From NCBI RefSeq assembly GCF_036867135.1, contig NZ_JBAJIJ010000002.1, positions 248,001-312,000 on the forward strand: a stretch of DNA of 64,000 bases, written 5' to 3'. Below the pieces are notes generated by a model. It had not been told where the DNA came from and did not search any database. It was given only the letters and a program-made list of their open reading frames with translations. Positions 1 to 64,000 of this stretch are shown piece by piece; the stretch's first letter is position 1; each line of letters opens with the position of its first letter. Both the position numbers and the translations under genes were made by a program. Source of the DNA: Aeromicrobium sp. Sec7.5. Its GTDB lineage: Bacteria; Actinomycetota; Actinomycetes; Propionibacteriales; Nocardioidaceae.

Positions 1-173
1 CGGGCGAACCCGAGGTCGCCGGGGTGCGACATCAGGTAGCGCAGTCCGCGCTCGTTGAGCAGCCGCACGGTGTAGGTCGAGTCGATGTCGCCCGCCGCGC
101 TGCCGTCGTAGGCCTCGAAACGGAACGGCATCCCGTGTCGCATCAGCTTCTCGAGCGCTGTCGAGATCGTCAT
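1..173 (-). CDS. Cyclopropane/10-methyl fatty acid synthase-type SAM methyltransferase (N-terminus only)
   Basis: The gene runs off the left edge, so only about the first 58 residues are visible. They begin MTISTALEKLMRHG and include FEAYDGSAAG and a run ending HPGDLGFAR. This matches the N-terminus of actinobacterial cyclopropane-fatty-acid synthase-like methyltransferases (UfaA1/TmsB type), which modify the double bond of phospholipid acyl chains using S-adenosylmethionine. Its ATG overlaps the stop of the upstream FAD oxidoreductase as ATGA, so the two are translationally coupled. That pairing is typical of the enzymes making 10-methylstearic (tuberculostearic) acid. The catalytic domain lies outside the window, so the product assignment rests on the N-terminus and the neighbour. 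Confidence 0.68.
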   Translation of the reverse strand, partial: MTISTALEKLMRHGMPFRFEAYDGSAAGDIDSTYTVRLLNERGLRYLMSHPGDLGFA

Positions 174-1528
174 GAGTTCCGCACCGCCTTGTCGTACAGG
201 TTGGTCAGTCGAGCGTCGGGGTCGTAGCGCTCGCGCAGGGAGTCGATCGCCGCCGTGCCGTAGAGGTCCGCGAACGTCGCCTCGTCGTAGAAGGCCTCCG
301 AGTAGAGGGACTTGTGACCGCCGAGCTCGTGCACCTTGGACTCGACGGCCCGGTTGACGCTGCCCGGCGCGGCGTCGGCCGGCACCTCGACGGTGCCCCA
401 GAAGCCGACGTTGACGTAGATCGCCCCGGTCTCGAGCGGGTAGGACGACCACTCGCGCGTGGTGCGCAGGGGGCAGAGCCACACGGGCCGCATGCCCACC
501 TCGGCGTCGAACCACGCGAGGAACTCCGGCAGCGCCTCGAGCGGCACCTCGATGTCCTGGATCACGCGTTCGCGGCCGGGCACCTTCTTGATCTTGTCGA
601 GCTTCTCGATGATGCCGAGCTTGGTGTCGAGGCCCACGAGGCGGTGGTAGACGTCGCTGCGGCGCCACCGGCGCGGCCAGAGGCGACGGACCCAGGGGGT
701 CTGGGCGCCGAACGCGCCGGAGCACCAGAACCAGTCGGTGTCCCAGCGCCAGAGGTAGTCGTGGACCGTGAGCCCGTCGGTCTCGAGCTCCTGGACGGAG
801 CGGTAGTAGATCTGCTGACGCGTGTAGTCGCTGACGTCGATCGGGGCGTCGGTGAGCTCGGCGAGGGTCAGGTAGATCTCGTCGGGCGTGAACGCGGTGC
901 CGTCGACGCCATCGACCTGGCGGCCGTCGTGCTCGCCGGTCTGGCCGATCTCGTGGATGGCCTTGACCGCGTCGTCGGCGGAGTCGAAGCGCACGTGGCG
1001 CAGCGAGACGCGCTCGGGCACCCGCTCGAGGCGGATGCGCAGGCGGGTGGCGTACCCGAGGCTGCCGTAGGAGTTCGGGAACGCCGTGAAGAGATCGGCG
1101 TGCTCGCCGTCCGGGGTGACCGTGAGGATCTCACCTGACCCCGTCAGGACGTCCATCTCGAGGACCGACTCGTGCGGCAGGCCGTTGCGGAGCGACGTGG
1201 ACTCGATGCCGAGGCCCGTGACGGCACCCCCGAGCGTGATGGTGCGCAGCTGCGGCACGACGAACGGCATGAGCCCGTGCGGGAGGGTGGCCGCCACGAG
1301 GTCCTCGTAGGTGCACATGCCCTGGACGTCGGCGGTGGCGGCGTCGGGATCGATCGCGATGACGCCGTCGAGTCCGGACACGTCGAGGCCCGGGGCGGTG
1401 GTGGCCGTGCGGGGGCGGAACAGGTTGGAGGTGCGCTTGGCGAGCCGCACCGGTGAGCCCGGCGGGATCGCGGCATAGGACTCGCGCAGTCGATCCAAAG
1501 ACTCCTGGTGCGCGCTCCATCCCTTCAC
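170..1528 (-). CDS. FAD-binding oxidoreductase (TmsA/BfaA-like, fatty-acid methyl-branch reductase)
   Basis: This 452-residue protein starts at a GTG and has the PCMH-type FAD-binding fold in its first ~180 residues. Visible motifs are RPRTATTAPGLDVSGLDGVI, GMCTYEDLVAATLPHGLMP and the flavin-loop stretch ITLGGAVTGLGIESTS. The C-terminal half resembles DHCR24-like oxidases (WLCPLR, ETGAIYVNVGFWG, YDPDARLTNLYDKAV). In Mycobacterium and Corynebacterium relatives this enzyme reduces the methylene intermediate made by the paired methyltransferase, giving 10-methyl fatty acids at the membrane. The ATGA overlap with the downstream methyltransferase supports that role. A more general FAD-linked oxidase function cannot be excluded. 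Confidence 0.75.
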   Translation of the reverse strand: MKGWSAHQESLDRLRESYAAIPPGSPVRLAKRTSNLFRPRTATTAPGLDVSGLDGVIAIDPDAATADVQGMCTYEDLVAATLPHGLMPFVVPQLRTITLGGAVTGLGIESTSLRNGLPHESVLEMDVLTGSGEILTVTPDGEHADLFTAFPNSYGSLGYATRLRIRLERVPERVSLRHVRFDSADDAVKAIHEIGQTGEHDGRQVDGVDGTAFTPDEIYLTLAELTDAPIDVSDYTRQQIYYRSVQELETDGLTVHDYLWRWDTDWFWCSGAFGAQTPWVRRLWPRRWRRSDVYHRLVGLDTKLGIIEKLDKIKKVPGRERVIQDIEVPLEALPEFLAWFDAEVGMRPVWLCPLRTTREWSSYPLETGAIYVNVGFWGTVEVPADAAPGSVNRAVESKVHELGGHKSLYSEAFYDEATFADLYGTAAIDSLRERYDPDARLTNLYDKAVRNS

Positions 1529-1622
1529 GGACCTCAGACTAGGGCGTCGACTCGGCGGAGCAACAGAGTGCCGTTGCGCACAGCAACGATTTTCGCTGTC
1601 GGCAGAATCACCATCCCGTAGG

Positions 1623-2309
1623 TCAGGACAGGTGCCAGATCAGTGCCTCGCCGTCGCCCACGAGCCGGAGCCGGCCACCCGGGTCCGGGCAGCGCAGCTC
1701 GTCGCCCTCCGCGAGGACGTCGCCGTCGACGCTCACGCTCCCCCGCGTGACGTGGACCAGCAACCGGCTCACGATCTCGATGTCGACCGGTGCGACGGGG
1801 CGCACGACCTCCAGCCGGGCATCGGCGTGGACCGTGACCCCCTCGTGCCGGCCCGGCCCGTCGGGGACCTCGAGCGAGGCGTACTCCGGGGCGGCCTCGT
1901 GCCGTGAGCGCAGCATCGTCTGCACGAACACCAGGGGCTCGGTGGTCGAGGCGTTGCGCTCCGCGTGCTTCGCCCCCTCGCCCGCGCTGAGCCGCTGGGC
2001 GGTCCCGGGACGGATGACGCCGCCGGCGCCCGTCGAGTCACGGTGCTCGAGGGCACCTGCCAGCACCCACGTGACGATCTCCACGTCCGAGTGGCGATGC
2101 TCGTCGTACCCGGCCCCCGGCGCGACGGACTCGGTGTTGATGGCCACCAGCGCACCGAAGCCGACGTTGTCGGGGTCGTAGTGCGCCCCGTAGCTGAACG
2201 AGTGCCGGGTGGAGGTGCCGGCGCCGACCGTGAGGTACCGCTGATCGGCCCGGCGCAGCTCACGCCCGGAGACGTCAGGCCCAGAAAGATCAGGCATAGC
2301 CGAGGTCAT
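1623..2309 (-). CDS. Pirin family protein
   Basis: A 228-residue bicupin of the pirin/YhhW type. The N-terminal cupin (about residues 25-140) carries the metal-binding pattern DEHRHSDVEIVTWVLAGALEH with HRDSTG following, then GTAQRLSAGEGAKHAERNAS. The second cupin is more diverged, as usual for the family. Bacterial pirins of this size include quercetin 2,3-dioxygenases and redox sensors; the substrate cannot be told from sequence. The start overlaps the end of the upstream metallopeptidase gene by 20 bases, suggesting a two-gene transcript. An internal ATG four codons in is an alternative start. Confidence 0.85.
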   Translation of the reverse strand: MTSAMPDLSGPDVSGRELRRADQRYLTVGAGTSTRHSFSYGAHYDPDNVGFGALVAINTESVAPGAGYDEHRHSDVEIVTWVLAGALEHRDSTGAGGVIRPGTAQRLSAGEGAKHAERNASTTEPLVFVQTMLRSRHEAAPEYASLEVPDGPGRHEGVTVHADARLEVVRPVAPVDIEIVSRLLVHVTRGSVSVDGDVLAEGDELRCPDPGGRLRLVGDGEALIWHLS

Positions 2310-2640
2310 GGAGTCGGGCGTCGTCGATGCCGAAGTGGTGCGCGATCTCGTGCACCACGGTGATGTGGACCTCCTCGACGACGTCCTGCTCGGTCTCGCA
2401 GATCGCCAGGGTGGGCCGGCGGAAGATCATGATGCGGTCTGGGAGCACCCCGCCGTACGTGGTGTCGCGATCGGTGAGTGCCACCCCGTCGTAGAGCCCG
2501 AGCAGATCGGGGTCGTCCTCGGGCGCGTCGTCCTCGACGAACAGCACGACGTTGTCGAGCAGGCCGGCGAGCTGCGGCGGCAGCGATGCCAGCGCCGCCT
2601 CGGCCAGCTCCACGAAGCGGTCCTCGTCGACCTCGATCAC
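2290..2640 (-). CDS. Small zincin-like metallopeptidase
   Basis: A 116-residue single-domain protein starting at GTG. Near the C-terminus it has the zinc-protease motif HEIAHHFGID (HExxH followed by H/D), preceded by a hydrophobic VHITVV strand. The PDRIMIFRRP segment and overall length match the actinobacterial minimal zincin family (PF06262-like). Its substrate is unknown. It overlaps the pirin gene by 20 bases and is probably co-transcribed with it. The gene diverges from the SpoIIE-type phosphatase, leaving 44 bases for two promoters. Confidence 0.85.
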   Translation of the reverse strand: MIEVDEDRFVELAEAALASLPPQLAGLLDNVVLFVEDDAPEDDPDLLGLYDGVALTDRDTTYGGVLPDRIMIFRRPTLAICETEQDVVEEVHITVVHEIAHHFGIDDARLHDLGYA

Positions 2641-2684
2641 ACCATCATCCTGCCAGCCGGACCTTGCCTCACTAGAATCCGAGC

Positions 2685-4319
2685 GTGACCAGGGACGTCT
2701 TCGCGGCCGCCAGCCCCGAGCTGCGCGAGGTGCTCGACGCCGTGGACTGGCGCTCCACGAGCCTCGGGCCCGTCGAGTCGTGGAGCCCTGCCCTGCGGGG
2801 CGTCGTCGACATGATGCTGCACAGCCCGTTCCCCATGACGTTGCTCTGGGGCCCGGAGTTCGTCCTCGTCTACAACGACGCGTACATCGAGATCATCGGC
2901 GGGAAGCACCCGGTGGCCCTGGGGGCTCCCTCGCAGGAGATCTTCGGCGAGGTCTGGAACCAGATCGGACCGATGATGCAGGAGGTCGCCACGACCGGCC
3001 AGGGCCAGCTGCTCGAGAACGGGCTCGTCCCGCTCGAGCGGAACGGCTTCCTCGAGGACTGCTTCTTCACGTTCGCGTACTCGGCGGTCCGGGGCGAGGA
3101 CGGGCGGGTCGAAGGAGTGCTCGACGTCGTGGTCGAGACCACGCGCGCCGTCCTGGGGCGGCGGCGACTCGAGGTCCTGGCCCGGCTGGCCGAGTCGCTG
3201 GCCGGCGCCACGACGCTCGACGAGGTCAAGCGGCGCGCCCTGCGGGTGTTCCGCGTGTACGACGACGACGTGATCGACGTCGAGCTGCAGCTGTCCGACT
3301 CCAGCAGCGTCGACTGGTCCGGCGAGTCGCACTGGGAACCGCCTCGCCCGATCTACGCCGGCGAGGTCGTCACCGACACCTCGACGGACGGGCGCGAGAT
3401 CATCTGGGCGGCCCTGGAGGCCGACGGCGAGGACCTCGCGGCGTCGACCTTGGTGATGGAGCTGAACCCGCGCGTCCTCCTCGACGACGACCTCATCGAC
3501 TTCGTCCGCCTCGCCGGATCCGTCGTCGGCCGCGCTTTCGGCCGGGCTCGTGCCGAGGCAGAGGAGCGCGACCACGTCGACCAGGAGCGCCGTCTCAGCG
3601 AGACGCTGCAACGCAGCCTCCTCAGCAGGCCGGCCCAGCCCGACGGGCTGGCCGTGGCCGTTCGGTACTTGCCGGCTGCGGAGGAGGCGCAGGTCGGCGG
3701 CGACTGGTACGACGCGTTCTGCCTGCCGAGCGACGACCTGTGCCTCGTGATCGGGGACGTCACGGGGCACGACCGCGATGCCGCTGCGGGCATGGCCCAG
3801 CTGCGCAACCTGCTCCGCGGCGTGGCCGTGACGGCCGACGGCTCACCCGCCGAGATCCTGTCGGCGGCGGAGCGAGCGGTGCAGAGTCTCGGGATCGAGA
3901 TCTTCGCCACGAGCATCGTCGCCCGGGTCCAGCTGATCGACGACGCCCACTTCAGAGCGGCGACGCTGCGCTGGTCCAATGCCGGGCACCCGCCGCCCGC
4001 CGTGATCGAGCCGGACGGCTCGGTGCGCATCCTCGATCGCCACCCCGATCCCCTGGTCGGCATCGGTGCCTGGGACCGGGCTGACCACGTCGAGACCCTC
4101 GCCCCAGGGTCTGCGGTGGTGTTCTTCACCGACGGCCTGATCGAGCGCCGCGGCCAGTCGATCGACGTGGGCCTCGCCTGGTTGGAGCAGGCACTCGAGG
4201 GTCAGCAGCACCTCGGCACCGAGGAGCTGTGCGACCTGCTGATCGGTCACATGCCACCCGACATCGACGACGACGTCGCGCTGCTCGTGCTGAAGGTCGA
4301 AGCCGCCGCCCCGGTCTGA
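2685..4319 (+). CDS. PAS-sensor PP2C/SpoIIE-type serine phosphatase
   Basis: A 544-residue soluble protein starting at GTG. Residues ~20-150 form a PAS-like sensor (LLWGPEFVLVYNDAYIEIIG, then a CFFTFAYSAVRGEDG strand pair). Residues ~165-300 form a GAF-like linker. Residues ~310-540 are a SpoIIE/PP2C domain with VGGDWYDAFCLP, LVIGDVTGHDRDAAAGMAQL and FFTDGLIERRG, which carry the metal-binding aspartates. Such proteins dephosphorylate anti-sigma-factor antagonists in partner-switching stress pathways. No anti-sigma gene lies next to it here, so its target is unknown. It converges with the SnoaL-like gene with almost no spacer. Confidence 0.86.
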   Translation: MTRDVFAAASPELREVLDAVDWRSTSLGPVESWSPALRGVVDMMLHSPFPMTLLWGPEFVLVYNDAYIEIIGGKHPVALGAPSQEIFGEVWNQIGPMMQEVATTGQGQLLENGLVPLERNGFLEDCFFTFAYSAVRGEDGRVEGVLDVVVETTRAVLGRRRLEVLARLAESLAGATTLDEVKRRALRVFRVYDDDVIDVELQLSDSSSVDWSGESHWEPPRPIYAGEVVTDTSTDGREIIWAALEADGEDLAASTLVMELNPRVLLDDDLIDFVRLAGSVVGRAFGRARAEAEERDHVDQERRLSETLQRSLLSRPAQPDGLAVAVRYLPAAEEAQVGGDWYDAFCLPSDDLCLVIGDVTGHDRDAAAGMAQLRNLLRGVAVTADGSPAEILSAAERAVQSLGIEIFATSIVARVQLIDDAHFRAATLRWSNAGHPPPAVIEPDGSVRILDRHPDPLVGIGAWDRADHVETLAPGSAVVFFTDGLIERRGQSIDVGLAWLEQALEGQQHLGTEELCDLLIGHMPPDIDDDVALLVLKVEAAAPV

Positions 4320-4320
4320 G

Positions 4321-4704
4321 TCAGTCGTGCTGGCGTGCGAAGGCCTCCCGGATCGGTGCCGTGTCGTAGACGATGTGCAGGGTCGAGATGCGGCCCTCGG
4401 CGTCGAGCTCGGCGACGTCCACCACGGTGAACGGCGCCGGATCCCCGTTGGCGAGCGTCCAGTCGAAGTCGAACCAGAAGCTGATCACGGGCAGCTCGTC
4501 GGTGCCGCCGAGCATCGTGGCGCGCAGTGTCAGCACGGACTGCGCCGTGTCAGCGAACAGGGCTGGGTAGAACTCGGCCGCCGGCATCGTCCCGTACAGC
4601 GGCGAGTCGACCATGCCGTCTGCGGCGAACAGCGACACGACCTCGTCTGCGTCGGCCGCCCGCAGGGCATCGAGGTAGCGGCCCACCAGCTGGTCGACGG
4701 TCAT
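4321..4704 (-). CDS. SnoaL-like/NTF2-fold protein
   Basis: A 127-residue protein taking the ATG of MTVDQLVGRYLDALRAAD as start. Upstream in-frame codons exist but lack family similarity. It shows the SnoaL/nuclear transport factor 2 pattern: an N-terminal helix, DEVVSLFAADGMVDSPLYG, then strands with VISFWFDFDW and a closing ISTLHIVYD. These cone-shaped domains serve as isomerases, hydrolases or ligand pockets; no specific reaction can be assigned. It ends two bases from the phosphatase stop on the opposite strand. Confidence 0.72.
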   Translation of the reverse strand: MTVDQLVGRYLDALRAADADEVVSLFAADGMVDSPLYGTMPAAEFYPALFADTAQSVLTLRATMLGGTDELPVISFWFDFDWTLANGDPAPFTVVDVAELDAEGRISTLHIVYDTAPIREAFARQHD

Positions 4705-4792
4705 GACGCCATCCCACCACGGCGCCGCCCGCGATCGGCCCGACCGCCGAGAATCGAGCAAATCCGCTAGGGCTATGCTGTTCCGGCGTCAC

Positions 4793-4865
4793 GCCCCGTT
4801 CGTTTAGCGGCCTAGGACGCCGCCCTTTCAAGGCGGTAGCGCGGGTTCGAATCCCGTACGGGGTA
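4793..4865 (+). tRNA. tRNA-Glu (anticodon TTC)
   Basis: A 73-nt cloverleaf. The acceptor stem pairs GCCCCGT with ACGGGGT, followed by a discriminator A. The anticodon arm is CCGCC-CTTTCAA-GGCGG with anticodon TTC. The T arm is GCGGG-TTCGAAT-CCCGT. The 3' CCA is not encoded. Its 3' part is read on the other strand as the C-terminal codons of the adjacent integrase, marking it as an integration site. Confidence 0.93.
4812..4865. other. Putative attachment site of the tRNA-Glu element
   Basis: The integrase reading frame continues into the 3' part of tRNA-Glu and ends inside it. Its last codons spell PVRDSNPRYRLERAAS, a peptide that recurs in actinobacterial integrases when they are translated across an attB-type tRNA site. 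This marks one end of the integrated element. A second copy of the tRNA 3' segment was not found elsewhere in the window. Confidence 0.6.
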
Positions 4866-6092
4866 CTTCAGCACATCGCCAGCGGTTTCAGCGGGACTGT
4901 CCAAATCCGACATCTTCGTCGAGTCCAGAGTTTCCGACTTGGGCAACGTACGGGCAACGCCAGCTTCGAGCCGCTGCGCTGTGCGCGCCGCATCGAGGGC
5001 ATCGGCAACCTCATCGAGACGGTTGTCGAAGAGGTGTCCGTAGGTGTCGAGCGTCATCGTTGCCGAACCATGCCCAAGCATCTGCTGGACCACCTTCACG
5101 TCAGCGCCGGACGCGATCGCAAGGGACGCCGCTGTGTGTCGCAGCTCGTGCGGATGAAGGTCCGGCACGCCGATCTCGGCAGCAGCTACCTTGAACGGTC
5201 GACGAAACGTGGACACGCGCATTGCTTCACCGCCGCGGATCCCCCCGAAGACGAGGTCCTCGGCGGCCTTGCCGTCAACGTGCGTCCGCAGGTCCTCTAT
5301 CAAGAACCGCGGGATAGGGACGGCACGACGTTGATGGGACTTCGGGGTGCCCCACACCATCCCGTGGCCTTGCACGGGCGTTACCGACTCCGCGATCATG
5401 GCGCGCCGCGTGCCCAGGTCGAGCCGCACGACCCGAAGCGCGGCCATCTCGCCGAACCGTACGCCCGTGTACGCGAGGAACAGGATCACGAGTCGGTAGA
5501 GCTCCATCGTCTGTTCCTCAGCCGATCTGTACTTGCTGACCTCGGCCGGCAGAGCGCACGCGTTCGCGAGGGCATCGACCTGTGCATGAGTTAGATACCG
5601 GTGCTCATGTCGCAACAGCCTGGGAAGGTTCACGCCGGCGGCAGAGTTTCGACTGAGCCGGCCATCCTTGACGGCCATGTCGAGCATGAGCGAGAGCACG
5701 CGGTGGATCTTGCGAACTGACGCGGGCGACTGCATCCCCGTCAGCCCGGTCACCCACGACTGGACGTCACTGTGTGACACCGAATCGAGCGTGACGTGAC
5801 TCCATGTCGGTAGGACATGCTTACGGAGGACGCCCTCATACCGGTTGAGCGTTGTCAGCTTGATGTGAGTCTGAGCGGCAAGCCATGTGGCGGACCAGTC
5901 GCCTATGGTCACGCGCGCCAAGGTTGGGTCAACGAAGCCGCCCGTCATCTTGGAGTTCTCGACCGTCACGAGAAAGCGGTCTGCATCGACCTTTCGCTGG
6001 AAGGTCTTGTTGCGTTGCTTACCGGCCGGCGTCCGGTAGTGCACGCGCCAGACATGCTTGCCGTCGCGGCTGCGCTTCTCGATGCTCGCCAT
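4812..6092 (-). CDS. int: Tyrosine-type site-specific integrase
   Basis: A 426-residue integrase. The N-terminal arm-binding domain begins MASIEKRSRDGKHVWRVHY. It is followed by an SAM-like core-binding domain (~residues 65-150) and a catalytic domain (~165-380). The catalytic residues are visible: R in YTGVRFGEMAAL, H-x-x-R in HPHELRHTAAS, H in VQQMLGHGSATM, and the nucleophile Y in LDTYGHLF. The C-terminal ~17 residues are encoded within the tRNA-Glu gene. The gene lies next to an excisionase, the standard layout of an actinobacterial integrative element. It catalyses integration at the tRNA. Confidence 0.95.
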   Translation of the reverse strand: MASIEKRSRDGKHVWRVHYRTPAGKQRNKTFQRKVDADRFLVTVENSKMTGGFVDPTLARVTIGDWSATWLAAQTHIKLTTLNRYEGVLRKHVLPTWSHVTLDSVSHSDVQSWVTGLTGMQSPASVRKIHRVLSLMLDMAVKDGRLSRNSAAGVNLPRLLRHEHRYLTHAQVDALANACALPAEVSKYRSAEEQTMELYRLVILFLAYTGVRFGEMAALRVVRLDLGTRRAMIAESVTPVQGHGMVWGTPKSHQRRAVPIPRFLIEDLRTHVDGKAAEDLVFGGIRGGEAMRVSTFRRPFKVAAAEIGVPDLHPHELRHTAASLAIASGADVKVVQQMLGHGSATMTLDTYGHLFDNRLDEVADALDAARTAQRLEAGVARTLPKSETLDSTKMSDLDSPAETAGDVLKYPVRDSNPRYRLERAAS

Positions 6093-6136
6093 GTGTCAAC
6101 CTCCTCACAGAAGTCTCGAGGGCTCAAAGCCACGCA

Positions 6137-6361
6137 TCAAGCCCCACCTGAGCCGCTGTGGACAGACTGCTCCTGCAACCAGCGGATCACGTCACGTCGC
6201 CAGTAGCGCACCGCCCGTCCCACGCGAAAGCCTTGAGGACCGACGCCTTGATGCCGCCAGTAGCGCAACGTTGCAACGGGTGCCCGCACAATCGCTGCCG
6301 CCTCGCTGATGCTGAGCAGCTCATCTTCCTCGGGGACTGAGTTGATGTCATTCGCGGCCAT
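6137..6361 (-). CDS. xis: Excisionase-type helix-turn-helix protein
   Basis: A 74-residue protein with a MerR/HTH_17-like motif: LLSISEAAAIVRAPVATLRY, then WRHQGVGPQGFRVGRAVRYW and RRDVIRWLQEQ. Small proteins of this type directly upstream of a tyrosine integrase act as recombination directionality factors. It lies 44 bases upstream of the integrase on the same strand, consistent with one transcript. A plain transcriptional regulator is the alternative. Confidence 0.85.
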   Translation of the reverse strand: MAANDINSVPEEDELLSISEAAAIVRAPVATLRYWRHQGVGPQGFRVGRAVRYWRRDVIRWLQEQSVHSGSGGA

Positions 6362-6686
6362 TGTCTGCTCCTAGCAATCCGACCCGTTTCATCGTCAGGC
6401 CTCCGAGGCGCGGCGCAGTGGTCATCGTCCCGGTTGTCCTGCTCACGCAGACGCCCAACCGCTGCCCGGTCGTGACGGCGTCACGTGCCTTTTCGGCGAC
6501 CTGAGGTTGCACGACCGACCTACCGACGCTTCGACGCGGCCGGCGACATGCTTGACATTGCGGGGGTGGGGCCACGGTCCATGAAAGGTATGTGCCGAGC
6601 TGATCGGTCCAGGGCTCGCGGCCTGCAGAGAGCCGGCTGCCACGGCGACGGTTGTTCGCTTCCCCGCGAAACTTCCGCCTGATGTG
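6362..6686. other. Intergenic region upstream of xis, no gene seen
   Basis: About 325 bases separate the excisionase start from the end of the Abi-like gene. Open frames here lack protein-like composition. The region presumably carries the promoter for xis-int, but no convincing -35/-10 pair stands out. Confidence 0.4.
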
Positions 6687-7412
6687 TCACCACTGAAGTC
6701 GAGGATCTTCGCGTGCCAGTCGTCGAAGTGGGGTGCGCGCTGCGACCAGCGGCGGCAGAGCTGGGTCGATTTTCGCCACCAGCGAGAGGATGTCGTTGAG
6801 TCGGTGCCGCACGTTGACTGCCAAGAGACTGTCGTGGTGAGCGACCCGGTTGCGCAGTTTGCGAAGCGTCTCCAGTTGCTCGCCTATCGCGACGCGACCT
6901 GCGTCGCTCGAGTCGGCGTATGGGAACGCCTTGGAAATCGCGTTGGCCCAGAGGTGTCGCTGCCTTGCGTCGGATTCGAACAGGGTGAACGGGCGAATGA
7001 TCTTGACCCACGTCCCGAACATCAGTTGGACGAGGACGTCGTCATGCACGGCACCTTTCGCGTGTCTCGGATGCCCGGACGGCCTCTCGCGAGCTTCTCG
7101 TGTCGCCCGATCTCTTGCCTGAGCGAGCGGAGTCCCGAGAAGTTTGTAAAGCACCGGCGCCGCTGCGCGATCGGCGGTCCATTCAGGCGAGTAGCCCTCG
7201 GCCGAGTTCCAGGCCGATAGCTGAGGATCCACAGCGTTACGAACCGCGATCTCCACGAATGAAATCTGAGCATGGAGAGCGCCCGCCAACTCCGTCGCCC
7301 AGAGGTACAACTCCAAGGCGCGTTCCTCATCGTTCGCGCCCGCCCGAAGGTATGTCTGTAGCCGTGCGGGACCAAGCAATGTCGACAATGCGCTTTGACT
7401 GGTCACGAGCAT
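6687..7412 (-). CDS. Abi-family (HEPN-type) protein, candidate abortive infection factor
   Basis: A 241-residue helical protein. The first ~60 residues contain LGPARLQTYLRAGAN and ALELYLWATELAGALHAQIS, typical of the Abi-like family. A VQLMFGTWVKIIRP segment lies mid-protein. The C-terminal third has LRKLRNRVAHHDSLL, an R-x4-H arrangement as in HEPN ribonucleases. Family members (AbiD/AbiF-like) abort phage infection by degrading RNA. It lies between the excisionase and an unrecognised three-gene operon in the integrated element, a usual place for defence cargo. No antitoxin partner is evident. Activity against phage is inferred. Confidence 0.72.
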   Translation of the reverse strand: MLVTSQSALSTLLGPARLQTYLRAGANDEERALELYLWATELAGALHAQISFVEIAVRNAVDPQLSAWNSAEGYSPEWTADRAAAPVLYKLLGTPLAQARDRATREARERPSGHPRHAKGAVHDDVLVQLMFGTWVKIIRPFTLFESDARQRHLWANAISKAFPYADSSDAGRVAIGEQLETLRKLRNRVAHHDSLLAVNVRHRLNDILSLVAKIDPALPPLVAARTPLRRLAREDPRLQW

Positions 7413-7465
7413 GACGGTATCGTCCTAAACAGCGAGCGCCGGGCTTGGACCGACGCAAACACTCC

Positions 7466-7495
7466 AGAATCCCCTCGCTTCGGCGGGGGGATTCT
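7466..7495 (-). terminator. Hairpin between the A-B-C operon and the Abi-like gene
   Basis: A perfect inverted repeat pairs AGAATCCCC with GGGGATTCT across a 12-nt loop, with a GC-rich upper stem. It lies 87 bases beyond the stop of gene C on that gene's downstream side. There is no strong U-tract, so it may be a weak terminator or an RNA-processing structure. Confidence 0.5.
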
Positions 7496-7581
7496 TGTGT
7501 GTGCATTGGCGGCGCGGAACGAGATCACGGGATTCGATGAGCGAGCGGTAGCGGCGAGCTTCCCGGCGATGAACGAATCAA

Positions 7582-8877
7582 TCACGGACTCGGCGCTCGG
7601 GCAACGGACCTCTGAGTGGGCGCGACCTCCGGCGATCTGCTGAGTGTCCTGCCGGGCTCGCTGGTTGGAGTCAGCGAGGACCGGTAGATCGGGTCGAAGG
7701 CAGCGGAGCGTCGGACAGCCTCCGCTGAAGCCGCGAAGGCGAGGTCGAGGGGCCCGCGCACGGCCTGTCGCGCTTCTGCCGGGAGCGGTATAACTCGTCC
7801 CTGGTGCAAGTCCGCTGCGGACACGATGGATCCCAGGTGATCCGGGCGAGGGTTCTGTTCGCGGAGCAGACGGTTGATGGCGCGTGCTGGCGCGAGCAGT
7901 TCGCGTTCGTCCACCAGGTCCCGCGCTGCAGCGGCCAGTCCCATAGACGTAGCCAAGTGCGAGGTGAAGGTGCCGAGAACATCCACGTCCTCGGCTCGGC
8001 AGGTCAAGGATGCGATCCCGGAAAAGCGTGATCGGACTTCCTCGCCGGCGCCCATGATGTCCCGGTCGGGCGAGGAGTGGCCGAAGCTGAACTGGCTCGC
8101 GATGTTCTCGACGTCACGCCATGCCGACGCGGCGCCGGCGATCGCGGGATCGATCCTCTCGGCAGTCAGCGAGTCGATCACGCCGAGAACGTGTGCTCGC
8201 GTTGTTGCAGCGCGGAAGGCATCGAACGTGGCGACCTCCAAACTCGCGACGTGATGCAGCACGACAGTAGATCCGTGTGCCAGCAACGCTCGATGAGCGA
8301 TCACATCCCAACGACCCAGCGCGGCACCAAGGTCAGCGGACGGAGACCCCAGCGGCACGTCCGGACGAAACACGCCAGTCATGGCAAGCGTTTCGATGGC
8401 CTTCATGCGCTGGAAAACGTCGCGCACCGAAGCCCGCTCCGGTTCACTGTCCGGGTTCCTGTCGAACTCCAGATCGTAGCCGTGGTCGCGAGCCCGTTCA
8501 GCGACCAGCTCAGCGCCGACCCAGAGCACGGCGATAAGCATCCGGTGCGCGATCTCCACATCGGCAGCAGCCGCCGGAGGCGTAGCCCTTGCGGCCGCAA
8601 CTAAGTCGCCATGAACCGGTGCAAGTGCCTCACTTCGCCGGCCGTCTCCGGGCCACGCTTGGTTCTGGCCCGGAGACGTGATTGAGCTCGACATGGCTTC
8701 GATACGTTGCACCGTCCTATTCGGATCGCCAACCGGCAACCGGTCGTGAGCGGCGCGAGCAGCTCTAGCGATCAAGGACCACCCGCGAACCAGTTCGCCG
8801 GCATTCAACCCAGTCGAGCTACGAGCGCGCAGCATGTGGGCCTGAGCGACCCTGAGGTGATCAAGCGAGCTGGACAT
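7582..8877 (-). CDS. Unrecognised protein C of a three-gene operon (431 aa)
   Basis: I do not recognise this protein. The ATG of MSSSLDHLRVAQAHMLRARS is chosen because the decayed paralogue at 26.69 kb starts at the same place (MPTSLDHLRGAQDHMMRARN). It is alanine- and arginine-rich and predicted largely helical, with no membrane segment or signal peptide. Segments such as IAHRMLIAVLWVGAELVAER and HRALLAHGSTVVLHHVASLE look like long amphipathic helices. It overlaps gene B by 17 bases and ends before a hairpin. It sits on the integrated element with genes A and B. The repeat of the whole trio elsewhere shows it is a functional unit, but its role is unknown. Confidence 0.7.
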   Translation of the reverse strand: MSSSLDHLRVAQAHMLRARSSTGLNAGELVRGWSLIARAARAAHDRLPVGDPNRTVQRIEAMSSSITSPGQNQAWPGDGRRSEALAPVHGDLVAAARATPPAAAADVEIAHRMLIAVLWVGAELVAERARDHGYDLEFDRNPDSEPERASVRDVFQRMKAIETLAMTGVFRPDVPLGSPSADLGAALGRWDVIAHRALLAHGSTVVLHHVASLEVATFDAFRAATTRAHVLGVIDSLTAERIDPAIAGAASAWRDVENIASQFSFGHSSPDRDIMGAGEEVRSRFSGIASLTCRAEDVDVLGTFTSHLATSMGLAAAARDLVDERELLAPARAINRLLREQNPRPDHLGSIVSAADLHQGRVIPLPAEARQAVRGPLDLAFAASAEAVRRSAAFDPIYRSSLTPTSEPGRTLSRSPEVAPTQRSVARAPSP

Positions 8878-9223
8878 ATCGCCGAGTCCCCGCCAAAACC
8901 CGAGCAATGCTCGCGAGCAAGATCTGAACATCTGGATCAAGTTCCGCGCTCATCAAGTCGAAAAGCTCCAGGGCCGAAGGTTCGAGTTCAGTCATGCGGC
9001 TGAACTCGGGCTCCTGTGGGAACGGCGTCGGCAGGCCGGTCAACAGCTGCAACCTTTGGCAGGCCACTAGGGCGTCGTACGACAGACCAGAGATCTCGGA
9101 CACCGCCGATGGGTCGAGGTCAACGACGTGCGCCTGCGCCGTCTCGCGGCTAATCGCGCTCAGGATCGCGACCAACCTCCGGGCAAGGTCAAAATGGCGC
9201 GGATCTGCGACTGTCGTGATCAT
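8861..9223 (-). CDS. Unrecognised protein B of a three-gene operon (120 aa)
   Basis: A small protein of unknown function. The start is the ATG of MITTVADPRHFDLARRLV, preceded by an AAAGGA ribosome site and matching the paralogue at 26.34 kb. It appears all-helical with an acidic bias: SAVSEISGLSYDALVACQRL, PFPQEPEFSRMTELEPSALE, and a C-terminal LLASIARVLAGTRRYVQLA. The stop overlaps the start of gene C by 17 bases, so the two are coupled. Position and conservation as a trio suggest the products work together, perhaps as a complex. That is inference. Confidence 0.68.
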   Translation of the reverse strand: MITTVADPRHFDLARRLVAILSAISRETAQAHVVDLDPSAVSEISGLSYDALVACQRLQLLTGLPTPFPQEPEFSRMTELEPSALELFDLMSAELDPDVQILLASIARVLAGTRRYVQLA

Positions 9224-9301
9224 CGGTGTGTCCTTTCGGCGGATGTGGCAGATCGAGCGTGCGGTGGTTGGTCGCCCCGGGTCTACGGACACTTCGGCGT
9301 C

Positions 9302-9310
9302 TGTGGATAA
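9302..9310. promoter_or_regulatory. Single DnaA-box-like nonamer
   Basis: TGTGGATAA, the complement of the DnaA consensus TTATCCACA, lies in the 140-base gap between genes A and B. A single box is weak evidence for an origin, and no cluster or AT-rich stretch accompanies it. Confidence 0.25.
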
Positions 9311-9363
9311 ACAAGCCCGGTGGCATGGCTCGCGACGAGCTCGGACCGCCGACCTGACGTTGG

Positions 9364-10029
9364 TCATCGCCGCAGCCCATGGGTCGTGGTCGGGCTCGGG
9401 TTCGGCGAGGGTCGCGGTTCGTAGTTGCGCCGGCTGACGCGGTGATCGGTCTGCTCGCTCGCGCCTACGACCAGGTGGAGTTGCTGACGTGCGGTATCCG
9501 CCGCGTCCAATCCAAGGACCCGTCCCAGCAACGGCAGGTCCTCACTCACGCGGTGAACTGCTCGTCGAGCCTGGTCCAGAGCAACTGAGGCTTCCTGGAC
9601 CGCGTGTTGAACCAGCTCCGGCAGACACGGATCGGAGGGCAGCGCCGAGACGATCCGATACAGCGAAGTTGCGGCCTGGGCGATGCTCAACTGTACGTAC
9701 CGGGTTTCCCGCGCGGCCTGCAGCACCACGCCTGTGATGGTTCGTGCGTGGTCTGGGTCGACTCGGCCCGATACGGCGGCATCGAAGTACGCGGCTTCGG
9801 CCTCTGACAGTGCCGGCCGAATCGACTGCGCATGATCCTGCAGTGGTCCAGCAAGCCGGCGGCGCAGATCGTCGGCGCGATCGACGACCACCAGGCCACC
9901 GCCGGCACGGTCACTGAGCCGCTCGAGTTCCAACAGCTCAGCGTGTGAACTCATCAACTGCCGACCGAGGTTCTTCGCAACCTCGTTGCCTTGGTCGATG
10001 TGTATGCGAGCTTCGGACAATTCGCTCAT
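9364..10029 (-). CDS. Unrecognised protein A of a three-gene operon (221 aa)
   Basis: I do not recognise this protein. The ATG of MSELSEARIHIDQGNEVAKN follows a strong AGGAGG site six bases upstream, which fixes the start. The first ~140 residues look helical and coiled-coil-like: HAELLELERLSDRAGGG, VVDRADDLRRRLAGPLQDHA, RTITGVVLQAARETRYVQLS. The last ~30 residues are a low-complexity Arg/Pro/Ser tail. It is the first gene of the A-B-C operon. A frameshifted paralogue lies at 25.69-26.33 kb beside paralogues of B and C in the same order. No enzymatic motif is visible. Confidence 0.7.
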   Translation of the reverse strand: MSELSEARIHIDQGNEVAKNLGRQLMSSHAELLELERLSDRAGGGLVVVDRADDLRRRLAGPLQDHAQSIRPALSEAEAAYFDAAVSGRVDPDHARTITGVVLQAARETRYVQLSIAQAATSLYRIVSALPSDPCLPELVQHAVQEASVALDQARRAVHRVSEDLPLLGRVLGLDAADTARQQLHLVVGASEQTDHRVSRRNYEPRPSPNPSPTTTHGLRR

Positions 10030-10441
10030 GTCGCCTCCTGGGACTCCTGTCGAACAGACAGGCCCCGCCACTGGCTCCCTGCGGACATCAATCGGCAGAC
10101 GTCAGCTCGTCGCAAGCAGGCCTGAAGCCAGCGCCATGACGGCCCAGCAATTCGACCCGTCCGAACCCCGACGAAGTCCTGCCCCCTGTTCTCACCCCAC
10201 GCTCCAAGACGTTCCAGCCGAGGTGAGCGCGGCTGGGCGCGGGATGGCCGCTCCGCCAGCGCGCCTACTTCGTGGACCTCGTCCCCGAAGGCAGTTCCGT
10301 CGGAGATGCCGACTTAACCTCCGGCGCGCCTGAGATGGCCGCGTCGGGTCAAGAAGACGCGCGCGATGAGGCGGTCGACTTTCCGCCGCCTCGTCGAGAC
10401 TCCATGGGGCCCTCGCGGACTCTGGAGCACTCGGGATCGGC
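10030..10441. other. Region without a convincing gene
   Basis: About 410 bases between gene A and the winged-helix gene. Protein-like patches occur in two plus-strand frames (MTAQQFDPSEPRRS near 10137 and RAYFVDLVPEGSSVGDAD near 10260), but no single frame joins them. It could be a frameshifted remnant or chance. The promoter of the A-B-C operon should lie at its left end. Confidence 0.3.
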
Positions 10442-10756
10442 TCAGTCGAGTCCGAGACCGCGGCGCAGGTCAGTCAAAGTCTTCTCGAGCTCTGCCGGGA
10501 TGATCGAGTACTGACGACGGCGCGCATCGGTCTCTTCGCGGGGCGGATGGACCCACACGACTCCGAGCTCCTCGAGCACAGGCAGGTGCTTCCGCAACAG
10601 CGAGCGCTGTACAGACAACCGTTCCGCAAGCTCCGTTTGCGTAGCCGGCCCATCGACGAGCAGCGAGCGAATCGCCGCGACTTTGACACGGTTCCCAACC
10701 ATGTCGATCGCACGATCGACGCCTTCGGGCTGCTCAGGACGCACAGGAGTCGACAT
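10442..10756 (-). CDS. Winged helix-turn-helix transcriptional regulator
   Basis: A 104-residue ArsR/MarR-like DNA-binding protein. The helix-turn-helix and wing are visible as VGNRVKVAAIRSLLVDGP, QTELAERLSVQRSLLRKHL and PVLEELGVVWVHPP. An arginine-rich strand (REETDARRRQYSII) and a C-terminal helix follow. It has no metal-binding cysteine pair, so a metal sensor is unlikely. The ATG of MSTPVRPEQ is preferred, although in-frame ATGs lie 5-6 codons upstream. It is transcribed away from a small gene across a perfect 25-bp palindrome 40 bases upstream. That layout suggests it represses both itself and the neighbour. Confidence 0.75.
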   Translation of the reverse strand: MSTPVRPEQPEGVDRAIDMVGNRVKVAAIRSLLVDGPATQTELAERLSVQRSLLRKHLPVLEELGVVWVHPPREETDARRRQYSIIPAELEKTLTDLRRGLGLD

Positions 10757-10795
10757 GTCGCACATTGTCATCACGATCGACTTGTGCTCATACTA

Positions 10796-10820
10796 ACGGT
10801 ACTTCAAGTACCGTTAGGAG
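10796..10820. promoter_or_regulatory. Perfect 25-bp palindromic operator
   Basis: CTAACGGTACTT is followed by one central base and its exact complement AAGTACCGTTAG. It lies between the divergent winged-helix gene and the 107-aa gene, six bases before the latter's start codon. A dimeric repressor bound here would block both promoters and the downstream ribosome site. Confidence 0.75.
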
Positions 10821-10825
10821 TCCCA

Positions 10826-11149
10826 GTGAACATCCAGGTCATCGCCCAGGGAACGCTTCTCGCCAAACCAGAAGCCGTCGGGGACGAGCGCGAAGACGTT
10901 ACGGCTGTCATGTTCGGCACCCGCCAGGAGGTCCGTCACCAAGGTCAGGTGATCGTGCTCGACACGGTCCCGACTGCAGAACTGGTGTGCGCCGGCGAGC
11001 TCGCGAACGCCCTGCTACGGCTTGAGAAGGGCGACCGCGTGGAGATTCGCGCCACGATGACGGTCAGGTGCAGGTTGGCCGATGTCGAGGATCGCTTCGC
11101 CCAGGTCCGGACGAGCTTCCACGCCGACACGTTCCTGCGCCTCAACTGA
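10826..11149 (+). CDS. Small unrecognised protein, possibly OB-fold (SSB-like)
   Basis: A 107-residue protein starting at the GTG of the stretch reading NIQVIAQGTLLAKPEAVG, preceded by TTAGGAG. It looks beta-rich: TAVMFGTRQEVRHQGQVIVL, LLRLEKGDRVEIRATMTVRC. This strand pattern recalls the OB-fold of single-strand DNA-binding proteins on plasmids, but typical SSB residues are not clear. Its promoter region carries the 25-bp palindrome, so the divergent winged-helix protein probably controls it. Function is uncertain. Confidence 0.6.
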   Translation: MNIQVIAQGTLLAKPEAVGDEREDVTAVMFGTRQEVRHQGQVIVLDTVPTAELVCAGELANALLRLEKGDRVEIRATMTVRCRLADVEDRFAQVRTSFHADTFLRLN

Positions 11150-11342
11150 GTCGCCTCCCCAAACGGGCACGGGGAGCCGGCAGCGCTGCGGCGCTCCCAG
11201 AACGGTTACCCCTCCCCGCCGAATCGCCGGGTGGCCTTCGGGCCATCGGGGTGCGAACCATCCCGGGTTCCTGCTACGTCGCAGTGTTCCGGCCGGCGAC
11301 GCAGGCGGACTCGTCTGCGGCGGCTTCGTTCAAGGCCCGGAC

Positions 11343-11669
11343 TCACGGCCCAGCGACCGGCCCGGCGCCCAAGTCGCGTTCGGCAGTCTCAGCCAACGCC
11401 CGCAGACGCCTGGCCTCACCATCCGACAGGTCCGGGATCCAATCGGCCAGCTCAGCCACCGGAACCCGCTCGTCGCGCAGCAGCTTCAGCACTGCCTGCC
11501 CTGCCGTCAGCTCCAGCCGCCGGACGAGCTCGTCACGTTCCTCGAGCACGACCGCCGCTTCGATCCCGAGCGCCGACCGTCGCTTCTCACCGGCCGCGCG
11601 CTCGCGCCGCCGCACATCCTGGGCCTCAAGCGCCCTTGACCGCGCCTGCTGCCTGATCGAGCGACCCAT
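11343..11669 (-). CDS. Coiled-coil plasmid/ICE-associated small protein
   Basis: A 108-residue charged protein beginning at the ATG of MGRSIRQQARSRALEAQDVR. The N-terminal ~45 residues are a basic amphipathic helix (RRRERAAGEKRRSALGIEA). Then come VVLEERDELVRRLELTAGQ and a C-terminal helix pair (VPVAELADWIPDLSDGEARR). Short basic coiled-coil proteins of this pattern are common beside recombinase cassettes and conjugation genes in actinobacteria, but their role is not established. It is convergent with the small gene at 10.8-11.1 kb and divergent from the recombinase operon. Confidence 0.62.
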   Translation of the reverse strand: MGRSIRQQARSRALEAQDVRRRERAAGEKRRSALGIEAAVVLEERDELVRRLELTAGQAVLKLLRDERVPVAELADWIPDLSDGEARRLRALAETAERDLGAGPVAGP

Positions 11670-11990
11670 GACCTGCTCCTCACCTCGAAGATGCCTTCGT
11701 CCAACAGGGCCATCGCCCACCTCGCCGGCGGACACACCTTGAGAACCTGCACCCGTTCGCCTACCCCCGACCTAAACCGCACCAGCAAACATCCACACAC
11801 CTCTTGCATCTTCGGTAGCAAGGCCGCGAATCAACTCGAAGTTGACTGGCTACAGCCGCGCGTGGGGCGAGTGCCTTTCGCCGGAGTCGGCGAGGGGGTA
11901 CGTCGCTGCTGGTCGACAGATCGCGTCGCCTCTCTGGTAACTTATAGTTGTCATTGTCCACTTTTAGTTGACCGGTGAAGTGAGGTCTGT
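11670..11990. promoter_or_regulatory. Upstream region of the recombinase operon with AGTTGWC repeats
   Basis: No gene is seen in these ~320 bases. Three related motifs occur in the right half: GAAGTTGACTGG near 11838, TATAGTTGTC near 11944 and TTTAGTTGACC near 11963. The last two are direct repeats about 19 bases apart, just before the first recombinase start. They may be recombinase binding or crossover sites, or operator sites for the XRE protein. Confidence 0.35.
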
Positions 11991-13115
11991 GTGGCTGTTC
12001 CGGGGTCGGCTCATCTGGTTCTGGCGCCCGGTGTGCTCCATCTGGACGAGCCGGCGGCGGTGTTCGAGGCGATGCTCTCGGGGTGGGGCAGGCAACAGAG
12101 GTCGAGGCTGTTGGCGGAGGCGACGATCGAGCCGCGGGTGTTGTTGCTGCGACGGTTCACCAGCTTCGTCGGGTCGCATCCGTGGGACTGGACGGCAGGC
12201 GATGTGGAGGACTTCACGGCCAGCCTGATGACCGGCACGGGGCGGTTGGCGCCGTCGACGATCCGTGGCTATCACCTGACGTTGCGGCTGTTCTGCGACT
12301 ACCTGCTCGACGGTCGTTATGGCTGGGTGGGTCAGTGCGAGCAGCGGTTCGGGACGATCCCGTCGCAGGTCTGCCACGACTACAACACCGCTGCGCATCT
12401 GGTCGAGTACGAGGGCAAGCCGTCGCGGCGGCCGTTCTCGTACGACGAGATCGAGACGCTGTTCGGGTTCCTGGACGACCGCGTCGAGCAGGTCGCCCGC
12501 TCGGGTCGCAAGGGCACGTTGGCGGCGTTGCGGGACGCGCAGATGGTCAAGACGGCCTACGCCTTCGGGCTGCGCCGGCGCGAGTTGCGCTTCCTGGACG
12601 TGGTCGACCTTCGCCCGAATCCGCGGATGCCGGGCTGGGGAACCTACGGCGCAGTCCACGTCCGTTACGCCAAGTCCAGCCGCGGCAGCGCACCGCGGCG
12701 CCGCACGGTCCTGGCTGTCCCGGAGTTCGACTGGGTCATCGGCGGGCTGGCGCAGTGGGTCGAGCAGGCCAGGCCGCTGCTGAATCCCGGGACGCGCTCC
12801 GAGTTGTGGTTGACCGAACGCCGCCAGCGGATCAGCCCCAAGACGATGGACAAGCGGTTCGCGTTCCTTCGCCACCAGGCCGGGCTGCCGGCGGAGTTGA
12901 CGTTGCACTGCCTGCGTCATTCCTACGTCACGCACCTGATCGAGTTCGGCTATCCCGAGCGGTTCGTGACCGAGCAGGTCGGCCACTCCTACGCCTCGAC
13001 CACCGCGATCTACACCTCGGTCTCCAACGACTTCAAGACCAAGACCCTGCAGGCCGCGCTCGCACGCGTCTACGACACCAACCACAACAACGACGACAAC
13101 CGGGAGGAAGCATGA
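11991..13115 (+). CDS. Tyrosine recombinase, first gene of a recombinase trio
   Basis: A 374-residue tyrosine recombinase starting at GTG. A SAM-like DNA-binding domain spans ~residues 35-115 (LLLRRFTSFVGSHPWDWTAG, LAPSTIRGYHLTLRLFCDYL). The catalytic domain spans ~135-350: R in AYAFGLRRRELRFL, H-x-x-R in LHCLRHSYVTHL, H in EQVGHSYASTT and the nucleophile Y in AIYTSV. The C-terminus is Asn/Asp-rich and overlaps the next gene as ATGA. It forms an operon with an XRE protein and a zinc-ribbon partner. Such trios are recurrent actinobacterial mobile units, probably moving themselves. Confidence 0.88.
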   Translation: MAVPGSAHLVLAPGVLHLDEPAAVFEAMLSGWGRQQRSRLLAEATIEPRVLLLRRFTSFVGSHPWDWTAGDVEDFTASLMTGTGRLAPSTIRGYHLTLRLFCDYLLDGRYGWVGQCEQRFGTIPSQVCHDYNTAAHLVEYEGKPSRRPFSYDEIETLFGFLDDRVEQVARSGRKGTLAALRDAQMVKTAYAFGLRRRELRFLDVVDLRPNPRMPGWGTYGAVHVRYAKSSRGSAPRRRTVLAVPEFDWVIGGLAQWVEQARPLLNPGTRSELWLTERRQRISPKTMDKRFAFLRHQAGLPAELTLHCLRHSYVTHLIEFGYPERFVTEQVGHSYASTTAIYTSVSNDFKTKTLQAALARVYDTNHNNDDNREEA

Positions 13116-13444
13116 GCACCAAGACCGTGATCCGGTGGAACCTGCGCCAGCTGATGGCCGAGAACGGCATGTTCGCCACCACCGACCTCGTCGAGCCACT
13201 GCACCGACGGGGCGTCGAGATCTCCCGGCAGATGGTCCACCGGGTCGCGACGAAACCACCCCTGCGGATCAACCTGGACCTGCTCGCAGCGCTCTGCGAC
13301 ATCCTGGCCTGCACCCCCAACGACCTCCTCGAGCTCGCCCAGGAGCAGGTCGTTGAGCCTGCTGCCAGTGGCGACATCGGGCCCGGGATCGGTGACCTCC
13401 GGCCGATCCGCGCCACGATCCGCCGCCCCAACCAAGCCGAGTGA
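13112..13444 (+). CDS. XRE-family HTH protein of the recombinase trio
   Basis: A 110-residue protein with a Cro/C1-type helix-turn-helix: IRWNLRQLMAENGMFATTDL, EISRQMVHRVATKPPLRINL, DLLAALCDILACTPNDLLEL. The C-terminal ~40 residues are Pro/Gly/Arg-rich and look unstructured. It overlaps the recombinase upstream (ATGA) and the zinc-ribbon protein downstream (GTGA). Fixed linkage suggests it regulates the operon or helps assemble the recombination complex. Confidence 0.85.
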   Translation: MSTKTVIRWNLRQLMAENGMFATTDLVEPLHRRGVEISRQMVHRVATKPPLRINLDLLAALCDILACTPNDLLELAQEQVVEPAASGDIGPGIGDLRPIRATIRRPNQAE

Positions 13445-14880
13445 AAGACCGTGTCTGCTTCGACTGCGGCGGCACCCGCTACGCCCACACCCGCCTCCCG
13501 CACGGACCGATCTGCACCGCGTGTCGGCGTCGGCGCCACTACCACCATGAGTCCTGTCCCGGCTGCGGCGCGATCCGGCCGTTGGCCTACCTGGCCGGCG
13601 CACTGGTCGTCTGCGCCTCCTGCGCCGGCACCGAGTCGATCTTCGCCTGCAGCACCTGCGGAAGGGAGGACCACCCCTACGGCGCCAAACGATGCGCCCG
13701 CTGCACCCTGCGCGACCGCCTCACCGACCTGCTGACCGACCCGGCGACCGGTCAGATCCACACCCGCCTGCAACCGGTCTTCCACGAACTCGTCGGGTCC
13801 GAGCGGCCGCAGAGCGGGATCTGGTGGCTGCGCAAGAAGCCCGGGACCGGACCCCGACTGCTCAGGCAGATGGCACGCGGGGACGTCGAGATCAGCCATC
13901 AGACGTTTCGGAACCTGCCGTCGGACCGCGCCCATGACTACCTGCGCAGCCTGCTCACCGCGGTCGGCGTCCTTCCACCGTTCGAGATCCGCATCGAGCG
14001 GATGCTGCCCTGGATCGAACAGACCACCGCCGACCTGCCCGCCGAGCAGGCAGCCCTGATCCAACGCTTCGCGCACTGGCACGTGTTGCGACACATGCGC
14101 AGAGCCGCCGGCCAAGGCCGCCTGACCCAGACCATCACCGACGCGTCCCGGCGCCGGATCCGCGTCGCGATCGACTTCCTGGCCTTCCTCGAGACCTGCG
14201 GCGCCGACGCGGCCACCGCGACCCAGGAGCTGCTCGAGCGCTACCAAGAACACACCGGCAGGGCCTTCAGCCACGAGCACGCCTTCATCGTCTGGCTGCG
14301 GGACTCGCGCATCAACACGCGCCTGGTCATCCCTGCCATTCCGCGCCTGACTCCGGCCGTGACCGTCTCCGAGGAGCAACGCTGGGCCGCGGTCGAGCGG
14401 CTCCTGCACGACGACAACCTGCGCCACTACGTCCGCATCGGCGGACTGCTGACCCTGCTGTTCGCTCAACCCCTGTCCAGAATCGTCGCGATGCGCACCA
14501 GCCAGACCACCGTCACCGACCAGACCGTTCACGTCACCTTCAACACCACGCCCGTCCAGATGCCGCCGCTCCTGGACGACCTGATCCGGCAGCACCTGCA
14601 ACACCGCGGCAAGAGCCTCTACGCCTCCCGCGAGACCGGCTGGCTCTTCCCCGGCGGCAACCCCGGCCGACACCTCTCCACCGAGGCCATCCGCTCCCAA
14701 CTCGTCGCGACCGGCATCAAGCCCTACGAGAACCGCAAAGCCACCCTCTTCGGCCTCGCCGGCGACATCCCCGCGCCAGTCCTCGCCGACCTCATCGGCA
14801 TCACCCACAAGAACGCCGCCGCCTGGGCAGGACTCGCCGCCCGAGACTGGACCACCTACATCGCACAACGAGCCCACTGA
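13441..14880 (+). CDS. Zinc-ribbon protein with a degenerate tyrosine-recombinase-like C-terminus
   Basis: A 479-residue protein starting at GTG. The first ~90 residues contain four or more CxxC knuckles (CFDCGG, CTACRR, CPGCGA, CASCAG, CSTCGR, CARCTL) that should form zinc ribbons. The remainder resembles a recombinase: a core-binding-like helix bundle, then LLTLLFAQPLSRIVAM and GWLFPGGNPGRHLSTEAIRS. The usual H-x-x-R and tyrosine signatures are replaced (ATLFGLAGDIPAPVLADLIG, NAAAWAGLAARDW). It is therefore probably a catalytically inactive partner that recognises DNA. It overlaps the XRE gene as GTGA and closes the trio. Confidence 0.78.
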   Translation: MKDRVCFDCGGTRYAHTRLPHGPICTACRRRRHYHHESCPGCGAIRPLAYLAGALVVCASCAGTESIFACSTCGREDHPYGAKRCARCTLRDRLTDLLTDPATGQIHTRLQPVFHELVGSERPQSGIWWLRKKPGTGPRLLRQMARGDVEISHQTFRNLPSDRAHDYLRSLLTAVGVLPPFEIRIERMLPWIEQTTADLPAEQAALIQRFAHWHVLRHMRRAAGQGRLTQTITDASRRRIRVAIDFLAFLETCGADAATATQELLERYQEHTGRAFSHEHAFIVWLRDSRINTRLVIPAIPRLTPAVTVSEEQRWAAVERLLHDDNLRHYVRIGGLLTLLFAQPLSRIVAMRTSQTTVTDQTVHVTFNTTPVQMPPLLDDLIRQHLQHRGKSLYASRETGWLFPGGNPGRHLSTEAIRSQLVATGIKPYENRKATLFGLAGDIPAPVLADLIGITHKNAAAWAGLAARDWTTYIAQRAH

Positions 14881-14979
14881 CCCAGCGATTCGCCCCGAAC
14901 GAATACGACCCCTGCGCCAGCATTGAAGTTCGGATCACGACCACTTGGAGTCCTCGGCGCGGCCTTGCCGTGCGTGACG

Positions 14980-17900
14980 ATGTCGATTCACAAGCTGACT
15001 GCCGGGTCGGGGTACGACTACCTGACCCGCCAGGTCGCCGCGATGGATGCGACCGAGAAGGGTCACACGTCGCTGGCGACGTACTACGCCGACCACGGCG
15101 AGACCCCCGGCCAGTGGATGGGCTCGGGGATGGCCGGGATCGACGGTCTGGACGAGGGCGACCCGGTCACGGCTGAGCAGATGAAGGCACTTTTTGGGTT
15201 CGGGTTCCACCCGTTGGCCGACTCCAGAGTTGCTCAGCTGACCGACTCGGCGTCGACCGCCGACATCAAGCGCGCCCGTCAGCTGGGCACCCCGTACAAG
15301 GTCTATGAGGCCGACGTTCCGCCCTACCGGATCGAGGTCGCCCGCCGCTTGGAGGATCTCAACGTCGCCGCCGGCCGACCGCGAGAGGCGGTCGTGTCGC
15401 TCGAGGAACGGGCGCAGGTGCGGACCGAGGTGGCGCGCGAATACTTCGAGCGGGAGCACGGACGCGAGCCGGCTGACGCCCGCGAGCTCGCCTCCTCTGT
15501 GGCGCTCTACTCCCGGCCCAAGACCACCGCGGTAGCCGGATATGACCTGACCTTCTCGCCGGTCAAGTCGGTCTCGACACTGTGGGCAGTCGCCGACCCG
15601 GCGACGGCGGCGGCGATCGAACGAGCGCACAACGCCGCCGTCAAGGACGCGCTGGCGTTCATCGAGCGCGAAGCGCTGTACACCCGTACCGGTACCAACG
15701 GCGTGCGTCAGGTCGACGTCCGCGGCTTGGTCGCCACGGCGTTCACCCACCGCGACTCTCGCGCCGGAGATCCAGACCTCCACACGCACGTTGCAGTCGC
15801 GAACAAGGTCCAGACCGCCAAGGACGGCATGTGGCTGGCCATTGACGGACGGCTGATGTTCCAGGCCACAGTTGCTGCGTCGGAGGCCTACAACACCGCC
15901 CTCGAGCGGCACCTTGAGGCATCGCTGGGGGTGCGTTTCGAGGAGCGAGAGAACACCGACCGACGCAAGCGGCCGGTGCGCGAGATCGTCGGGGTTGACC
16001 CCCGTCTGAACGAGCGTTGGTCGACCAGGCGTCAGAGCATCGAGGAGCGTCGTGACGTCCTGGTCGCGAAGTTCCACGCCGACCACGGCCGTCCGCCGAC
16101 TGCAGTCGAGGCTGTGCAGCTCGCCCAGCAGGCCACGCTCGAGACCCGCGACGTCAAGCACGAACCTCGCTCGATGCCCGAGCAGCGTGCTCAGTGGGCC
16201 GAGCAGGCGACCGGTGTTCTCGGTGTTAGGGGCCTGGAGCAGATGGTCACCACGGCGCTTCGCCCCGCCCCGTTGTCGGCGCAGGCCGCCGCCGATCGCC
16301 GCGTCGACGCGGCGTGGATCGGACGTGTCGCCGGTCGCGTCGTCGAGGGTGTGCAGGACCGGCGTAGCACCTGGAACCGCTGGAACCTCATCTCCGAAGC
16401 GCAGCGTCACGTGCGCCGCTCCGACGTGCCCGCCGATCAGGTCCAGCACCTCGTGAACCTCGTGGTCGACCAGGCGATCGCCACCTGCCAGCCCTTGGGC
16501 GTCGTCGACGACTCGGTCACGGAACCGGAGCAACTGCAGCGGCGCGACGGCGCGAGCGTGTACACCGTCGTCGGAGCAACTCTGTACACCTCGCCGCGCA
16601 TCCTGGCCGCTGAGCAGCGCATCGTCGAGGCCGCAGGCGTCCGCGACCGGCACCGCGTCGCCCCGGTCGACGTCGACCTCGCGCTCCTGGAAAGCGCCGC
16701 CAACGGTGTCGAGCTCAACGCTGGCCAGGACGCGATGGTGCGGGGAATGGCCACCAGCGGCGCCCGCGTCCAGCTGGGAATCGCCGCTGCCGGCACCGGC
16801 AAGACCACCGCCATGCGGGTCCTGACCCGCGCCTGGGAGGGCTCCGGTGGCAAAGTCATCGGCCTGGCGCCGTCAGCCGCGGCCGCGGCCGCGCTGCGCG
16901 AACAGACCGGCACGACGACCGACACCCTCGCCAAGCTCGTCGACTCCCTGCAGCGCGGCACGGGCGGCGCCCTGGTCGACCAGATCGGGGCCGGGACGCT
17001 CGTGGTGATCGATGAAGCCGGCATGGCTGACACCCTGAGCCTGGACACCGCGATCACCGCGGTGCTCGAGCGCGGCGCCTCGGTGCGCCTGATCGGTGAT
17101 GACCAGCAGCTGGCCGCCATCGGCGCCGGCGGCGTCCTGCGCGACATCGCTGACCGCCACGGCGCGCTCAAGCTCGCCGAGCTGATGCGGTTCGCCGACC
17201 CTGCCGAGGGCGCTGCGACTCTGGCGCTTCGCGAAGGACTTCCCGAGGCGTTGGGCTACTACTTCGACACCAAGCGCGTCCACGTCGGCGACGTCGCCAC
17301 CCTGACCGATGAGATCTTCACCGCCTGGCGCAGCGATCGCGCCGCCGGCAAGGATGCGGTGATGCTGGCACCCACTCGCGACCTGGTGGCCGAGCTCAAC
17401 GCCCGCGCCCGCGACGCGCGACTGGGCGACGTCGGCGCCGCACCGGACCGTGAGCTGCGACTGGCCGACGGCAACAGCGCCTCGGTCGGCGACGTCGTGC
17501 TGACCCGCAACAACGACCGCCGGCTGCGGATCTCGGCAACCGACTGGGTCAAGAACGGCGACCGCTGGCTCGTCGACGACGTGCGCGGCACGGCACTGTC
17601 GGTGCGGCACGTGGAGACCGGCCTGCGGGTGCTGCTGCCGGCGAACTACGTCGCCGAGCACACCGAGCTGGGCTACGCCTCGACCGTCCACACCGCCCAG
17701 GGCATCTCGGCCGACACCATGCACGGGCTCGTGACCGGCGACCAGACCCGCCAGCAGCTCTACACGATGATGAGCCGCGGCCGCCATGAAAACCACGCCT
17801 ACGTCGTGGTCGCCAGCGACGGCAACGCCCACGGTCTGATCCGTCCCGAGGCCCTTCGTCCGCCCACGGCCGGCGACGTCCTGACCCAGGTCTTGGCCCG

Positions 17901-20640
17901 ACACGAGTCCCCGCGTTCGGCCACCACGCTGATCGCCGAGGCCCAGGCCCCAGAAGCTCGCCTGCAGAGGGCGACCGAGAGGTATGCCGACGCCATCTAC
18001 GTCGCCGCCGCAGACCTCCTCGGAGACGATGCCGTAGCCGGCATCGAGACCCAGGCCGAGGTCCTTGTTCCTGGTCTGGTCGACGAGCCGGCATGGCCGG
18101 CGTTGCGTGCGCACCTGGTGCTGCTTCAGGCGCAGGGTGCCGGCGCGATCGGCGAGCTCGCCGACGCTGTCGCGGCCCGTGACATCGAGTCGGCCGACGA
18201 CCGTGCCGCGGTGCTGGACTGGCGGCTTGACCCTACGGGCAGGCGCGACGCCGAGCCGGGGCCGCTGCCCTGGCTTCCTGCCGTCCCGGTCGGGCTCGCC
18301 GGCGACACCCAGTGGGGCAAGTACTTGGGGTCGCTTGCCGACCAGATCCGGGAGCTTGCCAGCGAGGTGCACGACGCGACCTCCGGCGCGGACTCCCCGG
18401 CCTGGGCGCGTCACGCCCGCCTCTCCCCTACCACGGCGATCGCCGGCGACATCGCCGTGTGGAGGGCCGCCACGGGTGTCGACGAGGCCGACCGGCGTCC
18501 GACCGGACCACGGCAGATGCAGAAGGCCGCCGTGATGTATCAACGCCAGCTCGACACCCGTCTGGACGCCGGACGTCGCCCCGCGATGGACGAGTGGGGG
18601 CCAGCCATCCATACACTGCACCCGCGTTCGGATTCCTTCACTCCCCCGCTCGCTGAGCGTTTGGCCGCGATCAACCGGTCCGGCGTCAACGCCGCGGACC
18701 TGCTGAGCCGCGCCGCCGCGGAAGGTCCGTTGCCCGACGAGCACGTGGCCGCAGCGCTCTGGTGGCGCATCGCCCGGCACCTGTCGCCGGCGGTCGCGGC
18801 CGAGCAGAACTCCAGCGACGGCCAGCTGGCTCCTGACTGGGAAGACCTCCTGCACGAGCACCTCGGCGTCGAGGAGGCGTCCAACGTGACCTCATCACCG
18901 TGGTGGCCGACCCTGGTGGCCACCGTCGACCAGGCACACGATCGAGGCTGGCCGGTCGAGCAGCTGCTCGACTTCGCCAAGACCAGCGACGTCGAGGACC
19001 TCGACCTGGCTCAGGCGATGATCTGGCGCATCGCCCTGGTGACCGACCCACCCCCGACCGACGACTACGACGTCCCCGAGGAGAACCCGCCGCCCGAGGA
19101 CCTCCACGAGCCGGACCCGCTCGAGTTCGACCACGACCATGCCCGCGAGACCGGGGCCCACGTCGACGTCGACGAGCTGGACGCCGCGGCGCACACCCGC
19201 GAGCTCCTGGAGCCGGCAGGAGCCACCGGTTCGGGTCTGGACCGGATCATCGACCGGGCATGGGAGCTGCAGGCCTCCCCCGTCCCGGTCCAGCGCATCA
19301 ACGCCATCAACGCCGCAGCAGCCGACTACTTCGAGAGCCAGTTCTCCGACTCGTGGGCGCGACTGCACGTGCACGAACGACTCGGTGTCGACCTTGCCGG
19401 CGACGACCGATTCCGCCCCGGCTACGCCCCAACAGGCTGGACCAACCTGGTCGACCACCTGCGCACCCACGGCTTCAGCGACGACGAGATGCTCGCCGCC
19501 GGCGTGGCCAAGGAAGGCTCCACCGGACGACTGATCGACCGGCTCCGCGACCGCGCCGTCCTGCCCGTCATCACCCAAGGACGAGTCATCGGGTTCGTCG
19601 GCCGACGCAACCCCGACGCCACCCACGACCTCGCCGGACCCAAGTACCTCAACTCCCCCGACACTGTGGTGTTCCACAAGGGCGCCCAGCTCTACGGCAT
19701 CGCCGACGACCACGTGTCCCACGGCGCAGTACCCGTACTCGTCGAGGGTCCCTTCGACGCGATCGCCGTCACCATCGCCTCAGGTGGCGCGTTCGTCGGC
19801 GTCGCACCGCTCGGCACATCGACGACCGAGGAGCAGGCCGCCCAGCTCGCCGGTCTGCACGCCACACCGTTGGTGGCCACCGACGGCGACCTCGCCGGAC
19901 GGATCGCCGCCGAACGTGACCTGTGGTTGCTCGCACCGCATCTGGTCACACCCCGGGTTGTGCCCATGCCGATCGGCGCCGATCCGGCCAGTCTGCTCGA
20001 GCAGCGGGGACCGGCCCAGCTCGTGGCTCTGCTGCAGCAGCACCGTGACCTCGCCGCACTCCTGGTCGACGAACGTCTCACCAACCTGGCCGACCCGAGA
20101 GCCAGGAGCACCAACGCGGCCGAGGTCATCGCCGTCATGGCGCCCGAGCAGTGGGAGGACCTCATCGCCACCACGGCGGCAGCAGGGGCGCTGGAGGCTG
20201 GTCAGTTGCGCACCGACGTCGCGGCCGCGGCATGCTCGTTCAACCAGGACCCGCAGCGCTACTGCACCGACAAGCTCGGCCGCGTCTCTGACGTGCGTCA
20301 GCGCCTCGAACGGCAGGACAAGGCGCGCCCGGCCGACCGGTGGGCGCCGCTCGGACGCTCTCTCGATGGCCGCCTGACTGCCCGAAAGGACTGGCCGGCC
20401 GCCGCGACAATGCTGCAGCGACTCCACGAGCAGGGCGTCGACATCGAGCAGGTCGCACGGGAGGCGATCGCCACACGACCGCTGGGCGAGAACCCCTGCC
20501 GTGACCTGCGGTACCGACTCGCCGGGCACCTAGATAATTCTCAAAGCACGGGCGTTTCGGTGCCGCGCACGGCGACCACGCCGCGACCGCAGGTCCGCCG
20601 CGGACCCCAGCACCGTCCTGACCGCACACCGCGTCGCTGA
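14980..20640 (+). CDS. traA: MobF/TraA relaxase-helicase with C-terminal TOPRIM/primase-like region
   Basis: A protein of ~1,886 residues. The start is the ATG of MSIHKLTAGSGYDYLTRQVA; a GTG two codons earlier is an alternative. Residues ~1-400 form a TrwC-type relaxase with YDLTFSPVKSVSTLWAVAD and the metal-binding DLHTHVAVANKVQT. Residues ~590-960 form a RecD-like helicase: Walker A GIAAAGTGKTTAMRVL, Walker B LVVIDEAGMADT, then YASTVHTAQGISADT. The last ~450 residues resemble DnaG N-terminal/TOPRIM modules: GRVIGFVGRRNPDA, VPVLVEGPFDAIAV, VATDGDLAGRIAAERD. It should nick oriT, pilot and unwind the strand, and perhaps prime its copy. No oriT was identified. Its likely secretion partners lie at 31-42 kb. 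Confidence 0.9.
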   Translation: MSIHKLTAGSGYDYLTRQVAAMDATEKGHTSLATYYADHGETPGQWMGSGMAGIDGLDEGDPVTAEQMKALFGFGFHPLADSRVAQLTDSASTADIKRARQLGTPYKVYEADVPPYRIEVARRLEDLNVAAGRPREAVVSLEERAQVRTEVAREYFEREHGREPADARELASSVALYSRPKTTAVAGYDLTFSPVKSVSTLWAVADPATAAAIERAHNAAVKDALAFIEREALYTRTGTNGVRQVDVRGLVATAFTHRDSRAGDPDLHTHVAVANKVQTAKDGMWLAIDGRLMFQATVAASEAYNTALERHLEASLGVRFEERENTDRRKRPVREIVGVDPRLNERWSTRRQSIEERRDVLVAKFHADHGRPPTAVEAVQLAQQATLETRDVKHEPRSMPEQRAQWAEQATGVLGVRGLEQMVTTALRPAPLSAQAAADRRVDAAWIGRVAGRVVEGVQDRRSTWNRWNLISEAQRHVRRSDVPADQVQHLVNLVVDQAIATCQPLGVVDDSVTEPEQLQRRDGASVYTVVGATLYTSPRILAAEQRIVEAAGVRDRHRVAPVDVDLALLESAANGVELNAGQDAMVRGMATSGARVQLGIAAAGTGKTTAMRVLTRAWEGSGGKVIGLAPSAAAAAALREQTGTTTDTLAKLVDSLQRGTGGALVDQIGAGTLVVIDEAGMADTLSLDTAITAVLERGASVRLIGDDQQLAAIGAGGVLRDIADRHGALKLAELMRFADPAEGAATLALREGLPEALGYYFDTKRVHVGDVATLTDEIFTAWRSDRAAGKDAVMLAPTRDLVAELNARARDARLGDVGAAPDRELRLADGNSASVGDVVLTRNNDRRLRISATDWVKNGDRWLVDDVRGTALSVRHVETGLRVLLPANYVAEHTELGYASTVHTAQGISADTMHGLVTGDQTRQQLYTMMSRGRHENHAYVVVASDGNAHGLIRPEALRPPTAGDVLTQVLARHESPRSATTLIAEAQAPEARLQRATERYADAIYVAAADLLGDDAVAGIETQAEVLVPGLVDEPAWPALRAHLVLLQAQGAGAIGELADAVAARDIESADDRAAVLDWRLDPTGRRDAEPGPLPWLPAVPVGLAGDTQWGKYLGSLADQIRELASEVHDATSGADSPAWARHARLSPTTAIAGDIAVWRAATGVDEADRRPTGPRQMQKAAVMYQRQLDTRLDAGRRPAMDEWGPAIHTLHPRSDSFTPPLAERLAAINRSGVNAADLLSRAAAEGPLPDEHVAAALWWRIARHLSPAVAAEQNSSDGQLAPDWEDLLHEHLGVEEASNVTSSPWWPTLVATVDQAHDRGWPVEQLLDFAKTSDVEDLDLAQAMIWRIALVTDPPPTDDYDVPEENPPPEDLHEPDPLEFDHDHARETGAHVDVDELDAAAHTRELLEPAGATGSGLDRIIDRAWELQASPVPVQRINAINAAAADYFESQFSDSWARLHVHERLGVDLAGDDRFRPGYAPTGWTNLVDHLRTHGFSDDEMLAAGVAKEGSTGRLIDRLRDRAVLPVITQGRVIGFVGRRNPDATHDLAGPKYLNSPDTVVFHKGAQLYGIADDHVSHGAVPVLVEGPFDAIAVTIASGGAFVGVAPLGTSTTEEQAAQLAGLHATPLVATDGDLAGRIAAERDLWLLAPHLVTPRVVPMPIGADPASLLEQRGPAQLVALLQQHRDLAALLVDERLTNLADPRARSTNAAEVIAVMAPEQWEDLIATTAAAGALEAGQLRTDVAAAACSFNQDPQRYCTDKLGRVSDVRQRLERQDKARPADRWAPLGRSLDGRLTARKDWPAAATMLQRLHEQGVDIEQVAREAIATRPLGENPCRDLRYRLAGHLDNSQSTGVSVPRTATTPRPQVRRGPQHRPDRTPRR

Positions 20641-20705
20641 CCCAGACCGACAGCCGAGGCTGTTATCGATTGTCAGGGCTATTCAGCTGACCGGACCATC
20701 GCAGG

Positions 20706-21551
20706 TCAGAGGTCTCTCCATGGCCGATTCGCCCGGGGCCTGTCCATGCTCGGTGGATGACCTCCTGCGGTAGGTGGCTTGGGTGGGACTCGCTCGGGCT
20801 GGGGGTCGGCCACGAGGTCTCGGTAGCGCACAGGGGCGTGCTCGACGGACAGTTCGAGTAACCGGTAGAAGAGCATGCCGCGGCTGCGTGAGTGGCGCCG
20901 GTTGAAGCGGAAGACGAACTCGTCGAGGTAGCTCTGCACGTGCGCCTCGTCGACCGCTCCCCGGTGGGTGCCCAGCAGCCAGCGCTTGGTCAACGACGCG
21001 ACCCGATGGACGCTGGGCAGCAGCCCATCGACGTCCTCGCCACGAAGGCGAGCGGCGCGTTGGCTGCGTGGCTCGTGGATGTAGCCGAGCTTGTCGAGGC
21101 CGCGGTAGCTGGGCCAGCCGTCGGTGATTACGCGCGTGCCTGGTATGACGTGGGCGCTCACGAACGGGTGCAGTGTGGCGGCCGACCCGTCGGCCAGGAT
21201 CTGCATCCGGCACCTTCCGAGTCCCCGCGCCTCATCGACCTCATCCAGGCAGATCTGCTCGAGCTGTTCGAAGACGCCCGCCGCGATCCACCTGTCTCGC
21301 CGATCTCTGATCGTGGTCGCTGAGCAGGTCGAGTCAGCGATCCGTTCATAGGCGCCGCCGAGTACGAGGACCTGGACGAGCTTGTCGAAGACCACCCGGT
21401 CGTCGATGCGAGGTCGGTGGCAACCCAGCGGATGGTGGTCGACGTGTTCGGGTAGCAGCACGGCGAACTGGTCCCAGAGCGGTTCGATGATGAAAGATGG
21501 CAGAGCAGGCACAGGCACCTCGTGGGGAAGAACGAGACTTTGACACCTCAT
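20706..21551 (-). pseudogene. Chimeric transposase: IS5-type N-terminus joined to IS1595-type C-terminus
   Basis: This 281-residue open frame combines two unrelated transposases. The first ~110 residues (PSFIIEPLWDQFAVLLPEHV, GAYERIADSTCSATTIRDRR) are the N-terminal domain of IS5-family enzymes. From about GSAATLHPFVSAHVIPGTRV onward it reads as the C-terminal half of an IS1595 enzyme (DGWPSYRGLDKLGYIH, YLDEFVFRFNRRHSRSRGML). Neither catalytic domain is complete, so it should be inactive. It marks the junction between the conjugative element and the cytochrome oxidase segment. Confidence 0.78.
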
Positions 21552-21707
21552 TTCCTACGGGCGCCTGTGCCTGCACCACGTCACCGACGCACGCTATCCG
21601 CGGAATCTCTTAACGTAGTCGGCCACCGAGAGCCGGATGAGCCGACAGCCTCACCGATCGCGGTGGGGTGAGCTGACCAACTTCACAGCCCGAGGGGCAG
21701 CGATGCG
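21552..21707. other. Short intergenic remnant between IS debris and the cta genes
   Basis: About 155 bases with no coding frame. The left end probably holds the terminal sequence of the IS5-type element. The remainder shows no recognisable structure. Confidence 0.3.
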
Positions 21708-21800
21708 TCAGGCGGGCGCCTGGTGAAGCGCCGAGCCCTGCTTGTACTCCTCCCAGGGGACGTTCCAATCGGTCCAGCCGTTGTGGGGCTCGCGAGACAC
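21708..21800 (-). CDS. Possible 30-aa small protein after ctaF, or a gene tail
   Basis: A GTG-started frame of 30 codons ends EEYKQGSALHQAPA and contains SREPHNGWTDWNVPW, a strikingly tryptophan-rich, protein-like composition. The other frames here look random. It starts 11 bases after the ctaF stop. It could be a tiny oxidase-associated protein or the C-terminal tail of a gene lost when the neighbouring IS arrived. I do not recognise it. Confidence 0.35.
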   Translation of the reverse strand: MSREPHNGWTDWNVPWEEYKQGSALHQAPA

Positions 21801-21810
21801 GCCACGGAGA

Positions 21811-22206
21811 TCAGTGCTTGTGCACGCCTCGGTAGAACTCGAACACCCATCCGACGAGAGCGACAGCGCCGACCGTGACACCGATGATGAACAGCCACCA
21901 GCCGAACACGACACCGAGCACGACCGTCGCGAACGACATGGCCGCCCACAGCGGCCACCAGCTCGAAGCCGGAAAGAAGCCCAGCTCGCCGGCGCCGTCG
22001 ATGATCTCGGCGTCGCTGCGGTCCTCCGGGCGTTCCGGGATCTGCCCGGCGACGACCGCCAGGTAGAAGCCGAGCAGCACACACAGCAGCGTCGTCATGA
22101 GCAGCGCCACCGACCCGGTGGGGTCGCTCGTCAGGACCCAGTAGATCGGCGTGATCAGCGCGAAGAACACGCCGACTGAAGCGATGGTCCAGAGCTCGGC
22201 CTTCAT
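21811..22206 (-). CDS. ctaF: Cytochrome c oxidase subunit 4 (CtaF, actinobacterial type)
   Basis: A 131-residue membrane protein with four hydrophobic segments. The first is IASVGVFFALITPIYWVLTS. The second is near MTTLLCVLLGFYLAVVAG. A third and fourth follow in ATVVLGVVFGWWLFIIGVTV and VALVGWVFEF. Between them is the family feature GQIPERPEDRSDAEIIDGAG followed by FFPASSWWPLWAA. It is the small fourth subunit of the aa3 oxidase, which in actinobacteria sits in a bc1-aa3 supercomplex. It follows ctaD with three bases between, so the genes form one operon. Confidence 0.93.
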   Translation of the reverse strand: MKAELWTIASVGVFFALITPIYWVLTSDPTGSVALLMTTLLCVLLGFYLAVVAGQIPERPEDRSDAEIIDGAGELGFFPASSWWPLWAAMSFATVVLGVVFGWWLFIIGVTVGAVALVGWVFEFYRGVHKH

Positions 22207-22209
22207 GGG

Positions 22210-23997
22210 TCAGGACTCCTTGCCGTCGGTTTCGGGGCCATCGGTGGTGGGACCGTCGGTGCTGGTGCCGGGCTTGCCGTTGACGTCCGGGGCGTCAGCG
22301 AAGGCCGACTGCTCTCCGGGGTTGTCCTGGAGCTCCAGGGCGGCGATCTCGGGGTGGTGCAGGTCGAACGCCGGGCTCTCCGAACGGATGCGCGGCAGCG
22401 AGTGGAAGTTGTGCCGTGGCGGAGGCGAGCTCGTGGCCCACTCCAGCGACCGGCCCCAGCCCCACGGGTCGTCGAGGCCGACCGGCTTGCTCTTGCGCGA
22501 CTTCCAGACGTTGAGGAAGAACGGCAGCATCGAGGCGCCCAGCAGGAACGCACCGACCGAGGAGATCTCGTTGAGCGTGGTGAACCCGTCGCTCGGCGAG
22601 TAGTCGACGTAGCGGCGCGGCATGCCCTCGACACCCAGCCAGTGCTGGACGAGGAAGGTCAGGTGGAAGCCGATGAATAGCAACCAGAAGTGGATCTTGC
22701 CCAGCTTCTCGTCGAGCATGCGGCCGGTGATCTTGGGCCACCAGAAGTAGAACCCGGCGAACATCGCGAACACGACGGTGCCGAACACGACGTAGTGGAA
22801 GTGCGCCACGACGAAGTACGAGTCAGACAGCTGGAAGTCGAGTGCCGGCGAGGCCAGGATGACGCCCGTGAGACCGCCGAAGAGGAAGGTCGTGAGGAAG
22901 CCCAGCGAGAAGATCAGGGGGGTGTCGAATGACAGAGATCCCCCCCATAGCGTGCCGATCCAGTTGAAGAACTTCACTCCGGTGGGCACCGCGATCAGGA
23001 ACGTCATGAAGCTGAAGAAGGCCAGGTCGACCGAGCCCGTGACGTACATGTGGTGGGCCCATACCGCGACCGAGAGCGCCGCGATCATGAGCGTGGCGCC
23101 CACGAGTCCGACGTAGCCGAAGATCGGCTTGCGGGCGAACACCGGGAGGATCTCGGTGACGATGCCGAAGAACGGCAGCGCAATGATGTACACCTCGGGG
23201 TGTCCGAAGAACCAGAACAGGTGTTGCCACAGGATCGGTCCGCCGTTGGCGGCGTCGAACACGTGAGCCCCGAACATGCGATCGGCCCCGAGCGCCAGGA
23301 GCGCCGCGCCGAAGATCGGGAAGGCGATCAACGCGAGGAGGCTCGTGACGAGCGTGTTCCACACGAAGATCGGCATCCGGAACATCGTCATGCCGGGCGC
23401 GCGCATGCAGAAGATCGTGGTCGTGAAGTTGACCGCGCCGAGGATCGTGCCGATGCCTGACAGGTACAGGCCCATGACCCACAGGTCGCCCCCGACCCCT
23501 GGCGAGTTCACCCCGTCCGACAACGGGGCGTAGGCGAACCAGCCGAAGCTCGCCGCGCCGCTGGGGGTGAAGAAGCCGGAGACCGCGATGAGCGAGCCGA
23601 ACAGGTACAGCCAGTAGCTGAACATGTTGAGGCGTGGGAATGCGACGTCGGGTGCGCCGATCTGCAGCGGCATGATGACGTTCGCGAAGCCGAAGAATAG
23701 CGGCGTCGCGAACATCAGCAGCATGATCGTGCCGTGCATCGTGAACAGCTGGTTGTACGTCTCGTCGTCGACGAAGGTCGTGCCCGGACGCGCCAGCTCG
23801 GCGCGGATCACCAGGGCGATGACGCCGCCGATGATGAAGAACAGGAACGACGTGACCAGGTACATGTTGCCGATGACCTTGTGGTCGGTCGTCGTCAGAC
23901 AGGTGATGATCTTCTGCGGCAGCGTCTTGCCCGCGAACTCGCTGGGCGGCGCGACGTGAGCCTCACCGGTGTCGAACGCGGCGGTGGTGGTGGCCAT
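22210..23997 (-). CDS. ctaD: Cytochrome c oxidase subunit I
   Basis: A 595-residue haem-copper oxidase catalytic subunit with about twelve membrane helices. The binuclear-centre ligands are visible: the His-Tyr region [19 protein letters not shown], the CuB pair [10 protein letters not shown], and the haem ligands in [14 protein letters not shown]. The low-spin haem helix starts near [14 protein letters not shown]. The C-terminal ~60 residues are a hydrophilic, Pro/Thr/Gly-rich tail common in actinobacteria. It reduces O2 to water while pumping protons. It overlaps ctaC by one base. Nothing in the sequence looks degraded, unlike its neighbours. Confidence 0.97.
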
Positions 23998-24824
23998 CAG
24001 TGCTCGGCTCCTTCGGGATCCAGACCGGCGATCGTGTCGGCTTCCTCAGCACCCGACGGACGGCCGATGTTGCCTTCGTCCTCGAGCGAGGCCAGGTGGG
24101 CGTCGTACTCGGCACGCGAGACCACGTTGACCTTGAAGATCATGCGTGAGTGGTACAGACCGCAAAGCTCCGCACAGCGCCCCGTGAAGGTGCCCTCGCG
24201 CGTCGGTGTGACGTCGAACGAGTTCACCTTGCCCGGCACGACATCCATCTTGAAGTAGAACTCGGGAATCCAGAACGAGTGGATGACGTCGGGCGACTTG
24301 AGGTCGAAACGGACCGACTCGTCGACGGCCAGCCACAGCTCGGCGGGCGCCTCCGGCGTGCCGAAGTCGTAGACGTCGACCCCTCCGGTGGCGTCCTCGT
24401 CGAGGTAGTTGAAGGCCCACTGCCACTTCGAGCCGATGACCTCGATGGTGTGATCGGGCTCGTCGACCTTCTCGAGGATCGCGTTCTGGGCGGTCACGGT
24501 GTGGAAGAAGAAGACCGCGACGATGATGACGGGCGCGAAGGTGTAGAGCGCCTCGATCGGGAGGTTGTACCGAACCTGGACCGGGATCTCGTCGTCGCTG
24601 CGCCGGCGGTACCGCACCATGCACCAGACGATGAGCCCGAACACCAGCAGGAAGATCACGAGCGTCGCGATCCAGGCACCGAGCCACAGGTTCCAGATCG
24701 TCTGGGTCCGGTCACTGCCGGCCACCGGAAGCGCCAGGCGCTTGATGTCGGAGTCGTCGACAGGAGAGCAGCCGCTCAGCACGACTGCTGCAAGGGCGAG
24801 AACCGCCAACTTCAATCGACCCAC
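23997..24824 (-). CDS. ctaC: Cytochrome c oxidase subunit II
   Basis: A 275-residue lipoprotein starting at GTG with lipobox LSGC. Two membrane helices lie at ~45-68 and ~92-112. The extracytoplasmic cupredoxin domain carries the CuA site [14 protein letters not shown] together with the upstream His in [16 protein letters not shown] and the WQWAFNY electron-entry stretch. It accepts electrons from the cytochrome bc1 complex and passes them to subunit I. It heads the ctaC-ctaD-ctaF operon. Three CACGTG palindromes lie just upstream. Confidence 0.97.
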
Positions 24825-24849
24825 GGGCGCCTTTCTGGTTCAAGATCGT

Positions 24850-24875
24850 CACGTGATGACACGTGATGACACGTG
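24850..24875. promoter_or_regulatory. Three CACGTG palindromes spaced exactly 10 bp upstream of ctaC
   Basis: CACGTG occurs at 24850, 24860 and 24870, making the direct repeat CACGTGATGA twice plus a final CACGTG. The 10-bp spacing puts the sites on one face of the helix. They lie 26-51 bases upstream of the ctaC start, in the only space available for the oxidase promoter. They may be a regulator array or an expanded short repeat. Confidence 0.5.
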
Positions 24876-24920
24876 CACAGTACTCCAGCACGTACCCGTC
24901 AGGAGTTAAGGGCAACCCTC

Positions 24921-25690
24921 CTACGACACGATGTCGGAGATGCCCGGGGATACCGTCACCGCTCTACCGACGCGCTCGGCCGCCTCATCACCGTACGCGC
25001 CCGCCAGGCGGGCCAGGAAGGCCTCCCGGTCGAGCTCGTACTCCTGCGTGCCGGTGGTCTCGACGACGGACGCGGCGACGGTGCAGCCGACCTGCGCGCA
25101 CGTGGTGAGGTCCAGACCCGCGGGCGAGTCCCGCCAGGAACCCGCCCCGGAAGCTGTCGCCGACGCCGGTCGGATCGACGGCCTCGATCCCGCTGATGGC
25201 ATCCACGTCGACGCGGTTGCCGTCCGCGTCGGCGACCGTGACCCCGTCCTTGCCACGAGTGATGACCTGCACACCCACAGCGGCCTTGACCTCGGCGGAC
25301 GACCACCCCGTCTTCTGCTCGACGAGTGCGGCCTCGTAGTCGTTGGTGAACAGGTAGGCAGCGCCCTCGATGAGCTGACGGATCAGGTCGCCATCGGCCC
25401 ACGCCAGCTGCTGCGACGGATCGGCGGCGAACGGCAGACCGACCTCGCGCGCCGCCTGTGTGTGCCGCAGCATGGCTTCCGGGTCGTCGGGCCCGATCAG
25501 GAGCAGGTCGACCGGGGCCTCGGCGTGGAGCGCGGCGACGTCGATCGATCGCGCCTCGGACATCGCGCCGGGGTAGAACGTCACGATCTGCGCGTGGGCC
25601 TCATCGGTCGTGATGGTGCACAGCGCCGTGTGCAGCGACGGCGACACGTGGACACGCGAGCAGTCGACGCCGGCCTTTGACCGCACTGAG
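24921..25690 (-). pseudogene. PfkB-family carbohydrate/adenosine kinase remnant
   Basis: This is the C-terminal ~255 residues of a ribokinase-type sugar/adenosine kinase, the usual neighbour of ctaC in actinobacteria (compare Rv2202c). Conserved stretches are SRVHVSPSLHTALCTITTDE, LLIGPDDPEAMLRHTQAARE, AAYLFTNDYEAALVEQ and the catalytic anion hole EAVDPTGVGDSFRGGF. Soon after this motif (near 25115-25130) the frame shifts, and the rest (AQVGCTVAASVVETTGTQEY) is read in another frame to the stop. The first third is missing, cut where mobile-element sequence begins at ~25690. It cannot make an active enzyme. Confidence 0.85.
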
Positions 25691-25692
25691 GG

Positions 25693-26330
25693 GGAATGCT
25701 CGTCGTCGATCGCGCTGATGACCTGCGCCGCCACCTGGCCGGCCCTCTGCAGGAGCAGGCGCAGCTCGTGCGCCCGGTGCCTGCTGAGGCCGAGACCGCC
25801 TTCTTCCACGCTGCGACCTCGGGCCGGATCGATCCGGAGCATGCGCGCACGATGACGGGGATGGTGCTGCAGACCGCACGCGAGACCCGGCACATGCAAC
25901 TCGGAATCAGCCAGCCGCCACGTCACTGCAGCAGGTGGTCTCGGCGTCCGCCAGCGATCCGGGCCTTCCCGACCTGGTCCGCAACTCGGTGCAGGACGCG
26001 TCGACGGCGTTGGACCATGCGCGCCGCGGTGCTCACCGCGTCTGCGAGGACCTCCCGCTGCTCGAGCGGACACCCGCGCTCGACGTCGCGGGCCCGGCCG
26101 ACCAACCCAGGCTGCCGCTCTCGAGCGACCCCAACGCGGGCCGATCTCCCGGCCGCGCCCACGAGGACCACCAGATGTCCCGATCGGTGGAGGCCGCGAA
26201 CCACGGCGTCACCGGTGACCCTCACCGAAGGCCGGCTGCGTCCACAAGCCCCACCGTCCACAGGTCGCGATGTGCCTCTGGAAGCCGTGCCTCGGTGGGC
26301 TACACGCTCGTGCCACACGCGCCCGACAGA
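25693..26330 (+). pseudogene. Decayed paralogue of gene A
   Basis: The stretch LVVDRADDLRRHLAGPLQEQ continues to GRIDPEHARTMTGMVLQTAR and matches gene A at 9.4-10.0 kb closely. The first ~60 residues are missing. Near 25915-25930 the frame shifts and the match resumes as SDPGLPDLVRNSVQDASTAL and HRVCEDLPLLERTPALDV. It is followed in order by remnants of B and C, so the whole three-gene unit was once present here. The left end abuts the truncated kinase. Confidence 0.8.
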
Positions 26331-26336
26331 CAGGAC

Positions 26337-26706
26337 ATGACCATGACCAACACCACGACCGATCCCCGATTCCTCGACCTGGGCCAACACCTCATCGAGA
26401 TCCTCGAGTGCGATCAACCGCGAGGCGGCACAGACCGACATCTACGGCCTCGCCCCGTTCGCGGCCTCGGAGATCTCCAAGCTCGCGTACGACGCCCTGA
26501 CGGCCAGCCAGCGCATTCAGCGCCTCACTGACCTGCCAGCGCCGTTCCCGCCCGACCCGCCGGTCAGCCGGATGGTCGACCTTGAGCCGGCCGCCCAGAA
26601 TCTCGTCGAGCTCGTAGGTGCCGATCTCGACGTCGACGTGCAGATAACGATCGCGAATATCGTCCGAGTTCTGGACGGGGTGCAACGCTATGCCCACATC
26701 GCTTGA
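26337..26706 (+). pseudogene. Decayed paralogue of gene B (single frameshift)
   Basis: It begins MTMTNTTTDPRFLDLGQHLI in the same style as gene B. After EILE the frame shifts, and the match resumes as AINREAAQTDIYGLAPFAAS, ISKLAYDALTASQRIQRLTD and a closing ANIVRVLDGVQRYAHIA before TGA. One base near 26405 would repair it. The stop overlaps the start of the C remnant by 17 bases, exactly as in the intact operon. Confidence 0.8.
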
Positions 26707-26860
26707 CCACCTCCGGGGCGCCCAGGACCACATGATGCGCGCACGCAACACCGCCGGCGTCGACGCCGGCGAGCTGGTCCGCGGAAGGAGTGCGATCACC
26801 CGCGCGGCCCGTGCCGCGCACGAGGCCATGCTTCACGACTGCCAAACTGGGCGGATGCGT
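26690..26860 (+). pseudogene. Decayed paralogue of gene C (N-terminus only)
   Basis: MPTSLDHLRGAQDHMMRARN, then AGVDAGELVRGRSAITRAAR and AAHEAM, match the first ~45 residues of gene C. After that similarity stops and an unrelated sequence follows. It supports the start chosen for the intact gene C. Confidence 0.78.
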
Positions 26861-26984
26861 CCCTTGAAGCCGCGAGTGACGTGGATCGCCGCTGCTCGAA
26901 CGAGGCGGAGCACCCCGGAATGTTCCGTCCACGCACCTACAGAGTCTGTACCTTCGGAAGCCTTGGGGGACGGAAGCGTCAGGG

Positions 26985-27356
26985 AAGCTGAAGTGATCTC
27001 TTGACCCCCAGACGGATGAGGGTGTTCTCGGCGATCCGGTGACCTTGACCGTCTCGACGTCGGTTGAGGTCGCGCGCCAGAGAGGAGAGCTCGGCCTACT
27101 GGTCAGCGCTCAGGCGAGTCTCTTTGCGCTCAAGCTGATCGAACCTCCCTCCCCCGGCGACGCCACGCGGCGCCGCTTGCGGGGTCTTCGCGGCCGAGTT
27201 CTTCGGCGCGGTGCTCGTAGCCACACGCTTGGCCGCCTTCGGCTTCGACGGCGCCGGAGCGTCGATGGGAGCAGCTGCCCCGCGCGCCCCCGGCGGCGGG
27301 GCCTCGGGGGCCCTGTCGATTGTGGGAAGCATCGAGCTGAAGTCTCGTCGCGCCAT
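26985..27356 (-). pseudogene. ParB-like (ribbon-helix-helix type) partition protein remnant
   Basis: It starts MARRDFSSMLPTIDRAPE and has a Pro/Ala/Lys-rich linker. FDQLERKETRLSADQ, an in-frame TAG, then AELSSLARDLNRRRDG and HRIAENTLIRLGV follow. The last segment resembles the C-terminal DNA-binding motif of small plasmid partition proteins. The stop codon interrupts it, and the C-terminus is lost. Its ATG overlaps the stop of the ParA-like remnant as TGATG, the usual parA-parB arrangement. Confidence 0.55.
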
Positions 27357-27480
27357 CAGGAGGCCACGTTGGCGAACTGTGTCAGGAGTTCGGAGTTGAC
27401 CTTGCGGAAGTCCTCGACCGCCCGTAGCGCCTCCGGCTTCACTACTGTGGCGCTACGGTCCGTGAGGGGCTCGCAGCCAC
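27356..27480 (-). pseudogene. C-terminal fragment of a ParA-like gene
   Basis: About 35-40 residues ending AVEDFRKVNSELLTQFANVA precede a stop that overlaps the start of the ParB-like remnant (TGATG). Position and coupling indicate the tail of a partition ATPase. The ATPase core is absent, and the fragment is joined to a trpD fragment upstream. The assignment relies mainly on arrangement. Confidence 0.4.
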
Positions 27481-27735
27481 CCTCAGCGGAGGGGACCGAC
27501 GTGACGGAACGACGGGTGGAACAGGCGGGCGAAGCAGAACGTGATGCTGGCACGGTCGTACACGTCGACGATCCGGCCGGCCGGCACGTACAGGCGCACG
27601 CTGAGCGCCTCCAGCACGCCGGCTGCTCGACGCGCGTCCCACCCTTCGTGTCAGCGCGACCGCGAACCCGGCGATCTGGGCGTCCGACGCTTGGCCGTCG
27701 AGGATCTCGCCCATCGCCCACCATCCGGCTCGAGG
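27480..27735 (-). pseudogene. trpD: Anthranilate phosphoribosyltransferase remnant (internal deletion)
   Basis: Two separated pieces of TrpD are visible. [20 protein letters not shown] plus VAL comes from the N-terminal helical domain. A second piece in another frame includes VDVYDRASITFCFARLFHP then SFRHVGPL, the substrate-binding region. The stretch between (roughly a hundred residues including the glycine-rich PRPP loop) is missing, and so is the C-terminus. trpD beside ctaE is the normal actinobacterial order, so this is a resident gene destroyed in place. Confidence 0.78.
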
Positions 27736-27748
27736 TCACGGCGGGCCG

Positions 27749-27829
27749 TCAGGCTTGGCGGACGTCGCGGTCGTCGCTGTAGACGAGGACTCGCAGGAGG
27801 CGGTCACTGGGCACGTTCGGATCGTACAT
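27749..27829 (-). pseudogene. Response-regulator N-terminal remnant
   Basis: [20 protein letters not shown] then RDVRQA ends at a TGA after 26 codons. In related genomes a response-regulator-like gene with this kind of N-terminus lies between trpD and ctaE. The rest of the gene is lost at a junction with trpD sequence. The start codon is ten bases from the ctaE start on the opposite strand. Confidence 0.55.
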
Positions 27830-27838
27830 AATGATGCC

Positions 27839-28477
27839 GTGGCGACTACTTCTGCGATCCCCGCGTCCCGACTTCATGGCCAGGAAGGCCGCCCGTCCAT
27901 GGTGACGGTCGGCACGATCATCTGGCTCGCGAGCGACCTGTTGTTCTTCGCGGCCCTGTTCGCCGCCTACTTCACGGTCCGCAACGTCACCCCCGAGCTG
28001 TGGGCCCAGGAGACCGAGCTCCTGAACTTCCCGTTCGCCGCCACGAACACCTCGATCCTCGTGGCGTCGTCGATCACCTGCCAGCTGGGCGTGTTCGCCG
28101 CCGCGCGCGGCAAGGCTGGTCGCAGCGCCGGCATCCTCAACGTGCGCCAGTGGGGCATGCGCGAGTGGTTCATCCTCTCGTTCGCCATGGGCGCGGTCTT
28201 CGTGGCCGGCCAGGCCACCGAGTACGCCGAGCTCATCGAGCACGGCCTGACCCTCTCCTCGTCGGCCTACGGCAGCCTCTTCTACCTCGCGACCGGCTTC
28301 CACGGCATCCACGTCGTCGCCGGCCTGATCGCGTTCTTGCTCGTCGTCGGACGCACCTTCGTGACACGCAAGTTCACCCACGAACAGGCGATCAGCGCGA
28401 TCGTCGTGTCGTACTACTGGCACTTCGTGGACGTCGTCTGGGTGGCGCTCTTCGCCTCCATCTACATCCTGCAGTGA
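27839..28477 (+). CDS. ctaE: Cytochrome c oxidase subunit III
   Basis: A 212-residue membrane protein taking the GTG of the [13 protein letters not shown] frame as start. Five helices are visible, for example [20 protein letters not shown] and [20 protein letters not shown]. The family signatures [15 protein letters not shown] and [17 protein letters not shown] are intact. It completes the four-subunit aa3 oxidase with CtaC, CtaD and CtaF. In most actinobacteria qcrC-qcrA-qcrB follow directly. Here they are absent and an IS5 fragment begins within 20 bases of the stop. Confidence 0.95.
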
Positions 28478-28489
28478 GCAAGGCTCACC

Positions 28490-28640
28490 TAAGGAATCGC
28501 TGATCTATCCGGCGGGTCGGCTCGTGTCGATGCGCTGGTGTTGGTGGAATCGCGGGAGAATTGGGCATGCGCAGCGTGCAGTCTTCGTTCACTGACGTCG
28601 AGTACGGGAATCGTCGGCGGGTTTTTCGCCGTGAAGAGTT
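28490..28640 (+). pseudogene. IS5-family left-end fragment
   Basis: After GGAATCGCTGATCTATCC, which looks like an IS5-type terminus, a frame starts MRSVQSSFTDVEYGNRRRVF and ends at RREEF. This is the typical first ~25 residues of IS5-family transposases. The rest is missing. It sits where the qcr operon would be expected. The 60 bases after it hold no recognisable feature. Confidence 0.6.
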
Positions 28641-28700
28641 CCGGTCCCCGGCTCGACAACCCCCAGCAGAACCCGAGCGGTCCCACATACCGTCTAGCAC

Positions 28701-29078
28701 TCAGCCGGTGACCTCGCACGAACGAATGACGCCCGTGACTGCCCTCTCGGTGGTGGTGAGGGTCAAGGGGTGCCGCACGATCTCCCGATCAGAGGCGGGG
28801 ATGGTGATCGTCTTCTCACCGACGATCGAGTGATCGAGCGCCTGCGCGTAGACACTGCACGTGACCGCTGTGGGCTCCGGCCGGATGATCTCCAGCTCAA
28901 GGTCGATCTGGGTGTCGGAGACGACGTCGAACGAGTACACCTCGGTCGACACGGGGCGCGGCTGCAGCGCAATCCACGCCGCCCACGCCACCCCCAAGCT
29001 GATGCCGACGCCGGCGACGACCCACCACAACCAGCGCGGCGAGGTGCGGGTGCCGTAGCGATCGGTGAGGTCGGTCAT
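28701..29078 (-). CDS. DUF4307 membrane-anchored protein
   Basis: A complete 125-residue protein. A short cytosolic N-terminus (MTDLTDRYGTRTSPRW) is followed by one membrane helix (LWWVVAGVGISLGVAWAAWI). An extracellular beta-rich domain with a conserved cysteine pair follows (TAVTCSVYAQALDHSIVGEK and VIRSCEVTG). DUF4307 genes usually stand divergent from mca in actinobacteria, and that holds here. Function is unknown. It appears intact although mca is broken. Confidence 0.85.
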   Translation of the reverse strand: MTDLTDRYGTRTSPRWLWWVVAGVGISLGVAWAAWIALQPRPVSTEVYSFDVVSDTQIDLELEIIRPEPTAVTCSVYAQALDHSIVGEKTITIPASDREIVRHPLTLTTTERAVTGVIRSCEVTG

Positions 29079-29124
29079 GGGTCCAGTGTCTCATCAAGGT
29101 TCACCTGACCCGAGATACTGGCGG

Positions 29125-29916
29125 GTGGAGGAACGGCCGCGACTGATGCACGTGGCGACGTGCACCGGGGGCGAGCGCGGATCGATTCTGAATCCGAGCT
29201 TTCAGCACCCAGGCATCTAGGACGACCCCGATCTCATCACCGAGATCCGGCGCGAGGAGATGGAGCGCGCCCGCGACATCCTCGGCGTCACCCAGGACTG
29301 GCTCGGCTGGGTCGACTCCGGCTGGCCCGACGGCGACCCGAAGCCGCCCCTGCCGGAGGGCTGCTTCGCGCTGGTCCCACTCGAGGAGGCCGCGGCGCCG
29401 CTCGTGCGTCTCATCCGCTCGTTCCGTCCGCACGTCCTCACGACGTACGACGAGAACGGCGGCTACCCGCACCCCGACCACATCAAGTGTCACGAGATCA
29501 GCGTCTTCGCCTACGAGGCGGCTGCCGATCCTGAGCTGTACCCCGAGCTGGGGGAGCCGTGGCAGGTCAGCAAGCTCTACTACCAGGGTGGGTTCACCCG
29601 TGAGCGACTCGAGAAGGTCGGCGCCGCCATGGTCGCGCGCGGCCTCGAGAACCCGTACGTCGACTGGCTGAAGGACCGAGGTCCCAGGTCGGACCGCGGC
29701 GATCGCACCACGACGCGGGTCGAGTGTGCCGAGTACTTCCACGTCCGCGACGCCGCACTGATCGCACACGCCACGCAGATCGACCCGGACGGCTTCTGGT
29801 TCGCCGTGCCGCGGGAGGTCCAGACGGAGGCCTGGCCCACCGAGGACTTCGAGCTGGTCGACAGCAAGGTGCCCACGACCCTGCCCCAGGACGACTTGTT
29901 CGCAGGCCTACGCTGA
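29125..29916 (+). pseudogene. mca: Mycothiol S-conjugate amidase, inactivated
   Basis: From a GTG the frame reads EERPRLMHVATCTGGERGS. Intact Mca proteins have about 25 more residues between RLM and VATCTGGERG, including the zinc-binding AHPDDE motif, so an in-frame deletion removed the active site. A TAG at 29218 then interrupts the frame. The rest is well conserved (DWLGWVDSGWPDGDPKPPLP, YDENGGYPHPDHIKCHE, DGFWFAVP). Mca detoxifies mycothiol conjugates and this copy cannot. A separate internal ATG at 29260 would give a protein lacking the first zinc ligands. Confidence 0.87.
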
Positions 29917-29920
29917 ACCC

Positions 29921-30208
29921 ATGTACGACATCGCGAGCAGCGTGCTCGACGTCTCCGGAAGGGTGCTGGTCGCCGCCGGTGACCTGATCGTCGCCTCCGG
30001 TGAGCGCCGGGAGCTGGACCCCAACATCGTGAAGCCCGGCTGGGTCGCGCTCCTCATCTTCGTCGCCATGGCCGTCACGCTCGCCCTGCTGATGTGGTCC
30101 TTCGCGCGCATCTCGCGCCGCGCCCGTGACCCGTGGGAGGGCGAGGCCGCCGACGAGGGCGACCGCTCCCCCGACAGCCCGGCCGCCCAGCGCCGCGACG
30201 ACGCCTGA
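29921..30208 (+). CDS. Small single-pass membrane protein downstream of mca
   Basis: A 95-residue protein, complete. A short N-terminal segment and a basic/acidic loop precede one membrane helix (WVALLIFVAMAVTLALLMWS), followed by a charged cytosolic tail (RISRRARDPWEGEAADEG). Genes like this commonly follow mca in actinobacteria. Function is unknown. It lies four bases after the mca stop and probably shares its transcript. Confidence 0.75.
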   Translation: MYDIASSVLDVSGRVLVAAGDLIVASGERRELDPNIVKPGWVALLIFVAMAVTLALLMWSFARISRRARDPWEGEAADEGDRSPDSPAAQRRDDA

Positions 30209-30218
30209 GCCCAGCTCA

Positions 30219-30325
30219 TGGCCAACCGCCTCGCTGACGCCCAGTCGCCATACCTGCAGCAGCACGCCGACAACCCGGTCGACTGGTGGGAGTGGACCGG
30301 CGAGGCCTTCGCCCTGGCCCGTGTG
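30219..30325 (+). pseudogene. DUF255/thioredoxin-domain protein, truncated after ~35 codons
   Basis: [20 protein letters not shown] then [15 protein letters not shown] is the unmistakable N-terminus of the YyaL/DUF255 family. These are large proteins of over 600 residues with an N-terminal thioredoxin fold. The match ends at about 30322, just before the expected CHWCH motif, and unrelated sequence follows. This point is the left boundary of the next block of mobile DNA. Confidence 0.82.
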
Positions 30326-30385
30326 CAGGTTAGCGGCCTTCGGGGTCCACGACATCGCTGCAACCCTAATTGAACGGTATTGACG

Positions 30386-30873
30386 TTAGTCCCGCTCGAC
30401 GCAGCGGCCCAAGGTGCGAAAGATCGTGCGCAACGACGGCCCCGCAACACCCAAATCCGTCAGCACCTGGACTGTATCGGCCTTTGACGTCGGCTCGATG
30501 ATCCTGGCCAGCACCAACGCACGGAACGCGTCATCACCGACAGCATCGAAACCGAGCTGACTATAAATCTCGGTCAGCACATTCCATAAGGTCAACGCCG
30601 AGGTCCGCACCACCTTGTCGCCTCCAGCGACGGTGCGGGGACGCTCCGCCTCGGCACGTTGACTACGTCGTTGCCAGGGCGGGTCCAGTCAGCAACATCG
30701 TCGATGCTGACCTGCGCCTGGTCGAGCACACCAAGATCAAGAGACGCTTGCCCCTCGTGAAGCAGGTCGCGTGCCGCGTTCACCAAGAGCGTCAATTCGG
30801 CATCGGTATGCGCCGAACCGATGTGATCGCCCTCGACGCCGCCGAGGCGCTCACCGAGCGCGCACAGCAACAC
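30386..30873 (-). pseudogene. IS1634-family transposase fragment
   Basis: Two frames together give the N-terminal part of an IS1634-type transposase. HIGSAHTDAELTLLVNAARD and HEGQASLDLGVLDQ lie upstream. After a frameshift near 30613, VVRTSALTLWNVLTEIYSQL and FRALVLARIIEPTSKADTVQ follow. The catalytic DDE domain is missing, as is the extreme N-terminus. It is non-functional debris. Confidence 0.72.
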
Positions 30874-30899
30874 AACGCAAGCCTCCAGGTGGCCGGTTT

Positions 30900-31116
30900 C
30901 TGTCCGAGCCTCACCTCAACATCGCCGACAACCTCCGCCGCCTGGGCGCATTCGGCGCAGCCGCCGAGCACATCAAGAACGCCGACCAGCACACCTCCGC
31001 CCTATCGGAGGACGTCTAGGGCGACACGCTCCGCACGGCCATCAGCGAGGTCCAGCAGGCCATCGAAAACCGTGGCACCGAGCGCCGAGCATCCGCGCCC
31101 GGTGCAGCGCAGTGAC
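30900..31116 (+). pseudogene. TPR-like gene tail with an in-frame stop
   Basis: The frame reads EPHLNIADNLRRLGAFGAAA then EHIKNADQHTSALSEDV. A TAG follows, then GDTLRTAISEVQQAIENRGT to a TGA. The pattern resembles the end of small tetratricopeptide proteins. The upstream part is missing. The identification is tentative. Confidence 0.4.
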
Positions 31117-31234
31117 GCAGAGGAATGCGCCACTGACGGTTGAAGACCGGCGCCGACTCGTCCAGCACGGCGATGACGGCTGATTTCTGCGATCACCGCA
31201 AGGAACCTGCCGGCGCTCATGGACGGCCAGCCCG

Positions 31235-31879
31235 TCAGTCCAGAAGTTCACCTGTCTGAGGGTCGACGACGCTGAGCCTGGGTGCCCCGGGCAGCGTCGC
31301 CGCCTGGCCCGGTTCGGTGCTCAGCGTGCGAAGGTCGCCGGCGTACGCCTCGGTGCGCCTCCGGACCTCCGGCTCGGAAACGTGGTTGAGGTACCGGCTT
31401 CGCGCTGGCCATTGGGAGTGCTGACGCTCGCAGTGCGACTGCATCCTCGCGCGCATGCGCTCGAGGAACGCGGGCAGCGTGTACCGGTGCCATTCCTCGA
31501 TCGGGTCGCTGGTGAGCGCCTCGTGGGTGCGGTACCGCTGATCGGCCAGCACCGCGAGCTCGTGGATCAGGTGCGGGTGCCGTGGCCAGCATGGCGGGAT
31601 GATCCCGGCCGGGTCGAAGACGTACTCATGGTTGATCCAGGCCGCGACGCGATCCAGCCACTTCCAGAGGTCAGTTCTCAGGACGGGGTCGGTGCACGTC
31701 GCTGGCAGCCATGGACGCGGAAGTGCGTTGAGATCGCCGAGCTCGGCGATCTGCGCTGGTGTGCCGTTGGCGGCGACCGCGAGCTCGCGGTAGGCCAGAG
31801 AGACCCGGGACGTGGGCTTCGGGAACGGCCAGATCAGGCTTTCGTCCTCGGCGGCGGGCACCTCGTGAGCTGTGCTCAT
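31235..31879 (-). CDS. Conserved hypothetical protein of the transfer region
   Basis: A 214-residue soluble protein starting at the ATG of MSTAHEVPAAEDESLIWPFP. It has a central helical region with LWKWLDRVAAWINHEYVFDP, IIPPCWPRHPHLIHELAVLA and DQRYRTHEALTSDPIEEWHR, then an Arg/Glu-rich helix and a C-terminal VVDPQTGELL. I recognise the general pattern from actinobacterial conjugative elements but no function. Its start overlaps the VirD4 stop as ATGA, so it is the last gene of the transfer operon and probably acts near the coupling protein. Confidence 0.68.
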   Translation of the reverse strand: MSTAHEVPAAEDESLIWPFPKPTSRVSLAYRELAVAANGTPAQIAELGDLNALPRPWLPATCTDPVLRTDLWKWLDRVAAWINHEYVFDPAGIIPPCWPRHPHLIHELAVLADQRYRTHEALTSDPIEEWHRYTLPAFLERMRARMQSHCERQHSQWPARSRYLNHVSEPEVRRRTEAYAGDLRTLSTEPGQAATLPGAPRLSVVDPQTGELLD

Positions 31880-33312
31880 GTGGGCCACCCGCCCAGACCT
31901 CGACGCTGCGACTCCACCAGCGCCGCCGTGGCGCGGGCGGCCGGGTCGATCCGGTGGTGACGAGCGGACTCGACCCGGGCTCGAGCGGCTTCCTGCGCGC
32001 GCAACAGCTCCCGACCGGGGGCGCCGTCGATGCAGCGGTGCAGCTTGGCCAGCACGGGCCGGCCGTTCTCGGCGATCACGAGCGCCTGACGTTGCTCGAG
32101 CTGACGAATCTCGGCGCCGGTCAGGATGGGGATCTCGTCGCTGCTGCTCGAGCGGCCGGCCATCGCACCGCTCTGCCAGTTGAACCGGGTCACGCGGACG
32201 GGTCCGAGCAGGTCGGAGACCTCCTGATTGAAGGAGACGTCCTTGGAGCCACCGAACAGGGCCAGTACGTTCGTCAGCCCGAACAGCGCTCGGGCTTCCT
32301 GCTCGCCGAAGATCGCCGCCAGCTGACGCCACGTCTGGGCCGCGTAGATGAAGGACAGACCGAGGGCGCGCTCGTTGGCCATGCGGGTGCGCAGGGTCGG
32401 CAGCGGCGCGGTCGACGGCAGCTCGTCGAGAACCGCCACCATCGGCGGGCACAGTCGCCCGTGGGGCGAGGAGTTCGCGAGCTCGAGGGCGGTGTCCAGG
32501 ACGTGTTCGGCCACGGCGGTCATCAGCGGTGACGCCGACGCGTAGGGGTCTTCTCGGCCGAGGAGGTAGATCGTGCCGCCGCGACTGATGATGTCCGCGA
32601 CGTCGGTGGCTCGCCTCCCCCGCCCGGGGACGCACCGGCGCCGGATGTCGCCTTGGAAGAACAGCGACATCGCCTGCTGGACGGTCGTCGCGGTGTTGCC
32701 CGCGGTGCGGTCGTCACCGCGCAGCGCCCCCTGCAGGAGCCCGTGCCAGAACGGAGCGGCGTGCGGGTGCTCGCGCAGGATCTCCTCGGGCTCGGTCGCG
32801 GCGCGCGGGTTGGCGACCCATTCCAGGACGTCGTCGAGGCCGCGACCACTGAGAGCTGCGGCGTGAAAGAACGCCTGGATGACCTTGGACGCTTCGGCGG
32901 CGTAGAACCGTGCGGCGTCGTCGGTGTGGGAGGAGCCCTTGACCGTGCCGGCGGTGAACGCCTTTGCTCGACGTTCGGCGAGCATCGGGTCGACGCACCC
33001 GGCGACCGGGTCGAAGACGAACTCCGGCAGCCCGGGCGCGAGACCGAACGGATCCAGCACGGCGCAGGGGCGGTCATCGGCGCTGCGGGCGTCGATCGTC
33101 AGCAGCAGGTCCTCGACCTTGGTCATCGTGACCAGCGCGGCGCCTGGGGCGCCCAGCAACGCCGGCACCAAAATATCGAGCGTCTTGCCCGAACCCTGCG
33201 GGCCGATGACGCCGGTCGTGCGGTCCCACGGCACCCACAGCTCCTTGCCGGTGCGTGGCTCGTGGGCCTTGCCGAGCTTCCATCCGACTTGTGTCGGGTC
33301 GAATGTCTTCAT
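31876..33312 (-). CDS. VirD4/TraG-type conjugative coupling ATPase
   Basis: A 478-residue P-loop ATPase starting at the ATG of MKTFDPTQVGWKLGKAHEPR. Walker A is GVIGPQGSGKTLDILVPALL and Walker B is MVAVLDELPSTAPLPTLRTR. A conserved arginine/glutamine region (SFIYAAQTWRQLAAIFGEQE) and the AGRSSSSDEIPILTGAEIRQ segment are typical of TraD/TcpA/VirD4 proteins. The protein lacks the usual N-terminal membrane helices. These seem to be supplied by the 156-residue gene immediately upstream, which overlaps it as ATGA. It should dock the relaxase-DNA complex to the secretion channel. Confidence 0.92.
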   Translation of the reverse strand: MKTFDPTQVGWKLGKAHEPRTGKELWVPWDRTTGVIGPQGSGKTLDILVPALLGAPGAALVTMTKVEDLLLTIDARSADDRPCAVLDPFGLAPGLPEFVFDPVAGCVDPMLAERRAKAFTAGTVKGSSHTDDAARFYAAEASKVIQAFFHAAALSGRGLDDVLEWVANPRAATEPEEILREHPHAAPFWHGLLQGALRGDDRTAGNTATTVQQAMSLFFQGDIRRRCVPGRGRRATDVADIISRGGTIYLLGREDPYASASPLMTAVAEHVLDTALELANSSPHGRLCPPMVAVLDELPSTAPLPTLRTRMANERALGLSFIYAAQTWRQLAAIFGEQEARALFGLTNVLALFGGSKDVSFNQEVSDLLGPVRVTRFNWQSGAMAGRSSSSDEIPILTGAEIRQLEQRQALVIAENGRPVLAKLHRCIDGAPGRELLRAQEAARARVESARHHRIDPAARATAALVESQRRGLGGWPT

Positions 33313-33779
33313 CGCCGGCCCCTTCCTGGTGCGGTGTGCAGATCGGGTCGCACGATGTGGGCGTGCTTGCGCAGCCGGGTCAGACCGAGGACCTGGTCGA
33401 CCTCGGCGGGCGTGGCCATGCCCTTGATGCGCCCCGACCCGAAGCGGCGCAACGTCAGCACCGCAGCCCACGTCGTGGCCACGAGGACGACGATCTCGAG
33501 GAGGATCACCCAGACAATGACCGAGGTGCCGGAGGCATGGTTGGCCGGGACCTCGGCCAGCCCGGCAGTCGGGTTACCGGTCAGGGTCGCCGGCAGGCTG
33601 GTGAAGATCGCCCGCGACTCCGGGAACGCCCACGGGGACCCGGAGAACCAGTTCGCGATCGCCCTGGCCACGTGCACGGTCAGGACCAGCACGAAGCTGA
33701 CGACGATCGTGACCCCCACGGGGATCTCCCACGACCACGGGTAAGGGTTGGACCGACGGTCCTGCTGCAAGTTCGCCAT
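33309..33779 (-). CDS. Two-helix membrane protein, probable membrane anchor for VirD4
   Basis: A 156-residue protein with two strong membrane segments (IPVGVTIVVSFVLVLTVHVA and SVIVWVILLEIVVLVATTWA) separated by ~45 residues. A cytosolic basic tail follows (TLRRFGSGRIKGMATPAEVD). This is the topology of the N-terminal domain of VirD4-type coupling proteins, usually fused to the ATPase. Here it is separate and overlaps the ATPase gene by four bases. The split-anchor role is inferred from topology and coupling. Confidence 0.7.
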   Translation of the reverse strand: MANLQQDRRSNPYPWSWEIPVGVTIVVSFVLVLTVHVARAIANWFSGSPWAFPESRAIFTSLPATLTGNPTAGLAEVPANHASGTSVIVWVILLEIVVLVATTWAAVLTLRRFGSGRIKGMATPAEVDQVLGLTRLRKHAHIVRPDLHTAPGRGRR

Positions 33780-33812
33780 ACCTGGTCAAGCCACGAGGCT
33801 CGGCCCGGGTGG

Positions 33813-35351
33813 TCACTGGGCCGGCGGGTCGACGTTTCCGACGCGCCAGATTTCGTAGATGTTCTTGCCCGAGGAGCTGTAGGGGAAGTTCCCGATGCCC
33901 GTCTTGGTGCTGCGAGCGTCGATCGTGGTCTGGGTGGCGGGGTCGTTGACGATCACGACGTGGCCGACCTGGTTCGGGCCCAGGTAGGAGTCCCAGAAGA
34001 TCAGGTCACCGGGTTGTTCCTGGCCGGGCTCCACGCGGAATCCGTTGCCCTGGGCGAGCCAGTCGCGCTGCGTGCCGGCGGTTCGGGGCATGTTGATGCC
34101 GATCTGCTTGAACGCCATCTGGACCAGGCCGGAGCAGTCGAACCCGGCCGGGCCGGTGCCGCCGAAGATGTAGGGCTTGCCGGCCTGAGCGTTGGCCCAC
34201 GTAAGCACGATGGCCGCGCGGGGGCCGGCCAGCGGCGACAGGTTGGGGTTGCCGTTGCCGCTGCCGTCGCCGCAGTTCTCGACGGCGCCCATGACGGTGC
34301 CGCCGCCGTAGGCGTGCGCGTAGGTCAGGACGTCGTTGACGTACCAGTCGGCGTGGTTGTAGGCGAAGATCGCGTCCCGCACGCCCTGCTCTCCCTTGGA
34401 GACGTCGCTGGCAGTCAGGTAGTTCGCGGCCGAGTAGATGCTGTCGGCGGTGTTGGTGATGTCGGCGCGCCCGTCGCCGTCGCCGTCGACGCCGTACTTG
34501 GCGAACGTGGCCGGCATGAACTGCATCGGTCCCTGCGCGCCGGCGCTGGAGACGCTCCTCAGCGCGCCGTGGCGGGTCTCGATCATCCCGACCGCCGCCA
34601 GCACCGTCCAGGGCATGACGTACTTGTCAGCCGCGGCGACGTAGAGCTGGCGCATGTTCTCGGGGATGGGTGCTGCCGGTGTGTGTGATGAGTGCTTGAC
34701 CGGTGTGCCCGGCGCCGGCAGAGGGAAACCGATCCCGGCGCTGGCGTCTTCGACGGCAGGCGGAGGTGCCGCGACGGTCTCGACCGGCTGGCGCCCGTCC
34801 AGGACGACGCCCTGAGCGGCCATCCACGGCTTGGGGTCGATCGCCTGTCCGTTCTGTCGGACCTCGAAGTGCAAGTGGGCGCCGCTGACGTCACCGGTAG
34901 CGCCCTCGACCCCGACCGGTGTGCCGGCCTGCACGCTCTGACCGACCGTGACTGACGGCGTGTGCGCCAGGTGCCCGTAGCGGGTCTGGATGCCACCCCC
35001 ATGGTCGATGAGGACCTGGTTGCCGTAACCGCCGCGCCACCCGGCCTCGACGACCGTGCCGCCGGCGGCCGCGACGATCGACTTGGAGCCCGTGGCCACC
35101 AAGTCGAGCCCGTCGTGGTTCTTGCGCACGCCCTGAGTCGGGTGGATCCGGCTGCCGAACGGACTTGTGACCTTGTACGGGCCAGCCATCGGCGGCCGCC
35201 AGCTGCCGGCGGTCACCGCGACCGGTCCCCCGCACGACGTCGACGCGATCGCCGCTGGTGCGATCGCGCCACCGGCGATCAGCGCCACGGCGACCAGCGG
35301 CATCACGAGCACGGCCACGATGGCTATGCCGACCCACCCCGCGGACTTCAT
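33813..35351 (-). CDS. Three-domain peptidoglycan hydrolase (M23 + lytic transglycosylase + NlpC/P60)
   Basis: A 512-residue protein starting at the ATG of MKSAGWVGIAIVAVLVMPLV, which forms a membrane anchor. Residues ~55-170 are an M23 endopeptidase (KNHDGLDLVATG, GDVSGAHLHFEVRQNG). Residues ~245-360 are an SLT-type lytic transglycosylase (catalytic Glu in AAVGMIETRHGALR, then AGAQGPMQFMPATFAKYGVD). Residues ~385-505 are an NlpC/P60 amidase (GPAGFDCSGLVQMAFK, GPNQVGHVVIVND). All three active sites look intact. It would open the cell wall for the transfer channel, the role of VirB1. The start overlaps the VirB4 stop as TGATG. Confidence 0.92.
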   Translation of the reverse strand: MKSAGWVGIAIVAVLVMPLVAVALIAGGAIAPAAIASTSCGGPVAVTAGSWRPPMAGPYKVTSPFGSRIHPTQGVRKNHDGLDLVATGSKSIVAAAGGTVVEAGWRGGYGNQVLIDHGGGIQTRYGHLAHTPSVTVGQSVQAGTPVGVEGATGDVSGAHLHFEVRQNGQAIDPKPWMAAQGVVLDGRQPVETVAAPPPAVEDASAGIGFPLPAPGTPVKHSSHTPAAPIPENMRQLYVAAADKYVMPWTVLAAVGMIETRHGALRSVSSAGAQGPMQFMPATFAKYGVDGDGDGRADITNTADSIYSAANYLTASDVSKGEQGVRDAIFAYNHADWYVNDVLTYAHAYGGGTVMGAVENCGDGSGNGNPNLSPLAGPRAAIVLTWANAQAGKPYIFGGTGPAGFDCSGLVQMAFKQIGINMPRTAGTQRDWLAQGNGFRVEPGQEQPGDLIFWDSYLGPNQVGHVVIVNDPATQTTIDARSTKTGIGNFPYSSSGKNIYEIWRVGNVDPPAQ

Positions 35352-36868
35352 CAGGCTGCGCCGGCGAGGTTCTCGTTGGTGAACGTCAGCTGGTGCTCGG
35401 CCGGGTGAAGCACGGTCTGCACCTGGTACAGCTGATCGCCGACGCCCCAGAGAGCACGCCCCTTGCCCTGCATGCCCCACCCCGTGACGAGGTTCCGGGC
35501 GATCTGACCGAGCCCGAGCAGCTGCTCGAGCTCGTTGGCGACGCCCTGGTCCTGGCCGTGGAGGATTTTGATGTCGACCAGGTGCAAGAGGTCCTTGGCG
35601 ATGGTCTGGGCCTGGCTGCCGGCGCTGCCGGCGCTCAACAGGTCGGATGGCTTGTGGGCGACGGCGAACTGGATATCGCCGTCGCTGCGCGACAACCGCA
35701 GGTCGGCATCGAAGCTCTTGACGGCCTCGACGCCGAGGCGCAGCTGCTTCCAGGACTCATCGCGCACCACGACGCGCATGTCACCGGGGGCCGCGAGCTC
35801 GCGCATCCCCCGGCCCCACGAGTTGAGGCACGTCAGCGCGATCCCGGTCGCTTCCTCACCCAACGGCTCCAGACGAGAAAGGCTGAGCGACTGGATCGGG
35901 GCAGTCCAATCGATGTCGATGTTGGTGTGGTCGTCGAACAGGCCAGCCAGCGCACCCGTGACCAGCTGGGCCAGCGCATCGCGCAACAGCCGAGTCTCGT
36001 CGAGGAAGTGACGCTCCGACTCGTACCGGGTCAAGGCGACCAGCTCGGGGGTCGGACTGTCGAGCAGGTGCCACAGCTCGGCGATCGTCGTTTCCTTCAG
36101 CCGGGTGCTGGCTCGGTCGTAGCCGGTGAGCGTCTCCAGCGCCCGCTTGATGACCACTTCGTCGGAGGGGCCGAACGGCACGTGCTGGGCGCCGACCTTC
36201 TGCGATCCGACGAGCCCCCGCACGAGGGTCAGCCACCTGGAGAACACCACGGCAGAGCGCTCCTTCGCCTCGGTGGCGTCCAGCTGGTCCCATCCCTGCC
36301 CGAGCGGGCCGAGAGCGAGCGGGTTTATGCGCGTCGACATGCCGGGGCCGATGCTGAACGGCTCCACCCCGAATGCTCGGCAGAGCGGCTCGTACTCGTC
36401 CTTCGGGTCGCCCAGGATCAGGGTGCGATACCCGAAGTCCATCATCCGCAGGCAGAACGCCTTGGTCGTGGCGGACTTGCCGCGACCGGGCTTTCCGAAG
36501 CTCATGATGTTGGGGTTGGTGACCGGGACCCGGTCGTCGAGCACCCAGCCCATCGGGTCGGCGTAGAACGCCGCACCGGAGAGCTGGTCAATGCCCATCT
36601 GCGCGCCGGTGGGCGGCAGGCCGGGTGTTGAGATCCACGGCCACAACGCCGGCGTCTGCTCCGAGGTCATCTGCCACTGCAGGACCGGAGCGCGGCTCGC
36701 CGACCAGCCGCGGTCGCGCTGGAAGCGTCCGGCGCGAGGGGCGGGACGGAACAGGCGAGGCTCCTTGGTCGCCTCCTCGACCACCGCGGCGGCCGGCAGC
36801 TCGTGACCGAAGTCCGACAGAAGCCGGCCGATGTCACGGCCCCCGACGCCCCCCAATCTGGTGCCCAT
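35351..36868 (-). CDS. VirB4-type ATPase (C-terminal ATPase half as separate protein)
   Basis: A 505-residue ATPase. After ~80 poorly conserved residues come PTGAQMGIDQLSGAAFYADP and Walker A in NIMSFGKPGRGKSATTKAFC. LILGDPKDEYEPLCRAFGVE and Walker B in MRVVVRDESWKQLRLGVEAV follow, with IQFAVAHKPSDLLSAGSAGS after that. This is the ATPase half of VirB4. The N-terminal half appears to be the SCO6880-type gene upstream, which overlaps it as TGATG. It energises assembly of the type IV secretion channel. Confidence 0.9.
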   Translation of the reverse strand: MGTRLGGVGGRDIGRLLSDFGHELPAAAVVEEATKEPRLFRPAPRAGRFQRDRGWSASRAPVLQWQMTSEQTPALWPWISTPGLPPTGAQMGIDQLSGAAFYADPMGWVLDDRVPVTNPNIMSFGKPGRGKSATTKAFCLRMMDFGYRTLILGDPKDEYEPLCRAFGVEPFSIGPGMSTRINPLALGPLGQGWDQLDATEAKERSAVVFSRWLTLVRGLVGSQKVGAQHVPFGPSDEVVIKRALETLTGYDRASTRLKETTIAELWHLLDSPTPELVALTRYESERHFLDETRLLRDALAQLVTGALAGLFDDHTNIDIDWTAPIQSLSLSRLEPLGEEATGIALTCLNSWGRGMRELAAPGDMRVVVRDESWKQLRLGVEAVKSFDADLRLSRSDGDIQFAVAHKPSDLLSAGSAGSQAQTIAKDLLHLVDIKILHGQDQGVANELEQLLGLGQIARNLVTGWGMQGKGRALWGVGDQLYQVQTVLHPAEHQLTFTNENLAGAA

Positions 36869-38376
36869 CAGTTCGTCCCCCTGGCCAGCGACACTCCGAG
36901 CGGGATCGTCGAGGCCGCGAAGGCCACGTCCTGGGCCAGGTCGAGTCGCAGCGGCGACAACCCGGCGCGCCTGATCGAGGAGTCCAGACGGCGGCCGGCT
37001 TCACCGGCGCGCACTGTCTTGGGCACGGTCACCGTGGCCACCGCGTACGGCTGGGTCAGAGCACTGCCCTTGGCCAGCTTCTCGTCGAGTCGCCGCACCT
37101 TCTTGGCTTCCTCACGGTCGCGCGCGTTTTGCTTGACCTTGCCCTTCTCCCGCAGGGCGTCGGCCATGTCCGCACCAAACTCACTGTTGCGGGCCTTGGT
37201 CTCGGCGCGCGCCTGATCGAGGATCGGGAACGAGACCACCAGGCTGCGTCGCTCGCCCGGTTCGGTGGGAGTGATGATCGGCGCGAGCGCGCCCATCAGC
37301 ATGCCCTTGTCGGGCAGCTTCAGCGTCGAGGAGACCGAGTTCCAGGCGTCGTGCGAGTAATGCCGCACGACGCTGTCGGCACCGGACGGCCCGGCCAGGG
37401 CCCACGGCACGTCGGCGTTGACCCGGGTGTCGCGAGCGGCCGCGTCGAGTGCGTTGACGATGCTCGCGCGATCACCGGGGGCGAACCCGGTCCGGCAGGC
37501 GGCCGCCAGTGCCGGCGAAGTCAGCCAGCTCACCTCGGTCATTCCGACCGAGGACTTGAGCTGCGCCTCGACTTCCCCGGCGAGCATGTACAGGCTCTGA
37601 GCGCGCCCAGCCAGGCCACCGCCGGCCTCCTTGGCCTCCTTGGCCAGGCGGCCCTCCGGCACCACGAACGTCACGAACGCCTCGGTGCGCACCGAACCGC
37701 TCGAGAGCGCCTCCTGAAGCTCGTCGTTGACCCGGCGAGCCAGCTGTGGACCACCGTCACGGCGGTGCTTGCTGACCCACTGGATGCGCTCGGCTCCGTC
37801 GTCGGGGACCGTGCGGATGGTGACCAGCAGCTCGTCGATGAGCTCGGTTCGCGCGCTCATCTCGATCAGTTCGGCCAGCCCCAGTCCGTGCCGGTGGCGG
37901 GTCGACGGGTCGGCCATGCCGATCCCGGGATGCACGATCGCCGCTGTCATCGCCCAGGTGCGGGTCGCGTGGTTCTGGATGATCGCCAACCGTGCCTGCT
38001 GCGGACCGCGCGGGGCGCCCTCGTGGATCTCGACACCGCTGAGCGGGCCCGGGAGGTCAGGAACCGCCAGCGCTGTCGCCTGGCCGCGCGCAGCCCTCGA
38101 GCGGAACCGGGTCCGTCCCGCCATCGTCCCGAACGTGAAGGACGCCAGCGAGACCAGCCACGCCGTCGCGGAGCGGCCCTTGACCGGCACGACGATCAGC
38201 GCGATCGTCAGGGCGGCGAGAAAGGCCAGCGCGAGGAACTCCAACACGGCCCCTCGCGAGAGGGCGATGATGGCCGGGAACACGGCGGCGATCACGGCGC
38301 CGACCTGGAGCCCGGAGAGTCCGAGGAACCAACCGATCCGTGCTCGGCCGTAGTCGTTGTAAATGGTCGCGGTCAT
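36868..38376 (-). CDS. SCO6880-family protein (VirB3/N-terminal VirB4-like)
   Basis: A 502-residue protein with two membrane helices near the N-terminus (IGWFLGLSGLQVGAVIAAVF and VLEFLALAFLAALTIALIVV), the position of VirB3 or PrgI. A long cytosolic domain follows (RLAIIQNHATRTWAMTAAIV, TRHRHGLGLAELIEMSARTE, MLAGEVEAQLKSSVGMTEVS, PIITPTEPGERRSLVVSFPI). It matches the actinobacterial SCO6880 family always found next to a VirB4-type ATPase. It probably anchors VirB4 to the membrane and supplies its N-terminal domain. Confidence 0.86.
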   Translation of the reverse strand: MTATIYNDYGRARIGWFLGLSGLQVGAVIAAVFPAIIALSRGAVLEFLALAFLAALTIALIVVPVKGRSATAWLVSLASFTFGTMAGRTRFRSRAARGQATALAVPDLPGPLSGVEIHEGAPRGPQQARLAIIQNHATRTWAMTAAIVHPGIGMADPSTRHRHGLGLAELIEMSARTELIDELLVTIRTVPDDGAERIQWVSKHRRDGGPQLARRVNDELQEALSSGSVRTEAFVTFVVPEGRLAKEAKEAGGGLAGRAQSLYMLAGEVEAQLKSSVGMTEVSWLTSPALAAACRTGFAPGDRASIVNALDAAARDTRVNADVPWALAGPSGADSVVRHYSHDAWNSVSSTLKLPDKGMLMGALAPIITPTEPGERRSLVVSFPILDQARAETKARNSEFGADMADALREKGKVKQNARDREEAKKVRRLDEKLAKGSALTQPYAVATVTVPKTVRAGEAGRRLDSSIRRAGLSPLRLDLAQDVAFAASTIPLGVSLARGTN

Positions 38377-38412
38377 GGTGTCCTGCTTTCGTTGGTCGTT
38401 GTCGGGAAGGGG

Positions 38413-39909
38413 TCAGGCCACCGGGGGGATCCCGCCAGCGGCCGCGGCACCGCCGCCACCGGCTGCGCCACCGCCCGCGGCACCACCGCCCGCGGCACCG
38501 CCGCCACCACCTCCGCCTGCGGGTGCGCCACCGCCGCCTGGCGCTCCCCCACCTCCGGGAGGCTGCGAGCTGGGCGGGCTCGGCGGTGTCGGCGGCGCGG
38601 GAAGCTGCCCGCCCCCACCGCCCTGCGAGGAGTTGCCTCCGTCGCCGTCGGTGTCGGCGGTGTCGCGCTGGTCAGGGTTGAACTGACGTGACCCGCCCTG
38701 TTGGTCGGGGAAGTAGTCGCCACTGCCGACCGCGGTCTGGTTCATCTCGTCGGCGCCGACGGACGCGAGCTTGCCCGAGGCCGAGGTGAGCGCCTGGATG
38801 CCCTGCCCGTACGCGCCGAGCGTCTTGCTGATGCCGCCGGTCATTCGCGCTGAGGTCGCGTCGCTGCCCTGCTGTTCGCCCTGCGACTGTCCCGAGTCCG
38901 ATGACGACGAGGCCGCCGAGCTCTGCCCGCCGCCGGACTGGCCACCGAGCAGTCCCCCGAGTCCGCCTGCGGCGTCGAGGCCGGCGCGCATGGAGGCGCC
39001 GCTGCTCGTGCCGGGGTCGACGAAGGCCAGGAGACGGAACAACACGACCGGAGATCCGACCGAGATGACGATGATGACCACGGCCGGAAACGCCGTCCCG
39101 ATCATCTTCTCGGTCGAATCGGCTAGCCCCTGGCCGACCCCGGCGGTCAGCTGGACGCCGATGCCGAGAATGAGGACGCTCAGGACCGGGGTCAACGCTG
39201 CAGCGTGGAACCAGCGCACCGACTTCCAGAACCACGCCTTACCCGACTCCGAGACCAACCCGGCCGCCGAGATCACCGATGTGCCGCCCAGGATCAGTAG
39301 GGCGACCGCACGCATGAGCATGATGACGAAGTGGCCGATCGCCGCGACCCAAAGAAACAGCCCCATGACACCCATCGCCGTGGCGAGGGCGACTTGAACT
39401 GAATCCGAGACAACGAAACCGAAGCCGAACCCGAGTGGTTGCCACTCGTTCCAGTTGTCGATGTTCAGCATCGACTTCATCAGGGCTTTGGTCAGTCCTC
39501 CAGCCGCGGCGACGATGGCCACGGAGTACGCGATCCAGCAGAACCAGACGCCGACGAACTGACCGGCGCCGAGCAGGACCCGTCCCAGGCTCTTGCCGTC
39601 GCGCCGGAACACGGCCACGCCGATCTGCGCCACAGCCATGAGGGTGACGAGGGTGGCCGCGACCCAGAACGTGGTCTTGTAGACCCCGGCGGCGGGACCG
39701 TTCTCGCTGAGGTCGGGGGTCATGAAGTAGTCGACCGCGCTGAGGCACAGGCGCAGGATCCACAGCCCGGAGTCGAAGATGGCCCACATGATCCCCACCC
39801 AGGCGTTGGCTGCGGCCTCCCCGATGGCGTCTCCGGCGATACCGAACGGGTTCAGGGGTCCCAGGAAGTCCAGCGGTCCTTGGGCAGGTTGCACGAGGGC
39901 GGTACGCAT
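38413..39909 (-). CDS. VirB6/TrbL-like polytopic membrane protein with Gly-rich tail
   Basis: A 498-residue protein with about seven membrane helices in residues ~30-305 (for example TTFWVAATLVTLMAVAQIGV, GHFVIMLMRAVALLILGG, ALTPVLSVLILGIGVQLTAG). The C-terminal ~190 residues are hydrophilic and of low complexity, with Ser/Gln/Asp-rich sequence ending in long Gly-Ala-Pro runs. This layout is that of VirB6/TrbL channel proteins. It lies between the VirB8-like and SCO6880 genes, the expected place. The repetitive tail probably extends into the cytoplasm or wall zone and may vary between strains. Confidence 0.8.
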   Translation of the reverse strand: MRTALVQPAQGPLDFLGPLNPFGIAGDAIGEAAANAWVGIMWAIFDSGLWILRLCLSAVDYFMTPDLSENGPAAGVYKTTFWVAATLVTLMAVAQIGVAVFRRDGKSLGRVLLGAGQFVGVWFCWIAYSVAIVAAAGGLTKALMKSMLNIDNWNEWQPLGFGFGFVVSDSVQVALATAMGVMGLFLWVAAIGHFVIMLMRAVALLILGGTSVISAAGLVSESGKAWFWKSVRWFHAAALTPVLSVLILGIGVQLTAGVGQGLADSTEKMIGTAFPAVVIIVISVGSPVVLFRLLAFVDPGTSSGASMRAGLDAAGGLGGLLGGQSGGGQSSAASSSSDSGQSQGEQQGSDATSARMTGGISKTLGAYGQGIQALTSASGKLASVGADEMNQTAVGSGDYFPDQQGGSRQFNPDQRDTADTDGDGGNSSQGGGGGQLPAPPTPPSPPSSQPPGGGGAPGGGGAPAGGGGGGGAAGGGAAGGGAAGGGGAAAAGGIPPVA

Positions 39910-39912
39910 GGG

Positions 39913-40746
39913 TCAGTCCTTCTGCTCGAGGGTGCGCCAGCCCGCGTCGAGGCTGCGCTGAGAATCCGGCCAGGTCGACGGGGCCACGGCCGGAGTGGTG
40001 CCGGCGGCGATCTCCCAGCGGGTGCCGTCCCACTGCATCCGTTCGCAGTGGCCGAACCCGAAACGGGTCTCCTGGGCCAGCGAGATCTGCACGTCCAGCA
40101 GGACGCACGCCAGGACCCAGTCGTCGCCGTCGGTGCCCTTGACCTGACCGGCGACCGGGATGGCGCTGGTCTCGATGGAGGGGTCGCCGTTGGTGGTCCC
40201 GGCTGAGGCGTGGAAGGCCTGGATCGACTGAGCGATCGGCCACGAGAGGTAGTCCGCCGCGGGGTCGGACCATGCCTCGAAGACGAAGCGTGCGGCGTCG
40301 GTGTCCATCGGGGGAAGCGCCGCGGTGACGATCGACGTCAGCTGGGCCACTGCCCCTTCCGGGGTGTGGGGGTAGCCGGTGGGCACGTCAGCGGTGCCGG
40401 TGCCGGTGGCCCCGGGCATCGTCAACGTCTTGGCCGGCTCGAGAGAGGGCGCGGCGGGGCGAAGGTCGGCCTCGGTGATCTCGAGCATCGGCGCCGCCGC
40501 GACGGCGTCGCGGTAACCCTCCCCGCGGACGCCGTCGGGCCCGGCCGGGAACTCCTCGGCGAGCTCGGCGTCAGGTGAGTCGGGCTCGGTGGCCGAGGCC
40601 ACGATGCGTACCGTGGCGTATCCCAGGCCGAGCACCAGGAGCACCGCCAGCGCCACGGCGCCGGCGAGCAGGGCCTGCAGTCGCTGACGCGACCACGGCT
40701 CGATCACCGCCGCCGGCGCCGGGCTCTTGCTTCGCTTGGCGAACAT
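39913..40746 (-). CDS. VirB8/TcpC-like bitopic protein
   Basis: A 277-residue protein with a basic cytosolic N-terminus (MFAKRSKSPAPAAVIEPWSR), one membrane helix (LLAGAVALAVLLVLGLGYAT) and an extracytoplasmic domain from ~residue 60. That domain includes PEGAVAQLTSIVTAALPPMD, WDGTRWEIAAGT and a final WPDSQRSLDAGWRTLEQKD. Topology and position match VirB8/TcpC-type scaffold proteins with an NTF2-like fold. Sequence similarity is not strong, so the name rests on context. Three bases separate it from the VirB6-like gene. Confidence 0.62.
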   Translation of the reverse strand: MFAKRSKSPAPAAVIEPWSRQRLQALLAGAVALAVLLVLGLGYATVRIVASATEPDSPDAELAEEFPAGPDGVRGEGYRDAVAAAPMLEITEADLRPAAPSLEPAKTLTMPGATGTGTADVPTGYPHTPEGAVAQLTSIVTAALPPMDTDAARFVFEAWSDPAADYLSWPIAQSIQAFHASAGTTNGDPSIETSAIPVAGQVKGTDGDDWVLACVLLDVQISLAQETRFGFGHCERMQWDGTRWEIAAGTTPAVAPSTWPDSQRSLDAGWRTLEQKD

Positions 40747-40749
40747 GGC

Positions 40750-41043
40750 TCAGACGCAGCCGTCGCCGAGGATCGCCTGCAGCATGCCGGGGATGATCAG
40801 CAAGGCGATCGCGCTGATCATGACCACCACGACGGAGATGACTCCGACCTTGGAGGCGTGCGCCATCGCGAACATGCGGCCACCGACGACTGCGCCGATT
40901 CCGACGAGCGCGGCGAGACCCATCATGATGATGACTCCCCACATGACGTAGCCCTGCACCTGGTCGACGTGGACCTGGGCACCTGGCGGAGCGATGGGGC
41001 AGACCTGCGTCACGAGCTGGCTGCCGAAAGACTTAACGGACAT
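40750..41043 (-). CDS. VirB2-like small two-helix membrane protein
   Basis: A 97-residue protein with two membrane helices (VMWGVIIMMGLAALVGIGAV and VGVISVVVVMISAIALLIIP) joined by a short polar loop and ended by a short ILGDGCV tail. This is the size and topology of VirB2-type pilin subunits or small channel proteins of Gram-positive transfer systems. No cleavable signal peptide is evident. Its start overlaps the preceding ParA-like gene by 11 bases. Confidence 0.65.
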   Translation of the reverse strand: MSVKSFGSQLVTQVCPIAPPGAQVHVDQVQGYVMWGVIIMMGLAALVGIGAVVGGRMFAMAHASKVGVISVVVVMISAIALLIIPGMLQAILGDGCV

Positions 41044-41833
41044 GAGAGTTTCCTTCCAGAGGGTGAGTAACAGCGGTGAGAACCGACTTCGCCGCCCGCA
41101 GGACTGCGGGAGGTAGGGGGGCGCGATCCAGGCCGGAGATCGCGAGGTGGCGGTCGTACGGGAGCGTGTGGAGCCGCCCGTGTTGCGCCAGCTGGGTCAC
41201 CGCGCCCGTTGCGGCGGTGGTGACGGCCTTGGGCCACTTCTTGCGGTCGGGGCCGATGACGACCACGTGAACGTCGTCGTCGTCGCGTCCGCACACGCCG
41301 AGGGCGGTGTCGAGGGCGCGCATGCCGGGCGCCGTGGCGGTCGTGGTCAGCACCAGCGGGTGTGAGGCGAGTGCGTCGCAGATCCACGAGCTCGACGACA
41401 CGACTCGGGTCAGGTCCCACCCGGCGTCGACGACCGTCAACGCACGCTCGGTCGGCGCCGGAGCCGGGACGGCCTCGGGACGCTCGTAGGAGCTGGTCGT
41501 CCGCTCGATCTGCACCTGGTCGCGGTGCCCCTGGCGCCACCCGGTCTCGGTCACGCCGAGCTCGGCGGTGGTGGCGTCAGCCAGCCCGGTGGTGTGCATC
41601 GGTCCCGCCTCGACCAGGCGCACTTCGATGCCGGCGGCTTCGGCGATCGCCGTGGCGGCGATGGTGGCGCCCACACGTGCAGCAGCGCCGGCGACGACCA
41701 GGACAGGTTCGGCGGGGTCCCACTCCTCGGCCACCGCGGCGCGGGTGCGGCGCTGCCCGGGGAACCCGGTTCGGAAGTCACCTGCCTCGAGCGCGGCGGC
41801 CGCTCGGCGCAGCTCGTCGACGGAGTACGCCAT
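41033..41833 (-). CDS. CpaE/ParA-like protein with a degenerate P-loop
   Basis: A 266-residue protein starting at the ATG of MAYSVDELRRAAAALEAGDF. The fold resembles MinD/ParA: PVLVVAGAAARVGATIAATA in the P-loop position, ERALTVVDAGWDLTRVV as the switch strand, and DDDVHVVVIGPDRKKWPKAV. The Walker lysines are missing, so ATP binding is doubtful. A similar degenerate CpaE-like protein is encoded in the Tad half at 59.6-60.3 kb. The start overlaps a 19-codon ORF as TGATG. It may localise the machinery at the membrane. Confidence 0.6.
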   Translation of the reverse strand: MAYSVDELRRAAAALEAGDFRTGFPGQRRTRAAVAEEWDPAEPVLVVAGAAARVGATIAATAIAEAAGIEVRLVEAGPMHTTGLADATTAELGVTETGWRQGHRDQVQIERTTSSYERPEAVPAPAPTERALTVVDAGWDLTRVVSSSSWICDALASHPLVLTTTATAPGMRALDTALGVCGRDDDDVHVVVIGPDRKKWPKAVTTAATGAVTQLAQHGRLHTLPYDRHLAISGLDRAPLPPAVLRAAKSVLTAVTHPLEGNSHVR

Positions 41834-41892
41834 CAGAGACCGCCCGTCAGTCGCCGACGTCGCACGATTTCGTCGTTGGCAGACATGCTCAT
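41833..41892 (-). CDS. 19-codon ORF coupled to the ParA-like gene
   Basis: The frame reads MSMSANDEIVRRRRLTGGL and its TGA overlaps the next ATG (TGATG). A GAGGTGA sequence lies just upstream. It may be a leader peptide whose translation permits translation of the next gene, or a real micro-protein. Too short for similarity-based identification. Confidence 0.35.
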   Translation of the reverse strand: MSMSANDEIVRRRRLTGGL

Positions 41893-41931
41893 CACCTCGG
41901 GAGCCAAGGCCTCGCGCCGACCGTCGGGTGG

Positions 41932-42753
41932 TCAGGCTGACGCCAGGTACGACGTGACTGAGTACTCGGTCAGTTGATCGATGCAACGCCGGAGACGACG
42001 TCGGACCGTGCGCTCACTAACCCCGAGACGCAGACTGATCGCTGAGGCCGCGGCCCTGTTCCCAAGTCCGCACGCTTCGCGTCGTGACCCCACACCAGAC
42101 GTGCACTCGACCTGATCGGTGATCAGTGCGATGTCCAGAAGCATGCGTCCGTCCGCAGGAGTGATCACTCCTGCAGCAGTGGCGTCCTGCAAGAGATCCA
42201 GCAGTTCGTCGGCGGCACAGGTTTGAGTGATCGGAGAGGGGGCGACCACCGCCTCCCATCCGCCCCATTGCGGGCTCCACGTCGAGGTTGCAGACCATGC
42301 CCTGTCAGCTCGCCGACCTCCTTCACCCAGCCCGAGTTCCGCCTGCACCGCGCGCCGCGTCGTGCGAAGGACGCGCGCCGCAATCGGAGCTTGACGCTCC
42401 GGATCGACCTCGCGGCATGCAACCCAGAGTGCACCTGCTGTCAGCTCATGAGCCGCACTCGTACGGTCGCGTACCTGGCGAGCGATAGACGATGCGCCCG
42501 GCACCAGAAGCCACGCCAGGACGGTGGTCGCGAGTGGATCGTCGTGCCCGTGGGGCGAACTCAGTCGAGCAAGTGCGCGCAGCACGTCGTCGGTGCGCGG
42601 GTCTCGGCGCCAGGTCCATGCTGGAAGGTCGTCGACCTGGAGGCCGATATCGAGATCGGGCTCGACTCGAATCCATTCCTCCCAACGCTCTCGTGCCTGG
42701 CGAATTGCCGGGGCCGAGGTCGATCCGACTCCGAGGGCAGTGGCGACGTTCAT
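41932..42753 (-). CDS. HTH regulator at the head of the type IV secretion operon
   Basis: A 273-residue soluble protein starting at ATG, preceded by AAGGAAGGAA. The first ~200 residues are helical and unassigned (RWEEWIRVEPDLDIGLQVDD, TTVLAWLLVPGASSIARQVR). The C-terminus has a sigma-70/LuxR-like helix-turn-helix: GLGNRAAASAISLRLGVSER then TVRRRLRRCIDQL. It is the first gene downstream of a cluster of CGTACCCCC operators and a hairpin over its own ribosome site. It probably regulates transfer genes, including itself. Confidence 0.68.
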   Translation of the reverse strand: MNVATALGVGSTSAPAIRQARERWEEWIRVEPDLDIGLQVDDLPAWTWRRDPRTDDVLRALARLSSPHGHDDPLATTVLAWLLVPGASSIARQVRDRTSAAHELTAGALWVACREVDPERQAPIAARVLRTTRRAVQAELGLGEGGRRADRAWSATSTWSPQWGGWEAVVAPSPITQTCAADELLDLLQDATAAGVITPADGRMLLDIALITDQVECTSGVGSRREACGLGNRAAASAISLRLGVSERTVRRRLRRCIDQLTEYSVTSYLASA

Positions 42754-42762
42754 TGCATTTCC

Positions 42763-42786
42763 TTCCTTGCTGCGGACAGCAAGGAA
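42763..42786 (-). promoter_or_regulatory. Hairpin overlapping the ribosome-binding site of the regulator gene
   Basis: TTCCTTGCTG and CAGCAAGGAA form a perfect 10-bp stem with a four-base loop. In the transcript the 3' arm supplies AAGGAA, part of the purine-rich site just before the ATG at 42753. Folding would hide the ribosome site and could switch translation of the regulator. Confidence 0.55.
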
Positions 42787-42811
42787 CGAACCGCGAGGAC
42801 ATCACCTCTTT

Positions 42812-42889
42812 CGTACCCCCCACGCCCCGAAACGAGGGGGGTACGTAGGGGGTACGTCCACGTTTGCGCAGGTCAGAGCACGTACCCCC
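42812..42889. promoter_or_regulatory. Cluster of four CGTACCCCC/GGGGGTACG sites
   Basis: The 9-mer occurs as CGTACCCCC at 42812 and 42881, and as its complement GGGGGTACG near 42837 and 42848. The two inner copies are direct repeats 11 bases apart and the outer two are inverted to them. They lie upstream of the type IV secretion operon. Before IS insertion they would have lain between it and the Tad operon. Confidence 0.6.
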
Positions 42890-42893
42890 GAAG

Positions 42894-42907
42894 GTTGAAA
42901 AAACTTT
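42894..42907. repeat. Target-site repeat, left end of the IS481 stack
   Basis: GTTGAAAAAACTTT precedes the first IS481-family copy. The same sequence, followed by C, recurs after each of the three copies. Confidence 0.8.
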
Positions 42908-42941
42908 TGTGATGTCTCAGGACATCGGTGACATTTCTGCC

Positions 42942-44348
42942 TCAGGACTCCGGTGACGGTCGATGTGTCGGGACATCGGTGACAGCCGGCGGATGTCTCA
43001 GGAGATCGGTGACGATCTCGTTGGCTCTCGGGGTATCGGTCGCTTCGCTCTGGTCGGGGACTCTGGTGATGATCGGGCTTGCGCGCAGCTGGTCGGATCT
43101 GACGTAGCTGATACCGGGTGCCGGCCAGTCGGCTTCGGCGATGTAGGTGCCCTCGTGGTCGAAGAACTCGAGGGTCTCGGAGTGGTAGAGGACGTAGACG
43201 GTCTGTCCGGCGTACTGGCGGCCGATGAAGAACTCGATCTTGCGAGCGCGGATGGTGCCGTTGTGGCGCACGGTCGTGCTGCGCGGTGCGTCTGATGCGG
43301 TCGCCGGGCGGTAGGGCTTGCGTCGGCCGGGAGCTGGCGACGGCGGTGCTGTGGGCTTCGGCCTCGTCGCGCTGATGGTGCGCAACGCGCCAGGGTTGCT
43401 GAGCGGTGGTTCCGCAACGGGGGTGGCGTCCCAAGCCTCCTGCGGCGTGATTCGTCCGGGCAGGCCCTGGTGCGGGCGCTGGGTGTTGTAGACGTAGTCG
43501 AACTGGTCGACTTGCGCCTGCAGCTGCGTCAGCGTGGTCGCCAGCGGCTGCTTGTCGAGCCACCGGAACAGGGTCTGATGGAAGCGCTCGTTCTTGCCCT
43601 GGGTGGTGGGCTTGTACGGCTTGCCCGTGATCGGCTCGACGCCCAGGGCTCTCAGGTGGATGACCAGCCGGCCCAAGACGCCGCGTCGTGACGGGTTCAA
43701 CGCGCGCCCGTTGTCGGACAGAAGCCGTTGCGGGACGCCGTAGATAGCGACGGCCTTGTTGACCACCTCGATGGCTGCCGCCGAGGTCTCACCGTGGGCT
43801 ACGTGGGAAGCGACAGCAAGCCGGGAGTGGTCGTCGATGAGCTGGAAGATCACGCACTTGCGACCGCCCGCCAGCACGTACTCGGTGGCGTCGAGCTGCC
43901 AGCACGCGTTCGGGGCCGGATAGACGAACCTGCGCCAGGCGGACCGCGGCTTCTTCTTCGGCTCGGCCCGGGCCACACCTTTGGACCGGAAGATTCGGGC
44001 CAGCGAAGCGACCGACGGCACCGGCGTCATGCCCAGGGCGAGCATCTTGTCGTGGACGCTGATCGGGCCGTAGTCCAGGCCGGAGGACTCCAATGCCACG
44101 CGCACGCCGAGGGCTTGAGCCTGGATCTCCTCGGGGATCTGGGTCGGGGACGTCAACGGCCGGCGTGATCGTGGTTCCAACGCCGCCGCCTGGCCCTCGG
44201 TCCTGGCACGGGCCAAGATCGCGTAGAACGTCTTGCGCGAGATCTGATGCTCGGCGCAGAAGCTGGTCACCGCCCCACGCGGCGCGCCGGCAGGCCACAG
44301 TGAGATCGCAAGACGGATACGGGCATCGACAGGTTCGTTTCTGGACAC
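42942..44348 (-). CDS. IS481-family transposase, copy 1
   Basis: A 468-residue DDE transposase starting at the GTG of the SRNEPVDARIRLAISLWPAG frame. The N-terminal HTH region contains VTSFCAEHQISRKTFYAILA. The catalytic core includes WQLDATEYVLAGGRKCVIFQ (first Asp), RLLSDNGRALNPSRRG (second Asp) and KPTTQGKNERFHQTLFRWLD (Glu). It is identical in residues to copies 2 and 3. The upstream end of its element is split by IS256, so its promoter context differs. Confidence 0.9.
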   Translation of the reverse strand: MSRNEPVDARIRLAISLWPAGAPRGAVTSFCAEHQISRKTFYAILARARTEGQAAALEPRSRRPLTSPTQIPEEIQAQALGVRVALESSGLDYGPISVHDKMLALGMTPVPSVASLARIFRSKGVARAEPKKKPRSAWRRFVYPAPNACWQLDATEYVLAGGRKCVIFQLIDDHSRLAVASHVAHGETSAAAIEVVNKAVAIYGVPQRLLSDNGRALNPSRRGVLGRLVIHLRALGVEPITGKPYKPTTQGKNERFHQTLFRWLDKQPLATTLTQLQAQVDQFDYVYNTQRPHQGLPGRITPQEAWDATPVAEPPLSNPGALRTISATRPKPTAPPSPAPGRRKPYRPATASDAPRSTTVRHNGTIRARKIEFFIGRQYAGQTVYVLYHSETLEFFDHEGTYIAEADWPAPGISYVRSDQLRASPIITRVPDQSEATDTPRANEIVTDLLRHPPAVTDVPTHRPSPES

Positions 44349-44479
44349 CGGTGAAGTCGAGCGGCCAGGTGACGTCCCGGCTGGTGGTGTAGTTCCCGGT
44401 GTTGGCCTCGATGAGGTGAGCCATCGTGCGATGGTCAGTGAGTACCGACCAAGGAACTCACAGAAAGACACAACGCACG

Positions 44480-45706
44480 ATGGCTCTTGACCAGTCTGCC
44501 CTCCTCGAGCTGCTCGGGGAACTCAAGGACACCGATGTCACCGATCGGATCCGGATCGCGACGCAGAAGCTCTACCAGGAATTGATTGATGCCGAGGCCG
44601 CGGCGGCGATCGGCGCGGCCCCGTTTGAGCGGACTCCCGAGCGGGTGACGCAACGTAATGGCAGCCGGCCGAAGACGGTCACGACGACGGCCGGTCAGTT
44701 GGATCTGCGGATCCCGAAGCTGCGTGCCGGTTCGTTCTTTCCCTCGCTGCTCGAACGACGCCGTCGGGTCGACCAAGCGCTCTTCGCGGTGGTGATGGAG
44801 GCCTACGTTCACGGCGTCAGCACCCGCAAGGTCGACGACCTCGTCCGGGCGCTCGGTGCTGACACGGGTATCTCGAAGTCCGAGGTCTCACGGATCTGCG
44901 TCAATCTCGACGAGGACGTCGCCGCGTTCCGAGAGCGCCCGCTCGATCAGATGGCCTATCCGTATGTGTTCGTCGATGCGACCTACTGCAAAGCCAGAGT
45001 CGGCCGGCGGGTCGTGTCCCAGGCGATCGTGGTCGCGGTCGGCGTCGCCGCTGACGGCCGCCGTGAGGTCCTGGGATTCGACGTCGGAGACACCGAGTCC
45101 GAACCGTTCTGGACCGACTTCTTCCGCTCCCTGAAGGCCCGCGGCCTGTCCGGGGTCCAGCTGGTCGTCTCCGACGCCCACACCGGCCTGATGGCCGCGA
45201 TCAGCACCTGCTTCGCCGGCGCTGCCTGGCAACGTTGCCGGGTCCACTTCATGCGCAACGTCCTCGCGCGAGTGCCCAAGGTCGCCGGCCCGATGGTCGC
45301 CGCGATCATCCGCACGATCTTCGTCCCACGCGGCAAGCGAGAGCTGGTCCGGGCCCAGTTCGACGAGGTCGTCACCATGCTCACCCGCTCCCATCCGGCG
45401 GTCGCGGACATGCTCGACGACGCCCGCGAAGACCTCCTCGCGTTCGCGGAGTTCCCACCAGGGCACTGGCAGCAGATCTGGTCGACCAACCCGCTGGAAC
45501 GGTTGAACAAGGAGATCAAGCGCCGCACGAACGTCGTCGGCGTCTTCCCCAACCCCGCGGCCCTGCTGCGGCTCGCTGGACACGTCCTGATCGAGCAACA
45601 CGACGAATGGGACAGCGCCGACCGCCGCTACTTCAGCGAGAACTCCATGAAGCTCCTGACCGCCGCATCCATCGAGCTCGAGGAGGTGGGCATCGCCGCG
45701 ATCTGA
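44480..45706 (+). CDS. IS256-family (Mutator-type) transposase, 3' end altered by IS3
   Basis: A 408-residue protein from the ATG of MALDQSALLELLGELKDTDV. Mutator-type signatures are present: RPKTVTTTAGQLDLRIPKLR, the first catalytic Asp in YPYVFVDATYCKARVG, the second in GVQLVVSDAHTGLMAAIS, the family motif AAWQRCRVHFMRN, and the Glu region STNPLERLNKEIKRRTNVVG. The IS3 insertion supplies the present stop codon. Before it, the frame would have run four more codons (IDAA) to a TAG at 47047. The enzyme is probably still active. Confidence 0.9.
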   Translation: MALDQSALLELLGELKDTDVTDRIRIATQKLYQELIDAEAAAAIGAAPFERTPERVTQRNGSRPKTVTTTAGQLDLRIPKLRAGSFFPSLLERRRRVDQALFAVVMEAYVHGVSTRKVDDLVRALGADTGISKSEVSRICVNLDEDVAAFRERPLDQMAYPYVFVDATYCKARVGRRVVSQAIVVAVGVAADGRREVLGFDVGDTESEPFWTDFFRSLKARGLSGVQLVVSDAHTGLMAAISTCFAGAAWQRCRVHFMRNVLARVPKVAGPMVAAIIRTIFVPRGKRELVRAQFDEVVTMLTRSHPAVADMLDDAREDLLAFAEFPPGHWQQIWSTNPLERLNKEIKRRTNVVGVFPNPAALLRLAGHVLIEQHDEWDSADRRYFSENSMKLLTAASIELEEVGIAAI

Positions 45707-45754
45707 ATCGCCCCGGGATGTCTGGAGAGTCCTTTCGTTGGAAGGATGATCTTC

Positions 45755-46078
45755 ATGGCACGTCCCTCGAGGTATCCGCTTGAGTTGCAGGAGCGCGCGG
45801 TCCGGATGGTGATCGAGTCTCGGGCTGAGTATGAGTCGGAGTACGCGGCGATCAAGTCGATCTCGGCCAAGCTCGGGATCACGTCGCCGGAGTCACTGCG
45901 CAAGTGGTTGCGGCGGGCTGAGGTCGACGATGGTGTCCGCCCTGGCAAGACGTCCGAGGAGCTGGCGGAGATCCGTGAGCTGAAGAAGGAAGTCGCTGAG
46001 CTGCGGCGGGCGAACGAGATCTTGAAGAGCGCATCGGCTTTCTTCGCGGCGGAGCTCGACCGCCCCTACCGGCACTGA
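45755..46078 (+). CDS. IS3 orfA (HTH/coiled-coil protein)
   Basis: A 107-residue protein with an HTH (YPLELQERAVRMVIESRAEY, ISAKLGITSPESLRKWLRRA) and a leucine-zipper-like helix (EELAEIRELKKEVAELRRAN). It is the DNA-binding half of the IS3 transposase. Expression of the fused enzyme normally needs a -1 frameshift near its end. Confidence 0.88.
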   Translation: MARPSRYPLELQERAVRMVIESRAEYESEYAAIKSISAKLGITSPESLRKWLRRAEVDDGVRPGKTSEELAEIRELKKEVAELRRANEILKSASAFFAAELDRPYRH

Positions 46079-46995
46079 TCGAATTCATCGAGTCCCGCAA
46101 GGGTGAGTTCGGGGTCGAGCCGATCTGTCGCGTGCTGAGTGAGCACGGGTTGAAGATCGCCCCGTCGACTTACTACGACAACGTCTCGCGGCGACCGTCG
46201 AAGAGGGCGCTGCGTGATGGGCAGATCGTCGCGCTGATCGAGGCCGAGCGACAGCGGCAGAAGTTCGTGGCCAGGTTCGGTGCGCGCAAGATGTGGTTGC
46301 ACTTGCGAGGGCGCGGACATGACGTCGCTCGGTGCACGATCGAGCGTCTCTATCGCCAGCAGGGCTGGGAAGGGGCACGGCGGCGCAAGAAGCACCGCAC
46401 CACGATTGCCGACCCGTCAGCACGTCGGCCGGCGGATCTGGTCGATCGTCAGTTCCTCGCGACGCGGCCGAATCAGTTGTGGGTCGCGGACTTCACCTAT
46501 GTCGCGACCTGGTCCGGGACGGTCTATGTCGCGTTCGTCTTCGACGTCTTCAGCCGCCGGATCGTGGGCTGGCGGGCAGCCACGAGGATGAAGACCGACC
46601 TGGTCTTGGACACCCTCGAGCACGCGATCTGGACCCGCTCCCAGGGCGGGGTCACCGACCTGACCGGGCTGATCCATCACACCGACGCCGGCAGTCAATA
46701 CGTCTCGTTCGCGTTCACCGAGCGGCTCGTCGAGGCCGGCGTCGACCCCTCGGTCGGATCTGTCGGCGATGCCTACGACAACGCGTTGGCCGAGTCCCAG
46801 ATCGGGCTGTTCAAGTCCGAGCTGATCCGCCCCGAGGGTCCCTGGCGGGGCCTGGAGCACGTCGAGCTCGAGACCCTGAACTGGGTCGACTGGTTCAACA
46901 ACGAGCGCCCGCACGAATCGATCGACGACCTGACACCCGTCCAGGCCGAGGAAGTTCACTACGCTGCAAGAAACCGGCTCACGCCGACCGGCTGA
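46060..46995 (+). CDS. IS3 orfB (DDE transposase)
   Basis: The catalytic half, read in the -1 frame relative to orfA from about LIEFIESRKGEFGVEPICRV. The DDE residues lie in NQLWVADFTYVATWSGTVYV, LIHHTDAGSQYVSFAFTERL and DNALAESQIGLFKSELI. It ends with WFNNERPHESIDDLTPVQ. The whole frame is intact, so the element is probably mobile. Confidence 0.9.
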   Translation, partial: PPLPALIEFIESRKGEFGVEPICRVLSEHGLKIAPSTYYDNVSRRPSKRALRDGQIVALIEAERQRQKFVARFGARKMWLHLRGRGHDVARCTIERLYRQQGWEGARRRKKHRTTIADPSARRPADLVDRQFLATRPNQLWVADFTYVATWSGTVYVAFVFDVFSRRIVGWRAATRMKTDLVLDTLEHAIWTRSQGGVTDLTGLIHHTDAGSQYVSFAFTERLVEAGVDPSVGSVGDAYDNALAESQIGLFKSELIRPEGPWRGLEHVELETLNWVDWFNNERPHESIDDLTPVQAEEVHYAARNRLTPTG

Positions 46996-47231
46996 GCCAC
47001 CAAACCGACCCTCCAGACTCGCCGGGGCGATTCAATCGACGCGGCCTAGACTCGCAACCACTGACCCGCACGGTGTCGAGAAACTCCACCACACAGCGGG
47101 ACGTCACCGAGCGGCCAGCCCTCCGCGCCGATGAGCCGGGCCATCCCCGGCCAAAGTGTCACCGCCAAGACCCCTACTTCAGTCACCGATGTCCTGATGC
47201 AGAACCGTCACTGCTGTCGTGAGACATGGCA

Positions 47232-47246
47232 GTTGAAAAAACTTTC
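47232..47246. repeat. 15-bp repeat between IS481 copies 1 and 2
   Basis: GTTGAAAAAACTTTC, identical to the repeats at 48821 and 50410. Confidence 0.85.
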
Positions 47247-48820
47247 TGTGATGTCTCAGGACATCGGTGACATTTCTGCCTCAGGACTCCGGTGACGGTC
47301 GATGTGTCGGGACATCGGTGACAGCCGGCGGATGTCTCAGGAGATCGGTGACGATCTCGTTGGCTCTCGGGGTATCGGTCGCTTCGCTCTGGTCGGGGAC
47401 TCTGGTGATGATCGGGCTTGCGCGCAGCTGGTCGGATCTGACGTAGCTGATACCGGGTGCCGGCCAGTCGGCTTCGGCGATGTAGGTGCCCTCGTGGTCG
47501 AAGAACTCGAGGGTCTCGGAGTGGTAGAGGACGTAGACGGTCTGTCCGGCGTACTGGCGGCCGATGAAGAACTCGATCTTGCGAGCGCGGATGGTGCCGT
47601 TGTGGCGCACGGTCGTGCTGCGCGGTGCGTCTGATGCGGTCGCCGGGCGGTAGGGCTTGCGTCGGCCGGGAGCTGGCGACGGCGGTGCTGTGGGCTTCGG
47701 CCTCGTCGCGCTGATGGTGCGCAACGCGCCAGGGTTGCTGAGCGGTGGTTCCGCAACGGGGGTGGCGTCCCAAGCCTCCTGCGGCGTGATTCGTCCGGGC
47801 AGGCCCTGGTGCGGGCGCTGGGTGTTGTAGACGTAGTCGAACTGGTCGACTTGCGCCTGCAGCTGCGTCAGCGTGGTCGCCAGCGGCTGCTTGTCGAGCC
47901 ACCGGAACAGGGTCTGATGGAAGCGCTCGTTCTTGCCCTGGGTGGTGGGCTTGTACGGCTTGCCCGTGATCGGCTCGACGCCCAGGGCTCTCAGGTGGAT
48001 GACCAGCCGGCCCAAGACGCCGCGTCGTGACGGGTTCAACGCGCGCCCGTTGTCGGACAGAAGCCGTTGCGGGACGCCGTAGATAGCGACGGCCTTGTTG
48101 ACCACCTCGATGGCTGCCGCCGAGGTCTCACCGTGGGCTACGTGGGAAGCGACAGCAAGCCGGGAGTGGTCGTCGATGAGCTGGAAGATCACGCACTTGC
48201 GACCGCCCGCCAGCACGTACTCGGTGGCGTCGAGCTGCCAGCACGCGTTCGGGGCCGGATAGACGAACCTGCGCCAGGCGGACCGCGGCTTCTTCTTCGG
48301 CTCGGCCCGGGCCACACCTTTGGACCGGAAGATTCGGGCCAGCGAAGCGACCGACGGCACCGGCGTCATGCCCAGGGCGAGCATCTTGTCGTGGACGCTG
48401 ATCGGGCCGTAGTCCAGGCCGGAGGACTCCAATGCCACGCGCACGCCGAGGGCTTGAGCCTGGATCTCCTCGGGGATCTGGGTCGGGGACGTCAACGGCC
48501 GGCGTGATCGTGGTTCCAACGCCGCCGCCTGGCCCTCGGTCCTGGCACGGGCCAAGATCGCGTAGAACGTCTTGCGCGAGATCTGATGCTCGGCGCAGAA
48601 GCTGGTCACCGCCCCACGCGGCGCGCCGGCAGGCCACAGTGAGATCGCAAGACGGATACGGGCATCGACAGGTTCGTTTCTGGACACCGGTGAAGTCGAG
48701 CGGCCAGCCCTCCGCGCCGATGAGCCGGGCCATCCCCGGCCAAAGTGTCACCGCCAAGACCCCTACTTCAGTCACCGATGTCCTGATGCAGAACCGTCAC
48801 TGCTGTCGTGAGACATGGCA
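47247..48820 (-). mobile_element. IS481-family element, copy 2
   Basis: A complete 1,574-bp copy with imperfect terminal inverted repeats (TGTGATGTCTCAGGAC/TGCCATGTCTCACGAC). It is flanked on both sides by the 15-bp repeat. No differences from copy 3 were noticed on reading. Confidence 0.9.
47281..48687 (-). CDS. IS481-family transposase, copy 2
   Basis: Identical in residues to copy 1 (468 residues, GTG start), with intact catalytic Asp-Asp-Glu positions. This copy sits in an uninterrupted element and is the most likely active source together with copy 3. Confidence 0.9.
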   Translation of the reverse strand: MSRNEPVDARIRLAISLWPAGAPRGAVTSFCAEHQISRKTFYAILARARTEGQAAALEPRSRRPLTSPTQIPEEIQAQALGVRVALESSGLDYGPISVHDKMLALGMTPVPSVASLARIFRSKGVARAEPKKKPRSAWRRFVYPAPNACWQLDATEYVLAGGRKCVIFQLIDDHSRLAVASHVAHGETSAAAIEVVNKAVAIYGVPQRLLSDNGRALNPSRRGVLGRLVIHLRALGVEPITGKPYKPTTQGKNERFHQTLFRWLDKQPLATTLTQLQAQVDQFDYVYNTQRPHQGLPGRITPQEAWDATPVAEPPLSNPGALRTISATRPKPTAPPSPAPGRRKPYRPATASDAPRSTTVRHNGTIRARKIEFFIGRQYAGQTVYVLYHSETLEFFDHEGTYIAEADWPAPGISYVRSDQLRASPIITRVPDQSEATDTPRANEIVTDLLRHPPAVTDVPTHRPSPES

Positions 48821-48835
48821 GTTGAAAAAACTTTC
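48821..48835. repeat. 15-bp repeat between IS481 copies 2 and 3
   Basis: GTTGAAAAAACTTTC again separates adjacent copies, giving an exact 1,589-bp period. Confidence 0.85.
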
Positions 48836-50409
48836 TGTGATGTCTCAGGACATCGGTGACATTTCTGCCTCAGGACTCCGGTGACGGTCGATGTGTCGGG
48901 ACATCGGTGACAGCCGGCGGATGTCTCAGGAGATCGGTGACGATCTCGTTGGCTCTCGGGGTATCGGTCGCTTCGCTCTGGTCGGGGACTCTGGTGATGA
49001 TCGGGCTTGCGCGCAGCTGGTCGGATCTGACGTAGCTGATACCGGGTGCCGGCCAGTCGGCTTCGGCGATGTAGGTGCCCTCGTGGTCGAAGAACTCGAG
49101 GGTCTCGGAGTGGTAGAGGACGTAGACGGTCTGTCCGGCGTACTGGCGGCCGATGAAGAACTCGATCTTGCGAGCGCGGATGGTGCCGTTGTGGCGCACG
49201 GTCGTGCTGCGCGGTGCGTCTGATGCGGTCGCCGGGCGGTAGGGCTTGCGTCGGCCGGGAGCTGGCGACGGCGGTGCTGTGGGCTTCGGCCTCGTCGCGC
49301 TGATGGTGCGCAACGCGCCAGGGTTGCTGAGCGGTGGTTCCGCAACGGGGGTGGCGTCCCAAGCCTCCTGCGGCGTGATTCGTCCGGGCAGGCCCTGGTG
49401 CGGGCGCTGGGTGTTGTAGACGTAGTCGAACTGGTCGACTTGCGCCTGCAGCTGCGTCAGCGTGGTCGCCAGCGGCTGCTTGTCGAGCCACCGGAACAGG
49501 GTCTGATGGAAGCGCTCGTTCTTGCCCTGGGTGGTGGGCTTGTACGGCTTGCCCGTGATCGGCTCGACGCCCAGGGCTCTCAGGTGGATGACCAGCCGGC
49601 CCAAGACGCCGCGTCGTGACGGGTTCAACGCGCGCCCGTTGTCGGACAGAAGCCGTTGCGGGACGCCGTAGATAGCGACGGCCTTGTTGACCACCTCGAT
49701 GGCTGCCGCCGAGGTCTCACCGTGGGCTACGTGGGAAGCGACAGCAAGCCGGGAGTGGTCGTCGATGAGCTGGAAGATCACGCACTTGCGACCGCCCGCC
49801 AGCACGTACTCGGTGGCGTCGAGCTGCCAGCACGCGTTCGGGGCCGGATAGACGAACCTGCGCCAGGCGGACCGCGGCTTCTTCTTCGGCTCGGCCCGGG
49901 CCACACCTTTGGACCGGAAGATTCGGGCCAGCGAAGCGACCGACGGCACCGGCGTCATGCCCAGGGCGAGCATCTTGTCGTGGACGCTGATCGGGCCGTA
50001 GTCCAGGCCGGAGGACTCCAATGCCACGCGCACGCCGAGGGCTTGAGCCTGGATCTCCTCGGGGATCTGGGTCGGGGACGTCAACGGCCGGCGTGATCGT
50101 GGTTCCAACGCCGCCGCCTGGCCCTCGGTCCTGGCACGGGCCAAGATCGCGTAGAACGTCTTGCGCGAGATCTGATGCTCGGCGCAGAAGCTGGTCACCG
50201 CCCCACGCGGCGCGCCGGCAGGCCACAGTGAGATCGCAAGACGGATACGGGCATCGACAGGTTCGTTTCTGGACACCGGTGAAGTCGAGCGGCCAGCCCT
50301 CCGCGCCGATGAGCCGGGCCATCCCCGGCCAAAGTGTCACCGCCAAGACCCCTACTTCAGTCACCGATGTCCTGATGCAGAACCGTCACTGCTGTCGTGA
50401 GACATGGCA
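48836..50409 (-). mobile_element. IS481-family element, copy 3
   Basis: Third copy of the 1,574-bp element in direct orientation, followed by the 15-bp repeat at 50410. It ends 62 bases from the stop codon of the LysM-BTAD gene. Confidence 0.9.
48870..50276 (-). CDS. IS481-family transposase, copy 3
   Basis: Identical in residues to copies 1 and 2 (468 residues, GTG start) with an intact DDE core. Confidence 0.9.
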   Translation of the reverse strand: MSRNEPVDARIRLAISLWPAGAPRGAVTSFCAEHQISRKTFYAILARARTEGQAAALEPRSRRPLTSPTQIPEEIQAQALGVRVALESSGLDYGPISVHDKMLALGMTPVPSVASLARIFRSKGVARAEPKKKPRSAWRRFVYPAPNACWQLDATEYVLAGGRKCVIFQLIDDHSRLAVASHVAHGETSAAAIEVVNKAVAIYGVPQRLLSDNGRALNPSRRGVLGRLVIHLRALGVEPITGKPYKPTTQGKNERFHQTLFRWLDKQPLATTLTQLQAQVDQFDYVYNTQRPHQGLPGRITPQEAWDATPVAEPPLSNPGALRTISATRPKPTAPPSPAPGRRKPYRPATASDAPRSTTVRHNGTIRARKIEFFIGRQYAGQTVYVLYHSETLEFFDHEGTYIAEADWPAPGISYVRSDQLRASPIITRVPDQSEATDTPRANEIVTDLLRHPPAVTDVPTHRPSPES

Positions 50410-50424
50410 GTTGAAAAAACTTTC
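50410..50424. repeat. 15-bp repeat at the right end of the IS481 stack
   Basis: GTTGAAAAAACTTTC followed by the unrelated flank CGAGAGGCC. It is the fourth occurrence of the target sequence. Confidence 0.85.
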
Positions 50425-50471
50425 CGAGAGGCCTTGCCGCATAAGCTCAGAACGCTCCGAGGGGCACGAAA

Positions 50472-52894
50472 TCAGATCGCGCGACGCAGCAGAGCCGGGT
50501 GATCTTGCAGGACAGCGGCGGTCCTGGCGGGCATGTCGGTGGGGGCGTCGCCGTCGTCGCTGCGGTTGCAGATCTGCTCACGAACGAGTCGGACGGCCTC
50601 GTCGGTGTGGCCCTCGGCCTCGAGCACCGCAGCTAGGTCAAGGCGCGACATCTCCTCGTCGGGAGCGGCCATCAACGCGGTCATGACCGCCGTCCGAGCC
50701 GACTTGATGTCGCCACGGGTGAGCATCTCGATGACGACCATGTGAGCGACGTCGGCGATCGCGCAGACCGCGTGCTGGTCCAATCGCACGCCCCCGTACA
50801 TCCACCCCCACCCGCCCGCACGGAGCTGATCGAACGGCTTGCCGGTGACCAGGCCGAGCGCCCTCACGAGGTCGTCGACGCCGTCGGGTCCACGGCTCTC
50901 ACCACGGGTCCGCAGCCGCCGGAACAGCTCGAGGTCGATCAACGCGTCGGCGACCTGATAGACGCCGATGCCCCGGTAAGCGGCGGCCGGCGCTTCGCGC
51001 GCATCCGGGAGATACTTCGCCCCGGTCGACGGGTCGGAGCCGAGCCAGTCACGCAGGCGGCCGACGTCGGTGCGGGTGCGTGCCGGGGTGATGTCGAACG
51101 CCTCCGCGACCTCGTCGGTCGTGGCCCCATAGGGGCGCGTGGCGATGTAGGCGAACATCTCGCTGTAGAACGGCCGGCGCTTGGCCGGGGACGTCCCGAC
51201 GGCCCGTGCCGACACCGGGCCCAGCAGGGTCAGACGGGGCCGCAGCACCGCCTCGGAGTTCCACTCCTCCAGGTCGGCGTCGAGTCCTGGGTCGGCGTCA
51301 GCGACCTGGTCGCGGGTGCGAAGGGACACCTTCGGCGCGAGCCGGCTCAGGTCGTCCTCGGTCGTCGTGGCGGTCGACCAGTAGGTCTCGTCGGGCTCGG
51401 GCAGGATCGACTCCGCCGGTTCGATCGCGACCGCCGAACGCTCGATGCGGTGCTCATCGCGCAGGGCGCCGGTCGTCGTCATGAGGTCGGCCCACGGGTC
51501 CTCGCCCTCGAGCTCGGGAGCGGGCTCGTCGATGGTGACCTCAACGTGCGTCAACAAAGTGGCGCACCCGCCGGCCTCAGCAGCAGTCAGGCCGACACCG
51601 TCCAGCCGCAGGTTCACAGCAGGCACCGTGAGACGACCGAACGCGTCGACGACGACCTCCATGCCCTGGTCGGCGCGCTCAGCGGTCACCACCAGCGAAC
51701 TTCCGGTGCGGCCGCGCTGCGACTCCACAAGGCCGGCGAACTGGTCGAGCTCGTCGACGTCGGCAGGGCCACCGACGATCACCAGGCGCGACGGCCACGC
51801 GTCGGGATCGGTGCCCGCCGCGCGGGCAGCCGAAGCGTCACAATCGCCGGTGGTCTCCAGACGGGTGGCGGTGTTGACCGCCGTGGCGACGGCCTCGGCC
51901 GCGGCGCGGGCGTAGTCGTCGTGGCAGCTGATCCGCTCGGGGTTGATCGGGGCCAGCTCGCCGGCGATGCCCAACAGGTCCAGTGCGGTGTGGCGCGACC
52001 AAGGGTTGCACGCGATCTCGGCGGCGACGTAACGGGCGAAGTCCTGCCCCTTCTGCGGGTCACCGGTCACGGTGACCGCCTGGCCCTCCAGGTTCAGCAG
52101 CCAGATCCCCTCGTCGGCGTCGGTGCCGATGGTCACCAACAGCGGCCACGGGCACGGGTCGTCGAGCGGGTCGGGTCCGACTGAGTCCAGGTCGGTCGAC
52201 CTGTCGAGGATCCACAGCAGGGAGTCCTCTGAGGTCGTCCACGGCTGCGGTGCGACGGCCGGCGTGCGCAGGTGGAGGGCGATGTCGGCGGGGGTGATCT
52301 CGATGGCCGCGATGCCGGGGATCTGTTCGTTCGCGACGCTCAGATGGGCGGCGGTGCGGCGCAGGACCTGGTCGACCAGCACGATCAGGTCGACCGGTTC
52401 GGCCCCGGCCGTAGCGATCGACCGTTCAGCCTCGCGCGCGATCGTCGTGGGCATGGCCAGCACGAGACCGGGCCGGCGTGAGCGGTGCTGGGTGCTGCGC
52501 CGCTGGCGCAGCACCAGCAGAAGCCCACCGGCCAATAGCGCACCCCCGCACGTCATCGACGGCCAGACCCAACCAGGCAGGCAGCTGTCGTCAGCCTGGT
52601 CAGTCTCGTTCGGGACCGTGTCCAGCTCGCCGTGGTCGGCCGGCGCCGGCGTGGTGGTCTGCGGGGAGGGAGGCGGCGGCGCCGGGCTTTCCGGCACGGC
52701 TCCCTCCGAGCCCGCCGTGACCCCGGTGGGCGCGAGAACCTCGGGCACCGAATCGGGCACCGGCTCGGGCCCGAAGTCGTCCGGCACGACGACCTCGGGC
52801 GCCGGTGCACTCTCGGGGGCGGGCTCCGGTTCGGGGGCGGGTGAGGTCTGGGGCGTCTCGGCCGCGGGTGGCGCCCCCGGAAGGTCGAGGACTT
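50472..52894 (-). pseudogene. C-terminal part of an IS3-split LysM-BTAD protein
   Basis: About 806 residues from VLDLPGAPPAAETPQTSPAP to the stop. After a Pro/Glu-rich linker there is one membrane helix (MTCGGALLAGGLLLVL), then a ~350-residue domain of unknown role (GIWLLNLEGQAVTVTGDPQK). A C-terminal OmpR/BTAD-like transcription-activator region follows (RPFYSEMFAYIATRPYGATT, EAFDITPARTRTDVGRLRDW), and a helical repeat end (DLAAVLEAEGHTDEAVRLVR). An in-frame ATG supplied by the IS could still start it. The missing N-terminus is the fragment at 54.2-55.0 kb. Confidence 0.82.
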
Positions 52895-52962
52895 GGGACT
52901 GCCCCCGGTTTGGTTGACACCTGACGTGTGAGGATTCGTTCCTCGCAGGAGAGGATGTCGCC

Positions 52963-53250
52963 ATGCCAGCGCCCTATCCCAAGGAGTTCCGCGACGATGT
53001 CGTGGCTGTGGCCCGTCAGGGCCAGGCTCCGTTGTCGCAGATCGCCAAGGACTTCGGGATCTCTGAAGGGACCCTGTCGAACTGGTTGAAGAAGGCCGAC
53101 ATCGAGGACGGTCACCGGCCCGGGCTGACCGAGGCCGACCGTGCCGAGCTGCGTGAGGCCAAGAAGCGGATCCGGCTGCTCGAGCAGGAAAACGAGGTCC
53201 TGCGGCGGGCTGCGGCGTATCTGTCGCAGGCTAATCTGCCGGGAAAATAG
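52963..53250 (+). CDS. IS3 orfA of the second IS3 element
   Basis: A 95-residue protein with HTH (PKEFRDDVVAVARQGQAPLS, IAKDFGISEGTLSNWLKKAD) and a zipper helix (AKKRIRLLEQENEVLRRAAA). It is a different lineage from the IS3 at 45.7 kb. It ends in LSQANLPGK, where a frameshift into orfB is expected. Confidence 0.88.
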   Translation: MPAPYPKEFRDDVVAVARQGQAPLSQIAKDFGISEGTLSNWLKKADIEDGHRPGLTEADRAELREAKKRIRLLEQENEVLRRAAAYLSQANLPGK

Positions 53251-53270
53251 CCTTCCCGCTCGTCCGCGAG

Positions 53271-54152
53271 ATGGCCGCGGCCGGCGCCCCTGTTCGGGTG
53301 CCGGTCGCGGTGGCGAGCAGGGTCCTGGGGCTCTCGACCCAGGGGTACTACAAGTGGCTCAAGGACCCCGTCAGCCAGCGTGACTTCGACGACGCGCACC
53401 TCATCGACGTGCTCTACGACCTCCACGAGGACGACGCCACGTTGGGCTACCGGTTCCTGACCGACGAGCTCGCCGATGAGCACGGCATCACTGTCGGTGA
53501 GAACCGCGTCCACCGGCTCTGTCAGGTCGCTGGCATCACCGCCTCGCACCACAAGAAGCGGTCCAAGGCCGGCAGCACCGGGCCGCCGCCGCACGACGAC
53601 CTTCTGGCCGTGGTCGACGAGCACGGTGTCGTCCGGCACGAGTTCGTCGCCGACGCCCCGAACAAGGTCTGGCTCTGGGACATCTCCGAACACCCCACCC
53701 GCGAAGGCAAGCTCTACATCTGCGCAATCAAGGACGTCTTCTCCAACAGGATCGTCGGCTACTCCATCGACACCCGGATGAAGGCATCGTTGGCGCAGTC
53801 GGCGATGCGCAACGCGATCGCGCTGCGCGCACCAGAGGCCACGGTGTGTCATTCGGACAGGGGCGGTCAATTCAGGGCCAAACGCACCCAGGCCCTCTTG
53901 GCCAACCATGGGCTGGTCGGCTCGATGGGCCGCTCCTACGGCGCCGGGGACAACGCGAGCATGGAGAGCTTCTTCGCCCTCCTGCAGAAGAACGTCCTCA
54001 ACACCCGCCGCTGGGACACCCGCGACGAACTCCGCCTTGCGATGGTCCGCTGGATCGAGACCAAGTACAACCGACGACGCCGACAACGCGCCCTCGGCAA
54101 GCTCACCCCGACCGAGTTTGAGATGATCTACACGACCGCAACCGCGGCCTAA
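53271..54152 (+). CDS. IS3 orfB transposase of the second IS3 element
   Basis: A 293-residue DDE integrase-type domain. The catalytic positions are visible in KVWLWDISEHPTREGKLYIC, VCHSDRGGQFRAKRTQALLA and DNASMESFFALLQKNVLN. The HTH_21-type N-terminal segment (LIDVLYDLHEDDATLGYRFL) precedes it. It is intact and probably produced as an orfAB fusion. Confidence 0.9.
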   Translation: MAAAGAPVRVPVAVASRVLGLSTQGYYKWLKDPVSQRDFDDAHLIDVLYDLHEDDATLGYRFLTDELADEHGITVGENRVHRLCQVAGITASHHKKRSKAGSTGPPPHDDLLAVVDEHGVVRHEFVADAPNKVWLWDISEHPTREGKLYICAIKDVFSNRIVGYSIDTRMKASLAQSAMRNAIALRAPEATVCHSDRGGQFRAKRTQALLANHGLVGSMGRSYGAGDNASMESFFALLQKNVLNTRRWDTRDELRLAMVRWIETKYNRRRRQRALGKLTPTEFEMIYTTATAA

Positions 54153-54171
54153 TCAGCACAAACCCCGAGTG

Positions 54172-55044
54172 TCAACCAAACTCGGGGCAGTCCCCTTGCC
54201 CGGGGTAGATCAGGTTCGGGTCGGTCAGCGCGACAGGCTGCTCGAGGTGCTTGGACGCCTCGAAGATCTCCGGGTACCGGCCTGCGTCACCGAGCTCGTC
54301 GGCGGCGATCTGCGACAGGGTGTCGCCGGCCTGCACGGTGTAGTCGACCGCTGCCGGTGCCGTCGCGGGTGTCTGTGGTGCGGCGGTTGCGGGCGACTGA
54401 AGGACCCATCCGGGGCGCAGGAGGCTGGCGGAGGCGAACGTGGAGCCGTCGATCATGGTCTGGCCGTCGTTGAGCTGGGCGATCTCAGTCCACCGCTCGG
54501 GATCACCCAGGTGGTTCTGGGCCAGGGCCCAGAGCGTATCGCCGCGTTCGACGACGATCTCGGCCGTCGCCGGCACCGGGTCGACGGCGGGTGTCTCGGC
54601 CGCCGTTTCGGGTGTTGCTTCGGCTGCCGGCGTGACGGTCTCGGGGGTCTGCTCGACACTCTGCGAAGGTGACGGCGACGGCGCAGGTGCGGTGTTGGCC
54701 TGCACTGGCGACGGCAGAAGTGGCACGCTGACGAACGCGGCGACGACCAGGCCGATCATGGTGCGGGCGAAGAGCGTCTGGACGCCGAACGCACCGGGTG
54801 TGCGGTTCAGTTGGTGGGACTTCGCGGTGGCCACGACCTCGAGCGCGATGCACCAGCAGGTCTGCAGCCAGAACGCCCACACGATCAGGGAGAGCAACTG
54901 GATCAGCACGGTGTCGGTCAGCTGCATCCCGAGGCTGAGGTCGTCGGGGATCGGTGATCCCACGAACGCGATCAAGAGCAGCGGTGTGCCGATGACGATG
55001 GCGCCGAGCAGCAGCAGTGCGCCGAGAGCCTTGATCCACTTCAT
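54172..55044 (-). CDS. N-terminal part of the LysM-BTAD protein (truncated by IS3)
   Basis: A 290-residue product with about 284 native residues. Three hydrophobic segments lie at the start (ALLLLGAIVIGTPLLLIAFV, LIQLLSLIVWAFWLQTCWCI, MIGLVVAAFVSVPLL). A Pro/Thr/Glu-rich linker follows, then two LysM domains (VERGDTLWALAQNHLGDPER and VQAGDTLSQIAADELGDAGR). LysM binds peptidoglycan, so this part would be outside the cell. The IS adds the last six codons. With its other half it forms a ~1,090-residue membrane-spanning protein that could link wall binding to DNA-binding or regulation. It follows tadG-like genes in the same operon. Confidence 0.85.
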   Translation of the reverse strand: MKWIKALGALLLLGAIVIGTPLLLIAFVGSPIPDDLSLGMQLTDTVLIQLLSLIVWAFWLQTCWCIALEVVATAKSHQLNRTPGAFGVQTLFARTMIGLVVAAFVSVPLLPSPVQANTAPAPSPSPSQSVEQTPETVTPAAEATPETAAETPAVDPVPATAEIVVERGDTLWALAQNHLGDPERWTEIAQLNDGQTMIDGSTFASASLLRPGWVLQSPATAAPQTPATAPAAVDYTVQAGDTLSQIAADELGDAGRYPEIFEASKHLEQPVALTDPNLIYPGQGDCPEFG

Positions 55045-55053
55045 GGTTGTCTC

Positions 55054-55464
55054 CTAGAGCCCGTCAGCGTCGATCGACTCGGCCGAGCCGCTTCCCGAAA
55101 CAGACATCTCGTTCATGCCGATGACCGACAAGAGGACCGTGTCGTAGGTGGTCGAGAGAGTCACCGTCACTCGACTGCCGGTGATCGTGATGGTCGACGG
55201 CGGGGCGTCGACCGCCCGCAGGTATGCGTCGGCGGCGGCTCGGGCCCGAGCGGGGTCAACGGAGACTCGGCCACCATCGCGCAGGGAGTTTTGGTTGAGC
55301 GCATCGGCGCCGACGCGCGCGGCCTGTTCGGCCTGATTGGTGAGTTCGCGTCGCTCGGATAGTGCGTAGCCGCCGTCGATGACCAGTGCTGCGCTTCCGA
55401 ACAGCGCCAGTGCCATCACGAGGATGAAGATGGTGGTTGACCCGCGTTCGTCCTGGGACCTCAT
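55054..55464 (-). CDS. TadG-like pilus assembly protein
   Basis: A 136-residue protein with the N-terminal pattern DERGSTTIFILVMALALFGS, a prepilin-like processing region followed by a single membrane helix. Then comes DGGYALSERRELTNQAEQAA, the classic Flp/TadG feature. The C-terminal half is a small extracellular domain. It overlaps the next upstream gene as ATGA. It is a minor pseudopilin of the Tad system. Confidence 0.83.
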   Translation of the reverse strand: MRSQDERGSTTIFILVMALALFGSAALVIDGGYALSERRELTNQAEQAARVGADALNQNSLRDGGRVSVDPARARAAADAYLRAVDAPPSTITITGSRVTVTLSTTYDTVLLSVIGMNEMSVSGSGSAESIDADGL

Positions 55465-55880
55465 TTTGACCGGTACTCCTCGATCGGCACCGACGCGGAG
55501 CCGGTGAATGCGGCCGTTCCTGGAAGGCCGCTGAGTGCGACGTCGCTCAGGTCGGCGATGCAGGTCACGTCGGCTCTGACTACCCCACCGGGCTGGTAGT
55601 TCGAAACGTCGATGTCGACGGTCAACTGAGCGCAGGAGAGACCGCGGCTCTGCAAGGAAGCCCTGATCGTTTCCTCCCCGCGTGCGGTGGCCAAGGAAGT
55701 GTTTCGTTCCAGCGAGGCCGCCCGGGCGGCCTCGCCCGCGAGATCCTCAACCTGCTGGCTCGCGCGTGCGTAGCGGGAAAGCCCAGCCACGAACAACAAG
55801 GCCACGACGAGGAACGTGGTCATGATCACGAGCTCCAGCCCTGCCGAGCCTCGATCTGGCCGCGGCTGTCGGCGGCTCAT
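55461..55880 (-). CDS. TadE-like pseudopilin
   Basis: A 139-residue protein with DRGSAGLELVIMTTFLVVAL, matching the TadE prepilin signal (Gly before the cleavage point, Glu five residues on) and membrane helix. The domain after it has a possible disulfide pair (GLSCAQLTVD and ADVTCIADL). It overlaps both neighbours by four bases. A minor pilin or assembly protein. Confidence 0.84.
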   Translation of the reverse strand: MSRRQPRPDRGSAGLELVIMTTFLVVALLFVAGLSRYARASQQVEDLAGEAARAASLERNTSLATARGEETIRASLQSRGLSCAQLTVDIDVSNYQPGGVVRADVTCIADLSDVALSGLPGTAAFTGSASVPIEEYRSK

Positions 55881-56272
55881 GGGACGTCGCTCTCCGGCGC
55901 CACGTACCGCTCGATCGGTCCCGTGGACGTCTCGACAATCGTCGGCTTGAGGAAAGGGATGAACGACAAGGGGGTACCCGTCACGCTAACCGTGACGGTC
56001 GTCGCCGAGCGGTCGACGTCGACGGTCCGATTGGTGAGCATTCTTGGACCCAGAGTGTCGAGAGCGGCCGTGGCGCTTGCCTGGCCATCGGCTGCAGTTC
56101 CGTCGAACGTGGAGGCCGAAGCAACCGCCTCCTGGGCGGCGGCTTCAGCAACGTTGCGTGCGTGGGCGATGAGAGCGAACTGGAACACCGTCATGATCAG
56201 GAGGAACAGTGTCGGCGCGACGAGAAGAGTCGTCGCGATCTCGCCACGCTCATCTCGTCGCTTCACGCTCAC
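55877..56272 (-). CDS. TadE-like pseudopilin
   Basis: A 131-residue protein with MSVKRRDERGEIATTLLVAP and TLFLLIMTVFQFALIAHARN. This is the TadE-type N-terminal helix, although the usual glutamate position is replaced by Thr. NVAEAAAQEAVASASTFDG follows, then a beta-rich extracellular part. It overlaps the next TadE gene by four bases. Confidence 0.8.
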   Translation of the reverse strand: MSVKRRDERGEIATTLLVAPTLFLLIMTVFQFALIAHARNVAEAAAQEAVASASTFDGTAADGQASATAALDTLGPRMLTNRTVDVDRSATTVTVSVTGTPLSFIPFLKPTIVETSTGPIERYVAPESDVP

Positions 56273-56333
56273 ACCTACCTTCTTCGGCTCGTCGCATCGT
56301 TACCCCCACAAGGCCACGAGAGGCCCTCGGTGA

Positions 56334-56528
56334 TCACCCGATCGGGACGGAATTGGCGCTCGAGATCCACTTGGCGACGAGGATCGCGCACACGGTCAGC
56401 GCCGCAGCGCCCATCACGGCGGCGATGATCAGGTACTCGGTGGCGATGCCGCGCTCGTCGTGACGCACCTTCTCGCCGGTCAAGTGCGAGATCAGCCACG
56501 TCTTCCAGAACTGCAGTTCGAGGTGCAT
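56334..56528 (-). CDS. Flp-type major pilin
   Basis: A 64-residue protein. The Flp processing signal is clear: DERG followed by IATEYLIIAAVMGAAAL, with the invariant Glu-Tyr pair after the glycine. A short C-terminal tail (VAKWISSANSVPIG) completes the mature pilin of about 38 residues. It is the fibre subunit of the Tad pilus. It lies between tadC and the tadE genes, the expected place. Confidence 0.88.
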   Translation of the reverse strand: MHLELQFWKTWLISHLTGEKVRHDERGIATEYLIIAAVMGAAALTVCAILVAKWISSANSVPIG

Positions 56529-56544
56529 AAGGTCTCCTTGGTAG

Positions 56545-57441
56545 TCAGATCGCCATCACAGCTGCGACGGCGGGATAACCGAGAAACAGCATGAAGCTGA
56601 ATCCCAGAAACAGGTGCGCGTACTTGATCGAGTCCGACGATCGCTCGGCCCTGCCTTCGGACTCCACTAGTTGCCGAGCTCGAGCGGTCGCGGCTCGAAC
56701 TCGTAGGGACTCTCTGACCTTGGCGCCGTCATCGGCTACCAGGCTCAATGCCGATCCGAGGTCGCGGAGCTCTCCGACAGTGACTCGTTCGCCGAGATCG
56801 CGGAGTGCCTCCCAGGGCGTGATCCCGGTGTACCTCGCCAAGCTCAAGGCGTCTGCGATCACTTCGAACGCCCACCCTCGTCCCAACGCGGACGCAGCTG
56901 GCAGGGCCTCCGGGACACCTCGGCCGCCGGCCAAGGCCATGGAGACCAAGTCGAGATAGCACGAGAGCGCTCGACGCAGTTCGTCTCGCCTCTTGGCAGC
57001 GGCAGCCGCGACCGTGGAGTTGGGGACCAGCGCGAAAGCCACGGCCAGCGCCAGGCCTACAACCAGGGGAACGGCGGTTCCGGTGTTGACGCCGCCAGCA
57101 ATCAGGACGGCGCTCATTAGCACCGGCACGCTCAGGCCCACTCCTGCCATCAGCACCATCTTGACCAGGTGAGCCTCCAGCGGACGGCCCAGCAGGGACA
57201 GATTGGCGCGGAGCTTCGGTGCTGCGAAGCCCTGGCGCTCCAACTGCACGGCCAACCACCGTCCCAGCCGGTCCCCGATCGGCTCCCTGGTGTCCTCGAC
57301 GGTGACGACGGACCGTGGGCGTTGAGAGTCAATCGCCATGACCGCCGCCGCAAGGTCGCGCCGCGGTGGAACGATGGCCCACACGAGCGCCAGCAGACCT
57401 ACTCCCGCGGTAGCGCCGATCGCGAGCGCCGCGGTGATCAT
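56545..57441 (-). CDS. tadC: TadC-type inner membrane platform protein
   Basis: A 298-residue type II secretion F-domain protein. Membrane helices lie at both ends (AIGATAGVGLLALVWAIVPP, AHLFLGFSFMLFLGYPAVAA) and in the middle. The cytosolic F domain is seen in ALSCYLDLVSMALAGGRGVP and GITPWEALRDLGERVTVGEL. It partners TadB to form the pilus assembly platform above the CpaF ATPase. It overlaps tadB by four bases. Confidence 0.88.
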   Translation of the reverse strand: MITAALAIGATAGVGLLALVWAIVPPRRDLAAAVMAIDSQRPRSVVTVEDTREPIGDRLGRWLAVQLERQGFAAPKLRANLSLLGRPLEAHLVKMVLMAGVGLSVPVLMSAVLIAGGVNTGTAVPLVVGLALAVAFALVPNSTVAAAAAKRRDELRRALSCYLDLVSMALAGGRGVPEALPAASALGRGWAFEVIADALSLARYTGITPWEALRDLGERVTVGELRDLGSALSLVADDGAKVRESLRVRAATARARQLVESEGRAERSSDSIKYAHLFLGFSFMLFLGYPAVAAVMAI

Positions 57442-58301
57442 CGGCCACCTACGCTCTGCTCGAGGACGAGGTCTTGAGGCCGAACCAGGAACCGTTCGGG
57501 CAACTCGATCCGTGAGGCGCTACGAATCCACGCGAAGCCAGCGATGAAGCAGCCCAGGATTAACATCAACATGAGTTGTCCCATTGCGGTGCCATAGGGC
57601 TCGAGGTATGTGCGGCTGAGCAGCATCACGCCACCGGCGAACCCCACTGCGACGCCCACGATGATCCGGGCGTCACGACGCAGACTGTTGCGGCTCTCCT
57701 CGACGCGAGTCCGCATTTCCAGCTCAGATCGTGCGGTCTCGGCCAACGCGGTGAGCGTCCCAGTCAGACCCGACCCGCGAAGCCGGGCATTCATGATCAG
57801 CGCCGCCACGACCAGGTCGACCGAGGGGTCGTCCAGGTCCTCGCCGAACGCCGCCAGAGCCTGCGGCAGCGGGACGTGGGCACGCAGACGTCCAACCAGC
57901 TTGTTCAGCTCGGGAGCGATCGCCGGTGGTGCTGCCTCCGCCGACGCGATGATGGCCTGCTCCAGCCCAATCGCGGCCGCCATCGTGTCGCGTAGAGACT
58001 CGGTCCACGTGGCCACCGATTCCAGGCGCGCCAGATGGGCGCGCCCTTCGGCCGTGCCCCCGAACAGGGCTGGCCACATCCAGGTCACCGTTCCGGCCGC
58101 CACAGCGGCGACCGGCCACCGCGTCACCACGGCGACCACGACGATCGCGAGCGTCGACTTCCAGAGCCGATCTCGCGCTGCGGTAAGCCGCGTCGTACTT
58201 CGCGTGGGTAACGGCGGCGGGGACCAGCCGAGCCAGGCGGCAACGGCGAGGATCACCCCGCCAGCCAGGCACGCCCCGATGAGGAGTCCGAGGATGCTCA
58301 C
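57438..58301 (-). CDS. tadB: TadB-type inner membrane platform protein
   Basis: A 287-residue F-domain protein with N-terminal helices (LLIGACLAGGVILAVAAWLG), the F domain (TWTESLRDTMAAAIGLEQAI, LVVAALIMNARLRGSGLTGT) and C-terminal helices (MGQLMLMLILGCFIAGFAWI). It is the second platform protein of the Tad pilus. It overlaps cpaF and tadC by four bases each, so stoichiometry may be set by coupling. Confidence 0.88.
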   Translation of the reverse strand: MSILGLLIGACLAGGVILAVAAWLGWSPPPLPTRSTTRLTAARDRLWKSTLAIVVVAVVTRWPVAAVAAGTVTWMWPALFGGTAEGRAHLARLESVATWTESLRDTMAAAIGLEQAIIASAEAAPPAIAPELNKLVGRLRAHVPLPQALAAFGEDLDDPSVDLVVAALIMNARLRGSGLTGTLTALAETARSELEMRTRVEESRNSLRRDARIIVGVAVGFAGGVMLLSRTYLEPYGTAMGQLMLMLILGCFIAGFAWIRSASRIELPERFLVRPQDLVLEQSVGGR

Positions 58302-59599
58302 CAGGAACCGCCCCCGTCGTTCCAGCCGGTCGCGCGCAGGCGTTCGGCACGCTGGACCGGCACCTGGTAGTTCCGTACCGCGTTGCCGGCGTCATCGGAG
58401 GTGAAGACCTCGGAGGCGGAGACGCCGATATGCTCGTCGTACCCGTTGACCTCCAGAATCGTCCGGACCCGGCGAACACCGCCGTGGACGTCGCGGCCGA
58501 CGAACACCACGAACTCCACCGCGCCAGCGATCATCTCGTGGACGACCTGACGGGGAAGGCCCTCGGCCTGCTGGGCGTAGCTGCTGATGCGGTTGAAGCT
58601 CTCGCGGGCGCTGTCGGCGTGGATGGTCGACAGTGAGCCGTCGTTGCCCTGGCTCATCGCGTTCAACATGGGCACGATCTCGTCGCCGAGGACCTCACCG
58701 ACGATGACCCGTGACGGGTTCTGGCGCAGGGTGCGCTTGACCAGCTGCGCCATCGTGATCCCGCCAGCGCCCTCAGTGTTGGCCGGGCGGGACTCCAGGG
58801 CCAGGCAGTTCGGGTGGCGTTCGCGGTCATCGCGCAGGCCGAGCTCGAGCGCCTTCTCAATGGTGATGATGCGTTCCTGTGGGGGGATCTCCGCGGCCAT
58901 CGCGCGAAGGAGGGTCGTCTTGCCGGCGTTGGTTCCGCCAGCGATCACCACGGAGAACCTCGCAGCGACGATCGCGCGCAGGAAGTCGGCTGTCTCGTGC
59001 GTCAACGTCCCCAGGCCGACAAGATCGTCCAGGTCGACCTTCTGGAACCGGTGGCGCCGGATGGAGACCGCAGGGCGAGCCGCGACGGCCTGAACCGCCG
59101 ACAGGCGGCTGCCGTCGGGCAGCTGCAGGTCCAGCTCGGGGTTCGCCGCGTCGAAGGGTCGCGAGGACAGGCCACTGAAGGACGCGAGGGTCTGGATCAT
59201 CTCGATCAGCTCCGCGTCGTTGGCGGCGACCGGTTCTCCGAGTTCGGGGTAGTCCGCTCCTGCGCGGCTGATCCAGACCTCATCGGCGCCGTTGATGTCG
59301 ATGTTCTCGATCGAGTCGTCGTCGAGGAGGCGCTGCAACCGGCCCGCGCCGAACATGCGCGCGTAAATGGCCTCGGAGATCTCGTCATCGGCCTCGGGCG
59401 GCAGCGGCGGGACTCCTTCGGCCATCCTGCTCTCCGCATGACCGCGCAGGACCTCGGCGATCATCTGCCGTGCGAGCTGCTGCTCGCTGGCCGGCGAGAG
59501 CACCGGCTGGCCAGCCGAGCGACGTTGCGCCCGCTGAGTCTGCAACCGGTCTCCGACCTGCTGCTGCAGACGAGCGACGAGCTCGTTGTCCAGACTCAT
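58298..59599 (-). CDS. cpaF: CpaF/TadA secretion ATPase
   Basis: A 433-residue type II/IV secretion ATPase. After a helical N-terminal region come SIENIDINGADEVWISRAGA and Walker A in SVVIAGGTNAGKTTLLRAMA. IITIEKALELGL (Asp box) and Walker B in PSRVIVGEVLGDEIVPMLNA follow, then QGNDGSLSTIHADSARESFN (His box). All motifs are intact. It powers pilus assembly, and retraction if present. In this locus it could also serve the secretion channel as a VirB11 equivalent, since no separate VirB11 gene is seen. Confidence 0.94.
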   Translation of the reverse strand: MSLDNELVARLQQQVGDRLQTQRAQRRSAGQPVLSPASEQQLARQMIAEVLRGHAESRMAEGVPPLPPEADDEISEAIYARMFGAGRLQRLLDDDSIENIDINGADEVWISRAGADYPELGEPVAANDAELIEMIQTLASFSGLSSRPFDAANPELDLQLPDGSRLSAVQAVAARPAVSIRRHRFQKVDLDDLVGLGTLTHETADFLRAIVAARFSVVIAGGTNAGKTTLLRAMAAEIPPQERIITIEKALELGLRDDRERHPNCLALESRPANTEGAGGITMAQLVKRTLRQNPSRVIVGEVLGDEIVPMLNAMSQGNDGSLSTIHADSARESFNRISSYAQQAEGLPRQVVHEMIAGAVEFVVFVGRDVHGGVRRVRTILEVNGYDEHIGVSASEVFTSDDAGNAVRNYQVPVQRAERLRATGWNDGGGSW

Positions 59600-60348
59600 C
59601 AGTGGACCTCAAGTCCTGCGGTCGCGAGAAGGTGCTCAGCGGCCGTGCGAGCACCGCGAACCAGCTGAGACGAGCGGCCACGCCCGGTCGGCGAAGCGCC
59701 GCCCTGCAAAGCAGCGAGGCCGGGATGATCCAGCGGAAGGTGGGCGGCTGGGGCCGCGATGACACCGGCCTGCGTCAGGACGTCGTCGACGTCGCGGCAG
59801 TCCGCGGCCGCTGACCGGCCGGGGCCGACCATCAGCGGCACTGTTCGCCCGCCCGCGACCGTCACGTCCAACAGGTGCGCCCGGGTGTGCAGGATCGACT
59901 CGACCGCGCTGGCCATCACCGGGACCCGCACGTCGGCCGAGACCAACAGCGGCATCGTCGCTGCGTCGTGCCCGAGCCGGCCGATGTCGGCGATCACGTC
60001 GACGTCGGCCGAGGCGGCGGTCACCGCGAGGCGACGCCACAGGTCACCGATGCCGCGAGCCTGCGCGGGCAGCTGAACCCCCACGACGACCTGCACGCCA
60101 CACGCCAGCGGCTGCGACCACTCCTGCAGAGTCGACTCCCGATCGCCACGGGTCGCGGCCGCAAAACCCAACAGGTTCGGGCTCGAGGCGACCGCTCCCC
60201 CGGACGCTCCCCGGCACCGGTACGCCAGGTCGCCCCCTGCCGGGTCGGCCTCGAGCAGGACCACCGGGCGCGGCCACACCGCCGCCAGAGCGAGCGCCGT
60301 CGACGTCACGCCCGGGGCGCCCTTGGCCGAGTACAGGACGGTCAGCAT
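59599..60348 (-). CDS. CpaE-like MinD/ParA-family protein
   Basis: A 249-residue protein with the deviant P-loop YSAKGAPGVTSTALALAAVW, lacking the usual GKT. The strand VVLLEADPAGGDLAYR and VDVIADIGRLGHDAATMPLL (switch II) match the SRP/MinD class. In Tad systems CpaE localises the machinery at the membrane. ATP hydrolysis is doubtful given the P-loop. It overlaps cpaF by one base. Confidence 0.78.
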   Translation of the reverse strand: MLTVLYSAKGAPGVTSTALALAAVWPRPVVLLEADPAGGDLAYRCRGASGGAVASSPNLLGFAAATRGDRESTLQEWSQPLACGVQVVVGVQLPAQARGIGDLWRRLAVTAASADVDVIADIGRLGHDAATMPLLVSADVRVPVMASAVESILHTRAHLLDVTVAGGRTVPLMVGPGRSAAADCRDVDDVLTQAGVIAAPAAHLPLDHPGLAALQGGASPTGRGRSSQLVRGARTAAEHLLATAGLEVH

Positions 60349-60350
60349 CG

Positions 60351-61049
60351 TCAGTTCCCCGCTGCTGCGGTCTCGACCACGGCCACGAGACCCGCCGCGG
60401 AGTACGCGGCGATCGTGGTGGCGTCATCCTCGTCGACGACGACCGTGACCAGGACCGTGGCGCCTTCGGTGGCCGAGCCCTGGACCTCCAGGACCTCGGC
60501 CTCACGGGCGAGGATCTGGGGGGCGTCCAATGCGGTGCTCGGGCTCAGGTCGACCGTGCCGCTCGGAACTGCGACCACGCTGACCAGGTCGCCAGCACTG
60601 AGGCCGGCCGAGGGTGCGCGCGCTGCGTCCAGGCTCAACCCGACGGTCGCACTCCCGTCACCGGGGACCGGGTCGCTGGTGACCATCGAGTCGGTGACGA
60701 TCTGCCCGGAGACCATGTCCACCTGCGCCGTCTTCCCGATAACCGTGTCGATCGCTGAGACCGGGACTGCGCCGTCGACGCCCGCGACGGACTGGCGCTC
60801 GAGGTCCTTCTCCGTGATGACCTGGCCCTTGGCGACGTCCTCCTTGACGGCGAGAACGTCGGTGCGGTCCCCGAACTGTGAGAACAGCACGGCACCGGCC
60901 AGGGCGGATCCGGCGATCATCAGGCCGGCGAAGGCGAGAAGCCCACGCCGGCGAGGCAGCGTCCTCATGCGCCGGTCGTCGATGCGCCGACCGGACAGCG
61001 CGCCCTCCCGGGCGCTCGGCGGCGGCGGCGCGGGGGTGCGGGTGCTCAT
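60351..61049 (-). CDS. CpaB/RcpC-like SAF-domain protein
   Basis: A 232-residue protein with one membrane helix (RRGLLAFAGLMIAGSALAGA) and a SAF domain (VLAVKEDVAKGQVITEKDLE). A second beta domain follows (GLSLDAARAPSAGLSAGDLV, SVVAVPSGTVDL). It is the periplasm-facing component of the Tad pilus. The start overlaps the upstream secreted-protein gene as ATGA. Confidence 0.86.
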   Translation of the reverse strand: MSTRTPAPPPPSAREGALSGRRIDDRRMRTLPRRRGLLAFAGLMIAGSALAGAVLFSQFGDRTDVLAVKEDVAKGQVITEKDLERQSVAGVDGAVPVSAIDTVIGKTAQVDMVSGQIVTDSMVTSDPVPGDGSATVGLSLDAARAPSAGLSAGDLVSVVAVPSGTVDLSPSTALDAPQILAREAEVLEVQGSATEGATVLVTVVVDEDDATTIAAYSAAGLVAVVETAAAGN

Positions 61050-61984
61050 TGGTTCCTCTTCTCATCAGGCAGGACGTTGACCGACTGCCGCTCCCCCACG
61101 ACCAAGTTCGCGGTCCCCGAGGGGCCGTCGACCTCGCCGAGGGATCCCGCGGTCGCCAAGCAGTTACCGGCGCACGTCCAGTTGACGCGCCACGTGATCG
61201 CCGCCGAGACGGGCCACATGCCGTTCGGTTGGAAATCGCTCACGCGGGTGTACCTGTAAGAGCACGACGTCGTGGAGCCGGGAGGCATCTGACCGACCTG
61301 CCAGACCCGGCCTGCGTCGTAACAGACCTTCGACCCGGGGCCCATGTTCCAGGTCACCCAGCGTGGCTCGATCGTGACCGTCACCGATGTCGCGCCGGCG
61401 GTGACGGTGTTCGTCAGCGGGGCCCACTGGACTGCTGGCATCCACATCCAGGTGTCCAGGCCGACGTATGACTTCGCCGGCGGAGACGGCGCCAACTGAA
61501 CCGTCGGCGTAGTCAGCTGCACCGCACCAAGAGCCTCCTGCGCCAACACGGCAGGATCCGGCGGCGCGGCCTCACCGTTGGCGACGTAGATCCAGAGTTG
61601 TGGGTTGTCGTCGCAGGTGTAGAAGCGGCCTGTTTCAGGCGCGCCACCCGCGGTTGCCCACCTCGGATCGCTCGGATCAGGCTGCTCCGTGGGAAACAAG
61701 TAGCAGTCGTTCACCGGAGACCAGCGCCCAGAGCCGGAGGTGCACGGGACGGCCTCACCTGTCGAGCGCGTGCACTCCGTCGCCCCTGCACCCGGCGTGC
61801 CGCCACCACCGGAGCTGCCAGAGTCGCAGACTCGAGTCTTGACCTCACCTGTCGCGGGATCGACGTAGGTCTCCTGACCGTCGGCGCACGCTGCCGCAGC
61901 TGGCGTAGACCGAGTGAATGGCGCCGCACTCATGAGAGCGGCGATGATGACCACGCCGAGAGTTACTCGGCTGAGAGCTCGCAC
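61046..61984 (-). CDS. Secreted Cys/Trp-rich protein of unknown function
   Basis: A 312-residue protein starting at GTG with a signal peptide (LSRVTLGVVIIAALMSAAPF, then AAAA). The mature part has several cysteine pairs (ACADGQETYVDPATGEVKTR, VNDCYLFPTEQPDPSDPRW, RFYTCDDNPQLWIYV) and a tryptophan-rich C-terminal beta region (VGLDTWMWMPAVQWAPL, VNWTCAGNC). I do not recognise it. Its position between a lipoprotein and CpaB suggests a surface or pilus-tip component. It overlaps the lipoprotein gene by 22 bases. Confidence 0.68.
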   Translation of the reverse strand: MRALSRVTLGVVIIAALMSAAPFTRSTPAAAACADGQETYVDPATGEVKTRVCDSGSSGGGGTPGAGATECTRSTGEAVPCTSGSGRWSPVNDCYLFPTEQPDPSDPRWATAGGAPETGRFYTCDDNPQLWIYVANGEAAPPDPAVLAQEALGAVQLTTPTVQLAPSPPAKSYVGLDTWMWMPAVQWAPLTNTVTAGATSVTVTIEPRWVTWNMGPGSKVCYDAGRVWQVGQMPPGSTTSCSYRYTRVSDFQPNGMWPVSAAITWRVNWTCAGNCLATAGSLGEVDGPSGTANLVVGERQSVNVLPDEKRNQ

Positions 61985-62568
61985 GACGCCTCCACGTCGG
62001 CGGAGATCCCGCTGATCAGCCAGCGGCCTTTTGCGTCCCTCTGCAGACCGACGTACTGCTCATAGGACGGGACCTTGGGCGGTGCTTGTTCGACACCGTT
62101 GACGTAGTCCTTGGTCTTCGATGGGTCGAGGCAACGGGTAATGGTCACCAGCGCGTAACCATCGGGCTGGACGGTCACCTCGGTCGGCGTAGTCGAGGCG
62201 TCCCAACCCGGCTCCTTCACCGAAGTCCTACCCTCAGCCTCGTTGGCCTGCAGTCCCTCCCACACCAGCGTCCATACGGCGTGGCTGTCCTGGAGGTACT
62301 CCAGCGCCTCGGGTGTCGCTGTCCCGACCTCGACGAACCCCTCGATCTTCGAGTCGTAAGCATGAAGAAAGTCGATCGCCTCGTAAGCGGCGTCAATCTG
62401 GTCATCCGTCAGGTCGGACTCCCATGCGGGTGCCGAAGATTCGACAGGACTTGCAGTCGGTCTCTCCGGAGAGTCCCCGGAGTCGGAACATCCACCGAGC
62501 AAGAAAACGGCGAGAAGCAACACGGCGCCCGTGCCGCGCCCAGTTTGCGAACGGCTTTCCATACGCAC
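61963..62568 (-). CDS. Lipoprotein, first gene of the Tad operon
   Basis: A 201-residue protein with lipobox FLLGGC after a hydrophobic signal (VLLLAVFLLGG), then a Ser/Pro-rich linker. The mature domain contains LTDDQIDAAYEAIDFLHAYD and WTLVWEGLQANEAEGRTSVK, and ends WLISGISADVEASCELSAE. The fold may be NTF2-like, but I cannot name it. Starts at GTG 62568 or ATG 62562 are equally possible. It heads the long minus-strand transfer region, so its promoter should lie just to the right. Confidence 0.72.
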   Translation of the reverse strand: MRMESRSQTGRGTGAVLLLAVFLLGGCSDSGDSPERPTASPVESSAPAWESDLTDDQIDAAYEAIDFLHAYDSKIEGFVEVGTATPEALEYLQDSHAVWTLVWEGLQANEAEGRTSVKEPGWDASTTPTEVTVQPDGYALVTITRCLDPSKTKDYVNGVEQAPPKVPSYEQYVGLQRDAKGRWLISGISADVEASCELSAE

Positions 62569-62929
62569 ACACCCCCGGGTGTTTGTCTGCGTGGGCTACA
62601 TGTTTCACCCAGAAGCCCAGACCTTTCAACCCTCAAGGCCAAGATTCAAGAGGCGGGCGGCCATTTGAGTGGTTGCGAAGTTCTCGGTTCGTCCCCAATG
62701 CGGTGACCACCGCTTGAGAAGCGACGTGCCCGTGTCGATCGTCGACGTCTATCTGTGCCGCGCCGAGCAGACCGCCTCTGTCGCCACCAGCTGGAAGGGC
62801 ACATCTGGAATAGCTAGCGCTGCGCCGCTCAGGCATCTGCCCGAAGCCAGTCAACCTGATGGCGAAGACCGCCGAACCAACCTCTCGCTCGCGCGTATGG
62901 AGTGAACCCCCACTCAGCGCTGCAATTTG
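62569..62929. other. Promoter-side intergenic region of the Tad operon
   Basis: About 360 bases with no convincing gene. The palindrome ACACCCGGGTGT-like stretch (ACACCCCCGGGTGTTTG) lies at 62569-62585 and could be a regulatory site. The rest lacks recognisable structure and ends at IS3-derived sequence. Confidence 0.35.
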
Positions 62930-63368
62930 AACTGCCCCGAGATGTCCGGAGAGTCCGCTGTGTCCCGAGTTTCACGGAGTCGAATTTGCGGATCCTGGTG
63001 TCTGTCATCAGCAGGAACAGATGGGACGACAGGCTTATTCGGCGGAGGTCAGACGCAAGGTCCTTGACCTGCTCGCTGCCGGGCGGAGCGTCGCGAGTGT
63101 CGCGCACGACCTCGACATCAGTGACCAGACGATCTACAACTGACGCTGTCAGGATGAGATCGACCGAGGTGAGACGTCTGGCCTGAGAACCGGTGAGAAA
63201 GGCGAGCTCGCGACGGCAATCAAGCGGATCCGTGAGCTCGAGACCGAGCTCGCCGTCGCCCACCGGGCGGTCTAGTTGCAAGGAGGAGACCAGCCCAGAA
63301 GGCGGTTCGCGGCGGTCAAAGTGATCACCGCGGAGGAGCATCCCATGAAGGTCGCCTGCCGCCGCTGA
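62930..63368 (+). pseudogene. IS3-family remnant with a broken orfA
   Basis: It begins with TGAACTGCCCCGAGATGTCC, an IS3-type inverted repeat resembling the one at 45704. From 63021 a frame reads MGRQAYSAEVRRKVLDLLAA then SVASVAHDLDISDQTIYN, typical IS3 OrfA. A TGA replaces the expected Trp codon. The frame continues (AIKRIRELETELAVAHRAV) to a TAG and further to a TGA. orfB is missing. It marks the right edge of the transfer region. Confidence 0.75.
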
Positions 63369-63446
63369 GCCGCGGATGACGTGAGGACTGACGGCACGGA
63401 GGTGATCGCCGCAGCACGACTGCCTGCTCGCGAAGATCCTGACGCG

Positions 63447-64000
<554 letters not shown>

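Follow-up and report, generated by a model that had tools for sequence, protein, structure and literature searches.

A conserved overlapping gene pair in the backbone of a family of actinobacterial conjugative elements

Genes A, B and C and their surroundings

Three genes lie side by side on the minus strand of the window, the whole stretch of 64,000 nucleotides analysed here, which corresponds to C2:248001-312000 of the 3.4-Mb genome of Aeromicrobium sp. Sec7.5 (G000). Gene A (9364-10029) encodes an elongated four-helix protein of 221 aa, gene B (8861-9223) an acidic, soluble protein of 120 aa, and gene C (7582-8877), the most conserved of the three, an all-helical protein of 431 aa without known family or fold. 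B and C share exactly 17 bp (8861-8877, minus strand), in agreement with the preliminary description of the locus, whereas the tight spacing that it also ascribed to the three genes holds for B and C only, A and B being 140 nt apart. Pairwise dN/dS ratios of 0.10-0.17 for C, 0.17-0.38 for B and 0.21-0.51 for A (approximate values, with dS near saturation) indicate that all three are real genes under purifying selection, which is strong for C.

On the side of C the module is followed by an Abi_2/PD-T4-5-like gene (6687-7412, minus strand; E=8e-7 for Abi_2 and E=3.5e-17 for PD-T4-5), which is specific to the window copy and lies outside the conserved module. An ArsR-like winged-helix regulator (10442-10774, minus strand), present also in the relative G020b, adjoins A. 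An SSB-like identity considered for the reading frame at 10826-11149 (plus strand) was unsupported on checking, and a conserved operator sought upstream of A came down to a ribosome-binding site as the sole element common to the copies.

The host integrative conjugative element

The genes are carried by an integrated element whose left boundary, attL (4823-4866, plus strand), is the 44-bp 3' part of a tRNA-Glu gene. An exact 44-bp repeat in the same orientation, without the rest of the tRNA, forms attR at C2:342576-342619 (window-equivalent 94576-94619), and the positions of the two repeats thus give an element of about 89.8 kb, of which the window holds the left two thirds. A tyrosine integrase gene (4812-6092, minus strand) overlaps the tRNA-Glu gene with its 3' end and is accompanied by a candidate xis-like excisionase of the MerR/HTH_17 type (6137-6361, minus strand). 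Beyond A, B and C lie ORF9 (11343-11735, minus strand), whose small product is conserved next to the relaxase both in the elements and on the plasmid pCHL, and the gene of a MobF (TrwC) relaxase-helicase with primase-like C-terminal domains (14923-20640, plus strand; TrwC E=3.6e-87, NCBIfam MobF 242.8 bits against a cut-off of 100). The transfer machinery is represented on the minus strand by a VirD4/TraD-like coupling protein (31876-33471) and a VirB4-like conjugal transfer ATPase (35351-36868), the NCBIfam matches of which are significant yet below the model cut-offs, and by a member of the SCO6880 family, encoded within the type IV secretion gene block (36868-38376), that scores 404 bits, far above its cut-off. 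The element also contains Tad-like genes, whose pCHL homologues are annotated as CpaF, TadE and SAF.

By its gene content, with an integrase at a tRNA gene, att repeats, a relaxase and VirD4- and VirB4-like proteins, the host is an integrative conjugative element (ICE) of the T4SS-type, MobF class. This element type is already known: the survey of T4SS-type ICEs of Actinobacteria defines them by an integrase, a VirD4-like protein, a VirB4-like protein and a TrwC relaxase (PMC3218068), all of which the host element carries, although neither Nocardioidaceae nor Aeromicrobium is named in the survey's main text. The likeness is one of the element as a whole, and the family described here adds linked Tad-like genes and plasmid forms. 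With the AICEs (FtsK/TraB-type) it shares integration into an actinobacterial chromosome by a tRNA-directed tyrosine integrase, but it differs from them in using a MobF relaxase and T4SS genes.

The window copy of the ICE holds many IS insertions. Three near-identical genes for IS transposases of 468-509 aa, two of them in tandem, occupy 42.9-50.3 kb, and other IS families are present too. ORF9 and the relaxase gene are separated by a run of three genes (11991-14880), two of them for tyrosine recombinase-like proteins and the middle one a small ORF; these are probably a recombinase-trio insertion, since they are absent from G004, G011 and G020b.

Aeromicrobium-type relatives and a decayed second copy

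When 198 relatives were searched with a single sequence, C turned up in the genome of the window and in eight others, the match in G017 being weak and partial. Identity of C to the window copy falls to 31-63% in these Aeromicrobium-type loci, and B is found upstream with an overlap of 17 bp throughout. The constancy of this overlap in nine of nine intact copies despite the divergence of C, together with the dN/dS ratios, argues that the arrangement is maintained beyond chance. Gene A is more variable: it is present in seven of the nine loci, stands on the opposite strand in G021, is duplicated in G002 and was found neither in G011 nor on the short G062 contig. To judge from these loci, B and C are the core of the module and A is an optional member. 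The earlier proposal that the three genes travel as a unit consequently stands for B-C but not for A, for which separate occurrence is frequent. Scans of genome contigs and viral contigs returned eight Aeromicrobium-type loci only and no viral locus.

A decayed A-B-C copy, noted in the preliminary description at 25.69-26.86 kb, was recovered by tblastn on the plus strand (25690-26870). It is frameshifted and truncated, with gene order and the 17-bp B/C overlap kept. Residues 44-182 of A are read in two frames with a frameshift between them (25690-26105), B is represented by residues 22-120 (26407-26706), and C runs from residue 1 onward for 45-60 residues (from 26690); identity to the intact window genes is 57-69%. 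The copy is flanked by pieces of cytochrome oxidase, PfkB and trpD genes and resembles a scar left by a further element of this family. The surrounding region, 21.8-28.5 kb of the window, contains within the ICE a second cytochrome oxidase set (ctaD, ctaC, ctaE), next to which lie a truncated gene for a PfkB-like kinase and fragments resembling trpD, and this set is 88-92% identical to a copy on contig C1 (1167-1178 kb). Farther right, at window-equivalent 64-94 kb, the ICE holds a cargo block in common with a second C-bearing element in G020; by eye, the genes of this block apparently serve copper resistance and cytochrome biogenesis.

Nocardioides-type copies and plasmid forms

A second type of locus is found in Nocardioides and its relatives, where 22 of 24 loci show a B/C overlap of 11 bp (pCHL and the Pimelobacter plasmid each enter this set twice, the latter through near-identical records) and C starts with TTG. 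Profile-profile comparison revealed no detectable homology between the B proteins of the Aeromicrobium and Nocardioides types (120 aa), and the two are therefore equivalent by position and architecture only. The same comparison detected no homology between A and a helical protein of 237 aa that stands in a similar place in the Nocardioides-type loci. The order in the latter is this 237-aa protein, a protein with DnaA domain IV, a thermonuclease, small ORFs, the divergent gene F7, B and C. The DnaA-domain-IV protein (312 aa; L039 5203-6141, plus strand) consists of two Bac_DnaA_C modules without an AAA domain match and is conserved upstream of B-C in the Nocardioides-type elements and plasmids. 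F7 (L039 7695-8648, minus strand; L020 10276-11355, plus strand) encodes a membrane protein that by eye resembles an M48 peptidase with a degenerate HExxH region but has no Pfam match; it is kept in Nocardioides-type elements and in G021 and G062.

Homologues of C are also encoded by the plasmids pCHL of Nocardioides sp. QY071 (110,680 bp) and pA-N39 of Pimelobacter simplex (110,939 bp), with 86-89% identity to a Nocardioides-type C, and, at 33% identity, by an Ornithinimicrobium plasmid. pCHL bears several resistance genes. On pCHL and pA-N39 the genes upstream of B-C, for the DnaA-domain-IV protein, the thermonuclease and F7, are the ones found in the ICEs. What follows 3' of B-C differs between the two forms, being xis-int in the ICEs and an RHH-like ORF, a 764-aa protein, ParA and CopG on pCHL and pA-N39. 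B-C hence adjoins a swappable retention cassette and is part of neither version of it. The 764-aa protein (L096 6421-8715, plus strand), which lies between the RHH-like ORF and ParA and matches nothing in Pfam or NCBIfam, is a candidate replication initiator of the pCHL-type plasmids.

This exchange bears on the idea that B-C regulates excision or integration and is co-transcribed with xis and int. In many ICEs B-C does precede xis-int on the same strand, but the pair is kept on plasmids that have no xis-int at that place, and G004, G011 and G020b have their integrase at the opposite end of the element and not downstream of C; such a regulatory function is very unlikely. The compared loci make the independence of B-C from xis-int evident, and likewise from the Abi-like gene, for which no match was found in the nine other loci tested.

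A donor-side function was considered as well, in which B-C (and A) would be an accessory of the relaxosome or of DNA processing, a helical complex working at oriT in support of the MobF relaxase or the coupling protein. In keeping with it, B-C lies on the far side of the relaxase and ORF9 in Aeromicrobium, with C-B(-A) beyond the two in the window and in G004, G011 and G020b, and the C homologue of the Ornithinimicrobium plasmid is beside relaxase and ORF9. On pCHL, where mobF occupies 83.6-89.5 kb, the far side carries an ORF9 homologue (39% identity) and DUF932, ParB-like, SSB and DprA genes before the B-C region is reached. B-C there stands about 25 kb away from the relaxase, while ORF9 remains adjacent to it. 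This distance, the acidic predicted pI of B and the failure to find a DNA-binding domain all weigh against a relaxosome accessory, which we consider unlikely.

Association with the conjugative backbone

A C profile that includes the distant members matches 64 of 342 Nocardioidaceae genomes. VirB4 was scored with a profile at E<=1e-60, which selects 68 genomes, 56 of them with a VirB4 of the close clade (E below about 1e-250). Close-clade VirB4 is present in 50 of the 64 C-positive genomes as opposed to six of the 278 C-negative ones (both in 50 genomes, C only in 14, VirB4 only in six, neither in 272), an association with a Fisher p of 3e-40 if shared ancestry is ignored. Forty-six C copies are on the same contig as VirB4, 43 of them within 90 kb. 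In G965, a genome in one contig that has C only, the cluster is broken and contains split genes, which is what a remnant would be expected to show.

Gene clustering of 13 neighbourhoods supports the same association: the elements of G000, G004, G020b and G011 unite C-B with the relaxase, ORF9, VirD4, VirB4, SCO6880, TrbL-like, LysM-like and Tad-like genes in a common backbone order. Two genomes taken to be Nocardioides (G557 and G388) combine C-B with the T4SS/Tad block in the same order, but with the B-C region at the other end and turned. On these comparative grounds B-C can be placed with assurance in the backbone, not the cargo, of a family of conjugative elements that comprises ICEs and plasmids of about 110 kb.

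Protein features and the search for relatives

The AlphaFold2 models of A (pLDDT 87; four helices of 36-60 residues each) and C (all-helical; pLDDT 84, pTM 0.83) bear out the helical character attributed to the three proteins in the preliminary description; for B it may be presumed. The most conserved residues of C include W75-P76-G77 and W190-D191-x3-H195-R196-A197-L198. The latter, read as 'WDxxAHRAL', had suggested a HEPN-type nuclease, but this was rejected as the arginine of the R-x5-H pattern is not conserved. B is acidic in both the Aeromicrobium and the Nocardioides types (predicted pI 4.1-6.0).

The assignment to no known family has withstood sequence profile, PDB and fold searches alike, none of which gave a convincing match. 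Pfam, NCBIfam, PHROGs and PADLOC returned nothing for A, B or C beyond sub-threshold hits to DUF5990 (A) and phrog_2822 (C). The latter, a phage family of unassigned function, matches C residues 54-137 weakly (E=2.7e-4), but just one of 12 C family members shows the match, and C matches no phage or viral contig. A sequence search of the PDB yielded none for C and chance matches to SMC-type coiled coils for A. Foldseek comparison of the C model with PDB and BFVD gave no match at E<0.001; the matches listed have TM scores of about 0.25 or less, and the top entries are ABC transporters at an rmsd above 20 Å. Fold searches with A in the same two databases found generic or designed helical bundles only. 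The B-C module, as far as these searches reach, matches no curated family.

The preliminary description had proposed a role in defence, exclusion or maintenance from the Abi-like neighbour, and the first two suggestions fare poorly. That A-B-C is a defence or exclusion cargo operon of the integrated element would fit the Abi_2/PD-T4-5-like gene next door in the window, but the argument fails with the lack of a match to that gene in the nine other loci. PADLOC gave no match to A, B or C, 12 C homologues yielded matches at chance level only, and C is tightly associated with conjugation backbone genes, which is unlike cargo. Contrary to what entry exclusion would lead one to expect, no membrane segment was found in the three window proteins (Kyte-Doolittle maxima of 1.0-1.5 over 19 residues; one Nocardioides C reaches 2.0), which makes classic membrane entry exclusion unlikely. 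Defence or exclusion as a whole is highly improbable.

Somewhat less remote, yet still quite unlikely, is an addiction pair akin to toxin-antitoxin systems, in which the small acidic B would neutralise C and the pair would stabilise the element. The succession of a small acidic gene and a larger, overlapping one, the fixed overlap and the retention of B-C in integrated and plasmid forms alike are all compatible with it. C, however, has no recognised toxin family, conserved catalytic motif, PADLOC, Pfam or fold match, and at 431 aa its size would be unusual for the toxin in a pair of this kind.

A possible role in establishment or maintenance

Taken together, A-B-C more likely aids the transfer, settling or persistence of the element than host defence. 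The best reading, which we put forward tentatively and with less than even confidence, is a translationally coupled, soluble, helical complex that serves establishment or maintenance of the element; it is close to the maintenance role of the preliminary description, which remains plausible. The overlap of the genes would couple their translation and provide B and C in a fixed ratio, the two would form a soluble helical complex, and A, the long four-helix protein, would be an optional third component. The module would be situated, on what is presumably the leading side, between the relaxase with the presumed oriT and the cassette by which the element is retained in its host cell, either xis-int in the ICEs or par with the candidate rep in the plasmids, and could act in the establishment or maintenance of transferred DNA in a new host as part of the element's life cycle.

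SSB, ParB-like, DUF932 and DprA-type genes are common on leading sides, and B-C on pCHL lies beyond SSB, ParB-like and DUF932 genes. Like the establishment genes of leading regions (PMC11541004), B and C are backbone genes of uncharacterised role, and they would lie on the side of the presumed oriT away from the relaxase. The likeness has its bounds. In the leading regions studied, the early anti-defence genes lie on the T-strand (PMC11541004), whereas A, B and C are oriented away from the relaxase and the presumed oriT, which leaves early expression after entry unsupported; in addition B-C is about 25 kb off on pCHL, and no similarity to known anti-defence families was found. Aeromicrobium and Nocardioides also differ in where the B-C region stands with respect to the relaxase and in the direction in which it is turned. 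Further points against the reading are the missing fold match of C, the lack of detectable homology between the two types of B and between A and the 237-aa protein, and the genomes with C but not this VirB4 (14) or the reverse (six). It is the orientation away from the relaxase, the presumed status of oriT and the inverted placement in Nocardioides that keep our confidence in establishment or maintenance at the level given above. That B-C(-A) is a new conjugation establishment complex of an undescribed all-helical fold, which secures the entered DNA in ICEs and plasmids and perhaps counters host restriction or SOS responses or organises incoming DNA, is an unlikely outcome; the function of the module may prove to be a known activity within an unfamiliar protein.

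Significance

To judge by the genomes compared, the element family inhabits soil actinobacteria, namely Aeromicrobium, Nocardioides and their relatives, and conjugative elements spread metal- and drug-resistance genes among such bacteria. Strong selection, an invariant overlap and retention in integrated and plasmid forms alike make it likely that B-C is needed for the life cycle of the element, and C can serve as a marker for the detection of this conjugative element family. Being a module without known relative, B-C offers a clear target for learning what such elements need beyond relaxase and secretion machinery.
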